From a virus, in IMG/VR virus record IMGVR_UViG_3300042452_000457, positions 1 through 47,440 of that record: 47,440 bases of DNA; one strand, written 5' to 3'. This document shows positions 1 through 47,440 of the stretch, in pieces (within the stretch, counting starts at the first letter, position 1; each line of letters starts with the position of its first letter). The translations under genes and the position numbers were made by a program. The notes below the pieces were generated by a model. The model was given only the letters and a program-made list of their open reading frames with translations. It was not told the origin of the DNA and did no database searches.

Positions 1-342
1 GTAGAACGTGCAGAGCCCAAACCCAGCGGAGTCATAGGTCTTACCTGAGGATCCCGGCCCCATGACGCCTACCTCTTGATTCTCGACGAACTCCCGGATC
101 AGGAGGTCCGACCAGTTGTGCCAATCGAAATGCGGCCAGAGCGCAGTCATGGCTTGCCGAAAGTGGTAGTATTTGCCGCGCCCGTACTTTACGCCGGCGT
201 GCATGATGTACCCGTCCTTGCGCACCATTTCAGCCTCGATGAGAAAGCGGTCTTTTGTACGCCACGGTATGGACAGGTAATCAGGGCTTTCATTCATCTT
301 GCGGGAATCCTGCGATGGCCTTTCAATCGGTTCAAGCGTCAT
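1..342 (-). CDS. terL: Terminase large subunit, N-terminal fragment (variant copy)
   Basis: This is the first 114 codons of the packaging ATPase, cut by the window edge. It is a diverged copy of the N-terminus of the complete gene at 45418-47235. The P-loop GPGSSGKT is preserved. Differences such as IREFVENQEV against IQTFAENKEI are mostly conservative, as expected of purifying selection between related strains. The ATG at 342 overlaps the plus-strand ATG at 341 (CATG). An internal ATG at 297 is an alternative start. It is not a separate gene or a pseudogene in the phage; it most likely continues into the same terL gene of a second strain. Confidence 0.85.
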   Translation of the reverse strand, partial: MTLEPIERPSQDSRKMNESPDYLSIPWRTKDRFLIEAEMVRKDGYIMHAGVKYGRGKYYHFRQAMTALWPHFDWHNWSDLLIREFVENQEVGVMGPGSSGKTYDSAGFGLCTFY

Positions 343-547
343 GGTCGCAGAAAAAAATCGCATCGTTGATGGCCTCCTCACCGCGGAAGGTGGGGTGGAT
401 AGCGGTTTTTCGCCCTCGCTCATTCAGCCCAACCAGCTGGCGTGGGCAGTCAACACGACGGTGCGGGGAGGATTCCCGAAAGCGCGGCCGGGAATCTGGG
501 TGAAGAATCTCACGTTCGATGATCCGACCGTGGTCTACAACAATGGG
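1..547. repeat. Left copy of diverged terminal repeat
   Basis: This stretch aligns without gaps to 46894-47440 at the other end of the window. I count about 57 differences in the first 448 positions and none in the last 99 (449-547 equals 47342-47440). Most differences fall in the overlapping starts of terL and the tail-hub gene. The divergence, together with an exact terminal match of 99 bases, looks like a de Bruijn graph joining two strain variants of one circular or permuted genome, rather than a true terminal redundancy. The unique length would then be 46,893 bases. Confidence 0.85.
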
Positions 548-2380
548 TACTACAACGCGGCGGTAAAAAAGGCGTTTGAAAAAGGCCAGTTTCAAGGATG
601 CGGCACCTACATTGCAGACAACACGGATCCGTTTTTGTTTGCGTCCGTTGGCGGCAAGGTGTTCCAGATCGACATTAAGAACGGGTTCAAGGTCACCGAC
701 CTCACGCCGATAAATTTTACCTTCCAGGTTCAGACTCGCGGCCGGGTTTCCAACGTCGCGACATACGTTTGCGGCGTTCCGCACGGCCTGTCCCCAGGTA
801 TGGTGGTTCGACTTACTGAACCTCCAGGTGCGTTCTTTCCTGATGGATTTTTCGGAGACTTCATTGTTGAGACTGTCCCGAGCGCCACGACGTTCACGAC
901 GTACTCACCTGGCGTTGACGCAGGCCCGCTGCTTGGTCCGGCATTCAACTGCTACCAGATGGCGACCAACGATCCGCAAGGGTCGCACGTCTACTTTCAG
1001 CAGGCGGAAAACTGGCTTGTGATTCAGGATGGCCAGAATCAGCCGTACCTTTACAACGGCTCGACGCTCCGGCGCGCAACTGGCGAAGAAGTCCCTGTTG
1101 GCGGCCCGATGGCCTACGGCAAGGGGCGCCTCTGGGTTGCCAATGGATCGGAATACTACGGCGGCGATTTGGTCTACGGCGACCCGTCCTATGGGCGCGA
1201 CTCGGTTATTCGCTTCACCGAAAACACGTTCCTCAATGAAGGCGGTGCCTTCGCTGTTTCAAACGGCCCAATCACCGGTCTGGCGTTTGCCGCCAACCTG
1301 GACACGTCGCTGGGAGACGGCGACCTGCTGGTATTCACTCCTACCGCAACCTACGCGTTCAACGCCCCGGTTGATCGGGATGTCTGGAAGGATCTCGATT
1401 ATCCGATCCAGCGGTTCGCTCTGCTGAACTTCGGATCGTTCAACCATGAGTCCATCGTTGCGGTCAACGGCGACCTGATTTTCCGGGCGCAGGATGGCAT
1501 CCGGTCGTTGATCTACGCTCGCCGCGACTTCACCGAGTTCGGCAACACACCGATCAGCCGGCAGGTTGTGCGGGCGCTGGCTTACGACACTGATTTTTAC
1601 CTGACCGCTGCCAGCGCGGTGAATTTCGACAACCGGATGCTGATGACCATCCAGCCGCGCAAGATCAACAACCGGGGTATCGTTCATGGCGGTCTTGTCG
1701 TGCTGGATTTCGATCTCGTTTCGGGCATGGGGCGGAAGCTGCCGCCGGCGTGGGAAGGCGTCTGGACTGGCGTAGACGTGTTCCAGATGCTGACTGTTCG
1801 AGTGAAGCGCACAGAGCGGTGCTTTGCCTTCGGACTGAATCAGGACTACATCGGCCTCTACGAGGTCACCAAAAACGGCCAGTTCGACTTCGACGGGTTC
1901 GATGATGCTCCGATCGACTGGACGATCGAGACACGCTCGCTGACTTTCGCCGAGCCCACCAACAAGAAACGCTTGGTTAGTGCTGAGCAATGGTATGACC
2001 AAGTGATGGGCGACATCGAATCCAAGGTCTACTTCAAGGCCAACGAAGGAGAATGCTGGCAGCCTTGGGCCGAGTTCAAAGACTGCGCCAAGTACCGCAA
2101 CTGCGAGCCCGGCGAGATTTCGTGTCCCCCAGCGGTGATCAACTGCCAGGAGGTCAAATACTACCAGCCGCCTACGCGCTCGCGCATTGCCCTGCCGCAA
2201 CCCCCGGACAAGTGCGACGTGCAGACTGGCGGATTCACCCGAGATGGTTATGAGTTCCAACTCCGCTACGTCAACACGGGCCGGTTCCGCCTTAAACGTG
2301 TGGCAATGGTTGCGCAACGTCTTCAGGAGGATCTCTACGGGGACCTCAGTCGCGTCGCCTGCCCGCTCCTCTCCACCTAA
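341..2380 (+). CDS. Tail hub / tail accessory structural protein
   Basis: 679-residue virion protein starting at MVAEKNRIVDG. This start is chosen because the same ATG is kept in the variant copy at 47234, whereas the longer in-frame start at 299 lies inside terL and is not conserved in sequence. The body contains repeating beta-rich blocks with phrases such as GDLLVFTPTATYAF and NGDLIFRAQDGIRSL, spaced like the blades of a beta-propeller. That fits short-tailed phage tail-hub proteins (P22 gp10, T7 gp12), an inference from size, order and pattern. Around nucleotides 733-940 an inserted module (SNVATYVCGVPHGLSPGM) resembles the repeats of the tailspike encoded next. The C-terminal part is cysteine-rich (several Cys between 2080 and 2225). 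It opens the plus-strand structural operon and is followed after 1 base by the tailspike. Confidence 0.65.
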   Translation: MVAEKNRIVDGLLTAEGGVDSGFSPSLIQPNQLAWAVNTTVRGGFPKARPGIWVKNLTFDDPTVVYNNGYYNAAVKKAFEKGQFQGCGTYIADNTDPFLFASVGGKVFQIDIKNGFKVTDLTPINFTFQVQTRGRVSNVATYVCGVPHGLSPGMVVRLTEPPGAFFPDGFFGDFIVETVPSATTFTTYSPGVDAGPLLGPAFNCYQMATNDPQGSHVYFQQAENWLVIQDGQNQPYLYNGSTLRRATGEEVPVGGPMAYGKGRLWVANGSEYYGGDLVYGDPSYGRDSVIRFTENTFLNEGGAFAVSNGPITGLAFAANLDTSLGDGDLLVFTPTATYAFNAPVDRDVWKDLDYPIQRFALLNFGSFNHESIVAVNGDLIFRAQDGIRSLIYARRDFTEFGNTPISRQVVRALAYDTDFYLTAASAVNFDNRMLMTIQPRKINNRGIVHGGLVVLDFDLVSGMGRKLPPAWEGVWTGVDVFQMLTVRVKRTERCFAFGLNQDYIGLYEVTKNGQFDFDGFDDAPIDWTIETRSLTFAEPTNKKRLVSAEQWYDQVMGDIESKVYFKANEGECWQPWAEFKDCAKYRNCEPGEISCPPAVINCQEVKYYQPPTRSRIALPQPPDKCDVQTGGFTRDGYEFQLRYVNTGRFRLKRVAMVAQRLQEDLYGDLSRVACPLLST

Positions 2381-2381
2381 A

Positions 2382-5300
2382 ATGCCATCCTCAAACCCAG
2401 TCGATTACGGTGCTGACCCCTGCGGGCGGCGAAACAGCGCGTGGGCAATCAACGAGTGCCTAATCGCTTCCGGGCGTTGCGATTTTCCAGAGGGTACGTT
2501 TCTGCTGGGATCGAGTCCGGGGGTGAAGATTATCGACCGTGTCCGCACCGGAGGTGTCGCGACGTTCAACACGGCGACGCCGCACGGGCTGGTTGTTGGC
2601 GAGAAGATCACGCTCTACGGATTCACTGATCCTACTTTTAACGGCACAGGTCCAGGGCAGTTCGGATTCCAAGTTTTAAGCACGCCGACGCCGACGCGTT
2701 TCACAGCGTCGATGCCGCTGCCGACCTATCCAGACGCTCCGTTAGTGGTTCAAGACGGCTGGATCAACCTGATCGGCGGCGGCTACACCTCGTCCATTGT
2801 CATGGGGTATGCCCCGGTTATCAACAACGTCGCGTTTACGGGCAAAGGAATCGGAAAAACAATCGTCAAATTTGCTGACAACACCTCGGCAAAAAGAGGG
2901 GACACTTTCGGCTTCAACATCCAGATGCTGAAGACCCTTGGAAACTACCCGGGTTTTGGTGTCGTGGGCGCTCCCGGGGCTTATCCAGGCGTGCCATTGT
3001 TCAGCGTCAACTGCAAGAACACCTTGATCGAGTGGATAACCTTCGACGGCAACTACGCGAAAAACTCGGTTGCGGACATCAAGATCGTCTCAGTGCAGCG
3101 CACCAACGGTGTCAACACGTACACCGTGGACAAGCCGCTGTATGATCCCGGAATACCTGGCACCCAGTTCTATTCCGTTCCCCCTCCGGCGTACATCCCG
3201 CCGATTTCGCCTGCGCCGTACACAAATATCAGCGCAGCCAACCAGTACATCGCGAACGTGGTGACATCCGGTCCCGGAAATGACTTGTCATTCGTTGGGT
3301 TTGGATTCATCACGAACGTGACTCAGTTTTCATTCGAGCGAGACCTTCGCGTGGTGCTAACACAAGGCCGGATCAATCAATTTGGATTCGCAATCTACAC
3401 CAAGCATCCGCAATGGAATTTTGGATTCACGATTGGTGATACGATCACGGTGACCGGATACTCCAATGCCGCGTTGAACGGCACGTTCGTCGTTGCTGGA
3501 GTCCTTTCTGCACAGGAGGTCTTCTGCGTGAACGCCGGCACCGCCACGGTGTTTTCAATGATCGGTTACGAGCGGCTTACCAACGTCGCCACCTATGACA
3601 CTGCACTTGCTCACCCGTTCATTTTTGGAGACACGGTGGTCATTTCAGGGTTCGCTGACCCAACGCTAAACGGAACGTTTGTCGTCACTGGAGTGCCGTC
3701 TCCGGCGCAATTTACCTGCGCGAATGCTGGTCCAAACACAGGGGTTATGGCAGATTCTGGATCGGCCTACGAGGTAATCAACGAGAACGCCCGCGCATGG
3801 GCCGCGCCAAACGTGCCGTTGACGGTGCAAACCAAAGCAGGCGTCAACTCTCTCTACACGGTCGCCGGAATCAATCATGGCGGAGAGAAGGCTCTCTTCC
3901 AGAAAAACCAGTTCTACGACTTCGGCGTCGGTGTGGCGGACGCAGAGACGTTTATTGCGAAATCGTTCCTGCCCATGAACGTCGATGACCTCACGGCCGG
4001 CGCCAAGGTGTTGAGCAACGACTTTGGTTACCAGGGGCGCAACTCGATCCAAAGCACGCTGTATCCGGGCAATGCAGAGGCAAACACCCAGTGCGCGATC
4101 GGTGGCTATTCGAGCTTGGTGAACCCGATCAACGTGGTGTCAAGGTCGGCTGGCGTGGCGACGTACACTTGTGTGATGAAACACACACTGCGGGTTGGGG
4201 ATGTGGTTCCGGTGACGATAGGAAACTACGTTTTTGGAATCATCTCCGCTCAACGGCAATTGAACGTCGTGACGTTCACCACATCGCAGAAGCATTTTCT
4301 CGCACCTGGCAGTAGCGTTACCGTCGATGTCAGCAACAACTCGTTCGACGGATCTTTTTCTGTCGTAAGCGTTGTCAGCGACTTCGCGTTTACGGTCGCA
4401 CAGGTAGGCGTTGACGTTTTCCCAGCAATCGTGGTCACTGGATTCGGGAACGTAAATCTTGGGTTCTCTGGATCGTTGACCATCACATCGACCCCCGACG
4501 CCTTCCGGTTCACAGCTGCCGCAGCTGGCCCGAACGTACTTCCCGGCCTCTACCTCGACGGCCAAGTCATCATGCTTCGCAGCCGGCGGATCTTCGCCTC
4601 GGAATGCCTGTTTGAAGGCAACAAGGTTCGCGGCGGCCCAGATCCCGTCAATCAACAGAGCCCCGTGATTGCCGTTACGGTGCGCGAGACCAGTGGAGCT
4701 ATGATCCGGAAGAACAACTTTGACGGCTTCCGCGGGACCTGCTTCTACGTTGATTCCTACCAGCACAAAGGAACCAAAATCCAAAACAACTCGGCCCTCG
4801 GGGTCTCGGCGTTCATCGCGCTGACCGTGCAGGACTGGTACGCGCTGATTCAAACCGTCACGCCCCCAGTTGCGAATCCCGAGACCTACTCGACGCTGAT
4901 TGCGGCCCACAAGGACATGCTGATCGAGAACAACGACATTCTCCTGACCGGCCCTAATTCTTGGTTCTACCAGACCGCGTTTGCGCCATTGGATGCAGTC
5001 TTTTTGATCTACAACCACGACGTGGACAAATCGAGGTATTACTACCCAACCGACTACCAGATTCCGATTACGTCCGCATCCCGCGCCGCCAACATCTCGA
5101 CGTTCACGACTGCTTCCGATCACGAACTCCAGGTGGGAATGGAAATCTCTACGATTGGAGTGACTGACGGCACCTTTAATGGCGTCTTTACGGTTGCCAG
5201 CACCCCTTCATCCACGACTTTCACCGTCGCAAATCCCGGTTCAGCCGTATCGACGGCTGGTGGATTTCTTGGAATCAACGACCCGGTGAAGTTCCCGTGG

Positions 5301-5753
5301 GAGATCCGCCCGATTGGATACCAGCGCACTGCCGGCGTTGCCACGTACACGACCAACAAGGCGCACCAACTTACGCTTGGCGCTTACGCGACCATCGAAG
5401 GGTTTAGCAACACCTCGTTCAACGATGAGGTAATCGTGACCGGCACGCCAACGCTCTACACCTTCACCTGCGCCAGCCCAGGACCCGATGTGCCGTTCAC
5501 GTCCGAGACTGGAAATTTCTTCCGGTACATCGAAAACATCCAGATTGGCTGCAACCAAGTGCTGCGCCTGAGCGGAAACGAACTGGTCATCAACAACGGC
5601 GGCCGATTCGGTGTATCGTTCCTCCAGGGGCGCCCAGTGCGTTGCGTTGCCCCGCTGGATCAGTTCTTCTATTTCGATTGTCCCGAGGGCTGTTTGGCGC
5701 TTGAATGCGACCCAGGCCCGTGTAAGCCCAACGACTACCTTTACCGCATCTAA
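2382..5753 (+). CDS. Tailspike: beta-helix with FCCH-like repeats
   Basis: 1123-residue protein from ATG 2382 (MPSSNPVDYGAD). An in-frame ATG at 2187 lies inside the preceding gene and is rejected. The N-terminus has the DYGAD...FPEGTFLLG signature typical of pectate-lyase-like tailspikes. Short strand-turn units such as LIEWITFDGNY, IRKNNFDGFRG and LIENNDILLTG are the coils of a right-handed beta-helix. Interspersed are at least six copies of a module of about 65 residues with the pattern GVATYTT...HxLxxGDxVTIxGFxDxTFNGTFxVTxxPSxxxFTxAxxGP. The clearest are near 2530-2720, 3340-3560, 3562-3765, 4240-4440, 5065-5270 and 5308-5520. Such modules resemble the FCCH-type beta-barrel that database annotation often reports in phage tail proteins. 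It probably binds, and may cut, a host surface glycan; no catalytic residues can be assigned. Confidence 0.75.
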   Translation: MPSSNPVDYGADPCGRRNSAWAINECLIASGRCDFPEGTFLLGSSPGVKIIDRVRTGGVATFNTATPHGLVVGEKITLYGFTDPTFNGTGPGQFGFQVLSTPTPTRFTASMPLPTYPDAPLVVQDGWINLIGGGYTSSIVMGYAPVINNVAFTGKGIGKTIVKFADNTSAKRGDTFGFNIQMLKTLGNYPGFGVVGAPGAYPGVPLFSVNCKNTLIEWITFDGNYAKNSVADIKIVSVQRTNGVNTYTVDKPLYDPGIPGTQFYSVPPPAYIPPISPAPYTNISAANQYIANVVTSGPGNDLSFVGFGFITNVTQFSFERDLRVVLTQGRINQFGFAIYTKHPQWNFGFTIGDTITVTGYSNAALNGTFVVAGVLSAQEVFCVNAGTATVFSMIGYERLTNVATYDTALAHPFIFGDTVVISGFADPTLNGTFVVTGVPSPAQFTCANAGPNTGVMADSGSAYEVINENARAWAAPNVPLTVQTKAGVNSLYTVAGINHGGEKALFQKNQFYDFGVGVADAETFIAKSFLPMNVDDLTAGAKVLSNDFGYQGRNSIQSTLYPGNAEANTQCAIGGYSSLVNPINVVSRSAGVATYTCVMKHTLRVGDVVPVTIGNYVFGIISAQRQLNVVTFTTSQKHFLAPGSSVTVDVSNNSFDGSFSVVSVVSDFAFTVAQVGVDVFPAIVVTGFGNVNLGFSGSLTITSTPDAFRFTAAAAGPNVLPGLYLDGQVIMLRSRRIFASECLFEGNKVRGGPDPVNQQSPVIAVTVRETSGAMIRKNNFDGFRGTCFYVDSYQHKGTKIQNNSALGVSAFIALTVQDWYALIQTVTPPVANPETYSTLIAAHKDMLIENNDILLTGPNSWFYQTAFAPLDAVFLIYNHDVDKSRYYYPTDYQIPITSASRAANISTFTTASDHELQVGMEISTIGVTDGTFNGVFTVASTPSSTTFTVANPGSAVSTAGGFLGINDPVKFPWEIRPIGYQRTAGVATYTTNKAHQLTLGAYATIEGFSNTSFNDEVIVTGTPTLYTFTCASPGPDVPFTSETGNFFRYIENIQIGCNQVLRLSGNELVINNGGRFGVSFLQGRPVRCVAPLDQFFYFDCPEGCLALECDPGPCKPNDYLYRI

Positions 5754-5755
5754 CC

Positions 5756-6742
5756 ATGCCTGAGATCAACCTTACCGCCGGCGTGCTGCCGCCACCCGCC
5801 TGTTTCGCATCTGAGCAGGATCGTTTGGACGCCTACGCGGCCGCGCTGATTGCTCAGTTCGCAACCTCGCCGGAGTGGGTGGCAAGCGCGATCGCTCCGG
5901 TTGCTCCGAATCTCGGACTCTACTGGTTGCGCCTGGACGCTGGTGGAAATCCTGTCGAAATCCTGAAGTACAACACTACGGCTCCGGCCGGATGGGCGCG
6001 GGTCACAACCCAGCTGACCTACGGTGTTGGCGGAGGTGTTCCAGATGCCTACACGGTTACCTTGGCGCCGGCGTCTCCGGGGGTGAACCAAGCGTATCGC
6101 ACCGGTGCAACCTACGCTTTCGGGGCGTCGAACGCGAATACTGGCCCCAGCACGCTTTCGGTTGACGGGTTCGCAACCAAAGCGATCACCAAGTATGGCA
6201 CTACGGCGCTGGTCGCAAATGACATCAGGCTTGGCCAGATGTGTGTCGTGGTCTACGACGGCACGCGTTTCCAGCTGCTAAACCCCGGTCAGAATATCGG
6301 GCCGGCAAACATCGCACCTGGAACCGACCGTCAATTTTTGAGGACCAACTCGGCACCGGCATCGGTGTGGGAGTCGGGGTACATTACGCCGGTGGCAAAC
6401 TATCAGGCGATTCCGGCGGCGGGTGCTTCAGTCACGTTCTCGCATGGTTTTACGGTGGACCCATTGTCTTGGGACATTGGAATCATTTGCACGGATGCAA
6501 CCGGTGATGCCGGATACACCGGAATCAATCCGGCTGGCGGAGATTACATCCCAGTTGGAAGCATCCTTCGGACAAACCTTTCTGAAAGCGATATTCGGGT
6601 CACCGGATTTTCAAACGCTACCACTATTGGCCTTGTTCGCGGTAGCGCCGTTTCAGGTATTGCTGTGAACCACAAAACCACCGGTGTCCTAACAGCCATC
6701 GACGAAGCCAAGTGGCGAGTCATGGCTCGCGCCATCCGCTAA
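5756..6742 (+). CDS. Tail fibre / receptor-binding protein
   Basis: 328-residue protein. Residues about 120-180 contain the recurrent phage tail-fibre pattern: YAFGASNANTGPSTLSVDG, then KAITKYGTTALVANDI, then CVVVYDGTRFQLLN. In many phages this is a knitted beta-strand repeat of the fibre shaft. The N-terminal 60 residues (INLTAGVLPPPACF...) may attach to the tail. The C-terminal half, rich in Gly, Thr and Ile, could be the receptor-binding tip. It begins 2 bases after the tailspike stop and ends 1 base before the next gene, so it belongs to the same transcript. The assignment as a structural fibre is firm; the receptor cannot be told. Confidence 0.7.
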   Translation: MPEINLTAGVLPPPACFASEQDRLDAYAAALIAQFATSPEWVASAIAPVAPNLGLYWLRLDAGGNPVEILKYNTTAPAGWARVTTQLTYGVGGGVPDAYTVTLAPASPGVNQAYRTGATYAFGASNANTGPSTLSVDGFATKAITKYGTTALVANDIRLGQMCVVVYDGTRFQLLNPGQNIGPANIAPGTDRQFLRTNSAPASVWESGYITPVANYQAIPAAGASVTFSHGFTVDPLSWDIGIICTDATGDAGYTGINPAGGDYIPVGSILRTNLSESDIRVTGFSNATTIGLVRGSAVSGIAVNHKTTGVLTAIDEAKWRVMARAIR

Positions 6743-6743
6743 C

Positions 6744-7832
6744 ATGAGAAAAACCCTCGCCCAAGCCAAGAACTCCACGATCCCGCAGGCTGTCGGTCTC
6801 GCCACCTGCGACGATCGTTTTCTCCAGCTGCTGAACGAGGCTCAGGCGCGCTTGGCCGACATGGGCAAGTGGTGGGGCACGTACAAGAAGCTCCGCGTCT
6901 GCGTCACTGCCGGCTGCATCACCTGGCCTCGCGAGGTCAAGACGATCGAGGCGATGAACGTCTGCGGGTACAACATCCCGATCCAGAACCAGTGGTACGA
7001 GTTCCAGACCGACGAGCGGGCGCCGCGCACCGGTTGCGGCCGTGAAGGCTGCGAGCAGGACCAGCTACTGGATCGCGGTATGGTCACCCAGTTCCGGGAC
7101 TCGGTTGGAAACTGCTACATCCGCGTCCAACCCCAGCTGACAGCCGATGCCGGCAAGCGCGTGCTTCTTCAGGGACTAGACCCCAACGGTAACCCGATCC
7201 GCACGCTGGACACGGTGACCGGCGAGTACGTCTGGGGCGAGTACGTGACGCTGCCCAACCCGGCGGTGACCGCCTACGTCCAGACGGTCAACCTGTTCAA
7301 GCAACCCGGTCTCACCGGTGCCCAGAAGCCGCTGACTCAAGGCAGCCTGACGATTCTGGCGTACAACCAAACGACTACCTTGCAAACCCAGATTGCAGTC
7401 TGGGGTCCGAGCGAGCAGAACCCCGAGTACCGCCGCACCTACCTTATCGGCATGCCCGAGGTCTGTGGCGGCACCTCCGGGTGCAACGCGGAAGCGCAGA
7501 ACGACTGCATCGACCACGGCGACGGATGCGTGCCAGCAGATGAGAACTGCACCAACACCGTCGTCGAAGCGATCGTGCGACTGGACTTTATCCCGGCAGT
7601 CGTGGACTCGGATTGGCTGTTCATCGGAAACCTCCAGGCGATCAAGCACATGATGAAGGCCATCCAGAAGGAGGACCGGAATCAGTACACCGAGGCCGAG
7701 CGCGAGATCCAGCTGGCCCTGCGGAGCCTTCGGAACGAGCTTGAAACCTACAGCCCCAACGAGCGCACGGTTGTCAACGTGCAGGTCTGGGGTTCCGCCA
7801 AGATCCAGTATCGGTTAGGAGGATTCATTTGA
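6744..7832 (+). CDS. Head-tail adaptor / neck protein candidate
   Basis: 362-residue protein beginning MRKTLAQAKNST. The N-terminus has a phage signature: FLQLLNEAQARLADMGKWWGTYKKLRVCV followed by a Cys-x-TWPREVKTIEAM stretch (quoted here in parts: LLNEAQARLADMGKWWGTY, then CITWPREVKTIEAM). Proteins of this kind sit next to tail fibre and hub genes in many uncultured podovirus-like genomes. I infer a T7 gp11-like neck or adaptor role from position and length. The helical C-terminus (EDRNQYTEAEREIQLALRSL) resembles adaptor helices. A cysteine cluster lies at nucleotides 7021-7060. Its TGA at 7830 overlaps the ATG of the cupin gene by one base. Confidence 0.45.
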   Translation: MRKTLAQAKNSTIPQAVGLATCDDRFLQLLNEAQARLADMGKWWGTYKKLRVCVTAGCITWPREVKTIEAMNVCGYNIPIQNQWYEFQTDERAPRTGCGREGCEQDQLLDRGMVTQFRDSVGNCYIRVQPQLTADAGKRVLLQGLDPNGNPIRTLDTVTGEYVWGEYVTLPNPAVTAYVQTVNLFKQPGLTGAQKPLTQGSLTILAYNQTTTLQTQIAVWGPSEQNPEYRRTYLIGMPEVCGGTSGCNAEAQNDCIDHGDGCVPADENCTNTVVEAIVRLDFIPAVVDSDWLFIGNLQAIKHMMKAIQKEDRNQYTEAEREIQLALRSLRNELETYSPNERTVVNVQVWGSAKIQYRLGGFI

Positions 7833-8281
7833 TGGAGATTGAGAAGCCCATCACCTGGTTGGAGTTCTTGACCGACGGCGACACCTCGCTTGATGAGCGC
7901 CTTGATCGGTGGGAGGCTTTCGTGGCTGACAAGCCGCAGATTGAGTGCCCGCTTAAACACACCTATCCCGAGGGCCTGTATGTGCGGGAAATCTTTGCGC
8001 CAGCTGGGTCAATCATCACCAGCCGGATCCACAAGTTCGATCACCCGTTTTTCCTGCTTCAAGGAAAGCTCACGGTAATCAGTGAAACCGAGGGGTTGGT
8101 GACATACACTGCGCCGGCCCACGGGATCACCCTGCCGCAGACGCGACGGGCAATTTTGATACATGAGGACACCGTGTGGATCACGGTCCATCCGAATCCT
8201 CAGAACAAAAAAGATCACGAAGAGATCAAAAACGACCTCACTTACATGAGGGACAACAAATACTTACTATGTCTTGGGTAG
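7832..8281 (+). CDS. Cupin-like protein
   Basis: 149-residue protein starting at ATG 7832, directly after a TTG that could also serve. A strong AGGAGG at 7818-7823 lies 8 bases upstream, so the ATG is preferred. Residues about 45-115 follow a cupin pattern: LYVREIFAPAGSIITSRIHK, then HPFFLLQGKLTVIS, then HGITLPQTRRAILIHED. This corresponds to the two short conserved motifs of a double-stranded beta-helix barrel. His and Asp residues in HKFDHP could bind metal. Its place among virion genes suggests a structural or decoration role or a small enzyme carried in this operon. No substrate can be deduced. Confidence 0.6.
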   Translation: MEIEKPITWLEFLTDGDTSLDERLDRWEAFVADKPQIECPLKHTYPEGLYVREIFAPAGSIITSRIHKFDHPFFLLQGKLTVISETEGLVTYTAPAHGITLPQTRRAILIHEDTVWITVHPNPQNKKDHEEIKNDLTYMRDNKYLLCLG

Positions 8282-9051
8282 GAACAGCAATAGGAGTTGG
8301 GCTCGTCGGATCAGCGGCGAGCGCAGCGGTTAGCGGCAATCAAGCCAGCAAAGATCGCGCAGGCGCACGCGGCGCGGCAAACCTGCCTGGCCTCGATATT
8401 CCTTCCGCCGTCGGCGAGGCAGAGCAGCTTGCCCCGCGTACACGTGAGCTTGAAGCGCAACGCAATCAGTTTGCCCGCGCCCAGCTTCTGGAGTCCCTCG
8501 GCATCCAGATTCCCGGTTATCAGGAAGGGCAGTCCCAACGCACTCAGAATGCGCTGGCGCTCCTTCGCGGAGAACTACCACCGGATGTCGCGGCGCAGGT
8601 TCAGCGGCAGGCGGCCGGGCGTGCGGTCTCCGGAGGGTTTGCCGGCAGTCAGGCCGCCGGCAACCTGACAGCACGCGATCTTGGTCGCACGTCGTTGGCT
8701 TTGCGGCAGGCGGGCGGGCAGCAGTTTGCGAATATCCTTGGCACGACCCCGCTGGCGCCGCTGGCGAATTTTGAGTTTACACCGCAGATGCTCGCCAGCA
8801 TTCGTGCTGACGAACGGGCCAAGAAACAAGCCGCTTTGCTTGGCACATACAATATGCCGAGCGCGGGTGGAGTCGCCGGCCTAGGCCTTAGCTCGCTTGG
8901 ATCCGGGTTGACCAACCTTGGGTTTAGTGCGCTGGGGTCTGGTGGATTTGGGGGCAGAACCGGTGGCAGTGCTGCCGCTGGAAACAACTGGGCTGGACCA
9001 GGAGTTGGAACCGGATCTGGTATTGAACTTGGAATTCTTGACGCAGGCTAA
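8269..9051 (+). CDS. Gly/Ala-rich ejection protein candidate
   Basis: 260-residue protein from ATG 8269 (MSWVGTAIGVGLVGSAASAA), overlapping the cupin gene by 13 bases. The N-terminus is a hydrophobic small-residue segment that could insert into a membrane. The middle is helical and Gln/Ala-rich (LAPRTRELEAQRNQFARAQL). The C-terminus is Gly-rich with LGLSSLGSGLTNLGFSALGS repeats. This composition and the place just before a giant ejected-type protein fit internal virion (ejection) proteins such as P22 gp7 or T7 gp14. That is inference, as there is no diagnostic motif. Confidence 0.5.
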   Translation: MSWVGTAIGVGLVGSAASAAVSGNQASKDRAGARGAANLPGLDIPSAVGEAEQLAPRTRELEAQRNQFARAQLLESLGIQIPGYQEGQSQRTQNALALLRGELPPDVAAQVQRQAAGRAVSGGFAGSQAAGNLTARDLGRTSLALRQAGGQQFANILGTTPLAPLANFEFTPQMLASIRADERAKKQAALLGTYNMPSAGGVAGLGLSSLGSGLTNLGFSALGSGGFGGRTGGSAAAGNNWAGPGVGTGSGIELGILDAG

Positions 9052-9054
9052 CCT

Positions 9055-9924
9055 ATGGCAAACCCCTTCTCAGGACTCGAAAACATCGGGCAGTCGTACC
9101 TCGCAGGCTTGCAGCTGGCACAGCAGCGCCAGGCCAGGGAGGAAGCAACAGCGCAGCGTGCTGAAGAGGCGCGGGTGCGTGATAGGTACTACCAGGATCT
9201 CGTTGAGCAGCGGCGGGAGGCAGCGGCGCTAACGGCGAAAAATCGCGAAGACACTCTCAAGGAAAAGTTTGGTGAGGGTCTAGTTTATGAAGCTGACGGC
9301 GTGACGATCGACTTGGTTAATTCAGCCAAGGGCGCCAAGAGCATCAAGGATCTGGACGCATTGGCGGCTGCCGCTGGCAAAGCCAGCATTCTCCAGCAGG
9401 CATCAGGCTTTGGCGACAAACTGGAGATTCCAGAAGAGCTAATGAAGCGGCCAGCGTTCAACCAGGGGCGCGCCGAAGGTCTTGTTTCGGTGTCTGAGAC
9501 TCAGCTAAAAATGCCTAGCATCATGGCGTCGCAGGGGTGGGCACCCATTTCTGAGGACCTCGAATCTACCATTACAGGAACCGGGGCTAACGATTCAGAA
9601 ATGCTCGCCGGGTTGGAGGCCGCTGGGAAGCCAGCTGAAAAGCGGAAAGCCTACCAAGGCAACGCGGACATGGACATTCGTACCGTCTTTGGGCAGCGGT
9701 ACGGGAAGCCAAAGAAGGTTGTGGAGCAGAAGGCCCCAAAGACTGAGTACCCGGGCACGATGAAAATCCAAACCGATGAAGGCGACCTGACGGTTAAACT
9801 CACTCCGCAGCAGCTTGCGGAACGGCTTTCAAAGCTTGGAGCGCCTGCGGCTGCCGGCGCCACGAATGCCATTCCAGTCTTGAGAGTTGTCGGTGGAGCC
9901 GGTAACAGATCCATCCAGAAATAA
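9055..9924 (+). CDS. Coiled-coil internal virion protein candidate
   Basis: 289 residues. Residues 15-75 form a long charged helix (LQLAQQRQAREEATAQRAEE and following) that should be a coiled coil. The rest is soluble, mixed and unassigned. It lies 3 bases after one ejection-protein candidate and 6 bases before the giant polyvalent protein. Its probable role is therefore as an internal virion or ejection protein. I recognise no catalytic motif, and the function is unknown beyond context. Confidence 0.45.
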   Translation: MANPFSGLENIGQSYLAGLQLAQQRQAREEATAQRAEEARVRDRYYQDLVEQRREAAALTAKNREDTLKEKFGEGLVYEADGVTIDLVNSAKGAKSIKDLDALAAAAGKASILQQASGFGDKLEIPEELMKRPAFNQGRAEGLVSVSETQLKMPSIMASQGWAPISEDLESTITGTGANDSEMLAGLEAAGKPAEKRKAYQGNADMDIRTVFGQRYGKPKKVVEQKAPKTEYPGTMKIQTDEGDLTVKLTPQQLAERLSKLGAPAAAGATNAIPVLRVVGGAGNRSIQK

Positions 9925-9930
9925 TCGACT

Positions 9931-12900
9931 ATGCCTAAGCTCGTTGACGTTGAAAATATCGGGTTGATTGAGGTGCCCGATGACATGGGCGAAAACGAGC
10001 TTCTTGAGTTCGTAGGTACACTGGATCAAGGCGCGCTACCCGCCGCTGGATCCGCGATGATGCGAGAAGGTGGCCGCATGGTTGGCGGCGCCATGATGGG
10101 GCTGACGCGTTTAGGTCTCGAAGAGCCCCCTCCGTTAATCAGCCCGTCCATGGCTGACAGTCCGGCCAAGATGGCAGCCTACGAGCGCAGGCAAGCCGCC
10201 TGGGAAAAGCGCGTCAAAGAAGTCACCCCAGAGCAAACCGTAGCCCGCGCCGCTGAACTTGAGGCCAGCCCGACATTCCAGATGGGCAAGGCGCTTCAAG
10301 AGGGCGCGGAAGAAGCGTTCCCGGTCAGCCCATTGCGTGAAGATGATTACCTCACGCAGGTAGCAAGCGGGCTCGGTTCTTTGCCGGTGTCAGCGATGCC
10401 TGGCGGCATGATTGTGTACGGACTCAGCGCCGGCGAAAACGCAGCGCAAAAGACAGGTCGGTTTTACGACGCCAAGATCGCGCTTGCACTGGCTGAGGGA
10501 AATGCAGCTGAGGTGAATCGCCTGCAAGCTGAAAAAGCCGTCAAACAATACCAGTCAACACTGTACACTGCACCGATTGGAGCGGTGACGGAACGGTTTG
10601 GAGCAGTGGCGGGATTGGGACGCGCAATTTCTGGCAAAGTTTCCAAAAGCATCATCAAAGAAGCAGCGCGAACGGCGGGCGCAGAAACTCTTCAGGAGGT
10701 TTCAGAAGAAGGGTTGGGAAATGTTGTTGCACAGAAGACTTACAACCCGGACCAAAAGCTCACCGAGGGGGTGTTCGAGTCTGGGGCAGCTGGTTTTGGG
10801 GTTGGCGGTTTAGTGGGGTTGGTGGGAGGCAGGGTTGGACGCGTTGCTGAAAATCAACGTCTTGCACAAGAATTGAGCGCGCCTCTCTCGCAGGCTCAAA
10901 TCAAAGAAATCCTGGCGCGCCAACGTGCTGGCGGGCCCGCAATCGGTGGCGACTTAGGACCCACCCTGAAAGAAATTATCGCCGCTCGCGCTGCCAATAA
11001 CGCTGCCCTTGGTGGTGACCCTAACAACCCGCTCCCCAACACCACCGCCACCCTCGCCGGCATTAACTCCGGCGGCGCACCGTCTGGGCCGATTAACATC
11101 ACGCCGCCGCCTGTGACTGGTGGCGCTCCTGGGGAAGAAGCCAAGATTCCAGACATGGATCTGGAGACGGATGTTGTTGATGAGGAGACTCCGGGAGTCC
11201 CATTGATTGACGTGGTCCGCTTGGACGATCTCCAGCGTAAAGCTTCTTCCGGCACCATTCAGACCGACGAGCTTGAAGAACTGCGCGGGATGCATAACCG
11301 GCTGGGGCTTTCTGAGCCGGTTGTTTCGGAAGCGCCTGTTGCTGCCACTGAAACTCCCACCGAGGTCCAGCCGCTGACGATCGAGGAGACGCAGGAGTAC
11401 AACGCGGGCGTCGATCTCGGAACGGATTCCATGTCGGATGAGGAACTGATTCGTTTCGAGGAACTCGCCGGCCGTGTTCGACAACTGGAGGATGCCGGGT
11501 TTGAGTTTGATGAAACGACTGGATGGGCTAAGCCCGGGGTGGCTGCGGTGGCGGCTGAGGTGCCGGCCGCGCCCACAGAAACGCCAGCTGCGCCACAGGA
11601 GGCGACTCCGTTCAAGGCGGCGCCTGATTTCCGATACACGATCACGGAGGCTCCAAATTACGGATTAAGCCCGCTCTCATACGAAGACGCAGACTTCGAC
11701 TTGGAGGCCCTTCAATTCCAAGCAGAGCGAGGTCGTCTAACCCCAGAAAGATTCGCCCAATCTGAAATCGGAAGGCGGATGGATAGCGGCCAGATGAGCG
11801 GTGTTAACAGCGGCTTAAAGGTAGATCCCGTTGGGACCATCAAAGCTTTGCGAGCCGCGCTGGTTCCTGCGCCGGCCGCGCCCGCTCCTGCGCCAGCACC
11901 CACCCCTCCAACACGCACCGCCGTACTAACCCCAGGTGCGGTTACGGTAACTCAGACTCCGGCCAAACCCACCCCGGCACCCGCACCCGCCCCAGCACCC
12001 GCCGCAACCATTTCCGATGAAAACCAAGCTCTCCTCAAAAACATCGGCCTCGCCTCAAAGGTCAACGCAGACGGCACGATTTCACTCTCTGGCGGGACGT
12101 TCAGCTGGAAAGACGACATTAAAGCCGCTGGCGGAAAATACGACGGAATCGACCGCTCCTGGAAGATTTCTTCCGACGGGCTTGGGAAGTTCATCGAGCG
12201 AGCGCGACCTGCTGCAACAGCTGCTGGTGGACAGCCAGGTGGCCGACCAGCTTACGTCGCCGATTCTGGCCTCCGAAAACTCCGGTCGGATGCTGACAAG
12301 CGGCCCGACCGAAGCGGACTTGATGGAGGTGTTGGGAACTATGTCGGTGAAGATACCCAACAGTTGATGCGCCAAGGGGAGGCTTTTGGCATCCCCAGCA
12401 TCGTGATCGACGAACAGATCGAAGACGTGGCCCTGATGGTCCAGGCGTATCGCCAAGGGCGACCGCTCTTCATGCTCTCCAGCGCCCCGGGCACGGGCAA
12501 GACGTTCGTGTTGGGCGCGGCAATTCGAGAGCTTCGCCGCTCGGGCGCCAACAAGATTGTGTACGTGACACTCCGCAAGGAGCTTATCACCCAGATCAAG
12601 CAGGACCTGAAGGACTACGGAATCGGAGACGTAGAGTTCATCACCTACGCGGAGATGAAAGACCGCCCGGCCAAGGGGTCCGACGTGCTGATATTCGATG
12701 AAGCGCACGCGATCAAGAACCTGTCCGGGGAAGGTTCTGAGCAAGCCAAAAAGGCGCAGGAATGGATCAAGCAAACCAAGTTCCCGATCCTCTCTACTGC
12801 GACTCCGTTTGAAAACCCAGTCCAAGCCGCCTACCTAGCCGGCACAGGGGTATTCGAGCCGTTTGGCGGGTTCCAAGACTTTGCTTTAGCCTACGGAGCG

Positions 12901-15900
12901 ACAAAGGTGAAGAGCGGGGATGATACGATCCTTGTTTGGAAGCGGACTAACACCAGTGACGCCGACCAAGTGGCGGCGCGCAACTTCTTCAAAAAGGAAG
13001 GTGTCTTCACGGCCCGCAAAACCCGCCTTCCTCCAAACCAAGTGGATTCACGCTTGGTCAAGGTCAAGGCGAACGAGGAGTACATTAGAATCTACGAGGC
13101 GTTCGAGAACGCTGTCGAAGAGAACAAGAGCGCTCTGGCTGGATTTGCCAAAGCGTGGATTAAGAATTTCCAGAAGCGCATTCTGGAAGCGTCCAAAATC
13201 GACATCGCTATCAACGAAGCCAGCAACGCACTCAAGGCTGGGCGCTGGCCGATCATCTTTGTTGAGACCAAGGCGGAACGGAAGATCGACATCCCGAGGT
13301 TGCTTGATCTCGAAGATCAGTGGCGCCGAGAGGTGGACCTGGCGCGGCGAATGAATGAGCGCGGCCCAAGCCGAGCGCAATTTGGACTCCCACCGATGGG
13401 AATCACCGACGTACTGGCGTCGTTCATGGAAGAAACCGGAATATCGGTGATCGAGATTCCATCCGCTGAAGATACGGTCAAGGCGCGCTTCGGTGAGGAC
13501 AACGTCGCGATTTTCACTGGCTCGGTCACGCCCGCGAAGGCTCAGAAGAACCTTGATCGTTGGCGTGGTCCAAGGCCGATGGTCCTGGTTGCCACGATGG
13601 CCAAGGGCGGCACCGGCCTGTCGCTGCACGACAAAGTTGGGGATCACCAGACGACCCAGATCAACGTCAACCTGCCTTGGACCGCGACCCAAGTGGAGCA
13701 GGTTTCGTTGCGCTCCGCGCGGTACGGCCTCAAAGGCACCGCGCAGATGCAATGGCTGTTCGCTGACAATATCCCGTTTGATCGCGAACTGGCCCAACGT
13801 GTTGGCTCACGCATGGCCGACATGGGTGCGATTGTTCACGGCGAACTGCCGACGACGGCCGCGAGCATCCAGAACTGGAACTTTGAAGATGATTCGTTCT
13901 CAGAGGCCAATGCTGACCAAGCCGACAAAAATGATCTGATTAAGCAGGAGCAGCCGCCTCCGGCTGTTCCTGCACCTGCACCCGAACCCACCGCACCGCC
14001 CGCACCCACTATCCGCCGGAAAGTCCGTGAGTGGGCGCCCAAGGGAGACATCCTGGACGACATAATCAACCTCGGCGGTGTCATGTCCAAGTCGCAGGCC
14101 AAGAAGGAAGGTCGGCTGGGGAAGATCCAAAGCCTCTACGACGACGCGCCAAGACTCGATCCGTACTTCAACAAGATTTTTGCTGGCAGAAAGCGCGGCG
14201 AGGGAAGCCGAAACCAACCCGACGTACTCCTACAGGAGCTTGCCATGAAGAACCCCGGCAAGTACGGGGACATGACGGTCGCGGAGTTTTGGGCCGAGAT
14301 TGAGAAGGCGGCCCGCGGTCGCAAGGGAGACGTTGCCGCTGCCAAAGAAGAAGCCAAGGCCGCCGAGGAAGGTGCCGCCGAAGTTGAAGGTCTCGATGCG
14401 TTTTTGCAGGCGCAGGATGAAGCGTTCGTCGATGCCCAAACTGATGGGATGCAACGCCTCGGCGAGCCTGACGGGCCTGTTGAGGTTTCCGTTGGAAGCC
14501 TAGCCATAGGTGACCGGTTCTTTGTTCAAGGGGAACTCTTTGAAGTTACCTCTGTCACGCCGGATGGTCAGTACACGATTCGAGATGGCGAGAAGTTTGG
14601 GGTTCAGCAGCTTACGGATGACGATACGATTTTCGTTGATCGCGAGCCCATTCGCGTAAGCCGAAGCACAGAGTTTTTGCCTCCCGAGACTGAAGCGCCA
14701 CCCCAGACCCCGCGCTTGGGCGCCATGCAACAGCAAGGCGATTTGCTTTCTGGTCAATCTGAGGCATTCGCCTTAGTTGGCGAAAGGGGTGTTGATTACG
14801 AAAGGAAGCAGCGCGAAGCCCAAGCCGCCGCCCGCGCTGCCGCCGAAGCCAAGGCCGCCCAAGAGAAGGCGCAAACCCAGATGGATCTCGGCGCCGCCGC
14901 CGCCGAAGCCTCCGACGCGATCGCCCAGTTCGTCGAGTCGATCACCCCCAAGGCCGGCATCACCGAAGGCCCGACGCCCGAGGAGTCTGCACGCCGGGTT
15001 CTCGAAGCCCTCACCAAGCTCGCTTCCGTCGCGATCCGCGCTGGCATTCAGAACGCATCTCAGTGGGCGACCAGTCTGCGCCTGAAGCTCGGCCCGGCAT
15101 TGCAGTACGCCTGGGACCGCGCTCAAGGATCAACAGTTGAGCCCACGCCGGAGGTTATCGCTGACGTCTCCAGCCTGCCTGAGCGTGCGGCTACCGACTT
15201 CGGTATGATCTACAGCACGCCTGGCGATCCGGTGACTACCAAGCGTGGCGGGTTTGAAGATGTCGTGGCGGGGCGCCGGGCGCTCACTCCTGAAGTCCGT
15301 AATGCTGGATTCCAGCTGGCGGTCGATGCGTTCAATGAAGCGGGAGTGAAGTTCCGCCAGGTGGGAGACGCCCTATTTGCTCCCGTCGATGGAGTGGACC
15401 AAGAGGCGGCTGGACGGGAGTTGGTCCGTATCGCCAAGGACAAGATCGCCAAGGCCAAAGCCGAAGGACGTAGCGATACCGTCGCAGAATTGATCAATTC
15501 GCTGCGGAACCATTTCGGAATCTCCGAGGCGTTCAGCCCCGAGACCCGCGACGAACTCTACCTGATCGGTCAGTCTGAGGCGTCTGAGTTCGGCCGGAAC
15601 CTGGCGAGCTTGAAAGCCTCGGTGAAGGACTTCGTGGCCCTAGCCCGCAACGTGCGCGGATTCCTGACATCGGCCATCTACGACAACTTCAATGGCGAGA
15701 GCGTCAAAGGTGTGCTCGATAAGATTATGACCGAGTTCCGGGGCCAGTTCACGGAAGCGGAGATCCAGAAGATCGTTGGCGAGAAACCGGATCTCCAGCA
15801 GATGTTGAATCGGTTTGGAATCTTGGCGCTGGCCGACACTGGCGGCCGCGTGTACCGGACTGTCCAGGCGCGCCTAACTACCAAGAAGCCGCCCACCCAG

Positions 15901-18900
15901 AAGGCGAAAGAACAACGCGCACTTGAGGATGAAGCCATCGAGCAGATCATCGAGAACGCTTTAGCCCTCGGGATTACCGAGCCTCCCCAGCCTCCGAATC
16001 GAAAGCTCACTCCCGACGAGCGCCTCGCGCTGATGACCCGTCCGGCGACCCAAGCCAAGGTGCAAAAGGCCACCGAGGATGCAGTTAAGCAGGCCGAGTT
16101 TAACGCTGGATGGGCGGTTATGATGGCCAGCGCAGCCGGCAACGAGGAGCTTCGCGCTCAGTATCAGGAAGCCAAGGACGCTGGAGAAGAGCCCGATCCA
16201 GAGGCGATCGAGGAGGGTCTCGACCTCCCGAAGTACGCTCACTGGCGCACGATCCGCGACGGGTTCCTGAATTACTCGCCAACCACCCTGAAGCTCGTCC
16301 AAGACGTGATCCGCGGCCGGTTTAAGGGAACGCAGTTCGGGCCGAAGAAAGCCGCTCCTCCGGCGCCCGCCAAGATCGACCTGGTGCGCTTGGTTCAACA
16401 ACCAAACGCTGAGATGAGCCGTGTGATCGGCGAGCAGTTGTCCGCCATCGAGCGTGTCATAAACCTAGCCGGCGCGTCCCCCGAGGCCAAGGCCCGAGTG
16501 ATGCAGATGGTAACCGCAAATGTGGGTTCTCAGATCCAGCTGGCCCGCCAGCGTGTGCTGAATAACTTCTTGGACGTGAAGGTCAAGACGGGACCCACGA
16601 CCGCAAGCGACCGCCTCCAGCGGCTGATTAACGCTGGCATCACCGAGGACCCGCGCTACCGGTCCCAAAAGACCCGTGACCTCTTGAAGCGCGTTGCCAA
16701 GACCTACCTGACAGCCGATGAGCTTTTTGGCATGGCGACCAGGACACGGGCCGAGAAGCTCGCGTTCCTTACCGGCAAACTCAACCAGATCACCGCAGCC
16801 GAGAAGTTGACTGATGAGTGGATGCAGGGTGCCGTCTGGACCTATCTCACCGAGCGGATGATGGAAGCTGAGAACGCAGCGGTATCCCAGATCGTGGGTG
16901 CCAAGGACGTGAGCTTCGACCCAGCCCAGCCGAAGACCGACGCGCAGCTGGCGGCCGACCGGGCCAAGGCTGTCGATCGCCTCGCCGGAGGTATCCGCGC
17001 CGGCCTGCTGGACCAGCGCATCGTGGAAAGTATCGCCAAGAATCCCGCGTTGCAGCGGCTGGTTCCTAAGATGGGCGACCTGGTGAAGCGGGTTCTCAAT
17101 ACCCCGCAGGGTGGCCAGGCAAAACTGGCTCAAGCGTTCTCCGAAGCGTTGCTGTCGGAACTGGCGATCGACCAGGCGCTGGCCGACAAGACGGGCCTTG
17201 CGCTGGCCAAAGCGTTCGAGGCGAAGTTTGAACGGGCGCGCATCCGTGCGCTTGATCTTGCGGTCCAGAAGCTCACACCGAAGCAGCGCGAGGAGGCTGG
17301 TCCGGGGCGCCCGCTGTGGCAGAAGATCGAGGAATTCGTGAACGCAGGTGGCATGAACTCGGCGGTGCTCCTGCAAAGCATTGCGAAGAAGGCTGGATGG
17401 AAGGTGCCTACCGATGAGGAGGTTTCACGCCTCCGAGACCTGGCGCGCCTGGAACAGGAACTCAGCACGGCCACCGAAGAGGAAATCAGCAAAGGTATCA
17501 CGGACGACATCAAGGCCGCGAAGAACCTTGGAAGGCGGGCAGACATTATGCGCGAGATCCAGATGCGCTGGGCGCGTATGACCATGCCGATCCGTGGCAA
17601 CAAGCAGAACCTGGCGCGAGCGATCAATGAGGTGACTTCGGCACAACTGCTGTTCAAACCGAGCTTCGTTACCAAGCAGCTGATCGACGTGGCTACCCAG
17701 ATGTTCTACTACACGCCGACGCGTGCAGTAGCGACGGCCGTAGAGCGATACCGCACCAGTCGCGATCCAAACCGCGCAAGCCGACTGTGGAAGGATACCA
17801 GTGCTGCGCTCGAAGACGCCTACAAGGCGCGCTTCAATGCGCTCAACATGGCCCTCACGTCTGCGCTGGAGGCTGCCAAGGGCCGAGCCGAGAAGGATAC
17901 TATCATGGGTATCCAGAGCGGTATCCGGGCGCTAGACCGCATCAACGCGCAGGCCAGCGAGTACGCCAAGAACGGCGACTACGCCAGGTCCGCGCTGGTG
18001 CGAATGATCGGCATCTCTCAGCTATCGTTCCGGTTCGCTTCATCTCTCGATGCCTTCCAAGGCGTCCTGGCTGAACAGCAGGAGATCGGTGCATGGACCG
18101 AGTCCCAGCTGCGTCTTCAGGGCATGGCGCCCGAGCAGGCTCGCAAGACCGCCAAGACTATCATCGGAGATGCGATAGCCGAGTACGCGTTGGCTCAAGC
18201 AATCGTTGGTGATGATCCCAACATTAGCCCGAAAGAGCGCCGCGCCGCTGCCTGGAACGTCGTGCGCGCCCGGCAGTACCAACGCATCAAAGCGGCCGGG
18301 CTTGATACGGGTGCGCTCAAGGAACTCACCCAGGACCTCCGCTCCACGATCGGTTGGAACGTTGAAGAAACCGGTGGGCTTGGTGGCGTGATCGGGCAAG
18401 GCATGAAGAATGCCAGCGACTTCCTTGCGAAGACTGGCATCCCGAACCCTGTCGGACGTTTCTCCAACGCGATTGCGATCGGCATCAACCGTGCCCTCAC
18501 GTTTGCCGGCGGCGGATTCGTGCCGAAAGCCTTCGAGGGATCCGCTTGGTACAAGACCGAGGCTGACAAGACGCAGCGCAAAATCGAGGCCGCAACCGGG
18601 TTGGGCCTGTCAGGCGCCTTTGCTGCACTGGTTCTCTCTGGCGCGCTACGCGTCTTCACCAGGTGGCCCGACGACAAGGAGGAAGCTGACCTCTGGGAAC
18701 GTGAAGGCCACCGTCCGAACACCATGGAGCTTGAACTGCCTGGCGGTAAGATCCTGCGCGTGTCGTTGAACACCGGGCCGATTCAGGTTGTACGGCCGGC
18801 ACTGGCTGCGATCGGTGAGCTTCAGTATCAGGTCGCCAGGCGCAACCGCCTGAACCAGAAGGCCGAGGCTGCTGCCAAAAAGAAGGGCTTGAAGTTTGAG

Positions 18901-19527
18901 CCCCGCGAACTCACTGCGAAGGATGTAGGTGGTGCGTTAGCCTACGGCGCTTACTCCGCTGTGGCGCAAGGGCGCACTGCATCTGGCATGATCGGCTCCG
19001 GCGTGTACCGCCAGACCCCTGACATGGGCAAGATCGCCGCTGGTGCAGTAAGCCCGTTGATTCCGTTTGCACCGCTCCTACGCGAGGCTGCCGCCATGTC
19101 CGGCGCGGAGTTCAACCCCAAGGACCAGACGTTCATTAACCTCCTAGTGCCGACGCCCTGGAGTGGTAAGGTGGACCGCAACTTCCTTGGAGACCCAGTA
19201 GGCACGCCGCGCGCCCAGGAGCGCATCATGTCGATCCTCACCGGCGGCACCGCAATCGTTGGAGGCGACGATCCTGATCGTGCCTACCAAGTGCTGGCCA
19301 AGACTGGATGGACTCCGTCCACCCCGCAAAACAATCGGTTCTTCCAGTTCGGCCGCGTGCAACGGCAGGCCACTCCGGAGGAGTTGACCAGGATGCAGGA
19401 GGTCCGCGCAGTCGAACTCAAGACCCGCATTTCGCAGCTGGATCCTCAGACCGCCACCAAGCGGCAGCTGGATCGGATCGAGGACATTGCGAACGCAAAA
19501 TCGAAAAAAGCTATGGGAATTCGATAA
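9931..19527 (+). CDS. Giant polyvalent protein with internal SF2 helicase
   Basis: 3198 residues, about a fifth of the genome. It begins with a short virion-type motif (GLIEVPDDMGENELLEFV). Residues about 130-310 are hydrophobic and small-residue-rich with AGAETLQEVSEEGLG and GFGVGGLVGLVGG, possibly membrane-active. Pro/Ala linkers surround a small domain at about 694-754 (GGTFSWKDDIKAAGGKYDG). An SF2/Snf2-like helicase follows: Walker A SAPGTGKT 851-858, DEAH 923-926, STATP 955-959, motif V KGGTG 1225-1229, motif VI QVSLRSARYG 1257-1266. A YDDAP-type module lies near 1402 and an SH3-like strand region at about 1517-1577. The long helical C-terminus has a hydrophobic segment (GLSGAFAALVLSGAL, about 2892-2906). 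This architecture matches polyvalent proteins (Iyer and colleagues), multidomain proteins that phages and conjugative elements send in with DNA. The helicase may act against host defence or aid early DNA handling; that is inference. Confidence 0.8.
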   Translation: MPKLVDVENIGLIEVPDDMGENELLEFVGTLDQGALPAAGSAMMREGGRMVGGAMMGLTRLGLEEPPPLISPSMADSPAKMAAYERRQAAWEKRVKEVTPEQTVARAAELEASPTFQMGKALQEGAEEAFPVSPLREDDYLTQVASGLGSLPVSAMPGGMIVYGLSAGENAAQKTGRFYDAKIALALAEGNAAEVNRLQAEKAVKQYQSTLYTAPIGAVTERFGAVAGLGRAISGKVSKSIIKEAARTAGAETLQEVSEEGLGNVVAQKTYNPDQKLTEGVFESGAAGFGVGGLVGLVGGRVGRVAENQRLAQELSAPLSQAQIKEILARQRAGGPAIGGDLGPTLKEIIAARAANNAALGGDPNNPLPNTTATLAGINSGGAPSGPINITPPPVTGGAPGEEAKIPDMDLETDVVDEETPGVPLIDVVRLDDLQRKASSGTIQTDELEELRGMHNRLGLSEPVVSEAPVAATETPTEVQPLTIEETQEYNAGVDLGTDSMSDEELIRFEELAGRVRQLEDAGFEFDETTGWAKPGVAAVAAEVPAAPTETPAAPQEATPFKAAPDFRYTITEAPNYGLSPLSYEDADFDLEALQFQAERGRLTPERFAQSEIGRRMDSGQMSGVNSGLKVDPVGTIKALRAALVPAPAAPAPAPAPTPPTRTAVLTPGAVTVTQTPAKPTPAPAPAPAPAATISDENQALLKNIGLASKVNADGTISLSGGTFSWKDDIKAAGGKYDGIDRSWKISSDGLGKFIERARPAATAAGGQPGGRPAYVADSGLRKLRSDADKRPDRSGLDGGVGNYVGEDTQQLMRQGEAFGIPSIVIDEQIEDVALMVQAYRQGRPLFMLSSAPGTGKTFVLGAAIRELRRSGANKIVYVTLRKELITQIKQDLKDYGIGDVEFITYAEMKDRPAKGSDVLIFDEAHAIKNLSGEGSEQAKKAQEWIKQTKFPILSTATPFENPVQAAYLAGTGVFEPFGGFQDFALAYGATKVKSGDDTILVWKRTNTSDADQVAARNFFKKEGVFTARKTRLPPNQVDSRLVKVKANEEYIRIYEAFENAVEENKSALAGFAKAWIKNFQKRILEASKIDIAINEASNALKAGRWPIIFVETKAERKIDIPRLLDLEDQWRREVDLARRMNERGPSRAQFGLPPMGITDVLASFMEETGISVIEIPSAEDTVKARFGEDNVAIFTGSVTPAKAQKNLDRWRGPRPMVLVATMAKGGTGLSLHDKVGDHQTTQINVNLPWTATQVEQVSLRSARYGLKGTAQMQWLFADNIPFDRELAQRVGSRMADMGAIVHGELPTTAASIQNWNFEDDSFSEANADQADKNDLIKQEQPPPAVPAPAPEPTAPPAPTIRRKVREWAPKGDILDDIINLGGVMSKSQAKKEGRLGKIQSLYDDAPRLDPYFNKIFAGRKRGEGSRNQPDVLLQELAMKNPGKYGDMTVAEFWAEIEKAARGRKGDVAAAKEEAKAAEEGAAEVEGLDAFLQAQDEAFVDAQTDGMQRLGEPDGPVEVSVGSLAIGDRFFVQGELFEVTSVTPDGQYTIRDGEKFGVQQLTDDDTIFVDREPIRVSRSTEFLPPETEAPPQTPRLGAMQQQGDLLSGQSEAFALVGERGVDYERKQREAQAAARAAAEAKAAQEKAQTQMDLGAAAAEASDAIAQFVESITPKAGITEGPTPEESARRVLEALTKLASVAIRAGIQNASQWATSLRLKLGPALQYAWDRAQGSTVEPTPEVIADVSSLPERAATDFGMIYSTPGDPVTTKRGGFEDVVAGRRALTPEVRNAGFQLAVDAFNEAGVKFRQVGDALFAPVDGVDQEAAGRELVRIAKDKIAKAKAEGRSDTVAELINSLRNHFGISEAFSPETRDELYLIGQSEASEFGRNLASLKASVKDFVALARNVRGFLTSAIYDNFNGESVKGVLDKIMTEFRGQFTEAEIQKIVGEKPDLQQMLNRFGILALADTGGRVYRTVQARLTTKKPPTQKAKEQRALEDEAIEQIIENALALGITEPPQPPNRKLTPDERLALMTRPATQAKVQKATEDAVKQAEFNAGWAVMMASAAGNEELRAQYQEAKDAGEEPDPEAIEEGLDLPKYAHWRTIRDGFLNYSPTTLKLVQDVIRGRFKGTQFGPKKAAPPAPAKIDLVRLVQQPNAEMSRVIGEQLSAIERVINLAGASPEAKARVMQMVTANVGSQIQLARQRVLNNFLDVKVKTGPTTASDRLQRLINAGITEDPRYRSQKTRDLLKRVAKTYLTADELFGMATRTRAEKLAFLTGKLNQITAAEKLTDEWMQGAVWTYLTERMMEAENAAVSQIVGAKDVSFDPAQPKTDAQLAADRAKAVDRLAGGIRAGLLDQRIVESIAKNPALQRLVPKMGDLVKRVLNTPQGGQAKLAQAFSEALLSELAIDQALADKTGLALAKAFEAKFERARIRALDLAVQKLTPKQREEAGPGRPLWQKIEEFVNAGGMNSAVLLQSIAKKAGWKVPTDEEVSRLRDLARLEQELSTATEEEISKGITDDIKAAKNLGRRADIMREIQMRWARMTMPIRGNKQNLARAINEVTSAQLLFKPSFVTKQLIDVATQMFYYTPTRAVATAVERYRTSRDPNRASRLWKDTSAALEDAYKARFNALNMALTSALEAAKGRAEKDTIMGIQSGIRALDRINAQASEYAKNGDYARSALVRMIGISQLSFRFASSLDAFQGVLAEQQEIGAWTESQLRLQGMAPEQARKTAKTIIGDAIAEYALAQAIVGDDPNISPKERRAAAWNVVRARQYQRIKAAGLDTGALKELTQDLRSTIGWNVEETGGLGGVIGQGMKNASDFLAKTGIPNPVGRFSNAIAIGINRALTFAGGGFVPKAFEGSAWYKTEADKTQRKIEAATGLGLSGAFAALVLSGALRVFTRWPDDKEEADLWEREGHRPNTMELELPGGKILRVSLNTGPIQVVRPALAAIGELQYQVARRNRLNQKAEAAAKKKGLKFEPRELTAKDVGGALAYGAYSAVAQGRTASGMIGSGVYRQTPDMGKIAAGAVSPLIPFAPLLREAAAMSGAEFNPKDQTFINLLVPTPWSGKVDRNFLGDPVGTPRAQERIMSILTGGTAIVGGDDPDRAYQVLAKTGWTPSTPQNNRFFQFGRVQRQATPEELTRMQEVRAVELKTRISQLDPQTATKRQLDRIEDIANAKSKKAMGIR

Positions 19528-19534
19528 TCCTGTA

Positions 19535-19563
19535 TTGACGGCACGCACCACTTGCCATACGTT
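19535..19563 (+). promoter_or_regulatory. recT: Candidate promoter for recombination operon
   Basis: TTGACG at 19535-19540 is followed by 17 bases and TACGTT at 19558-19563. The spacing is that of a sigma70-type promoter; the -35 matches five of six consensus bases and the -10 three of six. A second TTGACA follows at 19562. The site lies in the 45-base gap between the giant protein gene and recT, where the operon changes from structural to recombination genes. The leader would be very short. Confidence 0.35.
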
Positions 19564-19572
19564 GACACACGT

Positions 19573-20580
19573 ATGAGCAACCTACCAGTCGCAACAACCC
19601 AGCAATCGCAACCTCTCAGCGCGTTCTCTTCGGAGAACGCGTTCGTTTCAGTCCAACGCATGGCCAAGGCCCTTGCGTCCAGCACCCTCGTTCCCGACGC
19701 CTACCGGGGCGAGGCTAACCTCGGGAACTGCATCATCGCGTTGGAACTCAGCCAGCGCATCGGCGCCTCGGTCATGGCTGTCATGCAGTCCATGGTTCCC
19801 ATCCACGGCAAGCCCACGTGGTCTGCCGCGTTCCTGATCGCCACCGTCAACAGCTGCGGCCGTTTCTCTCCGATGCGTTTCCGCTGGGTCGGCAAGGAAG
19901 GTGCCGACGAGTGGGGATGCCGCGCCTACGCCGTCGAGCGCGAGGGCAACCTCGAACTGGTCGGCGCCCTGGTGACGATCGCCATGGCCAAGGCCGAGGG
20001 ATGGTATTCCAAGAATGGATCTAAATGGAGGACCATGCCGGAGCAGATGCTCCAGTACCGCGCCGCTGCGTTCTGGACCCGCGCCTATGCGCCCGAGATC
20101 GCGCTTGGCATGCACACCGCCGAGGAGATCCACGACACGCCGGAGGCAAATCAGGTTGTGCAGCCGACGGTCACCACGTCCGTCGTGGACGTTACGCCGA
20201 CGCCGCCTGAGCCCAAGCAGCGCCGCAAGAAGGAGCCCGAGGCCATCGCGGTTGTTGATCCGGTGTTCACTGAACCCAAGCCAGAACCGGAGCCTACCCC
20301 CACCGCGCCTGAGCCGGTGCCAGCACCTGAGCCTACGCCTGCGCCGGCAGTTCCTGAAACCCCAGCTTTGGACAAGTTCAACACCGAGACCGTTGAGGGC
20401 ACACTGTTCTCCATCGGCCTCACCTACGAGCAGCTGGTCGCCATGGCCACTGAACTCAGCTGGTGGCCTAACCCCGAGGCGTACCCGACCGCCAATGACC
20501 TTCCACCTGAACTCGCCCAATGGGTGATCCGCAACCGCAGGGGCATCGCTCGTCAGGCTGCGAAGGGGGCTGCGAAGTAA
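19573..20580 (+). CDS. recT: RecT-family single-strand annealing protein
   Basis: 335 residues from ATG 19573 (MSNLPVATTQQ). An in-frame TTG at 19552 is less likely. Residues about 20-180 follow the RecT pattern: RMAKALASSTLVPDAYRG, NCIIALELSQRIGASVMAVM, then VPIHGKPTWSAAFLIATVNS with CGRFSPMRFRWVG, and the late EQMLQYRAAAFWTRAYAPEI. RecT proteins bind single-stranded DNA and anneal complementary strands, working with a 5'-3' exonuclease that exposes the strand. The C-terminal third is a Pro/Glu-rich linker (TPPEPKQRRKKEPEA) with a small acidic terminal domain, longer than in classical RecT. The stop overlaps the start of the exonuclease gene (TAATG), supporting coupled synthesis of the pair. 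Confidence 0.85.
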   Translation: MSNLPVATTQQSQPLSAFSSENAFVSVQRMAKALASSTLVPDAYRGEANLGNCIIALELSQRIGASVMAVMQSMVPIHGKPTWSAAFLIATVNSCGRFSPMRFRWVGKEGADEWGCRAYAVEREGNLELVGALVTIAMAKAEGWYSKNGSKWRTMPEQMLQYRAAAFWTRAYAPEIALGMHTAEEIHDTPEANQVVQPTVTTSVVDVTPTPPEPKQRRKKEPEAIAVVDPVFTEPKPEPEPTPTAPEPVPAPEPTPAPAVPETPALDKFNTETVEGTLFSIGLTYEQLVAMATELSWWPNPEAYPTANDLPPELAQWVIRNRRGIARQAAKGAAK

Positions 20581-21431
20581 TGCGAGTCAACCCAGCTTGG
20601 CGCACCGCTGAATACCGATTCGATCCACCCATGAAACTCATCCACCCCATCGACGTACACACGTACCGCTCCCACCCCGCAATCAACGTCTCTGCGCTCA
20701 AGGCGTTCGCCCGCTCGCCGCTCCACGCTGAAGCCGGCTTCGAGGAAGAACGCGAGCCTACCGAGGCCATGAACATCGGCTCCCTGCTGGACCACAAGGT
20801 CCTAGGCACGCCGTACCTCTACACCACCAGCCCCTACGAGGACTTCCGCACCAAGGAGGCCCGTGCGTGGCGCGACGATACCAAGGAGCGCGGCGTGACC
20901 GTGTTCTCACAGGAGGAGATCGAAACCGTCGAGCGCATGGTCGAGGCCGTTCGCGAGCACCCGGTCGCCGGCCGCCTGTTTGCCGAGCAAGGCAAGGCGC
21001 AGGTTGGAATCTTCGGCGAGTTCGAGTCCTGCGAGCGCAAAGGCCTGATCGACTGGCTCCCGTACGCAACCCCGGTGATCGTGGATCTCAAGAAGTGCCG
21101 CGATGCCAGCAGGGTCGGGTTCCGCCGGCAGATTGGCCAGCTGCGCTATGACGTGCAGGCCGCGTACTACCGTGACCTCTACCGCGACATCACCGGCGAG
21201 ATCCGGGAATGGCAGTGGGTCTGTGTCGAAGACCGAGCGCCGTTTGCCGTGGCCGTGTACCAGCTGGACCGCGAGTCCTTGGAAGCCGGGTCGCGCACCT
21301 GGCAGTCGTGGCTCAGGCAATGGATGGTCTGCGAGGACACGGACTCATGGCCGGGCTACAACGGTGATAGCACGGGAATCATCTCCAGCCCCAACTGGAT
21401 CCTGAAAAATGACAGCCCCTTTGACTTCTGA
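20580..21431 (+). CDS. PD-(D/E)XK exonuclease (RecE-like)
   Basis: 283 residues from ATG 20580, sharing one base with the recT stop. An alternative ATG is at 20631. It contains the phage exonuclease signatures HPAINVSALKAFARSPLHA near the start, AMNIGSLLDHKVLG (a conserved helix with a metal-binding His), and GLIDWLPYATPVIVDLKKCR. In the last of these, the Asp after GLI and the DLK triplet are the PD-(D/E)XK metal-binding residues. Then comes RQIGQLRYDVQAAYYRDLY, a conserved Gln/Tyr helix. Proteins of this type (RecE C-terminal domain, Cas4/YqaJ-like) resect double-stranded ends to provide 3' tails for RecT. The pairing with recT strongly supports this role. Confidence 0.8.
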   Translation: MRVNPAWRTAEYRFDPPMKLIHPIDVHTYRSHPAINVSALKAFARSPLHAEAGFEEEREPTEAMNIGSLLDHKVLGTPYLYTTSPYEDFRTKEARAWRDDTKERGVTVFSQEEIETVERMVEAVREHPVAGRLFAEQGKAQVGIFGEFESCERKGLIDWLPYATPVIVDLKKCRDASRVGFRRQIGQLRYDVQAAYYRDLYRDITGEIREWQWVCVEDRAPFAVAVYQLDRESLEAGSRTWQSWLRQWMVCEDTDSWPGYNGDSTGIISSPNWILKNDSPFDF

Positions 21432-21627
21432 CCAGATTGCTCGCCTCCTTGGGGGCGTGATGGCCAAGCCGGTCGCCTGCAAGCGCAAGCGCCGCACGAC
21501 TGTCACGCCCTCCATGGCGGCCGAGATCCGAAAAACCTACGCAAAAAACTCAACCTACACCTGGGCCGAACTCGGCAAACGATTCGGCCTTTCTAAGAGC
21601 GCAGCGCGCTCGGTTATCATCCAATGA
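21409..21627 (+). CDS. Small helix-turn-helix protein
   Basis: 72-residue basic protein overlapping the end of the exonuclease gene by 23 bases. Residues 35-70 (SMAAEIRKTYAKNSTYTWAE, then LGKRFGLSKSAARSVI) look like a helix-turn-helix of the kind seen in small phage DNA-binding proteins and resolvase-like tails. The KRKRR stretch near residue 26 would help DNA binding. It could regulate the recombination operon or act with RecT; nothing in the sequence decides. Its TGA overlaps the next ATG (ATGA). Confidence 0.55.
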   Translation: MTAPLTSDQIARLLGGVMAKPVACKRKRRTTVTPSMAAEIRKTYAKNSTYTWAELGKRFGLSKSAARSVIIQ

Positions 21628-22388
21628 ATGCCCTCCAAATCCGAAACACTGAATCCGTCTCCATCCAGATCGTTCCCGCCGCATTCACAATGCGACAGGA
21701 TGTGCTGGATGACTCCGCCACCATTATCGCCGTCACCACGCCAGGCAACCAGCGGGCGGCCGTTGACGCTGCCCGCGCAATCGCCAGTCTGATTAAGGCC
21801 GTCGAGACATCTCGCAAAGAGGCCAAGGCGCCCGTGCTGGATCTTGGGCAGCGCATCGACGCGACTGCCAAAGAGTTCATCAAGGACGTGCTAGCAGAGG
21901 AAGCGCGACTCAAACGCCTGCTGACCGACTACGAGATCGAGCAACGCCGGCTGGCCATGGAAGCCGAACGCAAGCGCCAGGAGGAAGAGCGCAAGCTGCG
22001 CGTCGCCGAGATGGCGCGCTTGGAAGAAATTCGCAACCGAGAACAAGCCGCACGCCGTGACGCCATGATGGCCGAGACCGAAGCTCAACGCATCGCGGCC
22101 GAACGCGCTAGGGCTTGTGCCGAGTTCGATCGCGCTGCTGCCGCTGCTGCGGCGACACGAATCGCAGCTGCTCCGGCGCCGATCCAGCCTGTTAAGGCTG
22201 CCGGCACAGTCGTCCGAGACGAATGGAACTTTGAGGTCACCGACCTGGCCGCGTTCGCAGCTGCCCATCCCGAGTTGGTTGAGATCACAGTGAAGCGTGC
22301 TGCCGTGTTGCAGAAGATCCGGGCCGGATGTCGGCAGCTGGCTCACACCAGAATCTTCGAGGAAACCAAAGTGGGGGTCCGCGTATGA
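21624..22388 (+). CDS. Coiled-coil protein of the recombination operon
   Basis: 254 residues. A helical N-terminal domain (residues 30-95, with ETSRKEAKAPVLDLGQRIDA) leads into a long charged coiled coil (EIEQRRLAMEAERKRQEEER, about 105-190). A short C-terminal globular part follows (DEWNFEVTDLAAFAAAHPEL, ending HTRIFEETKVGVRV). Phage proteins of this shape, often annotated DUF1351-like, are commonly found next to recT and exonuclease genes. They are thought to assist recombination, but the mechanism is not established. The start overlaps the upstream stop by ATGA, as does the downstream one. Confidence 0.5.
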   Translation: MNALQIRNTESVSIQIVPAAFTMRQDVLDDSATIIAVTTPGNQRAAVDAARAIASLIKAVETSRKEAKAPVLDLGQRIDATAKEFIKDVLAEEARLKRLLTDYEIEQRRLAMEAERKRQEEERKLRVAEMARLEEIRNREQAARRDAMMAETEAQRIAAERARACAEFDRAAAAAAATRIAAAPAPIQPVKAAGTVVRDEWNFEVTDLAAFAAAHPELVEITVKRAAVLQKIRAGCRQLAHTRIFEETKVGVRV

Positions 22389-22678
22389 ACCTCCTTGAAC
22401 AAGCCCCCAATCTGGTAGCCAGAGCCGTCTCACGCGGCCTGATGTCTTACCCGCACGGCACCCAGTTCACTACGGACGGCCGGCCCATTCCGAAGCTTTC
22501 GGAGGTACGCTACAGAAAATCGCCGCTGGAACAGTACGCCTGCCTCCGGGCATGGGAGATGTCGTTGCACGGCATCTCGAAGGAGAATATCGCAACCGTA
22601 ATCCGGTGCCCGATGAATCGAATCGACCAGGTGCTGGCACACGGAAAAGAAATGCACAAGCGGAAGGAAACGAAATGA
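22385..22678 (+). CDS. Small hypothetical protein, helical DNA-binding type
   Basis: 97 residues from ATG 22385, overlapping the upstream stop (ATGA). Residues 50-90 (CLRAWEMSLHGISKENIATV, then IRCPMNRIDQVLAHG) have the spacing of a helix-turn-helix, and the C-terminus is very basic (MHKRKETK). It may bind nucleic acid; no family is recognised. The C-terminal codons also supply a GGAAGG-type ribosome-binding site for the next gene. Confidence 0.5.
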   Translation: MNLLEQAPNLVARAVSRGLMSYPHGTQFTTDGRPIPKLSEVRYRKSPLEQYACLRAWEMSLHGISKENIATVIRCPMNRIDQVLAHGKEMHKRKETK

Positions 22679-22887
22679 GCGCACCAATCAACACCGGAGG
22701 ACCGGCGTTTCCTCACAAAACATCACTTGGATATTGCCACGGAATGACCCTCCGCGACTACTTCGCGGCGGCTGCGTTGCCGCATATTGACTTTGGGACG
22801 AGGTCAGATGATGAGTATTTTGAACTCAGAGCACGGGATGCATACCTCATCGCCGACGCAATGCTCAAAGCGAGGGAGGCGAAATGA
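22675..22887 (+). CDS. Small conserved phage protein (MTLRDYFAA type)
   Basis: 70 residues from ATG 22675 (ATGA overlap with the previous stop). The central phrase GMTLRDYFAAAAL is a signature of a widespread small phage protein of unknown function. The C-terminal helix (YFELRARDAYLIADAMLKAR) ends KAREAK, whose codons include GGGAGG just upstream of the next ATG. Two downstream genes end with closely similar tails. No biochemical role is known. Confidence 0.65.
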   Translation: MSAPINTGGPAFPHKTSLGYCHGMTLRDYFAAAALPHIDFGTRSDDEYFELRARDAYLIADAMLKAREAK

Positions 22888-23093
22888 CACCAGAACAACA
22901 ACGTATAGCGATAGCAGCTAAGGTGCTACAGATCATGCGTGAGCAATGGATGGCCGACATTCAATCCAAAAAGATTAGGGAACAAGAAGACCGCATCAAG
23001 CGTTTGGAAGCTGCGGGGGATGCGATGGAACCATGGTGCAGCAATTGCCAAATTACTTCAAACTGGAACAAAGCCAAGGAGGCCAAGCTGTGA
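22884..23093 (+). CDS. Small coiled-coil protein with CxxC
   Basis: 69 residues, ATGA overlap with the upstream gene. It is mostly one charged helix (MADIQSKKIREQEDRIKRLE), followed by a short segment with a WCSNC pair and the tail NKAKEAKL. The last 24 bases (23070-23093) are repeated exactly at the end of the next gene and hold the AAGGAGG ribosome-binding site and the GTG start of the following gene. Function unknown. Confidence 0.5.
   Translation: MTPEQQRIAIAAKVLQIMREQWMADIQSKKIREQEDRIKRLEAAGDAMEPWCSNCQITSNWNKAKEAKL
23070..23093 (+). repeat. 24-bp translation-coupling repeat, copy 1
   Basis: This 24-base sequence occurs again at 23372-23395. In both places it encodes the C-terminal KAKEAKL plus stop. 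It provides AAGGAGG seven bases before a GTG, and it carries the GTGA stop-start overlap for the next gene. One block thus serves as protein tail, ribosome-binding site and start. Confidence 0.9.
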
Positions 23094-23395
23094 GTACAAT
23101 CAATTCATGTCCATTCTGCGGTTCCCCGGTGAAAGATGGGTGGACCACATCTCCGTACTGGTTTATGTGCGGAACAATGACCAATGAGGAAGTCAATCGA
23201 AACGATCAAACCACTCAATGTGTCGAGGCGGAAGTTGGCGCACTGAAGCGGCACATCACGCAGCTTGAGAACGACGTACTTAGTACGAAATGGGTATGGA
23301 TGATGAACTACTGCAAGACACACAGAGTTTCTCCAACTCTGGGATGGGAATCTGCAGAAAAAGCATGGCGTAAAGCCAAGGAGGCCAAGCTGTGA
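23090..23395 (+). CDS. Lar-like zinc-ribbon protein
   Basis: 101 residues from GTG 23090, placed by AAGGAGG at 23076-23082 and the GTGA overlap. The N-terminus has a zinc-ribbon arrangement, NSCPFCGSP...WFMCGTM...TTQCVE, as in the Lar family (Lar of prophage Rac alleviates restriction). A charged helix (EVGALKRHITQLENDVLSTK) follows, and then the tail RKAKEAKL, shared with the previous gene. In phages such ribbon proteins are common; an anti-restriction role is suggested by family only. Confidence 0.5.
   Translation: MSTINSCPFCGSPVKDGWTTSPYWFMCGTMTNEEVNRNDQTTQCVEAEVGALKRHITQLENDVLSTKWVWMMNYCKTHRVSPTLGWESAEKAWRKAKEAKL
23372..23395 (+). repeat. 24-bp translation-coupling repeat, copy 2
   Basis: Exact second copy of 23070-23093. 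It ends one gene with KAKEAKL and starts the next at GTG 23392 with the same 7-base spacing from AAGGAGG (23378-23384). A looser relative, with KAREAK and GGGAGG, lies at 22867-22887. Confidence 0.9.
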
Positions 23396-23631
23396 ACTTT
23401 CATCTTCAGGAAATTGAATCGCTTCAGAACTCTTTGAGAGAACGTGAAAAGTACGTCACCGAACTCGAAAACCGTCTCCGCGCTCTGTGGGACAAGCTCG
23501 AAGGAGAGAGGAAGCATTACATGGAGCGCATCAAGCGGCTGGAGGAGGCTCTCCACCGCATTGCAAACACCGACTACCGCAGCAACCGCTCAACCGAATC
23601 TCAGATCGCCTTTGAGGCGCTGAAACCATGA
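23392..23631 (+). CDS. Small coiled-coil protein
   Basis: 79 residues from GTG 23392 with a strong ribosome-binding site. Almost the whole protein is one heptad-like helix (LREREKYVTELENRLRALWD, then MERIKRLEEALHRIANT). It resembles the helical parts of the two preceding small proteins (ERIKRLEEA against DRIKRLEAA), so these genes may be related by duplication. The function is unknown; the short coiled coil suggests self-assembly or a binding partner. Confidence 0.5.
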   Translation: MNFHLQEIESLQNSLREREKYVTELENRLRALWDKLEGERKHYMERIKRLEEALHRIANTDYRSNRSTESQIAFEALKP

Positions 23632-24170
23632 CCTACTCCCAATCTGGCCAGCTGCCGCACCACCAATACTGCTACGTGGATGCCCGTTTCATCTCTAGCC
23701 GCACCGGGTTCATCCGCTGTGTCTGGTTCGGGCTGGTCTCGATTCCAGGCAGGATGTGGGGCTGCACCATCATGCTTGAATGCGGGGCTGTCTATCGGGC
23801 GGTGCCACCTCACGCGCTAGCATTCGATCCCACGCCTGCACGTGACTGGCATCCAGACCACGCCCAACGCTGGGACTGTTACGGCCGGGAGTTCAGCACG
23901 ATCGAATACACGTTCCTCCGAGGTATGGGAGTCGTCGCCAAGAATTGCGACGATGAGTTTCTTGGCGATTACCTATTCACCGCCATACCCATCGACGACG
24001 GCTTCAGCCGTCATCCCGAGCAGGCTAAGGAGTTCTGCTTCATTAAGCTGAACAACGGCCGCCTGACCATCCAGCCCACCGACAAGGTCCTGTTCTGCGA
24101 CCGGTCTTTCGTCACGCCCGAGTGGCCGACGGACCTCAAAACCACCACCGAAATCTACAGCTGCGAGTGA
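23628..24170 (+). CDS. Hypothetical phage protein, 180 residues
   Basis: ATGA overlap with the upstream gene. The sequence is rich in aromatic residues and Cys (YCYVDARFISSRTGFIRCVW, GRMWGCTIMLECGAVYRAVP) and looks like a compact globular domain. It also has DCYGREFSTIEYTFLRGMGV in the middle. I recognise it as the type of conserved hypothetical found in phage accessory regions, but know no function. It is co-transcribed with the recombination genes. Confidence 0.55.
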   Translation: MTYSQSGQLPHHQYCYVDARFISSRTGFIRCVWFGLVSIPGRMWGCTIMLECGAVYRAVPPHALAFDPTPARDWHPDHAQRWDCYGREFSTIEYTFLRGMGVVAKNCDDEFLGDYLFTAIPIDDGFSRHPEQAKEFCFIKLNNGRLTIQPTDKVLFCDRSFVTPEWPTDLKTTTEIYSCE

Positions 24171-24376
24171 AGACGCCTGTACCATCCAAGCAATCCACCG
24201 TCATCCAACTGATTACCCTATCCGGTGACCGGGTTGTCGTGATCGATACCAACGATCTCAGCGACCGGTCCCGCAAGGATCTTATTGGCGTCTGCGTCTG
24301 CAACTCTCAAGATCCGGACGCGCTCCTGGCGAACCTCAGGAAGATCCCAGGCGTGCTATCAGCCACCTTCAGGTAA
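24167..24376 (+). CDS. Small hypothetical protein ending the plus operon
   Basis: 69 residues from GTG 24167, chosen for the GTGA overlap with the previous stop; an upstream in-frame ATG at 24122 would overlap more. The fold seems alpha/beta (TVIQLITLSGDRVVVIDTND, then DPDALLANLRKIPGVLSATF). It is the last gene before the convergent hairpin region. Function unknown. Confidence 0.5.
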   Translation: MKTPVPSKQSTVIQLITLSGDRVVVIDTNDLSDRSRKDLIGVCVCNSQDPDALLANLRKIPGVLSATFR

Positions 24377-24453
24377 CCGACGTGGCCGGGGTGGTTTCAC
24401 GTCGGCTTGGTATCGGTGCATCCCTCTCCCGGTCAGGACGCCGGGGGAGGGAG
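24377..24453 (+). other. Two stem-loops after the plus-strand operon
   Basis: Immediately after the stop at 24376, CCGACGTG (24377-24384) pairs with CACGTCGG (24398-24405), giving an 8-bp stem. Then CCCTCTCCCGG (24424-24434) pairs with CCGGGGGAGGG (24443-24453), an 11-bp stem with one G-U pair. Neither has a downstream T run, so they may be RNA-stabilising ends or protein-dependent terminators rather than intrinsic terminators. Confidence 0.5.
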
Positions 24454-24461
24454 CCCCACAA

Positions 24462-24493
24462 AAAACCCCTGAGACCTCGCGATCCCAGGGGCT
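24462..24493 (-). terminator. Rho-independent terminator of the minus-strand operon
   Basis: Read on the minus strand, CCCCTGGGA pairs with TCTCAGGGG through nine pairs (one G-U) around an 8-base loop, followed directly by six T (24467-24462). It lies 31 bases after the stop of the IHF-like gene, which ends the leftward accessory operon. This is a textbook intrinsic terminator. Confidence 0.85.
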
Positions 24494-24523
24494 GACAACC
24501 TAACAACTACAAGCGGTTGTACC

Positions 24524-24826
24524 CTACTTTTTCTTGCCCACAACCGCAAGTGTTTTAATCACCCGATCGGCCAGTTCCTTCGACGGTCGGAAGTAAACCT
24601 TCGGCCGGGGTGGAATCGGGATCTCGACCGACGGGATCAGCGGGTTCCGGCCGATCATCGGCTTGGTCCACTTGACCTCAAACCGACCCACATCGGGCAG
24701 GGTGAGGTCTCCGGTCAGGATCTGCTCGATGACAACTTCCATCACGCAGTCCACGACCTGCTTCGCGTGCGGAACCAGCAAGCCGCACTCCTCGGACACC
24801 CGGCGGGCGATCTCAATTCGCTTCAA
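24524..24826 (-). CDS. HU/IHF-family DNA-binding protein
   Basis: 100 residues if it starts at TTG 24826, which has GGAGG about 10 bases upstream. The N-terminal helices (KRIEIARRVSEECGLLVPHA, then KQVVDCVMEVVIEQILTGD) and the GRFEVKWTKPMIGRNPLIPS arm are the HU/IHF signature. In the beta-ribbon, GRNP is the conserved turn where a Pro intercalates in DNA. The end (PKVYFRPSKELADRVIK) matches the FKPSKELK region. Such proteins bend DNA and support replication, recombination or packaging. It overlaps the upstream gene by 14 bases and is followed by the terminator at 24462-24493. Confidence 0.75.
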   Translation of the reverse strand: MKRIEIARRVSEECGLLVPHAKQVVDCVMEVVIEQILTGDLTLPDVGRFEVKWTKPMIGRNPLIPSVEIPIPPRPKVYFRPSKELADRVIKTLAVVGKKK

Positions 24827-25010
24827 TCGAACCTCCCTCCTGCTGCTGCTGGACCAGCTGTTCAATCGCTCGCCGAGCGACCATGCCGGCGATCAGCGCC
24901 CCAGACGGCTCAGGCACGGTCCCATCGGTGGGCAGGGGCGGTTGCACGTCGATGGACAGGTGAAACCCACCATCGGCGTCCGTGATCTCAATGGTCACCT
25001 TCCGATTCAC
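24813..25010 (-). CDS. Small hypothetical protein
   Basis: 65 residues from GTG 25010, which has AAGGAGG five bases upstream and a GTGA overlap with the preceding stop. The N-terminal half is a beta hairpin (KVTIEITDADGGFHLSIDVQ). The C-terminal half is helical (SGALIAGMVARRAIEQLVQQ) and ends in a Gln-rich tail. The function is unknown; it belongs to the leftward accessory operon. Confidence 0.5.
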   Translation of the reverse strand: MNRKVTIEITDADGGFHLSIDVQPPLPTDGTVPEPSGALIAGMVARRAIEQLVQQQQEGGSIEAN

Positions 25011-25363
25011 TGGACCCTCCTTCCCTGCACCCGGGCCACGCGCTCGCTCGGCCACGGGGGCGGGGTCTGCGAGGCGCGGTTGATCGAGTCGATCAGCGCC
25101 GGATTTGTCACCGGCTGGATTAGCGGCCGCTTGATCGCCTCAGGAACCGTCGTGTTACCACGAGGTCCGTTCACCACGACGCCTTGGATTCGGACTGTGC
25201 GCCGGGTATTGATCTCCTTCATCTGGTCACTGCGCCGCTGGCGGTCCTCATCGGTGATCGTTTTCGCTCGACCGCGACCGCGACGACCCAATGCGGATGC
25301 GGCCTGACTGACTGCTGGAGGCACCAGCGGCGCCTCATCGTTTGGTTGTGTTTCGTTCTCCAT
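25007..25363 (-). CDS. Basic hypothetical protein
   Basis: 118 residues from ATG 25363 (MENETQPNDEAPL). The middle is strongly basic (LGRRGRGRAKTITDEDRQRR, SDQMKEINTRRTVRIQG). The start is acidic and Pro-rich, the end Pro-rich. This could be a nucleic-acid-binding or disordered protein. It begins 14 bases after the lysozyme-like gene and overlaps the next gene by GTGA. No family recognised. Confidence 0.45.
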   Translation of the reverse strand: MENETQPNDEAPLVPPAVSQAASALGRRGRGRAKTITDEDRQRRSDQMKEINTRRTVRIQGVVVNGPRGNTTVPEAIKRPLIQPVTNPALIDSINRASQTPPPWPSERVARVQGRRVQ

Positions 25364-25377
25364 AATCTGTTCCCGCG

Positions 25378-25752
25378 TTACTGGCGCGGATCGGTGCCAC
25401 CATTCGAGGGAGCACCCATCCGAGCCCACACCCGCTTCCAATACGCCACGGTCTTGCGCCGCTTCCATCCGCTCGGGCCACCATTCCAAACCCGGGCAAC
25501 GTCCTGATCGGTTACCTCCCTACCCAGGCGCTCCGTGGTGCAATAGTGCCCGGTGTAAATCTTGAACACCCCCAACGCGGCCCATCGGTTGGTCATCTCG
25601 GCCCATCGGTAGTGCGTGCCTGCGATCCGGTTCACATCCCTCACGACACAGGGACGCACCTGGAGAGCGCCAAGATCTCCGTGCCGGCCGCGGGCTAGGT
25701 CGTTGCCGCCAGATTCCACGGCGATCAAAGCAGCGAGAAGTTCAGTTTTCAT
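25378..25752 (-). CDS. Lysozyme-like / transglycosylase domain protein
   Basis: 124 residues from ATG 25752. The opening LLAALIAVESGGNDLARGRH followed by GDLGALQVRP has the lytic-transglycosylase pattern, with the likely catalytic Glu in VESGG and the GALQ motif in place of the usual GLMQ. A conserved late Asn-Gly (ARVWNGGPSGW) matches the substrate-groove region. It would cleave peptidoglycan and is the best endolysin candidate in this genome, although it sits far from the holin-like genes. No signal peptide is evident. An in-frame TTG at 25854, forming a TTGA overlap with the upstream stop, would add 34 basic residues and cannot be excluded. Confidence 0.65.
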   Translation of the reverse strand: MKTELLAALIAVESGGNDLARGRHGDLGALQVRPCVVRDVNRIAGTHYRWAEMTNRWAALGVFKIYTGHYCTTERLGREVTDQDVARVWNGGPSGWKRRKTVAYWKRVWARMGAPSNGGTDPRQ

Positions 25753-25850
25753 CGGGAGTCGTGCGCGTTGGCCAGTCGCGCCCCTGGTTGGGCAGTATCG
25801 GCCCCACCCGGGCCTAGCGGAGGGGTTTCTACGGTAAGCGGTTCGTGTGG

Positions 25851-26108
25851 TCAAGGCTTGGCTTTCGCGATGGCGTCATGAGCCTGAACGAAAAGGGCCG
25901 AAGGCATATCGTCGCCATCCTCCGTTTTCATCCACCACTGGATGATTCCCTCCAACGCCGCCAGCAACTCAGGCGCGGAGACAATCAAACGAGCAGCAGC
26001 AGGGTCGAAAGTCTTCGCGTAGTGGTTACCCTGATTCGTGACAATGACGAACAGGTCGTCAACCTGTGTGATTTTGAGGGGGTATGGTCCGGGCGTTGGT
26101 GTGCTCAT
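25851..26108 (-). CDS. Small conserved phage protein (ARLIVSAPELLAALE type)
   Basis: 85 residues. It has the recognisable phage pattern GPYPLKITQVDDLFVIVTNQ then ARLIVSAPELLAALEGIIQW, found in a very common family of small phage proteins of unknown function. The leader contains a GGCCC/GGGCC stem at 26143-26156. Accessory function only; nothing suggests an enzyme. Confidence 0.65.
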   Translation of the reverse strand: MSTPTPGPYPLKITQVDDLFVIVTNQGNHYAKTFDPAAARLIVSAPELLAALEGIIQWWMKTEDGDDMPSALFVQAHDAIAKAKP

Positions 26109-26169
26109 AGGTTTGTTCCGGCTCTACTGGCCAGAGAAGGCAGGCCCCGCAGGGCCGGCCGTGCTCTAA

Positions 26170-26580
26170 TCAGTTGAACCAGCGGCTGGCGATTCCTCGC
26201 CCTAGGTTCATCCGCGCAGCCTCCCGGATCTGGTCGGCGGTGTATCGGCCACCGTCGCGCCAGTAATTCCACAGCGCCGACGCCAACGCCCGGCACGCAG
26301 CGGCGCGGTACTCGGTCGGGAAGTACTGCCCGGCGCAGTATTCCAACCGCTTTCCGTCCCAGGTGAGTCGGCCGGATTTTAGGACATCGACTAGGATGGA
26401 CTCAGGCAGACCCTTCGACAGCTCCACCGCTCGCAGCAAGGCGCGCGCTTCTCGGCCGTCTCGCAGGATCCGGCGGTAGTCCTGCATGAACGCCTCCCGG
26501 CTCCCGCCGTAGTTCCGGCCGTCGATTCCGGAGCGCTGCGCCACAAATCGCGCCAGGGCTTCGAGTATCTCGGTTTTCAT
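26170..26580 (-). CDS. Conserved hypothetical phage protein
   Basis: 136 residues from ATG 26580, overlapping the upstream stop (ATGA). It contains FVAQRSGIDGRNYGGSREAF, LRDGREARALLRAVEL, then GRLTWDGKRLEYCAGQYFPT and EYRAAACRALASALWNYWRD. This set of blocks recurs in a conserved family of phage and plasmid proteins with no known function. Its first residues (MKTEILEAL) resemble those of the lysozyme-like protein (MKTELLAAL), but the rest does not. Confidence 0.6.
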   Translation of the reverse strand: MKTEILEALARFVAQRSGIDGRNYGGSREAFMQDYRRILRDGREARALLRAVELSKGLPESILVDVLKSGRLTWDGKRLEYCAGQYFPTEYRAAACRALASALWNYWRDGGRYTADQIREAARMNLGRGIASRWFN

Positions 26581-26912
26581 CGGGCCACCTCCTGCCGGGC
26601 CACCTCAACCCCGCAGTTTATCCGGTTCGCTGGGTTCAATTCCACCTGTTCAGCTAGGGCGGCTTCGGCGGCCTCCCGGGTTGCATAGGTCCCCAGGCGC
26701 ATCCTGTGGACGTAATTCCGGAGCTCAAACCCTCGGCGCTCCTGGGTCCGCAGGATCTCGGCTGCGATCTCGATGTCCTGCGGGTCGATCGGCTCCGTGC
26801 CGGTGATCGTGGACGGGTGCCCGAATGCCTCTTGAGCTTCGACGGCGCGGACCAGCGTTCGGTGCCGGCTGATCTCGGCGCCGTTCTGGTTGCTGAGGAT
26901 GAACCAGCTCAC
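26577..26912 (-). CDS. Hypothetical protein, 111 residues
   Basis: Starts at GTG 26912 inside a GTGA overlap. It has two similar halves of strand-then-helix form (FILSNQNGAEISRHRTLVRA and MRLGTYATREAAEAALAEQV), as if a small alpha/beta unit was duplicated. No catalytic motif and no family recognised. Part of the leftward accessory operon. Confidence 0.45.
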   Translation of the reverse strand: MSWFILSNQNGAEISRHRTLVRAVEAQEAFGHPSTITGTEPIDPQDIEIAAEILRTQERRGFELRNYVHRMRLGTYATREAAEAALAEQVELNPANRINCGVEVARQEVAR

Positions 26913-27340
26913 AGGGCCTCCTCATCAGGGCTGGGGGCTGCAGCCGGAATCCCAAGGCCACCGAGCCACTTGGTCAGGTCGTCCGTTCGACTTGGGTCAA
27001 AAAACTCCCAGCAGGTTTCCACTTCGCGAGCCAGCAATCCGGAGATCACTTCGGCCGCCGTCATACCGCTCAAGATCCCTGACACGTTCACGTATTTGCT
27101 AGACTCCCCTGCGTTCTGGTGCCAGCTGACAATTCGCACTACAGCCTCAACCTGCCCGCTCCGGTAGTGTCGCAAGTGAAGGAATGCCTTCCGGTGGCTT
27201 GCGTTATTCCCAACCCCGTCACTCCCGTGAATATCAATCAACGGCGGCTCTGGAATGACCCAAAATTCGCCGGTGTCGTCTATGCCAGCGGCCGGTCCTT
27301 TTCGGACCCGGGCCGCTTTGACTGCGTCTTGTAGTTTCAT
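26909..27340 (-). CDS. Hypothetical protein with MKLQ start and palindromic leader
   Basis: 143 residues from ATG 27340 (MKLQDAVKAARVRKGPAAGI). The start lacks a Shine-Dalgarno sequence. Instead it has an A-rich 16-base leader after a GGATC-N5-GATCC palindrome, the same arrangement as for the gene at 28003-28329, which also begins MKLQ. The middle includes FLHLRHYRSGQVEAVVRIVS and the C-terminus is acidic. The function is unknown. It ends in a GTGA overlap with the next gene. Confidence 0.5.
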   Translation of the reverse strand: MKLQDAVKAARVRKGPAAGIDDTGEFWVIPEPPLIDIHGSDGVGNNASHRKAFLHLRHYRSGQVEAVVRIVSWHQNAGESSKYVNVSGILSGMTAAEVISGLLAREVETCWEFFDPSRTDDLTKWLGGLGIPAAAPSPDEEAL

Positions 27341-27356
27341 GGTGTTTTTTTTGTGT

Positions 27357-27371
27357 GGATCAAACCGATCC
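27357..27371. promoter_or_regulatory. Palindromic leader element, copy 1
   Basis: GGATC AAACC GATCC lies exactly 16 bases before the ATG at 27340, read on the minus strand. A related perfect palindrome lies exactly 16 bases before the ATG at 28329. Neither gene has a ribosome-binding site, so the elements may be operators or RNA hairpins that control these two genes together. Confidence 0.5.
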
Positions 27372-27407
27372 GCAGAACCTACCCAGTGGATAGGCTCGCC
27401 GGGTCGG

Positions 27408-27861
27408 TCAGAAGCCGTACCCAAGCTCCCGGAGGGAAACGTTCCGCTCCGCTCCGATGATGATATGGTCGCGCACGTCAACCCGCAGGAGCTTGCCCCC
27501 TGCAATCAGTTCCTTGGTGATCCGGATGTCAGCCTCTGATGGGGCCGGGTCTCCGCTGGGATGGTTGTGCACAATGACAACCGAATGAGCGCACGCGACG
27601 ATCGCGGCCCGAAACACTTCTCTGGGATGGACCACGACCTCATTCAAGGTCCCGATCGCAACCAGCGTATGGCCAGTGATCCGGCAGCGTGTGTTCAGGA
27701 AAATCGTCACGAATGACTCCTGATCCGGTGAGAACCACGGAGCAGTGGCGACGTGCTCCTTCCAATACGCTGCCACCTTCGGAGGGCAGTCACCCATGAC
27801 AGGCTCAGCAGTCCCGCAATCACGGACTCGCATGACCTTGAATTCTGCGGGGGGCTTCATA
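27408..27861 (-). CDS. RadC-like JAB/MPN domain protein
   Basis: 150 residues from ATG 27861 (MKPPAEFKVMRV). It has the RadC pattern: ESFVTIFLNTRCRITGHTLV, GTLNEVVVHPREVFRAAIVA, then the metal-binding HNHPSGDPAPSEADIRITKE and KLLRVDVRDHIIIG. The HxHPSGD-PxPSxxD cluster coordinates zinc in JAB1/MPN proteins. RadC-like proteins are frequent on mobile elements and phages; their role in repair is disputed and the substrate is unknown. The gene follows one base after the small gene at 27863-28006. Confidence 0.8.
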
Positions 27862-27862
27862 T

Positions 27863-28006
27863 CAAATCGACCTCCACCAATACGCATTGCGCCGCTGGGA
27901 ACGACCGGCACCCGTCCAAGAACCGGACCAGCACCCGGTCGCCGTCGATGCCCATAACCATGCCGGTCATGCCGTCCGGACACGTCACGAAGTCTCCCAG
28001 ATTCAC
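27863..28006 (-). CDS. 47-residue beta-rich small protein
   Basis: A short gene from GTG 28006, supported by the GTGA overlap with the upstream stop, an AAGGGGGG ribosome-binding site and its end one base before the RadC-like start. The sequence begins MNLGDFVTCPDGMTGMVMGI and continues DGDRVLVRFLDGCRSSQ. This is the strand-Gly-strand pattern of a KOW/SH3-like small barrel. Function unknown. Confidence 0.6.
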
Positions 28007-28329
28007 AGCGCACCCCCCTTCAACACCGCACGCACCAGCGCGAGTGCCGCGCCCCGCTCATGGACATACGTGTCAGCGCGGTCCACCGCTTCGAGCGCGG
28101 CGCGCATCTTGTCAACCAGAGTCACCTGAGTCACACCTGCAACAAAGAACTCCTCAGGCTTCCCGTTCATCGTCGTGTTGTCCGTCCACGTGAGCCCCCA
28201 GCAGCCCTTGGTCGATCGACACACGATCAACCACTGACCAACCGAGTCGCACACAACCTCGTAGGCTTCAGTCTTCCAGTGGACGGTTTTCCCAGCCAGA
28301 ACGGCCGCTTGGATCTCTTGTAGTTTCAT
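28003..28329 (-). CDS. Hypothetical protein with MKLQ start
   Basis: 108 residues from ATG 28329 (MKLQEIQAAVLAGKTVHWKT). The first half has a small beta domain (AYEVVCDSVGQWLIVCRSTK, CWGLTWTDNTTMNG), the second a helix (ALEAVDRADTYVHERGAALA). No ribosome-binding site is visible; the leader holds the GGATCAGCTGATCC palindrome 16 bases before the ATG. Small phage proteins with a HWKTEAYEV-type motif are common and of unknown role. Confidence 0.5.
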   Translation of the reverse strand: MKLQEIQAAVLAGKTVHWKTEAYEVVCDSVGQWLIVCRSTKGCWGLTWTDNTTMNGKPEEFFVAGVTQVTLVDKMRAALEAVDRADTYVHERGAALALVRAVLKGGAL

Positions 28330-28345
28330 AGTTCGTTAGTTGTTT

Positions 28346-28359
28346 GGATCAGCTGATCC
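28346..28359. promoter_or_regulatory. Palindromic leader element, copy 2
   Basis: GGATCAGCTGATCC is a perfect 14-base palindrome, 16 bases before the minus-strand ATG at 28329. The first copy at 27357-27371 has the same arms and the same distance to its start codon. Confidence 0.5.
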
Positions 28360-28395
28360 GCTGGCGCTCCGTCTGTCACGCAGAGCGCCGCCGGG

Positions 28396-28497
28396 TCATC
28401 CGATAGGTCCGATCACTGCGTCCACCAGCAGCCAGACGATCAGGAACACGACGCCACTGCCAAGGATCAGCACGGCGGCACGGAGAAGGCGCTTCAT
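28396..28497 (-). CDS. 33-residue membrane peptide
   Basis: A very short gene from ATG 28497 with AGGAGG seven bases upstream and an ATGA overlap with the preceding stop. The product is MKRLLRAAVLILGSGVVFLI and continues VWLLVDAVIGPIG: a positively charged start followed by a single hydrophobic helix of about 20 residues, inside the host membrane with the basic end in the cytoplasm. It could be a small holin-type, toxin-like or superinfection-exclusion peptide; nothing decides. The ribosome-binding site and coupling make it a probable real gene. Confidence 0.65.
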   Translation of the reverse strand: MKRLLRAAVLILGSGVVFLIVWLLVDAVIGPIG

Positions 28498-28718
28498 AGT
28501 GCCACCTCCTGCACATGGAACACGACGGCCTCACCTTCGACTTCATACGACAGATAACCGGAGGCCAGCGCCTCGGCGATCGCGTTCGGAAGGCCGTATC
28601 CTTCGCGGAGGATCCGGACGGCCGCTGGTGCATCAGTCGGGAACATCGACTGCGCGAAGCGGATGATGCCGGGGGTGTAGACCATTTCGGTCGAGTTGAG
28701 TCGGTAGGTGTTTTTCAT
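28494..28718 (-). CDS. Small hypothetical protein
   Basis: 74 residues from ATG 28718 with GGGAGA upstream. The middle (PTDAPAAVRILREGYGLPNA, then IAEALASGYLSYEVEGEAVV) predicts two helices and a strand pair. Function unknown. It leads by ATGA overlap into the 33-residue membrane peptide, and the two are presumably made together. Confidence 0.5.
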   Translation of the reverse strand: MKNTYRLNSTEMVYTPGIIRFAQSMFPTDAPAAVRILREGYGLPNAIAEALASGYLSYEVEGEAVVFHVQEVAL

Positions 28719-28744
28719 GGTGTTATCTCCCGCCGTTCTGGCCG

Positions 28745-28785
28745 GACCAGAAGCCACCCCCGAAGGGATGGCCTCGGATCTGGTC
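28745..28785 (-). other. Stem-loop with UUCG loop between accessory genes
   Basis: On the minus strand GCCATCCC and GGGGTGGC (28772-28765 and 28760-28753) pair around TTCG, a stable tetraloop. Outer arms GACCAG and CTGGTC (28745-28750 and 28780-28785) can extend it. No T run follows, so it is more likely an RNA-processing or stability element in the leader of the gene at 28494-28718 than a terminator. Confidence 0.4.
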
Positions 28786-29011
28786 AGAAGATTTCAGCTT
28801 GGGCATCCTCGTAGCGGGAGGTCGTCAACCAAGCGATTCGGACAGCTTTGGCTTCAGCCTCCTCGTAGGTTTTGCAATCTTCGATTAACTCGACCCAGTC
28901 GGCGGTGTCGTAGCATTCGACGAACACCTGATAACCGTAGGCGGTTTCGTATCGGGAAAACGCCAACTCTTTGAGTTTGGCGATCCAGTCTTGTTTCGTT
29001 TCGTTTTTCAT
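28784..29011 (-). CDS. Small hypothetical protein, first of the leftward operon
   Basis: 75 residues from ATG 29011 (MKNETKQDWIAKLKELAFSR). It is an acidic, Tyr-rich alpha/beta protein (YGYQVFVECYDTADWVELIE, YEEAEAKAVRIAWLTTSRY). No Shine-Dalgarno sequence is visible. As the first gene after the divergent gap 29012-29130, it is probably the earliest leftward product. Function unknown. Confidence 0.5.
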   Translation of the reverse strand: MKNETKQDWIAKLKELAFSRYETAYGYQVFVECYDTADWVELIEDCKTYEEAEAKAVRIAWLTTSRYEDAQAEIF

Positions 29012-29130
29012 ACTGTGGGCCGTCAAGGTCTCATAAAACGCTTTCCGTGTCAACTCCTCATTCGCAGTTCTTCCAAAAAACCTCGGCAAACATTGGTTGA
29101 AATCGTGGTCGAAAAGTGTATGTCTACGTC
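29012..29130. promoter_or_regulatory. Divergent intergenic region, candidate promoters
   Basis: Genes leave this gap in both directions. On the minus strand there are two TTGAC boxes: TTGACA, the reverse complement of TGTCAA at 29058-29063, and TTGACG closer to the start at 29011. On the plus strand TTGAAA at 29096-29101 is followed 16 bases later by TATGTC. None has a strong -10 partner, so this is a candidate control region placed mainly by gene orientation. Confidence 0.35.
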
Positions 29131-29469
29131 ATGCCAGCGCTGGAAAACAAGCTGCCCGAGGTGGATGGAAGGTCGCTGAACCGAAGGGAAGGGCGGAGTC
29201 AAGTTGTGCTGTCTCTGGCTCGGGCAATGGAGCCTGGCATGATGGCGCTACGGTTGCGGCGCTGCGCTGTGGACATGGCGGAGATTGCCCAGGACACAGG
29301 AAGCCCGGCACCGGACCGGATCGCCGCTGCGAAAGCGCTAGTGGCCGTCCAGGCGCAGATCATGGAAGTGATCGGGTGGACCAAGCGCCCCGCATCCGCT
29401 CCTGGTGGAAAGCGCCCCGCTCCCATGCTCGATGTCTCCCCTGCCGGACCCCCAGACCTAGACACCTAG
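29131..29469 (+). CDS. Hypothetical protein, isolated plus-strand gene
   Basis: 112 residues from ATG 29131; GTG 29116 would add five. The middle is helical (GRSQVVLSLARAMEPGMMAL, RLRRCAVDMAEIAQDTGSPA, then APDRIAAAKALVAVQAQIME) and the end is Pro-rich. A helical, slightly basic protein of this size could be a small terminase-like or DNA-binding protein, and no other small terminase candidate is obvious in the window. This is only a possibility. Confidence 0.45.
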   Translation: MPALENKLPEVDGRSLNRREGRSQVVLSLARAMEPGMMALRLRRCAVDMAEIAQDTGSPAPDRIAAAKALVAVQAQIMEVIGWTKRPASAPGGKRPAPMLDVSPAGPPDLDT

Positions 29470-30001
29470 GACCACAAGGTATCCGACCGGACCGGACCGA
29501 CAGACGGCCGCGCATCTGGTCACGATGCAGCCAGCGCCGCTCCCGGCCCCGTGGGACCCGTAAGGGATTCCTTTGCGGCCTAGACCGTCCCCACCCCCTG
29601 CCCCCGGTAGGGACCGCCCCGGCACCGGATCGCATACGGGACCCCCTCCCCAATACCTAGGCCATTTTCCAAACCGACATAGAACGCTTTACCATGGGGG
29701 GTGGTGTGAGGGGTCTGTGAGGGGTTTGGCCTTACCCTCACCCTGCGTTTTTGCCCTGATTCTTAGGACTTATCTCTCTTCTGGTAGGGGGTATAAGAGG
29801 TAATAGAAGGGTTGCTGGTTCCCAAGACTGCGGCATCCGCCAGAATTTGCGGCTGCGCCAAAAAAAATCCCCAGCCGTCCCAGCGAGACCTTGGCGACCC
29901 CCTCTCGCACCCTCACCCTGATTTTTTCGAGACATCGGTTTGGAGTCCTGTTTACGGGGGTCAAACGCAGGGTGAGAGGGGGGCCCAACCCTCACTAGAC
30001 C
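29470..30001. repeat. Non-coding repeat-rich region (origin or terminator zone)
   Basis: 532 bases without a credible gene, between converging genes. ACCCTCACCCTG occurs at 29734-29745 and 29909-29920, each followed by a T-rich run. CTCACCCTGCGTTT (29737-29750) recurs inverted as AAACGCAGGGTGAG at 29963-29976. TGTGAGGGGT is repeated in tandem at 29705-29714 and 29716-29725. GTGAGGG (29717-29723) can pair with CCCTCAC (29735-29741) just before five T, which would be a plus-strand terminator. A purine/pyrimidine-rich, relatively A+T-rich patch lies at 29755-29815. Iteron-like repeats near the primase-helicase gene make this the best origin candidate; a two-way terminator zone is the alternative. 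Confidence 0.5.
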
Positions 30002-30406
30002 CTAAACAGAGCCTCGCCCTGCGTCGGGCCATCCGTTGGTTAGATCCTCTTCGTTTTCAAGGATCTTCCACCAGTTGCGCTGGCTTGCCCGAAACTTCCT
30101 GACTCGTTGCGGAAACCGTTTTGCGAAGCGACCGAAGAGGACCGCGAAGGTCACGGCGTCGTAAGGCGTATTCTGTTGTGTCTTGTAGAGGTCGTCCATG
30201 GAGCCAGACCATTCGGCAGGCGGCCATTGGAATGACTTCTCGAATCGTTCGTCGGCCGAGTCCACAGGTGTGGTTGCAGCTTTGTAGGTCGTCCAAGCGT
30301 GGATGTAATCGTCAGTGACCTTCAGGTGCGGCATCTTCAATGCGTAATGCTTCAGCTTGGTCCAATCTTCCGGGTTCGCGTTGAAGTTTGAGCGGTGCAT
30401 GGTCAT
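30002..30406 (-). CDS. Hypothetical protein at end of replication operon
   Basis: 134 residues from ATG 30406 (MTMHRSNFNANPEDWTKLKH), preceded by GGTGGAG; a GTG at 30445 would add 13 residues. It has a helical, aromatic-rich sequence (DDYIHAWTTYKAATTPVDSA, FAKRFPQRVRKFRASQRNWW) and an acidic end. It follows the primase-helicase gene on the same strand, so a replication-linked role such as loader or accessory factor is possible. No family recognised. Confidence 0.45.
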   Translation of the reverse strand: MTMHRSNFNANPEDWTKLKHYALKMPHLKVTDDYIHAWTTYKAATTPVDSADERFEKSFQWPPAEWSGSMDDLYKTQQNTPYDAVTFAVLFGRFAKRFPQRVRKFRASQRNWWKILENEEDLTNGWPDAGRGSV

Positions 30407-30476
30407 GCCGACGCTCCACCGTTTTAACTGCCATGTTATGTTCACGAACGTATGATTGCGACCCCTCCACTGGCCG

Positions 30477-32690
30477 TCAACTCCAGGTTTCCGTTTTCTT
30501 CGGCGGCGAAATAGCCCACTTCACCTTGCCGTTGGTCTTGGTCTTCTTGATGCGCTCCGGATCCTGCTCATGCAGCCGAGCGAGGTAGACGCCGCAGGCG
30601 GTGTTGAAGCGGAAGAGGCGGTCGGCCTCGCGGGAATACTTGGAGTCGCGGAGGATGGTTTCGAGGTCGGCGGCGGTGCCTCGCCAGGTGAGGAACTCGT
30701 TCTCGAAGATCACGGTGTCGATGAGGCCGATGAGTTGGTGCTCGGGCGACAGCTGCATGAGTTCTTCGAGGATGGCTGGGTGCTGGTAGGCTTTCAGGCC
30801 ACAGCGGGGTTCGACTAGGTGCTCAGGCACCGTGAGGCCGTCGAGGTAGTGCGCGAAGGCTGGCAGTTCGGTGTCGATGATGTCGCGGAGGACTTCGATT
30901 TCGGGGCCGGGCCACGGGAGCGGATTGCGGACGCAGCGCAGGATGATGAGCTTGTCCATCAGGGAGGGGTCGAGCGGGGGGAGGACTTGGAGGTTCTCGG
31001 GCTCGTCGTTGAGGGAAATGGACATGGCCCAGATGGGGCGGAGCGTGACGGCTTGGCGGTTCTTGGGGTGGCAGGACTGGTCGATGTCGAACAGCATGGA
31101 TTTGATGTGGGAGCCGAGGGAGCGCCGGGAATGGATGTCGCGGCCGGGTGCCTCATCGGAGATGCAGAGGTGTTCAGAGGCGAAGAGGTCGCCGTTGAAC
31201 TCGGTGGCGCCGGACATATAGCGGTAGGGCTTGGCGATGCGGCCTCCGAGGAGTTTGGTGATGACCTGAGCCTGGACGAAGGACTTGCCGCACGCGGCTG
31301 GGCCGACGAGGGCAAGGGCTTGGCTGGCTCGCCAGGTGTTGGTGAGGACGGCGCGGCGACGGAGCGCCAGCCAGAAAATGAGGCGCCAGTATTGGTCGTC
31401 GTTCTGGTCGAGGAGGTTGTGGAGGTAGGTCTGGATGCGGGCGCAGTCGCCGGGGACGGATTCCAGTAGCGCGACGGATTCGGTGACCAGGATGTTGCCG
31501 TAGAGACCGGCGCGGTGACCGGCCACGCAGCCGGCATACCGGATCCGGGTGTCCCGGGTGCGGCGCAGGAGTTCACGGTCCACGTCGGAGGCGCCCGTCT
31601 GGTCCTTGGTGGGGGAGACGCCGGACTCGGTGAAGAGGGTGCGGACACGCTCGCCGTTGATCTGAGCGTAATCGCCCCAGGAGTTGCGGGTCCACCACTG
31701 GCCTGAATTGGGGTCGTAATGGAGGTCGTCGAGAGGGTTGGCCGAGGCGGGTTTCGGTTGGGCAGGCGCCGGCCGTGGCAGGTCGCCAGCAGCGTCGAGG
31801 AGGCCCTGAATGGAGATGTCAACGGGGATGGGGTCCGCGAGGTCCCAGCCGTCGGGCAGGGAATCAGGGAGATGGACGACGCGGGCGGCCGGGAGGCGGG
31901 CTTTCAGGTAGATCATAGCGTCCCGGCCGGGTTTGTCGTGGTCGGGCCACAGGAAAATCGGGGTGGCTCTGGTCAGCAGGGGGTCGATAGTAGCGCGGGC
32001 GACCCGCTTGGACCCGCCCTGCCAGGTGATGACGACGTGGGACGGAAAGAGCTTAGAGGCGGCGACGGCTGTTTTCTCGCCCTCTACGATAAGGACGGGG
32101 TCGTTCGGGCGCCGGGTGAGGAGGTGGAGGTTGAAGAGGGGGACCGGGTCGGGGTTGGGCCAGCCCTTCCAGCGCCAGTGACGGGGGTTGAGTGGGTCGG
32201 GAAGCTGGTTATCGGGCGGCAGGAGTCGGAGGGGGCGCACGTCCTTGGAACCGTCCGGGAGGTCGAAGCGGACGACGTAGGCGTGGATCGTGCCGTCTGG
32301 GTTGTGGTAGGGCCAGGCGGCGGTGCCGTAGCGGTACGGCTCGGTGACGCTGGTGCGGTGGCCGTGCTTGAGGGGGTCGAACGTGCGGTGGGTGGGTTGG
32401 TAGTCGTCGCGGATGCCGAGGAATTGCCGAGCCCAGGCGGCTGCCCTGCCGATGGGAAGGGTCTGGTTCTGGGCGACGAGGGCGAGGAGATCGCCACCCT
32501 CGCCAGCTGCGTGGTCGTACCAGAGGCCCTGCTTGGGGCCCTGGAGTTCGACGTACAGGGAGTCGCCGGCGTCACCGAAGACGTTGCCGATGACCCACTG
32601 GGTGCCGATGCGGCGACCGGAGGGAAGGAGTTGAGTGCAGAGTTCTTCAACGCGGACGGCGAGTGCGTCCGCGAGTTCGTGGAGTTCCAT
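30477..32690 (-). CDS. Primase-helicase (TOPRIM plus D5/SF3-like ATPase)
   Basis: 737 residues. The N-terminal 190 residues include a beta-rich module (GLWYDHAAGEGGDLLALVAQ) of the type before phage TOPRIM primases. The TOPRIM core has the Glu in LIVEGEKTAV (E204) and the DxD in FLWPDHDKPG (D250, D252) for metal-dependent primer synthesis. A Pro/Ala linker leads to a helicase half with Walker A GPAACGKS (463-470) and a Walker B-type LCISDEA (about 508-514). It probably primes and unwinds phage DNA as a hexamer at the fork. It is the only replicative enzyme of this kind here and must work with a host polymerase, since none is encoded. Confidence 0.8.
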   Translation of the reverse strand: MELHELADALAVRVEELCTQLLPSGRRIGTQWVIGNVFGDAGDSLYVELQGPKQGLWYDHAAGEGGDLLALVAQNQTLPIGRAAAWARQFLGIRDDYQPTHRTFDPLKHGHRTSVTEPYRYGTAAWPYHNPDGTIHAYVVRFDLPDGSKDVRPLRLLPPDNQLPDPLNPRHWRWKGWPNPDPVPLFNLHLLTRRPNDPVLIVEGEKTAVAASKLFPSHVVITWQGGSKRVARATIDPLLTRATPIFLWPDHDKPGRDAMIYLKARLPAARVVHLPDSLPDGWDLADPIPVDISIQGLLDAAGDLPRPAPAQPKPASANPLDDLHYDPNSGQWWTRNSWGDYAQINGERVRTLFTESGVSPTKDQTGASDVDRELLRRTRDTRIRYAGCVAGHRAGLYGNILVTESVALLESVPGDCARIQTYLHNLLDQNDDQYWRLIFWLALRRRAVLTNTWRASQALALVGPAACGKSFVQAQVITKLLGGRIAKPYRYMSGATEFNGDLFASEHLCISDEAPGRDIHSRRSLGSHIKSMLFDIDQSCHPKNRQAVTLRPIWAMSISLNDEPENLQVLPPLDPSLMDKLIILRCVRNPLPWPGPEIEVLRDIIDTELPAFAHYLDGLTVPEHLVEPRCGLKAYQHPAILEELMQLSPEHQLIGLIDTVIFENEFLTWRGTAADLETILRDSKYSREADRLFRFNTACGVYLARLHEQDPERIKKTKTNGKVKWAISPPKKTETWS

Positions 32691-32718
32691 GGGTGCTTGT
32701 AGGGGTTGTGAGGAGGTG

Positions 32719-32937
32719 TCAGTCCTCGGAGTTCAGGTCGTATTCGTTGGCCTCAAGGAGGGCCGTCTGGAGTTGGTCAGGTGTGGGCGGGTTGCTGCCG
32801 CAGATCATACCGAGGAGCTCGTAGAAGCGGTAGGTGGCCTCGGGGGATAGGTGTTTGGGGGCTGTCTGACGCAGGGCCTGCGTGATAGCAGCTGCGCGGA
32901 ATGTGGGGTCTTGGTAGATAATAGGAACGTATTTCAC
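32719..32937 (-). CDS. Small hypothetical protein
   Basis: 72 residues (MKYVPIIYQDPTFRAAAITQ and on), overlapping the VRR-NUC gene's stop (ATGA). Acidic at the C-terminus and mostly helical. It sits between nuclease and primase-helicase genes and may be a partner of one of them. No family recognised. Confidence 0.5.
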   Translation of the reverse strand: MKYVPIIYQDPTFRAAAITQALRQTAPKHLSPEATYRFYELLGMICGSNPPTPDQLQTALLEANEYDLNSED

Positions 32938-33305
32938 AGGTTGTCGGTGTCGGAGATTGAGCGGGCGATGATAGCGAGTCCGCCGGCTGCGGTGATCTGG
33001 TCGGCCCAGTTGCGCTGGTCTGGCCGGACGCGGCCGGTGGGGGTCTTGACCTCGATGGAGAGGAATTGGGCGATCGGCTTGCCGACCATGTCGGGCGTGA
33101 CGGTCAGGGTACGCCAGCCGATGAGGTCGCCGGACCCGGGAAACAGGCCCATACGGACGTGCCGGGCGTCCATCAGGAAGACGCCTTCGGGATCGCGAAG
33201 GGCTTTGCCGACGTATCCCTCGCCCACTTGATTGCGGAAGACGCGGACGTGGGGTTTCGATCCAGCGGCGCGGAGGATCATGGCTTGGAGTTCGGATTCG
33301 GTCAT
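32934..33305 (-). CDS. VRR-NUC domain nuclease
   Basis: 123 residues. This is a stand-alone PD-(D/E)XK nuclease of the VRR-NUC kind: an N-terminal helix with Glu (ESELQAMILRAAG), then VRVFRNQVGEGYVG, then the catalytic Asp in GSGDLIGW, EVK in FLSIEVKTPTGRVRPDQ, and the following conserved Gln and AGGLAIIARS. The family (named from FAN1 and phage enzymes) cuts branched or flapped DNA. Here it is paired with a DEAH helicase 24 bases upstream, a common phage pair that probably processes replication or recombination intermediates. Confidence 0.85.
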   Translation of the reverse strand: MTESELQAMILRAAGSKPHVRVFRNQVGEGYVGKALRDPEGVFLMDARHVRMGLFPGSGDLIGWRTLTVTPDMVGKPIAQFLSIEVKTPTGRVRPDQRNWADQITAAGGLAIIARSISDTDNL

Positions 33306-33329
33306 AGCGGTGAGGTCATGGCAAGGAGG

Positions 33330-34712
33330 TCATGGATTAAGGATGAGCGTACTGGTTTTGCGCGAGCGAGCTTTCCAGCGGAAGAAAGCCCATCCCGGTT
33401 TGTAACCACGGCGAGCGGCAAGGGCACGGAAATCTTCGAGAGTTCGACACATTCCTTCCTCGCGGCGTTCGTCGCGCTTCTTGGCGATGTCCTCGATGGA
33501 CAGGCGCTGAAGCTCGCCATCGACCTCGTCGATCTCCCGAGGAGCGATCTTGCGTTCGGATCCGCACTGCGGGCATGTGGTGCCGGCGAAGATCGCGAAA
33601 CACTTCGAGCACTGCTTGGTTTCGACCAGACGCGACTTCGACTTGCGTTTCTCGCGGCCGCCAAGGTCCCACTCGCGATCTTGTTCGGCTAGGCCGTGCC
33701 GCATGCAGTTTCCTACGTGGTCGAGGATGACAGCGTGAGTCTTGCCGGGGTAAGGTCTGAGAGCACGACCAAGCTGTTGCAAATGCATGGACAACGATTG
33801 AGTGGGCCGAAGGAGAATCGCGGCGTTGACCGTGGGGAGATCGAACCCCTCGGAGATCAACTCGCAGCTGGTGAGGACCAGGATGCGGCCGGCGGTCAGG
33901 TCTTCCACTCGCTTCTTGCGGGTCTCCTGATCCAGCTGGCCGTCGATCGACGCTGCCGGGATACCAGCGGCTTCAAACTTTGCCGCAACGTGCTGCGAGT
34001 GAGCGACGGAGATGCAGAAGGCCACCGCCCGCTGGTTTGGGCAAAAGCGCCGGTAGTGCGTTACCGCGTCGCCGGTTATTTTTGGGGTGTCGATTATCTC
34101 GGCCGCCTCACCGAGATTGTAATCGCCGGCCAGCTTGGAGACGCCTGAGAGATCCACGGCCTCCCGGGGCGCGTAGTAGACCGGCCTGGCCAGGAATCCG
34201 TTGTCGATGAGCCACTCAACAGACGGCCCCATGACCATACGGTCGAACACGGAGCCGAGGCCCTTGCCGTCAAGACGCTCTGGGGTCGCAGTGACGCCGA
34301 TGAACTTGGCTTTCGGCCAGTTGGCGAACATCTGGATGTAGGACTTTGAGACCGCGTGATGCGCTTCGTCGATGATGACAAGGTCGGGCTCTTGAACGCG
34401 ATCGAACCGTCGCGCAAGGGTCTGGATTGAGGCAACCATGGCAGATTGTTGAGCCATGAATTTGCCAGACTGGATGAATCCATGAGGCACGCTGACCCGC
34501 TTGAGCGTGGAACTGATCTGTTCGAGGATTTCATTCCGGTGCGCGACGATGATAACCCGGGATCCACGTTTCAGGACCTGCGAGGTGATGTAGCTGAAAA
34601 GGACCGTCTTGCCGGATCCAGTAGGGCTTACTGCGATCGGGCGCTTGGCGCCGGTGGCAAACGCGGATCGGATGTCGTTGGACAGCTGGTTTTGGTACGG
34701 CCGGAGTTCCAT
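33330..34712 (-). CDS. DEAD/DEAH-box SF2 helicase with zinc ribbon
   Basis: 460 residues from ATG 34712 (MELRPYQNQLSNDIRSAF). The motifs are all visible: Q-motif-like RPYQ, Walker A SPTGSGKT (29-36), DEAH 115-118, VTATPERLDGKG, and LQQLGRALRPYPGK as motif VI. A C-terminal four-cysteine ribbon (CSKCFAIFAGTTCPQC) lies at about 385-400. Helicases of this UvsW/RAD25-like shape remodel forks and branched DNA, often next to VRR-NUC in phages. No Shine-Dalgarno sequence precedes the start. It is the first gene of the leftward replication operon, just after the divergent operator region. Confidence 0.85.
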   Translation of the reverse strand: MELRPYQNQLSNDIRSAFATGAKRPIAVSPTGSGKTVLFSYITSQVLKRGSRVIIVAHRNEILEQISSTLKRVSVPHGFIQSGKFMAQQSAMVASIQTLARRFDRVQEPDLVIIDEAHHAVSKSYIQMFANWPKAKFIGVTATPERLDGKGLGSVFDRMVMGPSVEWLIDNGFLARPVYYAPREAVDLSGVSKLAGDYNLGEAAEIIDTPKITGDAVTHYRRFCPNQRAVAFCISVAHSQHVAAKFEAAGIPAASIDGQLDQETRKKRVEDLTAGRILVLTSCELISEGFDLPTVNAAILLRPTQSLSMHLQQLGRALRPYPGKTHAVILDHVGNCMRHGLAEQDREWDLGGREKRKSKSRLVETKQCSKCFAIFAGTTCPQCGSERKIAPREIDEVDGELQRLSIEDIAKKRDERREEGMCRTLEDFRALAARRGYKPGWAFFRWKARSRKTSTLILNP

Positions 34713-34738
34713 CGTGAGCCGTAGGCTGTGTTCTATGG

Positions 34739-34752
34739 CTTGACGTGTCAAG
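34739..34752. promoter_or_regulatory. Candidate operator CTTGAC-GT-GTCAAG
   Basis: A perfect 6-bp inverted repeat around a 2-base centre lies in the 62-base gap between the leftward helicase gene and the rightward ribbon-helix-helix gene. Each arm also reads as a -35 box (TTGACG on plus, TTGACA on minus), so a bound repressor would cover both promoters. The neighbouring small DNA-binding gene is the obvious candidate regulator. No binding data exist. Confidence 0.5.
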
Positions 34753-34774
34753 CACAAGCTGCACACTCGCCGGC

Positions 34775-34966
34775 ATGAGTAACACGATTCGAGTGAGCTA
34801 CAGGTTGCCGATTGAGGTGGCCCAGATGTTGGAAGATGAGGCGATTCGATCCCGCCGGACGAAAACCGCGGTGTTGATTATCGCGATCGAGGACCATGTT
34901 CTGCAATGCGAGGGTGAGCGAGCGGCTTCGTCAAAAAAACCGGTTGACACTCGAAAGAGGCGCTAG
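34775..34966 (+). CDS. Ribbon-helix-helix regulator candidate
   Basis: 63 residues from ATG 34775 (MSNTIRVSYRLPIEVAQMLE). The pattern of one basic strand (TIRVSYRLP) followed by two helices (EVAQMLEDEAIRSRRTKTAV, LIIAIEDHVLQ) is that of CopG/Arc-type ribbon-helix-helix proteins, which bind palindromes as dimers. The C-terminus is basic (SSKKPVDTRKRR). It reads away from the palindrome at 34739-34752 and probably controls the divergent replication and capsid operons, an inference from position. Confidence 0.6.
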   Translation: MSNTIRVSYRLPIEVAQMLEDEAIRSRRTKTAVLIIAIEDHVLQCEGERAASSKKPVDTRKRR

Positions 34967-35175
34967 CACGCTTCCAGCACGACGATTAACTCGGTTTCGT
35001 CAACCGAGCGCGAACTGGGCGCGTTATTTCAGTTGGCCAAGGGTGCCGAAGGGCATCCGCCGGTTCCACGGCTCGGACTCGCCACCGAGGTTGGATTACT
35101 GGTCTTCACAGACCCGCAATCTGCCTCGTTGTCTCGGAGGGGTAGGTGAAGAAACCCCGAGGCAGGAGAGCCAAT
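34967..35175 (+). promoter_or_regulatory. Structured leader of the capsid gene
   Basis: 209 bases without a gene. A TTGACA box (34944-34949) just upstream could start a transcript, but its -10 is weak. CTCGGTT (34990-34996) pairs with AACCGAG (35002-35008). GGGTGCC and GGCATCC around 35039-35056 form a second hairpin. CTCGGAGGGG (35133-35142) can pair with CCCCGAG (35155-35161) directly before the ribosome-binding site AGGAGA at 35164-35169. The leader may set capsid expression by RNA structure. Confidence 0.4.
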
Positions 35176-36780
35176 ATGGCCGCAGGAAATGTAATCAGCT
35201 GTAAGCAGTTTGCTTCCTTCCTCGTTTCGCAGGAGCCTGTGTACGACAAGGAAGTGCTCAAGGACATCCGCCCGTTTGACGGGATGATCGGATACTACAA
35301 CACCGGATCTTTCGACGCGTATTCCGGTACCACCCACCGTTTCGACCGCTTCAACAGCGTGTTCCCGAACGTGACTGGAGCCTGGGAGAACCCGACTGGC
35401 GCGGCCTGTACCGGCCAGCCGTGCGATCCCACCGAGAACAAGATCGGTTGGGGCTGGAGCCGCAACGAATACTCGCTGGAGAAGCAGTCATGGGGTTCCG
35501 ACATCCTGTGCTTCGACCAGATCATGACGAAGACGAAGGCCAAGGAGCACTTCCGTCAGATCATCGACGATGTGTTGCGTCCGGCCACGAACTGGATCAC
35601 CACGTACTACCTCCAGCGTAAGGCGGCTGAACTGGCTGGCTCGCTGGTGGGCGGCAACTCTTTCGCGTGCGCCGCTGGTCTGCCTCCGATCAACTTCTCT
35701 TGGGTTGGCGCTGGCTACACCACGCTGCGTGTGACGAATAACGCCGCGGCCGCAATCACTGCCGCTTCGCTGGGTCGTTTGACCCCGGAGATCCTCCAGT
35801 CGCGTGTCACCCGTCAGTATTTCTTGGGCGCCATTCAGGCCGGCAAGGAAGGCTACGATTCCCTTCAGTTGCACACCGACAAGGATACCTTCCGGTATCT
35901 GTCGAAGACGAACGCGTCCCTGTACGATGCCTGGCGTTTCGGCGTTTTCGCCCCAGCCGCCAAGGAGTTCTACAAGTACGGTTTCATGGGTTTCGTCGGC
36001 GACTTCATGGTGAAGGTCCTCCAGTTCCCGCTGCGCTTCAATGCGACCGCGACCGCTGGCAACTACACCTTGGTGCTGCCGTACAAGAACGTGGCCGCAA
36101 CCGAGGGTATCAAGTCTGTCTTCAACGAAGACTACGACAAGGCCCAGTACCAGATCAGCTACATCAACAACCCTCGCGCCCTGCGCGTGATGCCGTTCCG
36201 CCCCGAGGCCGTGAACCCGAATATGCCGTTCATGGTTCGGGATTATGGTGGGCGTTGGAAGTTCGCGACCAACGATTTGGGCGCGGACTGTGCGGGCAAG
36301 CCGATCGACAACAGTCGCGGCAACAAGGGCAAGTTCATTGCTGACTTCCAGTTGGCCGTGAAGCCTGAGCATCCGGAATGGCTGGAAGCCATTTTCCACA
36401 AGGTCGATCGCGGTTGCATCGAGATCATCCCGGTCTGCGAGGCTGACCCCGGCAACCCTGCTCAGAGCTACAACTCTGAGGATCCAACCTGCGGTGTTGT
36501 GGTTCAGTTCACGGCCGTTGCGAACGACGCTGGAAACTTCGTCATCGGAACGACTGGTATCCTGTGCGACGAAAACATCGTCACCAACGCGGGTATCAGC
36601 GAGGCCACTCCGGCTGCGTTGGTCGCCGCCTTGCAGACGGTCTGGGACGCCGAGTTCGGCACCGCGTCTGGCACCTGGAGCGTTGTCTCTGGCAACGTGA
36701 TCCAGCTGGCCGGCAGCGCGATCGGTACGACCACTGAGGTTGTGCCCTGCACGAACGTGACCCTGGAGTTCGCGATCTAA
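35176..36780 (+). CDS. Major capsid protein
   Basis: 534 residues from ATG 35176, with AGGAGA six bases upstream. Segments typical of a HK97-fold subunit are seen: an N-terminal region ending in YYNTGSFDAYSG, a long central helix (AKEHFRQIIDDVLRPATNWI), and phrases such as VLPYKNVAATEGIKSVFNED. Residues 440-534 (from EADPGNPAQSYNSEDPTCGV) form a Thr/Val/Gly-rich terminal extension, perhaps a surface domain. The best evidence is context and the absence of another candidate: it precedes decoration or fibre genes and codes for a protein of the right size. Scaffold and portal lie on the other strand. Confidence 0.75.
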   Translation: MAAGNVISCKQFASFLVSQEPVYDKEVLKDIRPFDGMIGYYNTGSFDAYSGTTHRFDRFNSVFPNVTGAWENPTGAACTGQPCDPTENKIGWGWSRNEYSLEKQSWGSDILCFDQIMTKTKAKEHFRQIIDDVLRPATNWITTYYLQRKAAELAGSLVGGNSFACAAGLPPINFSWVGAGYTTLRVTNNAAAAITAASLGRLTPEILQSRVTRQYFLGAIQAGKEGYDSLQLHTDKDTFRYLSKTNASLYDAWRFGVFAPAAKEFYKYGFMGFVGDFMVKVLQFPLRFNATATAGNYTLVLPYKNVAATEGIKSVFNEDYDKAQYQISYINNPRALRVMPFRPEAVNPNMPFMVRDYGGRWKFATNDLGADCAGKPIDNSRGNKGKFIADFQLAVKPEHPEWLEAIFHKVDRGCIEIIPVCEADPGNPAQSYNSEDPTCGVVVQFTAVANDAGNFVIGTTGILCDENIVTNAGISEATPAALVAALQTVWDAEFGTASGTWSVVSGNVIQLAGSAIGTTTEVVPCTNVTLEFAI

Positions 36781-36794
36781 ACTACCACCAAACA

Positions 36795-36862
36795 GGGCTC
36801 TCCTTCGGGGGAGCCCCCGAGGTGCTGGCAGCCTTCCGGAGCGTCCGGGATGCTGGCAGCCT
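36795..36862 (+). other. Stem-loops and direct repeat after the capsid gene
   Basis: GGGCTCTCC (36795-36803) and GGGGAGCCC (36808-36816) pair with one G-U around a UUCG loop, 15 bases after the capsid stop. CCGGA and TCCGG form another hairpin at 36836-36848. TGCTGGCAGCCT is repeated at 36823-36834 and 36851-36862. Without a T run this is probably a stability element or partial terminator that keeps capsid mRNA abundant relative to downstream genes. Confidence 0.5.
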
Positions 36863-36892
36863 CTCAACTGGGCCAAAGAAAAGGATTTTACG

Positions 36893-37159
36893 ATGTACGG
36901 ACAAATGATGGGAAAACGAAAGATGGACGGCATGGGCCGTATGGGCGCCGAGGTTGAAACCGTCGAGTTTATGCCTCCTGAGGGAATGAAGCTCGAAGGC
37001 GAATCCGGAACCGCCATGGTTGACTGGCGAATGACGCCCAATGGAACCGTTGAAATCGTTGCGTTCGACGGCATCACGCTTGGTGAATCCGGCCGGCAAG
37101 ACGTGGAAGAGGTCGAAGGCGCCGAGATGGAAATGGACGACATGGAGGAGGAAGCCTGA
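36893..37159 (+). CDS. Small acidic Met-rich protein
   Basis: 88 residues from ATG 36893. It begins MYGQMMGKRKMDGMGRMGAE and ends in a highly acidic Met-rich tail (EVEGAEMEMDDMEEEA). The middle (TAMVDWRMTPNGTVEIVAFD) is beta-like. It follows the capsid gene and could be a decoration, capsid-assembly or DNA-mimic type protein; no family recognised. Confidence 0.5.
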   Translation: MYGQMMGKRKMDGMGRMGAEVETVEFMPPEGMKLEGESGTAMVDWRMTPNGTVEIVAFDGITLGESGRQDVEEVEGAEMEMDDMEEEA

Positions 37160-37160
37160 T

Positions 37161-37565
37161 ATGCCTGCCCTCAATTCTCAAGAAATTGCAGCGCTGAGCG
37201 GATGTTTTGACTGCCTGTCGCCGGGCGTAAAAGAGAGCTTCATGCTGGTGCTTCTCCAGCAAATTCAGGCTGCTTCGCCAGGCGCACTACTGACCACGAC
37301 CAGCACCGGTGGATTGCGTACCGCGACGGCCACGTCTGCGGCCAACCCGGCCCGCCGCCGGTTTGTGATCCAGAACCAGAAAGGTGAGCACCTGCACGTA
37401 AAATTCGGCACTGGCGCAACTACCACGGATTACCACTACATCCTTCAGAGCGCGGCAACTGCTGGTATTTCCGGATCATCTTTGACTTTCGACGGCTACA
37501 CGGGCGCAATCAGCGTCGCTCCTGTCACCGGAAACCCATCGTACACGTTCGCTGAGTTCGTTTGA
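37161..37565 (+). CDS. Head decoration-like protein
   Basis: 134 residues from ATG 37161, with GGAGGA upstream. A helical start (LNSQEIAALSGCFDCLSPGV) is followed by a beta-rich domain with RRFVIQNQKGEHLHVKFGTG and GISGSSLTFDGYTGAISVAP. That pattern recurs in head fibre and decoration proteins of phages. It sits between the capsid gene and a large fibre-like gene. Its role is inferred from this context. Confidence 0.5.
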   Translation: MPALNSQEIAALSGCFDCLSPGVKESFMLVLLQQIQAASPGALLTTTSTGGLRTATATSAANPARRRFVIQNQKGEHLHVKFGTGATTTDYHYILQSAATAGISGSSLTFDGYTGAISVAPVTGNPSYTFAEFV

Positions 37566-37586
37566 TTCAACATTGCACACTGATTT

Positions 37587-39479
37587 ATGCCTACCCCCTC
37601 CATTCAAACCCTTGTGACCGACGCGCAGGGTGTTCTGAACCTCCAGAACATGACCACGATTCGGTCTGCCATGGCTGTTGCGCTTGCCAACGCCAACACT
37701 GGCACGCCGCTCAACCCGAACCTGACCAATCAGCAGCTCATCAATGAAACCTTTCAGGTGATGACTCTGCCCAAGTCGGACATTGAATCCATCATCGTCA
37801 ACCAAATGATGAAGTTCATGTTCGCCCCGCCGGCGCCGGGTGGCGTAGGTGCCAACCAGCAGGTTCTTTTCAATGACAACGGCGCTTTGGCTGGAGACTC
37901 CGGCCTGACGTACAACAAGACGACGGACACGCTGTCGCTTGTTAATCTGATTCTTAGCGGCAACACCACCCTCGGCGACGCTCAGACCGACACCTCGACG
38001 ATCAACGCCCAGCTTACCGCTCGGCAAGGCGAGTTTCCTGCCGCCGTCCGCGCCGCTGCCAGCGACTACGCTGCGGTGACGTTCGATGGGGCGACGACTG
38101 CGACGCGGGTGTCAGCCCCGTGCCAAGCCATCGGAACCGGAGATTTCTCTATGTGGGTCCGGTTTCGGGTTCCAGTCGCCCAACCGTCGGTGGGCGGACA
38201 AGGGGTCATCACCACGTCTGGTGGTTCTACCGGCGCGGGTTCAAGGGCCTTTGGTATTCGTTTGTCCTTAAGCACGCTGAATGTCACGTTGCGTGATGCA
38301 GCTGGGGCAACGGCCAAGAATGCGGGTTTGTCAAATTTTCACACGAACTTCGCCGGACAAGTGGTTGATGTGGTTGTCACCCGCAGTGGTTCCACGTTGA
38401 AGGTGTACATCAACGGCACGGACACAGCCTACAGCGACACCGGAAGTGGATCTTGGTCCGACACTGTAACCAGTACGTTTTTGAACGTCGGAGTCTTTGA
38501 TGCGGGCGATCTTTTCTTCGGCCGCATCTACCGCTCCGTCGTCTTCAACCGCGCACTGAGTGCTGGCGATGTCACCGAGCTTATCACCATCGGCGTGAAT
38601 CCGGCGGATCAGTGGGGGACGCAGACGCAGATTTGGAACACGACCACGCTCAATGGTGGTTTTGAAACCGCTGGCGGTGGTGGTGCTGATGTGTTTGCAA
38701 ACTGGGTGGAGTTTACAAGTGGAACAGGCGTTTTATCAAGGGATACTGTTGATTACAGTCCTGACCTTGGAAGCACTGCTTCTGCAAAAGCTCTTGGAAC
38801 AGACGGAACCGCTGTTTGGTCGTTGTACAATACGCCCACTCTTGTAGCTAATAAACGCTATAGGATATCGGCTGCACACAAACGAAGTGCAAATGCCAAC
38901 GTTGTTTGGAAAACAGTTACCACAAACCTAATTCTTGCAACCTTCGCAGTAACCACCAGTTGGGGAAATTATTCCGGCGAGTTCGTGATGCCTGCGAACG
39001 AGTTTGTGAAAGTTGATGGCGGAGGAAACAATACGACGTGGATCGACAACGTTATCCTTGAGCGCATCGGCGCAATCGTAGACCTCGACTTCACCGTCGG
39101 AACCGGCTACCAAGCCACCGACCGCAGCACCAACAACCTGCACGGCACGCTGTTCAACGGTGTGGAGTTCACGGTTCCGAGGCGAATGGCGGTTCTCTAT
39201 GCGACGACCACAGCGTCCGGCAACACTCAGATGCTCGGCACCCTGGCGATTCCGACCAATGCAGTCATTGAGGACGTAATCGTCAACTCGACCGGATCAG
39301 CTACCGTCAGCGTCGGCAACGTCTCCGCTGGCACCCAGATCGTCAACGCCGCATCGGTTGTATCCGGCCGACAGAAGCTCACCATCGCCACGCCGTTCAG
39401 CACCACCGGCAATCTGTGGGTGAACAGTTCCGCTGCCGTGACGCTCCAATTCACCATCTTCTACACCATCGCCGCCTAA
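37587..39479 (+). CDS. Head-fibre-like protein with LamG and carbohydrate-binding domains
   Basis: 630 residues from ATG 37587. The N-terminal 110 residues (FNDNGALAGDSGLTYNKTTD at about 95-114) have the trimeric fibre pattern. Residues about 165-330 look like a laminin-G or concanavalin-like sandwich (AVTFDGATTATRVS, GDFSMWVRFRVPVAQ, SGSTLKVYINGTDTAY, LFFGRIYRSVVFNRAL). Residues about 350-500 look like a carbohydrate-binding module (LNGGFETAGGGGADVFANW, NKRYRISAAHKRSANANVVW). This module is encoded by visibly more A+T-rich DNA around 38650-39060. The C-terminus is a beta domain. It probably binds sugars on cells or mucus; the exact target is unknown. Confidence 0.6.
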   Translation: MPTPSIQTLVTDAQGVLNLQNMTTIRSAMAVALANANTGTPLNPNLTNQQLINETFQVMTLPKSDIESIIVNQMMKFMFAPPAPGGVGANQQVLFNDNGALAGDSGLTYNKTTDTLSLVNLILSGNTTLGDAQTDTSTINAQLTARQGEFPAAVRAAASDYAAVTFDGATTATRVSAPCQAIGTGDFSMWVRFRVPVAQPSVGGQGVITTSGGSTGAGSRAFGIRLSLSTLNVTLRDAAGATAKNAGLSNFHTNFAGQVVDVVVTRSGSTLKVYINGTDTAYSDTGSGSWSDTVTSTFLNVGVFDAGDLFFGRIYRSVVFNRALSAGDVTELITIGVNPADQWGTQTQIWNTTTLNGGFETAGGGGADVFANWVEFTSGTGVLSRDTVDYSPDLGSTASAKALGTDGTAVWSLYNTPTLVANKRYRISAAHKRSANANVVWKTVTTNLILATFAVTTSWGNYSGEFVMPANEFVKVDGGGNNTTWIDNVILERIGAIVDLDFTVGTGYQATDRSTNNLHGTLFNGVEFTVPRRMAVLYATTTASGNTQMLGTLAIPTNAVIEDVIVNSTGSATVSVGNVSAGTQIVNAASVVSGRQKLTIATPFSTTGNLWVNSSAAVTLQFTIFYTIAA

Positions 39480-39482
39480 GTT

Positions 39483-39713
39483 ATGGACAAAGAAATCACA
39501 CTGGAAACCGAGCCGCTCGAAACCATCATCTTTGATCCTCCGATCAAGGTTTCGGAGGACAAGATCGTCGGTGGCACCGTAGTCACCTCGGCGGAAATCA
39601 ATCCGCCCGATGGGTCCGGCATGGTCATTGCACGGATCTTGCCCATTGGCTACGTCATGGGTTTTCCGTTCGTTGACTCCAACGAAAACTCTATCAGGGT
39701 TGGCCTGAACTAA
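39483..39713 (+). CDS. Small hypothetical protein
   Basis: 76 residues from ATG 39483, three bases after the fibre stop. Acidic, beta-rich (LETIIFDPPIKVSEDKIVGG, MVIARILPIGYVMGFPFVDS), with no recognisable family. It may be a fibre-associated or chaperone protein given its position. Confidence 0.5.
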   Translation: MDKEITLETEPLETIIFDPPIKVSEDKIVGGTVVTSAEINPPDGSGMVIARILPIGYVMGFPFVDSNENSIRVGLN

Positions 39714-39741
39714 TTAAAACCCCTCTCACCCCCACCCACCA

Positions 39742-39948
39742 ATGCCGGAGGAGAACCTTCACAACCTTGAAGTCCGCATCGTGAGACTCGAAACCATCAT
39801 CGGTGACAAAGACGCGGGGATGGTCTCCGACATCCACGGCATCAAATCCACCGTCGAAGGACTCAAGCAGTTTCAGTGGAAGCTGTTTGGCGGCCTCGGG
39901 GTTTTGGTTGTGCTGGCCCAACTGATCGGTAGGATCGGACTGAAATGA
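39742..39948 (+). CDS. XhlA-like lysis-associated protein
   Basis: 68 residues from ATG 39742. The first 40 residues are a charged helix (LEVRIVRLETIIGDKDAGMV). The end is a membrane segment (FQWKLFGGLGVLVVLAQLIG). Small proteins with this form, such as the haemolysin XhlA type, act with holins at the membrane. It is followed by ATGA overlap with the holin candidate. Confidence 0.55.
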   Translation: MPEENLHNLEVRIVRLETIIGDKDAGMVSDIHGIKSTVEGLKQFQWKLFGGLGVLVVLAQLIGRIGLK

Positions 39949-40139
39949 ATGACTCACTGAAATCCATCGTCCGCCACGGACTCTCGTTCGGTGGCGGTTT
40001 CCTTGTCGCCAAGGGCCTTGTGACCGTTGACCAAGCCAATGAGCTTGCCGGCGCTATCATCACGCTCCTAGGCGTCGGCTGGTCCGTCTGGAAGAACTCC
40101 AAGACCCCGCCGGCTCCGCCCGCTGCTCTAGCTGCGTGA
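39945..40139 (+). CDS. Holin candidate
   Basis: 64 residues from ATG 39945. It has two hydrophobic segments (GLSFGGGFLVAKGLVTVDQA and ELAGAIITLLGVGWSVW) and then a Pro/Ala end (SKTPPAPPAALAA). This matches the small two-helix holin pattern with the early R-H-G start and the late GVGWSVW. It would form pores and time lysis. Overlaps the genes on both sides by 4 bases. Confidence 0.65.
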   Translation: MNDSLKSIVRHGLSFGGGFLVAKGLVTVDQANELAGAIITLLGVGWSVWKNSKTPPAPPAALAA

Positions 40140-40306
40140 ACTGGATCTACCAACTGGCAAAGGCGTTCCTGGACTGGCTCCGGGAAACGCCTGCGCCAAC
40201 AGTCGAAGACGGAAATGCGCCAAAACCTCTCAAGAACGATCTGGCTGCTCGTATTGCCAATCTGCCTGGGCTGCCAGACAAAAGTGATCCTGGTGCCAAA
40301 CGGTGA
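40136..40306 (+). CDS. 56-residue protein overlapping the lipoprotein gene
   Basis: Short gene from GTG 40136 (GTGA overlap with the holin stop). It begins MNWIYQLAKAFLDWLRETPA, an amphipathic aromatic start, and ends in a charged hydrophilic tail (DLAARIANLPGLPDKSDPGA). Its last 92 bases overlap the start of the next gene in another frame, the layout of Rz/Rz1 spanin pairs. A true i-spanin would have a stronger membrane helix, so it may be a reduced or different type. Confidence 0.5.
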   Translation: MNWIYQLAKAFLDWLRETPAPTVEDGNAPKPLKNDLAARIANLPGLPDKSDPGAKR

Positions 40307-40430
40307 CCCGGTGCTGCTGGCGGAGCCGGTGCGCGCCAAAGTCTACGCGTTTGACAAGCAAGGCAATCTTGCTGGCCCCTCAACTGTGAAGATTCCAGCT
40401 GGGTGGTACGCGCTGCCCAAGGCGAAATGA
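40215..40430 (+). CDS. Small lipoprotein, o-spanin candidate
   Basis: 71 residues from ATG 40215. It has a lipoprotein signal: MRQNLSRTIWLLVLPICLGC, whose Cys at position 20 (CLGC-Q) is the likely lipidation site. The mature part (TKVILVPNGDPVLLAEPVRA, then KVYAFDKQGNLAGPSTVKIP) is beta-rich. It is nested in another frame of the preceding gene's 3' end, as for Rz1. A role in the final outer-membrane step of lysis is likely and would imply a Gram-negative-type host envelope. Confidence 0.6.
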   Translation: MRQNLSRTIWLLVLPICLGCQTKVILVPNGDPVLLAEPVRAKVYAFDKQGNLAGPSTVKIPAGWYALPKAK

Positions 40431-40576
40431 AAACCAAGTACGCCAAACTGGTCACGAAGCTCAAGAAGCAAGGCGCTGACGATCCCCGCGCTCTCGCGGC
40501 CTTCATTGGCAGAAAAAAGCTCGGCGCGGAAGAGTTCCAACGCCGAGCCGCTGCTGGCCGTAAGGCCGCTCGTTAG
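40427..40576 (+). CDS. 49-residue basic protein
   Basis: Short gene from ATG 40427 (ATGA overlap). The product MKTKYAKLVTKLKKQGADDP continues RALAAFIGRKKLGAEEFQR and ends AAAGRKAAR. Small Arg/Lys/Ala-rich proteins with AAFIGRKKLG occur in other phage genomes with unknown function. Its stop TAG (40574-40576) interlocks with the stop TAA (40575-40573) of the minus-strand scaffold gene. Confidence 0.6.
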   Translation: MKTKYAKLVTKLKKQGADDPRALAAFIGRKKLGAEEFQRRAAAGRKAAR

Positions 40577-41820
40577 TACGCCGAGGGCAGTTCGTCGATC
40601 GCGTCTTCCGCGTTCTTAGGAGCTACACGGGTCGCCGTCGAGGTGCCTTCGCCTTGGCCGGGTTCAGACGACCGGACCTTGCCGACCTTCTTCTCCAGTT
40701 CTGCCACCTTCTGCTGGAGGCGGATCACACGCAGACGCTCACGCCCGTAGGCCCGCGCCCGTAGAGCCACTTGAGCCTGGGCCTTGGTAATCAGGTCTAC
40801 CTTGTCGTCGTAGCCCATGTCGGCGTCGATGCCTTCACCTTTGAGGGCAATGCGCACCAAGCGGTCGCTCTCGTCCAAGAGCTTGTTGCCATCTTCATCA
40901 CCGTCTTCCCGGCCGAACAGTTGGGCGTGGGTCTTCTCGTAGTCCGCGAACTGAGACTCGAACAGGTCACGCGAGCGCGTCTGGCGGCTCTCCAGCTGCT
41001 TCTTTGATTCGACCTCACGCTGGGCGCCCTTCTCCTTCCACTCGGAGATGGACTTGTCCCGCGCCTGGGTCAACTCGATGAGCCGCCGCCGGTGCGCCAT
41101 GATCTCGGGTGCAGCCGCACCAAAGGTCTCCTGGGCGATGATAGCAGCCTTGGCCACCGGCACATTGAGGAGCGCCATAATGTCCTGATGATTGGCGTCA
41201 CGCTCGTTGCCATCTGGATCAGTGACGCGGATGCCCTCAATGTCGCCCAGAGCGGTCTGCCAGGCTTCGCGCAACGGCCCCTCGTACTTCTGCTTGTACT
41301 CGCCGGAGCGGGTGTAGTTCAGGTAGCGGACCTCGGTGTCGAGTTCCTCGGCGTTCTTGCGGATCGAATCCATCTCGGCCTTGAGAGACTTCGTTGCCTC
41401 CTCAACCTCCTTGCGGGTGCCCTCGGACTTGACGCGCTCAAGCTCTTGGATCTTGGCGGCAAGATCGTCGCGCTCCTTCTTGGTGAGTTCGTACTGCTCG
41501 CGGAACTGCTTCAACGAGGCTGGCTCGTTCTTCGGTGCTGGATCCGGTGTTTTGGCAGGTGCAGCAACTTCGGTTTTGGGTGAGACCAGCTTGTCTAGGC
41601 CGAAGGGGTCTTCGTTCTTCTGAGCTGCAGCCGGGGTGACGGGCGCCGGTTCTGGTGAGGCGACCGGGGCTGGTGCTTGTGGCGCAACGGGAGCGGCGGG
41701 TGCCGGTGAACCCATTGGATTTTCAAGCGCATTCCCTTCGAGGGCGTCGATGCCAGCGAAGGCTTCGGTGTAATCTGCGCCCCGCTCGGTCGGCGCGTCT
41801 GGTGATAGCAGCAAGTTCAT
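40573..41820 (-). CDS. Scaffolding protein
   Basis: 415 residues. After a Pro/Ala-rich region (PAPAAPVAPQAPAPVASPEP) the protein is almost all charged coiled coil (KKERDDLAAKIQELERVKSE, then RKEVEEATKSLKAEMDSIRK). A helical C-terminus follows (AYGRERLRVIRLQQKVAELE), then a short basic/acidic tail. This, its length and its place after the portal gene are typical of phage scaffolds that guide capsid assembly and are then lost. The capsid gene itself is on the opposite strand, 3.8 kb away. Confidence 0.7.
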   Translation of the reverse strand: MNLLLSPDAPTERGADYTEAFAGIDALEGNALENPMGSPAPAAPVAPQAPAPVASPEPAPVTPAAAQKNEDPFGLDKLVSPKTEVAAPAKTPDPAPKNEPASLKQFREQYELTKKERDDLAAKIQELERVKSEGTRKEVEEATKSLKAEMDSIRKNAEELDTEVRYLNYTRSGEYKQKYEGPLREAWQTALGDIEGIRVTDPDGNERDANHQDIMALLNVPVAKAAIIAQETFGAAAPEIMAHRRRLIELTQARDKSISEWKEKGAQREVESKKQLESRQTRSRDLFESQFADYEKTHAQLFGREDGDEDGNKLLDESDRLVRIALKGEGIDADMGYDDKVDLITKAQAQVALRARAYGRERLRVIRLQQKVAELEKKVGKVRSSEPGQGEGTSTATRVAPKNAEDAIDELPSAY

Positions 41821-42080
41821 TCAAGGTTCTGTTTTACGGTCGGTTTATCTCTCTGCGTCGTCACCAGCCCATGAAGCTCCTCGATCAACGCCTTGGCGCC
41901 CTGCCGGCGGCAGTTGGCGTTCCAGCCGTGTTGAGGGTTTTCGGATGCTGGCAGGTTCCAGCAGAGATTGTTGAAGGCAGCCAACAGCGCGGCTTGGAAG
42001 TTGGCGTTGTCCAGTAGGCGCTCAAGCTCCATCACGCGATCTTTGTCGCGCTGAAACTCTTGTTTTGGGGATTGGATCAT
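41817..42080 (-). CDS. Small hypothetical protein between portal and scaffold
   Basis: 87 residues from ATG 42080 (MIQSPKQEFQRDKDRVMELE), ATGA overlap with portal and with scaffold. It is helical (RLLDNANFQAALLAAFNNLC) and includes GWNANCRRQGAKALIEELHG. Translational coupling with both suggests an assembly role. No family recognised. Confidence 0.55.
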   Translation of the reverse strand: MIQSPKQEFQRDKDRVMELERLLDNANFQAALLAAFNNLCWNLPASENPQHGWNANCRRQGAKALIEELHGLVTTQRDKPTVKQNLE

Positions 42081-44350
42081 TGGTTGAGGATATTTGCCTG
42101 AGTCTTCAAATCCAGAGCCGCAATGTCCGCCCGGGTCATGGCACCCTTGCGCTGGGCCTCGGCGATCGTGTTGGCGTTCTTGCGCTGCTGATCCTGATCG
42201 AAAGCAACCTGCTTCTGGATGCGCTTCTGTTCGGCGTTCGCAGCGGCGATCTCGGACTTGGACTGCGCGGTGATGAGCATTGCCTGAATCTTGCCGGCCA
42301 CCTCGGGGTTCATACCGTTGCCAGCTGCACCAGCTTCGGCCTGAGCCTGAGCCTGCTCTTGGAGACGCTGCACGTAGCCCTTGATGTAGTTCGACGCCTG
42401 ACTGATTCCGTCGTTGTAGAGCTTCATGTTCTGCTCTTGGCCGGGGTCTTCGGAGATCAACCCCATCTGCTCTTGGATGTGCTGAATGACATTCACCAAT
42501 CCCATGACGCGGTCCATGGTCGTCATACCGCCCTGCTCCTTTTCGATACGCCCAATGGCGCCACCAAGCATCTGGAGAAGCGTCTGGATGTACTCGGGCC
42601 GATTCATCGCGCTGGCGATGACCACCGGCTGGCCGTCGATGAGCGTTCCCCAGGCCAGCGTGGCGCGCTCGACCGCTGGGGATACCGGTTTGTTGTCCAC
42701 CGGTGCGAGGCGGTTCGCCAAAAGCGGATCGTCCGTGTTGGCTTCGACGTACATGTGCACAACCTCGGCCTGAGAATCGGGTGCTAGCAGGGGCCGGATA
42801 GCCATGAGGCGGTCGGCCTGCGCGATCTCCAGCATCTTGTTGCCGGAACCCATGACGCGCTCGGGCATGATGTCCCAGCTGTCGAGGTTTTTCCAAACGG
42901 ATGGATCGACGCCTTCGACTTCACACTTCCGGCGGAACTGAACGCAGTCGGGATGGTCAATCGTGCAGAACCGGCGAGCGATCTCCCGGTACTGAAACGA
43001 TTGCTGGGTGTAGGCACGGGTGAGCATCGAACCCATGAGCGCGTTGGCGTTGTTTACGCGGGCCATCACCTCGGTCGCCGTCAGTTCCTTGGAAGAACCG
43101 TCGTTCACGTCCTGCGTGTAGGCTGCGCTGGACTCGGCCATAATCTGCCGGTGCATGGACATAGCCCCAGAGAGCATCGTGTAATCCACGACATGGCGCT
43201 CAGACTGCGGAACCCACGACAAGCCCTCGGGGATCACGCCCATGTTGAACAGGTCGATCTTCTCCATCCGTTCAGCGTCACCGTCCGCGACGTTGCGGAA
43301 GAGCCAGAGCATCTGCTCGAACACGGAGTCCGTGAATTTGCAGCGTAGGCGGTTCTGAAGGTGGCAGACCGCGTAAAGCAGGTAGCCCAGTGATCGCACC
43401 GAGTGCCAGCGGAACGGCGGCACGACAGCACCGTCGGCGAACTGGATGTGCATCAACTCAAAGATGTCCCGGCCGTAGCACCGATTTCCGGCGTCGAAAA
43501 GCCACTGGCCAGCGGTCTGCATATTGCCGATGCCGCTGTTGTACTGGTCCACGATGATCCGGCGGCGCCAAGAGGGATCGTCGCTGGTCGTGTCCAAAAA
43601 GTAGAAATCGTAGCACCGCAAGACCGGCGTTGCGTCGGATCCCCAGTAGCCGGAGTTCTCCTTGAAATCCTCCTCAATCTTCTCAGGGAAGTATTGGCCG
43701 GACCAGTCGTTCACCTGGAGACTGGTCGCCTCCTTGCTAATCATGTTGGCCAACAACTCGTTGACCAGCTTCATGTTCCAGCCCTCGTCCACGTTCTCGC
43801 CCCGAGTCATCCGAATCAGGTCGGCCGCCGTGAAAGACGTGTAAATCGCGAAGTGCGACAGGTTCTCCATCGTGGTCAACGTGTTCGTCGGGACCAGGAT
43901 GTCCTCGGTGCCGCGAGCCGATGGGCACCAGTCGCGATCACGGAGCCAGGTGACCGGGCCGATGCCGTGAAGCACGGTGGCCGCAAACTGGGACTCCAAG
44001 ACCGTGGAGTATTTCGGAGACCGCTTCATCACGCGGTTCAGCTGCTTCGTGATGATGTTGCCCCACTGGGTGCGCTTGTCCCGTGGGCCTATGTCGAGAC
44101 CTACCGAGAAGTAATTCTGCGGTTTCAGGAACGCGTTGGTGAACTGCTGGCGCGCCGCGTGAATGATCCGCGTGCCTTCCAGGAAGTTCACGTTGGTCTG
44201 GATCCGGTTGTCTCGCGCCTCCTCGTCGCTGTAGGGAGGGTTGCCGTTGAATGTCGCGTTGATGCGGGCGCGGTTGCGAGATCGAGGCTGCTCTGCTTCA
44301 AGCATCGCGCTGACCACATTCCAGACTTTACTCGGTTCTTTGAAACTCAT
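42077..44350 (-). CDS. Portal protein (P22-like)
   Basis: 757 residues, close to the P22 portal (725). It starts MSFKEPSKVWNVVSAMLEAE and includes the typical NVNFLEGTRIIHAARQQF region. In the wing/stem part are RYFE-like elements (RRRIIVDQYNSGIGNMQTAG) and YLLYAVCHLQNRLRCKFTDS. A long C-terminal coiled coil (LQEQAQAQAEAGAAGNGM, QKRIQKQVAFDQDQQRKNAN) resembles the P22 barrel helix. It makes the dodecameric ring at one capsid vertex through which DNA enters and leaves. It overlaps the next gene by 4 bases. Confidence 0.85.
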   Translation of the reverse strand: MSFKEPSKVWNVVSAMLEAEQPRSRNRARINATFNGNPPYSDEEARDNRIQTNVNFLEGTRIIHAARQQFTNAFLKPQNYFSVGLDIGPRDKRTQWGNIITKQLNRVMKRSPKYSTVLESQFAATVLHGIGPVTWLRDRDWCPSARGTEDILVPTNTLTTMENLSHFAIYTSFTAADLIRMTRGENVDEGWNMKLVNELLANMISKEATSLQVNDWSGQYFPEKIEEDFKENSGYWGSDATPVLRCYDFYFLDTTSDDPSWRRRIIVDQYNSGIGNMQTAGQWLFDAGNRCYGRDIFELMHIQFADGAVVPPFRWHSVRSLGYLLYAVCHLQNRLRCKFTDSVFEQMLWLFRNVADGDAERMEKIDLFNMGVIPEGLSWVPQSERHVVDYTMLSGAMSMHRQIMAESSAAYTQDVNDGSSKELTATEVMARVNNANALMGSMLTRAYTQQSFQYREIARRFCTIDHPDCVQFRRKCEVEGVDPSVWKNLDSWDIMPERVMGSGNKMLEIAQADRLMAIRPLLAPDSQAEVVHMYVEANTDDPLLANRLAPVDNKPVSPAVERATLAWGTLIDGQPVVIASAMNRPEYIQTLLQMLGGAIGRIEKEQGGMTTMDRVMGLVNVIQHIQEQMGLISEDPGQEQNMKLYNDGISQASNYIKGYVQRLQEQAQAQAEAGAAGNGMNPEVAGKIQAMLITAQSKSEIAAANAEQKRIQKQVAFDQDQQRKNANTIAEAQRKGAMTRADIAALDLKTQANILNQ

Positions 44351-44357
44351 ATTGACC

Positions 44358-44750
44358 TCAGATTGATTTCCGTTCCTGTGAAATCCAGCAATTATCGGGC
44401 ATCACCGTGTCGCCAAGGTAGCTGAGAGGCACCCAAACCTTCAGTTTCAGGTAGCACCCGCAGACATCGCAGGTGCCCGCCAGTCCCTCGCCGTGCAAAA
44501 ACATGACCATCTCGTTGCGCGCCTGCTCCTGCTCCAGAATTGCCTCGGCCACGGTCTTGGTGATCGACCGCGTATCCGTGGGTTTGTTGTGCAGGCAGCG
44601 TTTGCAGGTATCAATGCGGTCCTGCGCCTGCTGGCGTTCTACAGGCGTGCCACCATCACCCAGCCACTCAGCTAGGATGCGCGCCCCTTGAGCCGTTTGG
44701 CGCAACTTAGCGGCCGCACGTGCGACAGCCTGAAGTCCTTGGTTGTACAT
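44358..44750 (-). CDS. Zinc-binding-type hypothetical protein
   Basis: 130 residues from ATG 44750. It has two cysteine pairs (DTCKRCLHN and GTCDVCGCYLKLK) 45 residues apart, a possible zinc site. The N-terminal helix is LQAVARAAAKLRQTAQGARI. It ends 7 bases before the portal start. Such proteins occur between terminase and portal in some phages, but their function is unknown. It overlaps the upstream gene by 44 bases in another frame. Confidence 0.55.
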   Translation of the reverse strand: MYNQGLQAVARAAAKLRQTAQGARILAEWLGDGGTPVERQQAQDRIDTCKRCLHNKPTDTRSITKTVAEAILEQEQARNEMVMFLHGEGLAGTCDVCGCYLKLKVWVPLSYLGDTVMPDNCWISQERKSI

Positions 44751-44973
44751 TTGTGGATGGGTTGGGAGCCATTTGAGGAAACCGCGCCCGCGTGTAAGCC
44801 TCCAGATCGCTGACAGCCTGCTCGATCGTAGACGGAATGCTGTTGGCGACCCGGTGTTGATGAATCAGGCGCACCATCTCGTAGAAGCCGTAGTTCAATA
44901 CATCCTTGGGACTCCAGTTGGTCTTGGGTTCGTAGAACTGCCAGCCGCCGGGAGGGAACGTGTCGCGATTCAT
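44707..44973 (-). CDS. Conserved phage protein (MNRDTFPPGGW type)
   Basis: 88 residues. The opening MNRDTFPPGGWQFYEPKTNW and the helix VLNYGFYEMVRLIHQHRVAN mark a small conserved phage protein usually near terminase and portal, of unknown function. The end has a CRTCGR pair. It starts 9 bases after ssb and overlaps the next gene. Confidence 0.65.
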   Translation of the reverse strand: MNRDTFPPGGWQFYEPKTNWSPKDVLNYGFYEMVRLIHQHRVANSIPSTIEQAVSDLEAYTRARFPQMAPNPSTNVQPRTSGCRTCGR

Positions 44974-44982
44974 AGGTGAGGT

Positions 44983-45414
44983 TTAGAACGGAACATCATC
45001 TTCGTCGAGATCAGGCTTCGGTGCGGCAGCTGCTGGTGCAGCCTCACGTCGCGGAGCCGGAGCCGGAGCCGCGCCCTCGTCGCGTCCCTTCAGGAACTGG
45101 AAGGTCTCAATCATGATCCGAGTGGTGGACCGCTTCTCGCCGGTCTTCTTGTCGTCCCACTCCTCACGGGTCAGGCGTCCCTCAACCATCAGCGGGTGCC
45201 CCTTCTTCACGTACTGCGCGATCGTTTCGGCCTGCTTCCCGAAAGCCTTACACTCAGCAAAGTAGACATCCTCCTTTTCCTCACCGACCTCATTCTTCCA
45301 GCGGCGATTCATCGCCATGCTGACATTGCAGACGGGGGTTCCTTTCGGGAGGTACTTGAGTTCTACGTCTCGGGTGAGGTTGCCGATCAGGATGACTTTG
45401 TTGAATGAGGCCAT
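44983..45414 (-). CDS. ssb: Single-stranded DNA-binding protein
   Basis: 143 residues. OB-fold markers are clear: MASFNKVILIGNLTRDVELK, CNVSMAMNRRWKNEVGEEKE, YFAECKAFGKQAETIAQYVK, GHPLMVEGRLTREEWDDKKT. The C-terminus is the acidic tip DEDDVPF, the bacterial SSB interaction tail, after an Ala/Pro linker. It would bind single strands during replication or RecT recombination and recruit host partners. Its place directly after terL is unusual for ssb. Confidence 0.95.
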   Translation of the reverse strand: MASFNKVILIGNLTRDVELKYLPKGTPVCNVSMAMNRRWKNEVGEEKEDVYFAECKAFGKQAETIAQYVKKGHPLMVEGRLTREEWDDKKTGEKRSTTRIMIETFQFLKGRDEGAAPAPAPRREAAPAAAAPKPDLDEDDVPF

Positions 45415-45417
45415 AAG

Positions 45418-47235
45418 TTAGGAATAGGTAAGCGAATGTTCAGACTCCATCGTGCGCCGCTTGGCAGACAGACGTGTCAGCCACTTTGGTGTCTGTCGCT
45501 TGACAATACCAACACCTTGACCGCCTGCAATCTCAAAACCCGTTCTGCGTGCCATTTCGAGCGCCACCACGAACGAATCCCAGAGGTCAGGCGACCTACC
45601 CATGCGTTCCTTGGTCTTCTCCTTGGGTTCAACGTCGATCAACCCGGTGCGGGCGATACCCCACTCACGCATCGAACCTTCCTCGGCGACTTCGCGAGGC
45701 AGTTTCCGTAGCTGCTTGGATTCGATCAGCAGGCGCGATGAATACCAAAGCGCGGTTACCATCTTGCCGTATGCCTCTCGTTCAGTTTTCGGATCACCCT
45801 TTCGTACTGGGCGCTCGCTTGGTCGGCCGCCGAACTCGATGGGCACTACCTCAGGAGACCACAATCGGGCGAACGCAGACATGAGCGTGCCGCGCCCCGT
45901 GGAGTCAAACCCAACGCGTTCCGGTGAGATATTGCGCTGCTTGCAGTACAGCAGGACGTACTCGGCAATCTGCTCCTCGGCCTGCTGTGCTTTGACTGCG
46001 GTGACCGGGATAACGATCGGCGCCTCGCTGAATGCTAGCACGATGCGCCCAGATGAATCCGGCCCAAACGTGAGGTCTGTCATTACGCAGCGGTCGCCGC
46101 CGACACCTGAATACGCAGCGTCGATGCCGATGATTCTGGTGAGCTTGTCGGCACGTTCCCACACGGGGTCGTCAAACGCTTGGTTCTGCTCGCACAGGGA
46201 CATTGTAACTACGCGCCTGGTGCCGCCGTCCCGAGGCAGCACGCCAAGGTTCATCATCGAGAACTGCAACGAGTCCCGGCCGTAGTAATCGAGATCCGCC
46301 TGAATCTGTTCCGGCGTGATGATTCCCTTGTACGGGTTGGTGCCCTTGGGAAACAACGCGTTGGGCGTGTCGTACCCGCACAACTGGACAGCCACGCCAC
46401 CGGGCGCCCGCGTTCTCCAGGTGCGAGTCTTTTCGAGGTACTCAAGCCCCTCCCAGCCGCCGATTGATGGATGCGGCTCGCAGACCACACCCAACGCGTC
46501 GTTTCGGTCCTTGGGGTTGCCCATCGCGATCAGCTTGAATACTGGGTTTTTGCGGAGGTTGGCGACGGAGTCCAGAAAGCCGCGCCCCATAAGGGATGCC
46601 TCGTCTGCGATCAACATGACCCGGTCGTTCTTGAGGCCGACGTAGTTCGAGAGGCCGACAAACGTGCCGCCTATTTTGCACGCAACGCCGATGATACCAT
46701 CACGGAAATCCTTCGCCTCATCATCTTCATCTGAACTGGTCAGGATGAACCGGCTTTCGATCACGCGTCCAGGGAGCCACTCCCGCTTCTTCTTGGCCTT
46801 GTTGTGAAGCTCCTTGATCGAGCCCCAGATGCGCAGCTGAAGACCCTCACGTGTCGTTGACGACATGATGATCGAGGTGCCGGTGGGGTAGATGTAGAAC
46901 GTGCAGAGCCCGAACGCTGCTGAATTGTAGGTCTTTCCAGATGATCCGGGCCCCATGACGCCGATCTCTTTGTTTTCAGCGAATGTCTGAATCAGGAGAT
47001 CAGACCAGTTGTGCCAGTCGAAGTGCGGCCAGAGCGCGGTCATGGCCTGCCGGAAGTGGTAGTATTTGCCGCGCCCGTACCTCACTCCGGCGTGCATAAT
47101 GTATCCGTCTTTACGCACCATCTCAGCCTCGATCAGAAAACGGTCTTTTGTACGCCACGGTATAGACAAGTAATCGGGGCTTTCATTCATCTTGCGGGAA
47201 TGATGGGTTGGCCTTTCAATGGCTTCAAGCGTCAT
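45418..47235 (-). CDS. terL: Terminase large subunit
   Basis: 605 residues from ATG 47235; ATG 47190 (MNESPDYLSI) is a shorter alternative. ATPase: Walker A GPGSSGKT (95-102) and Walker B VMLIADEAS (206-214, Asp211, Glu212). Nuclease: Asp in IIGIDAAYSG (D372), Asp in VGFDSTGRG (D444), and a late SPDLWDSFV (D550/D553). The motor pumps DNA into the capsid through the portal and cuts the concatemer. The start overlaps the divergent tail-hub ATG by CATG. Next on the strand are ssb, two small genes and portal. Confidence 0.95.
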   Translation of the reverse strand: MTLEAIERPTHHSRKMNESPDYLSIPWRTKDRFLIEAEMVRKDGYIMHAGVRYGRGKYYHFRQAMTALWPHFDWHNWSDLLIQTFAENKEIGVMGPGSSGKTYNSAAFGLCTFYIYPTGTSIIMSSTTREGLQLRIWGSIKELHNKAKKKREWLPGRVIESRFILTSSDEDDEAKDFRDGIIGVACKIGGTFVGLSNYVGLKNDRVMLIADEASLMGRGFLDSVANLRKNPVFKLIAMGNPKDRNDALGVVCEPHPSIGGWEGLEYLEKTRTWRTRAPGGVAVQLCGYDTPNALFPKGTNPYKGIITPEQIQADLDYYGRDSLQFSMMNLGVLPRDGGTRRVVTMSLCEQNQAFDDPVWERADKLTRIIGIDAAYSGVGGDRCVMTDLTFGPDSSGRIVLAFSEAPIVIPVTAVKAQQAEEQIAEYVLLYCKQRNISPERVGFDSTGRGTLMSAFARLWSPEVVPIEFGGRPSERPVRKGDPKTEREAYGKMVTALWYSSRLLIESKQLRKLPREVAEEGSMREWGIARTGLIDVEPKEKTKERMGRSPDLWDSFVVALEMARRTGFEIAGGQGVGIVKRQTPKWLTRLSAKRRTMESEHSLTYS

Positions 47236-47440
47236 GGTAGCAGAAAAAAATCGCATCGTTGATGGCCTCCTTACCGCTGAAGGTGGGGTGGACAGCGGTT
47301 TTTCGCCCTCACTGATTCAGCCCAACCAGCTGGCCTGGGCGGTCAACACGACGGTGCGGGGAGGATTCCCGAAAGCGCGGCCGGGAATCTGGGTGAAGAA
47401 TCTCACGTTCGATGATCCGACCGTGGTCTACAACAATGGG
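46894..47440. repeat. Right copy of diverged terminal repeat
   Basis: Gapless counterpart of 1-547, with about 57 differences before an exact 99-base match at the very end (47342-47440). It covers the terL N-terminus and the first codons of the tail hub, and marks the closure of the genome. Confidence 0.85.
47234..47440 (+). CDS. Tail hub protein, N-terminal fragment (variant copy)
   Basis: First 69 codons of the tail-hub protein (MVAEKNRIVDGLLTAEGGVD and on), cut by the window edge. The protein is the same as the start of 341-2380; the DNA differs at a few positions, all synonymous in the part I compared. It confirms ATG 341 as the real start of the full copy. Confidence 0.85.
   Translation, partial: MVAEKNRIVDGLLTAEGGVDSGFSPSLIQPNQLAWAVNTTVRGGFPKARPGIWVKNLTFDDPTVVYNNG

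Follow-up and report, generated by a model that had tools for sequence, protein, structure and literature searches.

The sequence analysed here, referred to as the window, is a virus record of 47,440 bases. A divergent gap of 62 nt (34713–34774) separates the start codon of a leftward SF2 (Superfamily 2) DNA helicase gene (34710–34712, minus strand) from the ATG (34775) of a rightward gene for a 63-aa ribbon-helix-helix (RHH) protein; the features in and around this gap are listed in Table 1. The leftward genes had been described in an earlier note as helicase, nuclease and primase, and all three generated HMM matches (ResIII, Helicase_C and phrog_16 for the helicase), the last as a primase-like protein. 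The same note placed the RHH gene just upstream of the capsid gene; the position was correct, and the name "capsid" is owed to synteny, with no family match. Gene order is constant in the phage group, with the helicase on the left in nearly all loci and the RHH gene followed by the capsid-like gene on the right. Four loci (L043, L056, L059 and L060) have a 67–69 aa ORF (MDKQNRLT...) beginning at the conserved leftward ATG instead of the helicase, and keep the gap. A small inverted repeat, AGCC-GTA-GGCT, lies at 34717–34727 between the helicase −10 box and the helicase ATG; its middle base is T, C or A among relatives while the arms are constant, and it is absent in L066 and L114. Elsewhere in the window, a 3198-aa ORF occupies 9931–19527, and over the N-terminal 1023 residues it has matches to DNA helicase PHROGs (1.3e-11) and a weak one to a virion RNA polymerase PHROG (2.2e-4). 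A promoter-like TTGACG-N17-TACGTT at 19535–19570, without a palindrome, lies 9 nt 5′ of the ATG of a RecT-like gene.

Table 1. Genes, promoter-like elements and proposed regulatory features of the locus (window coordinates).
Feature	Coordinates	Strand	Basis
Second leftward gene group promoter-like element, TTGACA-N17-GACCTT	29025–29053	−	.A...T at N17 in 8/8 site-holding regions
Candidate second site (weak), GCTTTCCGTGTCAACT, differing from the 16-mer at 4 positions	29040–29055		Common place and orientation in 8/14 regions
Primase/helicase-like protein	30477–32690	−	phrog_239, 3.5e-15
VRR-NUC nuclease	32934–33305	−	Pfam VRR_NUC, 3.1e-08
SF2 DNA helicase, first gene of leftward operon	33330–34712	−	ResIII, 1.1e-26; phrog_16, 6.7e-102
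Helicase-operon promoter-like element, TTGACA-N17-CAGCCT, 10 nt before ATG	34723–34751	−	.A...T at N17 in 6/8 representatives
16-bp dyad, proposed RHH operator	34738–34753		Invariance in five deep lineages; one exact copy in each of 14/16 records
RHH promoter-like element, TTGACG-N16-CACACT, 7 nt before ATG	34740–34767	+	.A...T at N16 in 7/8 representatives
63-aa RHH protein, proposed autorepressor	34775–34966	+	AF2, Foldseek, Pfam in relatives
P_cap, capsid-like gene promoter-like element, TTGACA-N17-CACGCT	34944–34972	+	TTGAC[AG] in 5/5 deep lineages
Structured leader RNA	34979–35175 (start estimated)	+	Covariation; Shine-Dalgarno-like GCAGGAG at 35162–35168
Leader hairpins	34990–35008, 35013–35034, 35042–35057, 35072–35089, 35094–35121, 35133–35161	+	At least 6 hairpins possible
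534-aa capsid-like protein	35176–36780	+	Synteny

The 63-residue product, for which an RHH-type protein had been claimed, is predicted to adopt that fold, a strand followed by two helices. Its AF2 model (pLDDT 81.6) shows extended residues 1–12 and helices 13–26 and 30–53; DSSP assigned no strand in the lone chain, a strand requiring the dimer. The first PDB matches in Foldseek were the RHH proteins CopASO, Arc, CdbA, ParD, AmrZ and CopG, with probability up to 0.97 and E-values of 0.1–1, none below 0.001. Pfam generated hits over nine relatives on TraY (6/9) and RHH_1 (2/9), the window protein scoring 21.0 bits for TraY, just under the Pfam cut-off of 21.3, and a PHROG match (E 0.015) was to a partition protein. 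Nine aligned RHH proteins, which go down to 29% identity to the window protein, share the strand motif R-V-S-[YF]-R-L-P without change; R6, S8 and R10 are among the invariant residues, and by comparison with Arc they would be the base-reading side chains. An invariant strand motif would fit the unchanged dyad described below.

The palindrome reported earlier in the 62-base gap, CTTGACGTGTCAAG, was located at 34739–34752, and its symmetry continues for one base on each side to give GCTTGACGTGTCAAGC (34738–34753) with 7-bp arms. Judged from this one sequence, the dyad is not clearly above chance. Shuffling of the gap gave dyads with 6-bp arms and a 0–4 nt spacer in 6.6% of shuffles, and dyads with 7-bp arms in 1.6%; four dyads with a 7+2+7 layout occur in the whole window, where the 14-mer, allowing up to 3 mismatches, is found no more often than expected. 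A chance dyad, possible at this level in a single sequence, was ruled out by conservation.

Scanned with the RHH protein, IMG/VR yielded 33 loci, and the 14-mer was present in 33/33, its end 21 or 22 nt 5′ of the RHH start codon. The corresponding scan with the capsid-like protein yielded 38 loci, most contigs being common to both sets; the 14-mer lies 391–440 nt 5′ of the match in 34 of them, and in the other four (L049, L053, L058 and L072) the match starts 1–233 nt from the contig end. Searching for the pattern of dyad plus −10 box gave 40 matches, 34 of which belong to the phage group; the other six have AC or CT centres and no ORF of more than 30 aa starting within 46 nt downstream. Locus L114 was recovered through a leader pattern; L150, L156 and L161, the last a contig from a MAG, came from profile searches, which also met the L114 contig a second time. 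L161 is a 6.3-kb phage-like contig binned in a Nitrospiraceae MAG (AM_1312), which may be a host hint or a binning error; as the one cellular match among 54 stretches, it was considered too weak for naming Nitrospiraceae as the host.

Thirteen representatives, 48–81% identical to the window at 4-fold sites of the capsid gene and 31–98% in the RHH protein, were compared over the 16-mer. All 16 bases were kept in 12 of them and 15 in L045; one outer dyad base is changed in L045–L047. The five deepest RHH-bearing lineages are the window, L044, L161, L114 and L066, with RHH proteins down to about 30% identity and capsid-gene 4-fold sites 48–63% identical to the window (the L114 figure coming from 49 sites only). 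Across these five, 16/16 dyad positions are invariant vs 6/50 flanking positions, and the conserved block and the dyad have identical limits. On this comparison the dyad is conserved far beyond neutral expectation, and because it is conserved across deep lineages we accept it as real. Failure of the palindrome to be conserved in related phages had been named beforehand as grounds for abandoning the proposal; the palindrome was found conserved.

The exact 16-mer occurs exactly once in 14 of the 16 records searched whole, and it is absent, even at 3 mismatches, from the whole records of L150 and L156, two distant relatives. When seven of these 16 records were searched with the RHH profile, the gene was found in five and was not found in the L150 and L156 records; L150 still has the helicase at the left and the capsid-like gene at the right. 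The 2.2-Mb record that contains L161 has its sole exact copy of the 16-mer on the phage-like contig. The RHH gene and the dyad thus occur or are missing together in the records examined, which we regard as support for a functional pair and not as proof, because a single deletion in L150 could take both and the records may be fragments.

The −35-like boxes that the earlier note saw for both directions are present and abut exactly inside the dyad, the rightward TTGACG at 34740–34745 and the leftward TTGACA at 34751–34746, so that the two hexamers make up its inner 12 bp, or 12 of its 16 bases. A CACACT-type −10 box follows the rightward hexamer at N16 in 7/8 representatives, 6–8 nt 5′ of the start codon, with L114 departing from the rule; a CAGCCT or TAGCCT −10 box follows the leftward hexamer at N17 in 6/8, and in the two that depart, L114 and L066, none is recognisable. 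No Shine-Dalgarno sequence was seen by eye for the RHH mRNA, and because of this and the short distance from −10 box to start codon the mRNA is probably leaderless. Scanning 34000–36000 for a simple sigma-70 consensus revealed no promoter; the proposed −10 boxes are poor matches to TATAAT and rest on comparison between relatives. The phage group also has −35 boxes elsewhere with different flanks, such as G-TTGAC at P_cap and A-TTGACG at 19535.

The 534-aa product of the capsid-like gene generated no Pfam or PHROG family match and nothing credible in PDB, and its AF2 model is poor (pLDDT 38); the label "capsid" therefore rests on synteny. In L156 the capsid-like homologue comes after homologues of window 42077–44350 and 40573–41820 on the same strand, neither of which has a convincing family match in the window. 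The usual phage order is portal-scaffold-capsid, and the capsid identity is likely on this basis. The gene appears to have a promoter of its own, P_cap, which overlaps the 3′ end of the RHH gene and contains no palindrome. Among the five deep lineages its −10 box (.A...T at N17) is found only in the window and L044; L161 has it shifted, and in L114 and L066 it is poor. In L045–L047 and L114 a different frame or length puts the stop codon of RHH within the P_cap hexamer, and the hexamer is still kept. L150, which is without RHH, has TTGACG-N16-TACAAC 5′ of the capsid-like gene (by eye). Inspection by eye showed no T-run terminator between the RHH and capsid-like genes; a weak intrinsic terminator match at 35007 was rejected, as it coincides with the first two leader hairpins and 1.8 such matches are expected by chance.

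Between P_cap and the capsid-like gene lies the structured leader. In an alignment of 14 sequences, 97.5% of the cells of the 37 pairs drawn from the window are paired, vs 28–51% in slid registers. Double-sided changes occur at 18 of the 37 pairs and are spread over five of the eight helices, and among 500 shuffles none scored as high for four measures and one did for the fifth. Helices 4, 5 and 7 never vary and hence fall outside this test; the first of them reads CCCGG/CCGGG in L150 vs CTCGG/CCGAG (by eye). RNAalifold with 28 sequences paired the 3′ half differently (60 pairs, of which 10 have double-sided changes), and the true pairing there may be either this one or the one drawn from the window. 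Tolerated mismatches are G-U rather than A-C (22 vs 4 in A6, 55 vs 3 in A1), which points to a plus-strand RNA and disfavours a DNA cruciform or a minus-strand RNA. Built from 13 sequences, a covariance model for the 3′ portion found the independent L150 (E 1.9e-11) and did not find L156; it also generated weak reverse-strand matches, the best at E 0.0076. Rfam gave no match at gathering score in the window, L066, L044, L042 or L045, and a permissive Rfam scan of 34600–35300 gave only one chance snoRNA match. The leader core is nearly constant (GGTTCCACGGCTCGG..TCGCC.CCGAGG.TGGATT...CAATCTGCCTCG), and all 37 matches of an IMG/VR scan with 27 bases of it are on contigs of the phage group. The leader RNA is a more novel element than the proposed RHH autorepressor.

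A degenerate copy of the dyad at 29040 is a candidate second RHH site, and the −35 box of a second leftward promoter-like element sits within it. The L044, L039, L026, L038 and L028 records have such a copy 5.2–5.9 kb left of the proposed operator in the same orientation. The site was present in 8 of the 14 regions examined and absent or unrecognised in 6: L171 has one base inserted in the site, L173 keeps the neighbourhood and has lost the site, the neighbourhood was not recognised in L167, L168 and L172, and no site was found in L174, which belongs to an RHH-less relative. At up to 3 mismatches, 15 virus records contain 6 extra matches vs 4 for reversed-pattern controls; because these barely exceed the controls, 29040 stays a candidate, and it is the common place alone that argues for it. 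The likeness of the two leftward promoters (29009–29055 and 34710–34753) continues past the operator (TTGACACG..AA.C), and L166 and L169 additionally have ACGGCTC directly after the −10 box; the two promoters look as if they had been duplicated or were co-regulated.

The reading that we consider probable is that RHH is an autorepressor with the dyad as its operator, shutting early leftward transcription, and that the capsid-like gene is served by its own promoter. RHH would bind GCTTGACGTGTCAAGC, an operator composed of two abutting back-to-back −35 hexamers, and when bound would deny RNA polymerase access to the promoter of the RHH gene as well as to that of the leftward helicase/nuclease/primase operon; RHH would silence both directions because the dyad covers both −35 boxes. 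Early in infection both promoters would be able to fire, one at a time since the polymerase footprints overlap, and the RHH mRNA would begin at or beside the RHH ATG. As RHH accumulates it would close its own gene and the early leftward operon, and perhaps, acting at the weaker 29040 site, a second group of leftward genes. The capsid-like gene would escape by being transcribed from a separate promoter, located where the RHH gene ends, and through the structured leader. RHH binding, repression, timing and all transcript starts are what we infer here. A more elaborate version, with two layers of early-late control, is tentative: RHH would close two early leftward promoters that have in common an operator on their −35 boxes, and the capsid-like gene, on its own promoter, would be gated post-transcriptionally by a new class of multi-hairpin leader that binds a phage protein or ligand.

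The main rival, which we rate as unlikely, has no operator at all: the dyad would be two back-to-back −35 boxes kept since both promoters are needed, RHH would act elsewhere, and any switch would be the mutual exclusion of two polymerases. Abutting −35 boxes automatically form a dyad, the hexamers span the inner 12 bp, and −10-like boxes follow on both sides in most representatives, so that this explains 12 of the 16 dyad bases. However, the five deep lineages also keep the outer GC/GC bases without change, the conserved block stops where the dyad stops, and the −35 hexamers at P_cap and 19535 have different flanks. Moreover, the leftward hexamer is perfect in L114 and L066 despite no leftward −10 box being seen there, and the dyad is missing where RHH is missing. 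The autorepressor reading also departs from the original proposal, that a repressor at the palindrome moves the phage from early to late expression by acting as a toggle for two operons, replication to the left and capsid to the right. The constant gene order agrees with a toggle, and transcription from the RHH promoter could continue into the capsid-like gene, no T-run terminator having been seen by eye. We nevertheless find it improbable: the capsid-like gene is preceded by a separate promoter-like element, and with both −35 boxes within one site binding should shut both directions rather than swap them, so that repression at the palindrome would stop the helicase and RHH together. What stands of the proposal is a self-regulating repressor suggested by a conserved dyad on both −35 boxes; what is not supported is the exchange of replication for capsid expression. 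The most economical reading keeps the early-to-late idea with changed logic, the palindrome turning early genes off.

The remaining two explanations are both very doubtful. In one, RHH is a protein of the plasmid-partition or TraY type, and the dyad is part of a partition site or a replication origin site, not of a promoter. TraY is the best Pfam match (in six of nine members), a PHROG match is to a partition protein, and helicase and primase genes adjoin RHH; against this, each record has one site and no array, and the site is on two promoter-like elements, close 5′ of the RHH start codon. The other, no more credible in our estimate, assigns the dyad to a host regulator or a different phage regulator. 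That RHH is the binder is indeed something we only infer, but the site occurs once in each virus record, next to the start codon of RHH, is present or absent together with the gene, and in the 2.2-Mb record has its only exact copy on the phage-like contig.

Small RHH regulators that repress their own genes are described for archaeal viruses in one report (PMC5569661), namely AvtR of AFV6, which protects the region between the gp29 and gp30 promoters, and SvtR of SIRV1, which also restrains a structural gene; their sites, as given there, are imperfect repeats, several per genome, along which the proteins spread. The present protein resembles AvtR and SvtR in being a small viral RHH protein with proposed self-repression, and differs in having one perfect 16-bp dyad over two −35 boxes; the hosts and promoters also differ from those of the present phage group. 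Viral RHH regulators with self-repression, action between promoters or restraint of structural genes are already known (AvtR, SvtR and Arc), and the present system would add one in a phage group with few sequenced-phage relatives. Arc and Mnt of phage P22 are RHH repressors acting on promoter elements, and Arc has the same fold as is predicted here. A PDB sequence search at E up to 1 gave the RHH protein no match to Arc or Mnt, the Arc/Mnt operator presumably differs from the present dyad, and the immunity-region control of P22 was not seen in the present phage. Early repressors of the lambda Cro type resemble the proposed role of RHH in that they accumulate and lower early transcription both ways from a divergent region. 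Lambda Cro is a helix-turn-helix protein with several operators, unlike the RHH protein and one strong site proposed here. RHH antitoxins (RelB, ParD and CopASO) share the fold and weak model matches with the present protein, whose RelB-like match scored 18 vs a cut-off of 50 bits. An antitoxin was rejected, there being no toxin-like gene adjacent; the neighbours are the leader and capsid-like gene and, divergently, the helicase. The capsid leader resembles Rfam leaders and riboswitches in covarying and in its location, after a promoter-like element and ahead of a ribosome-binding site, and differs in having no Rfam match. Searches of open-licence PMC papers for RHH phage switches or capsid leader RNAs turned up no description of this system. 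Among 50,697 phage records, the capsid-like protein has no match and the terminase only one at 20.6% identity.

Taken together, the locus offers a predicted regulator-operator pair that can be tested base by base in a phage group of few known relatives, with the relatives lacking RHH as natural controls. An operator and back-to-back −35 boxes can be told apart by setting the limits of the conserved block against those of the dyad and against −35 boxes found elsewhere in these phages. Should the capsid leader act on translation, it would represent a new structured RNA in control of a main virion gene, a mode of control that is, to our knowledge, uncommon in dsDNA phages.
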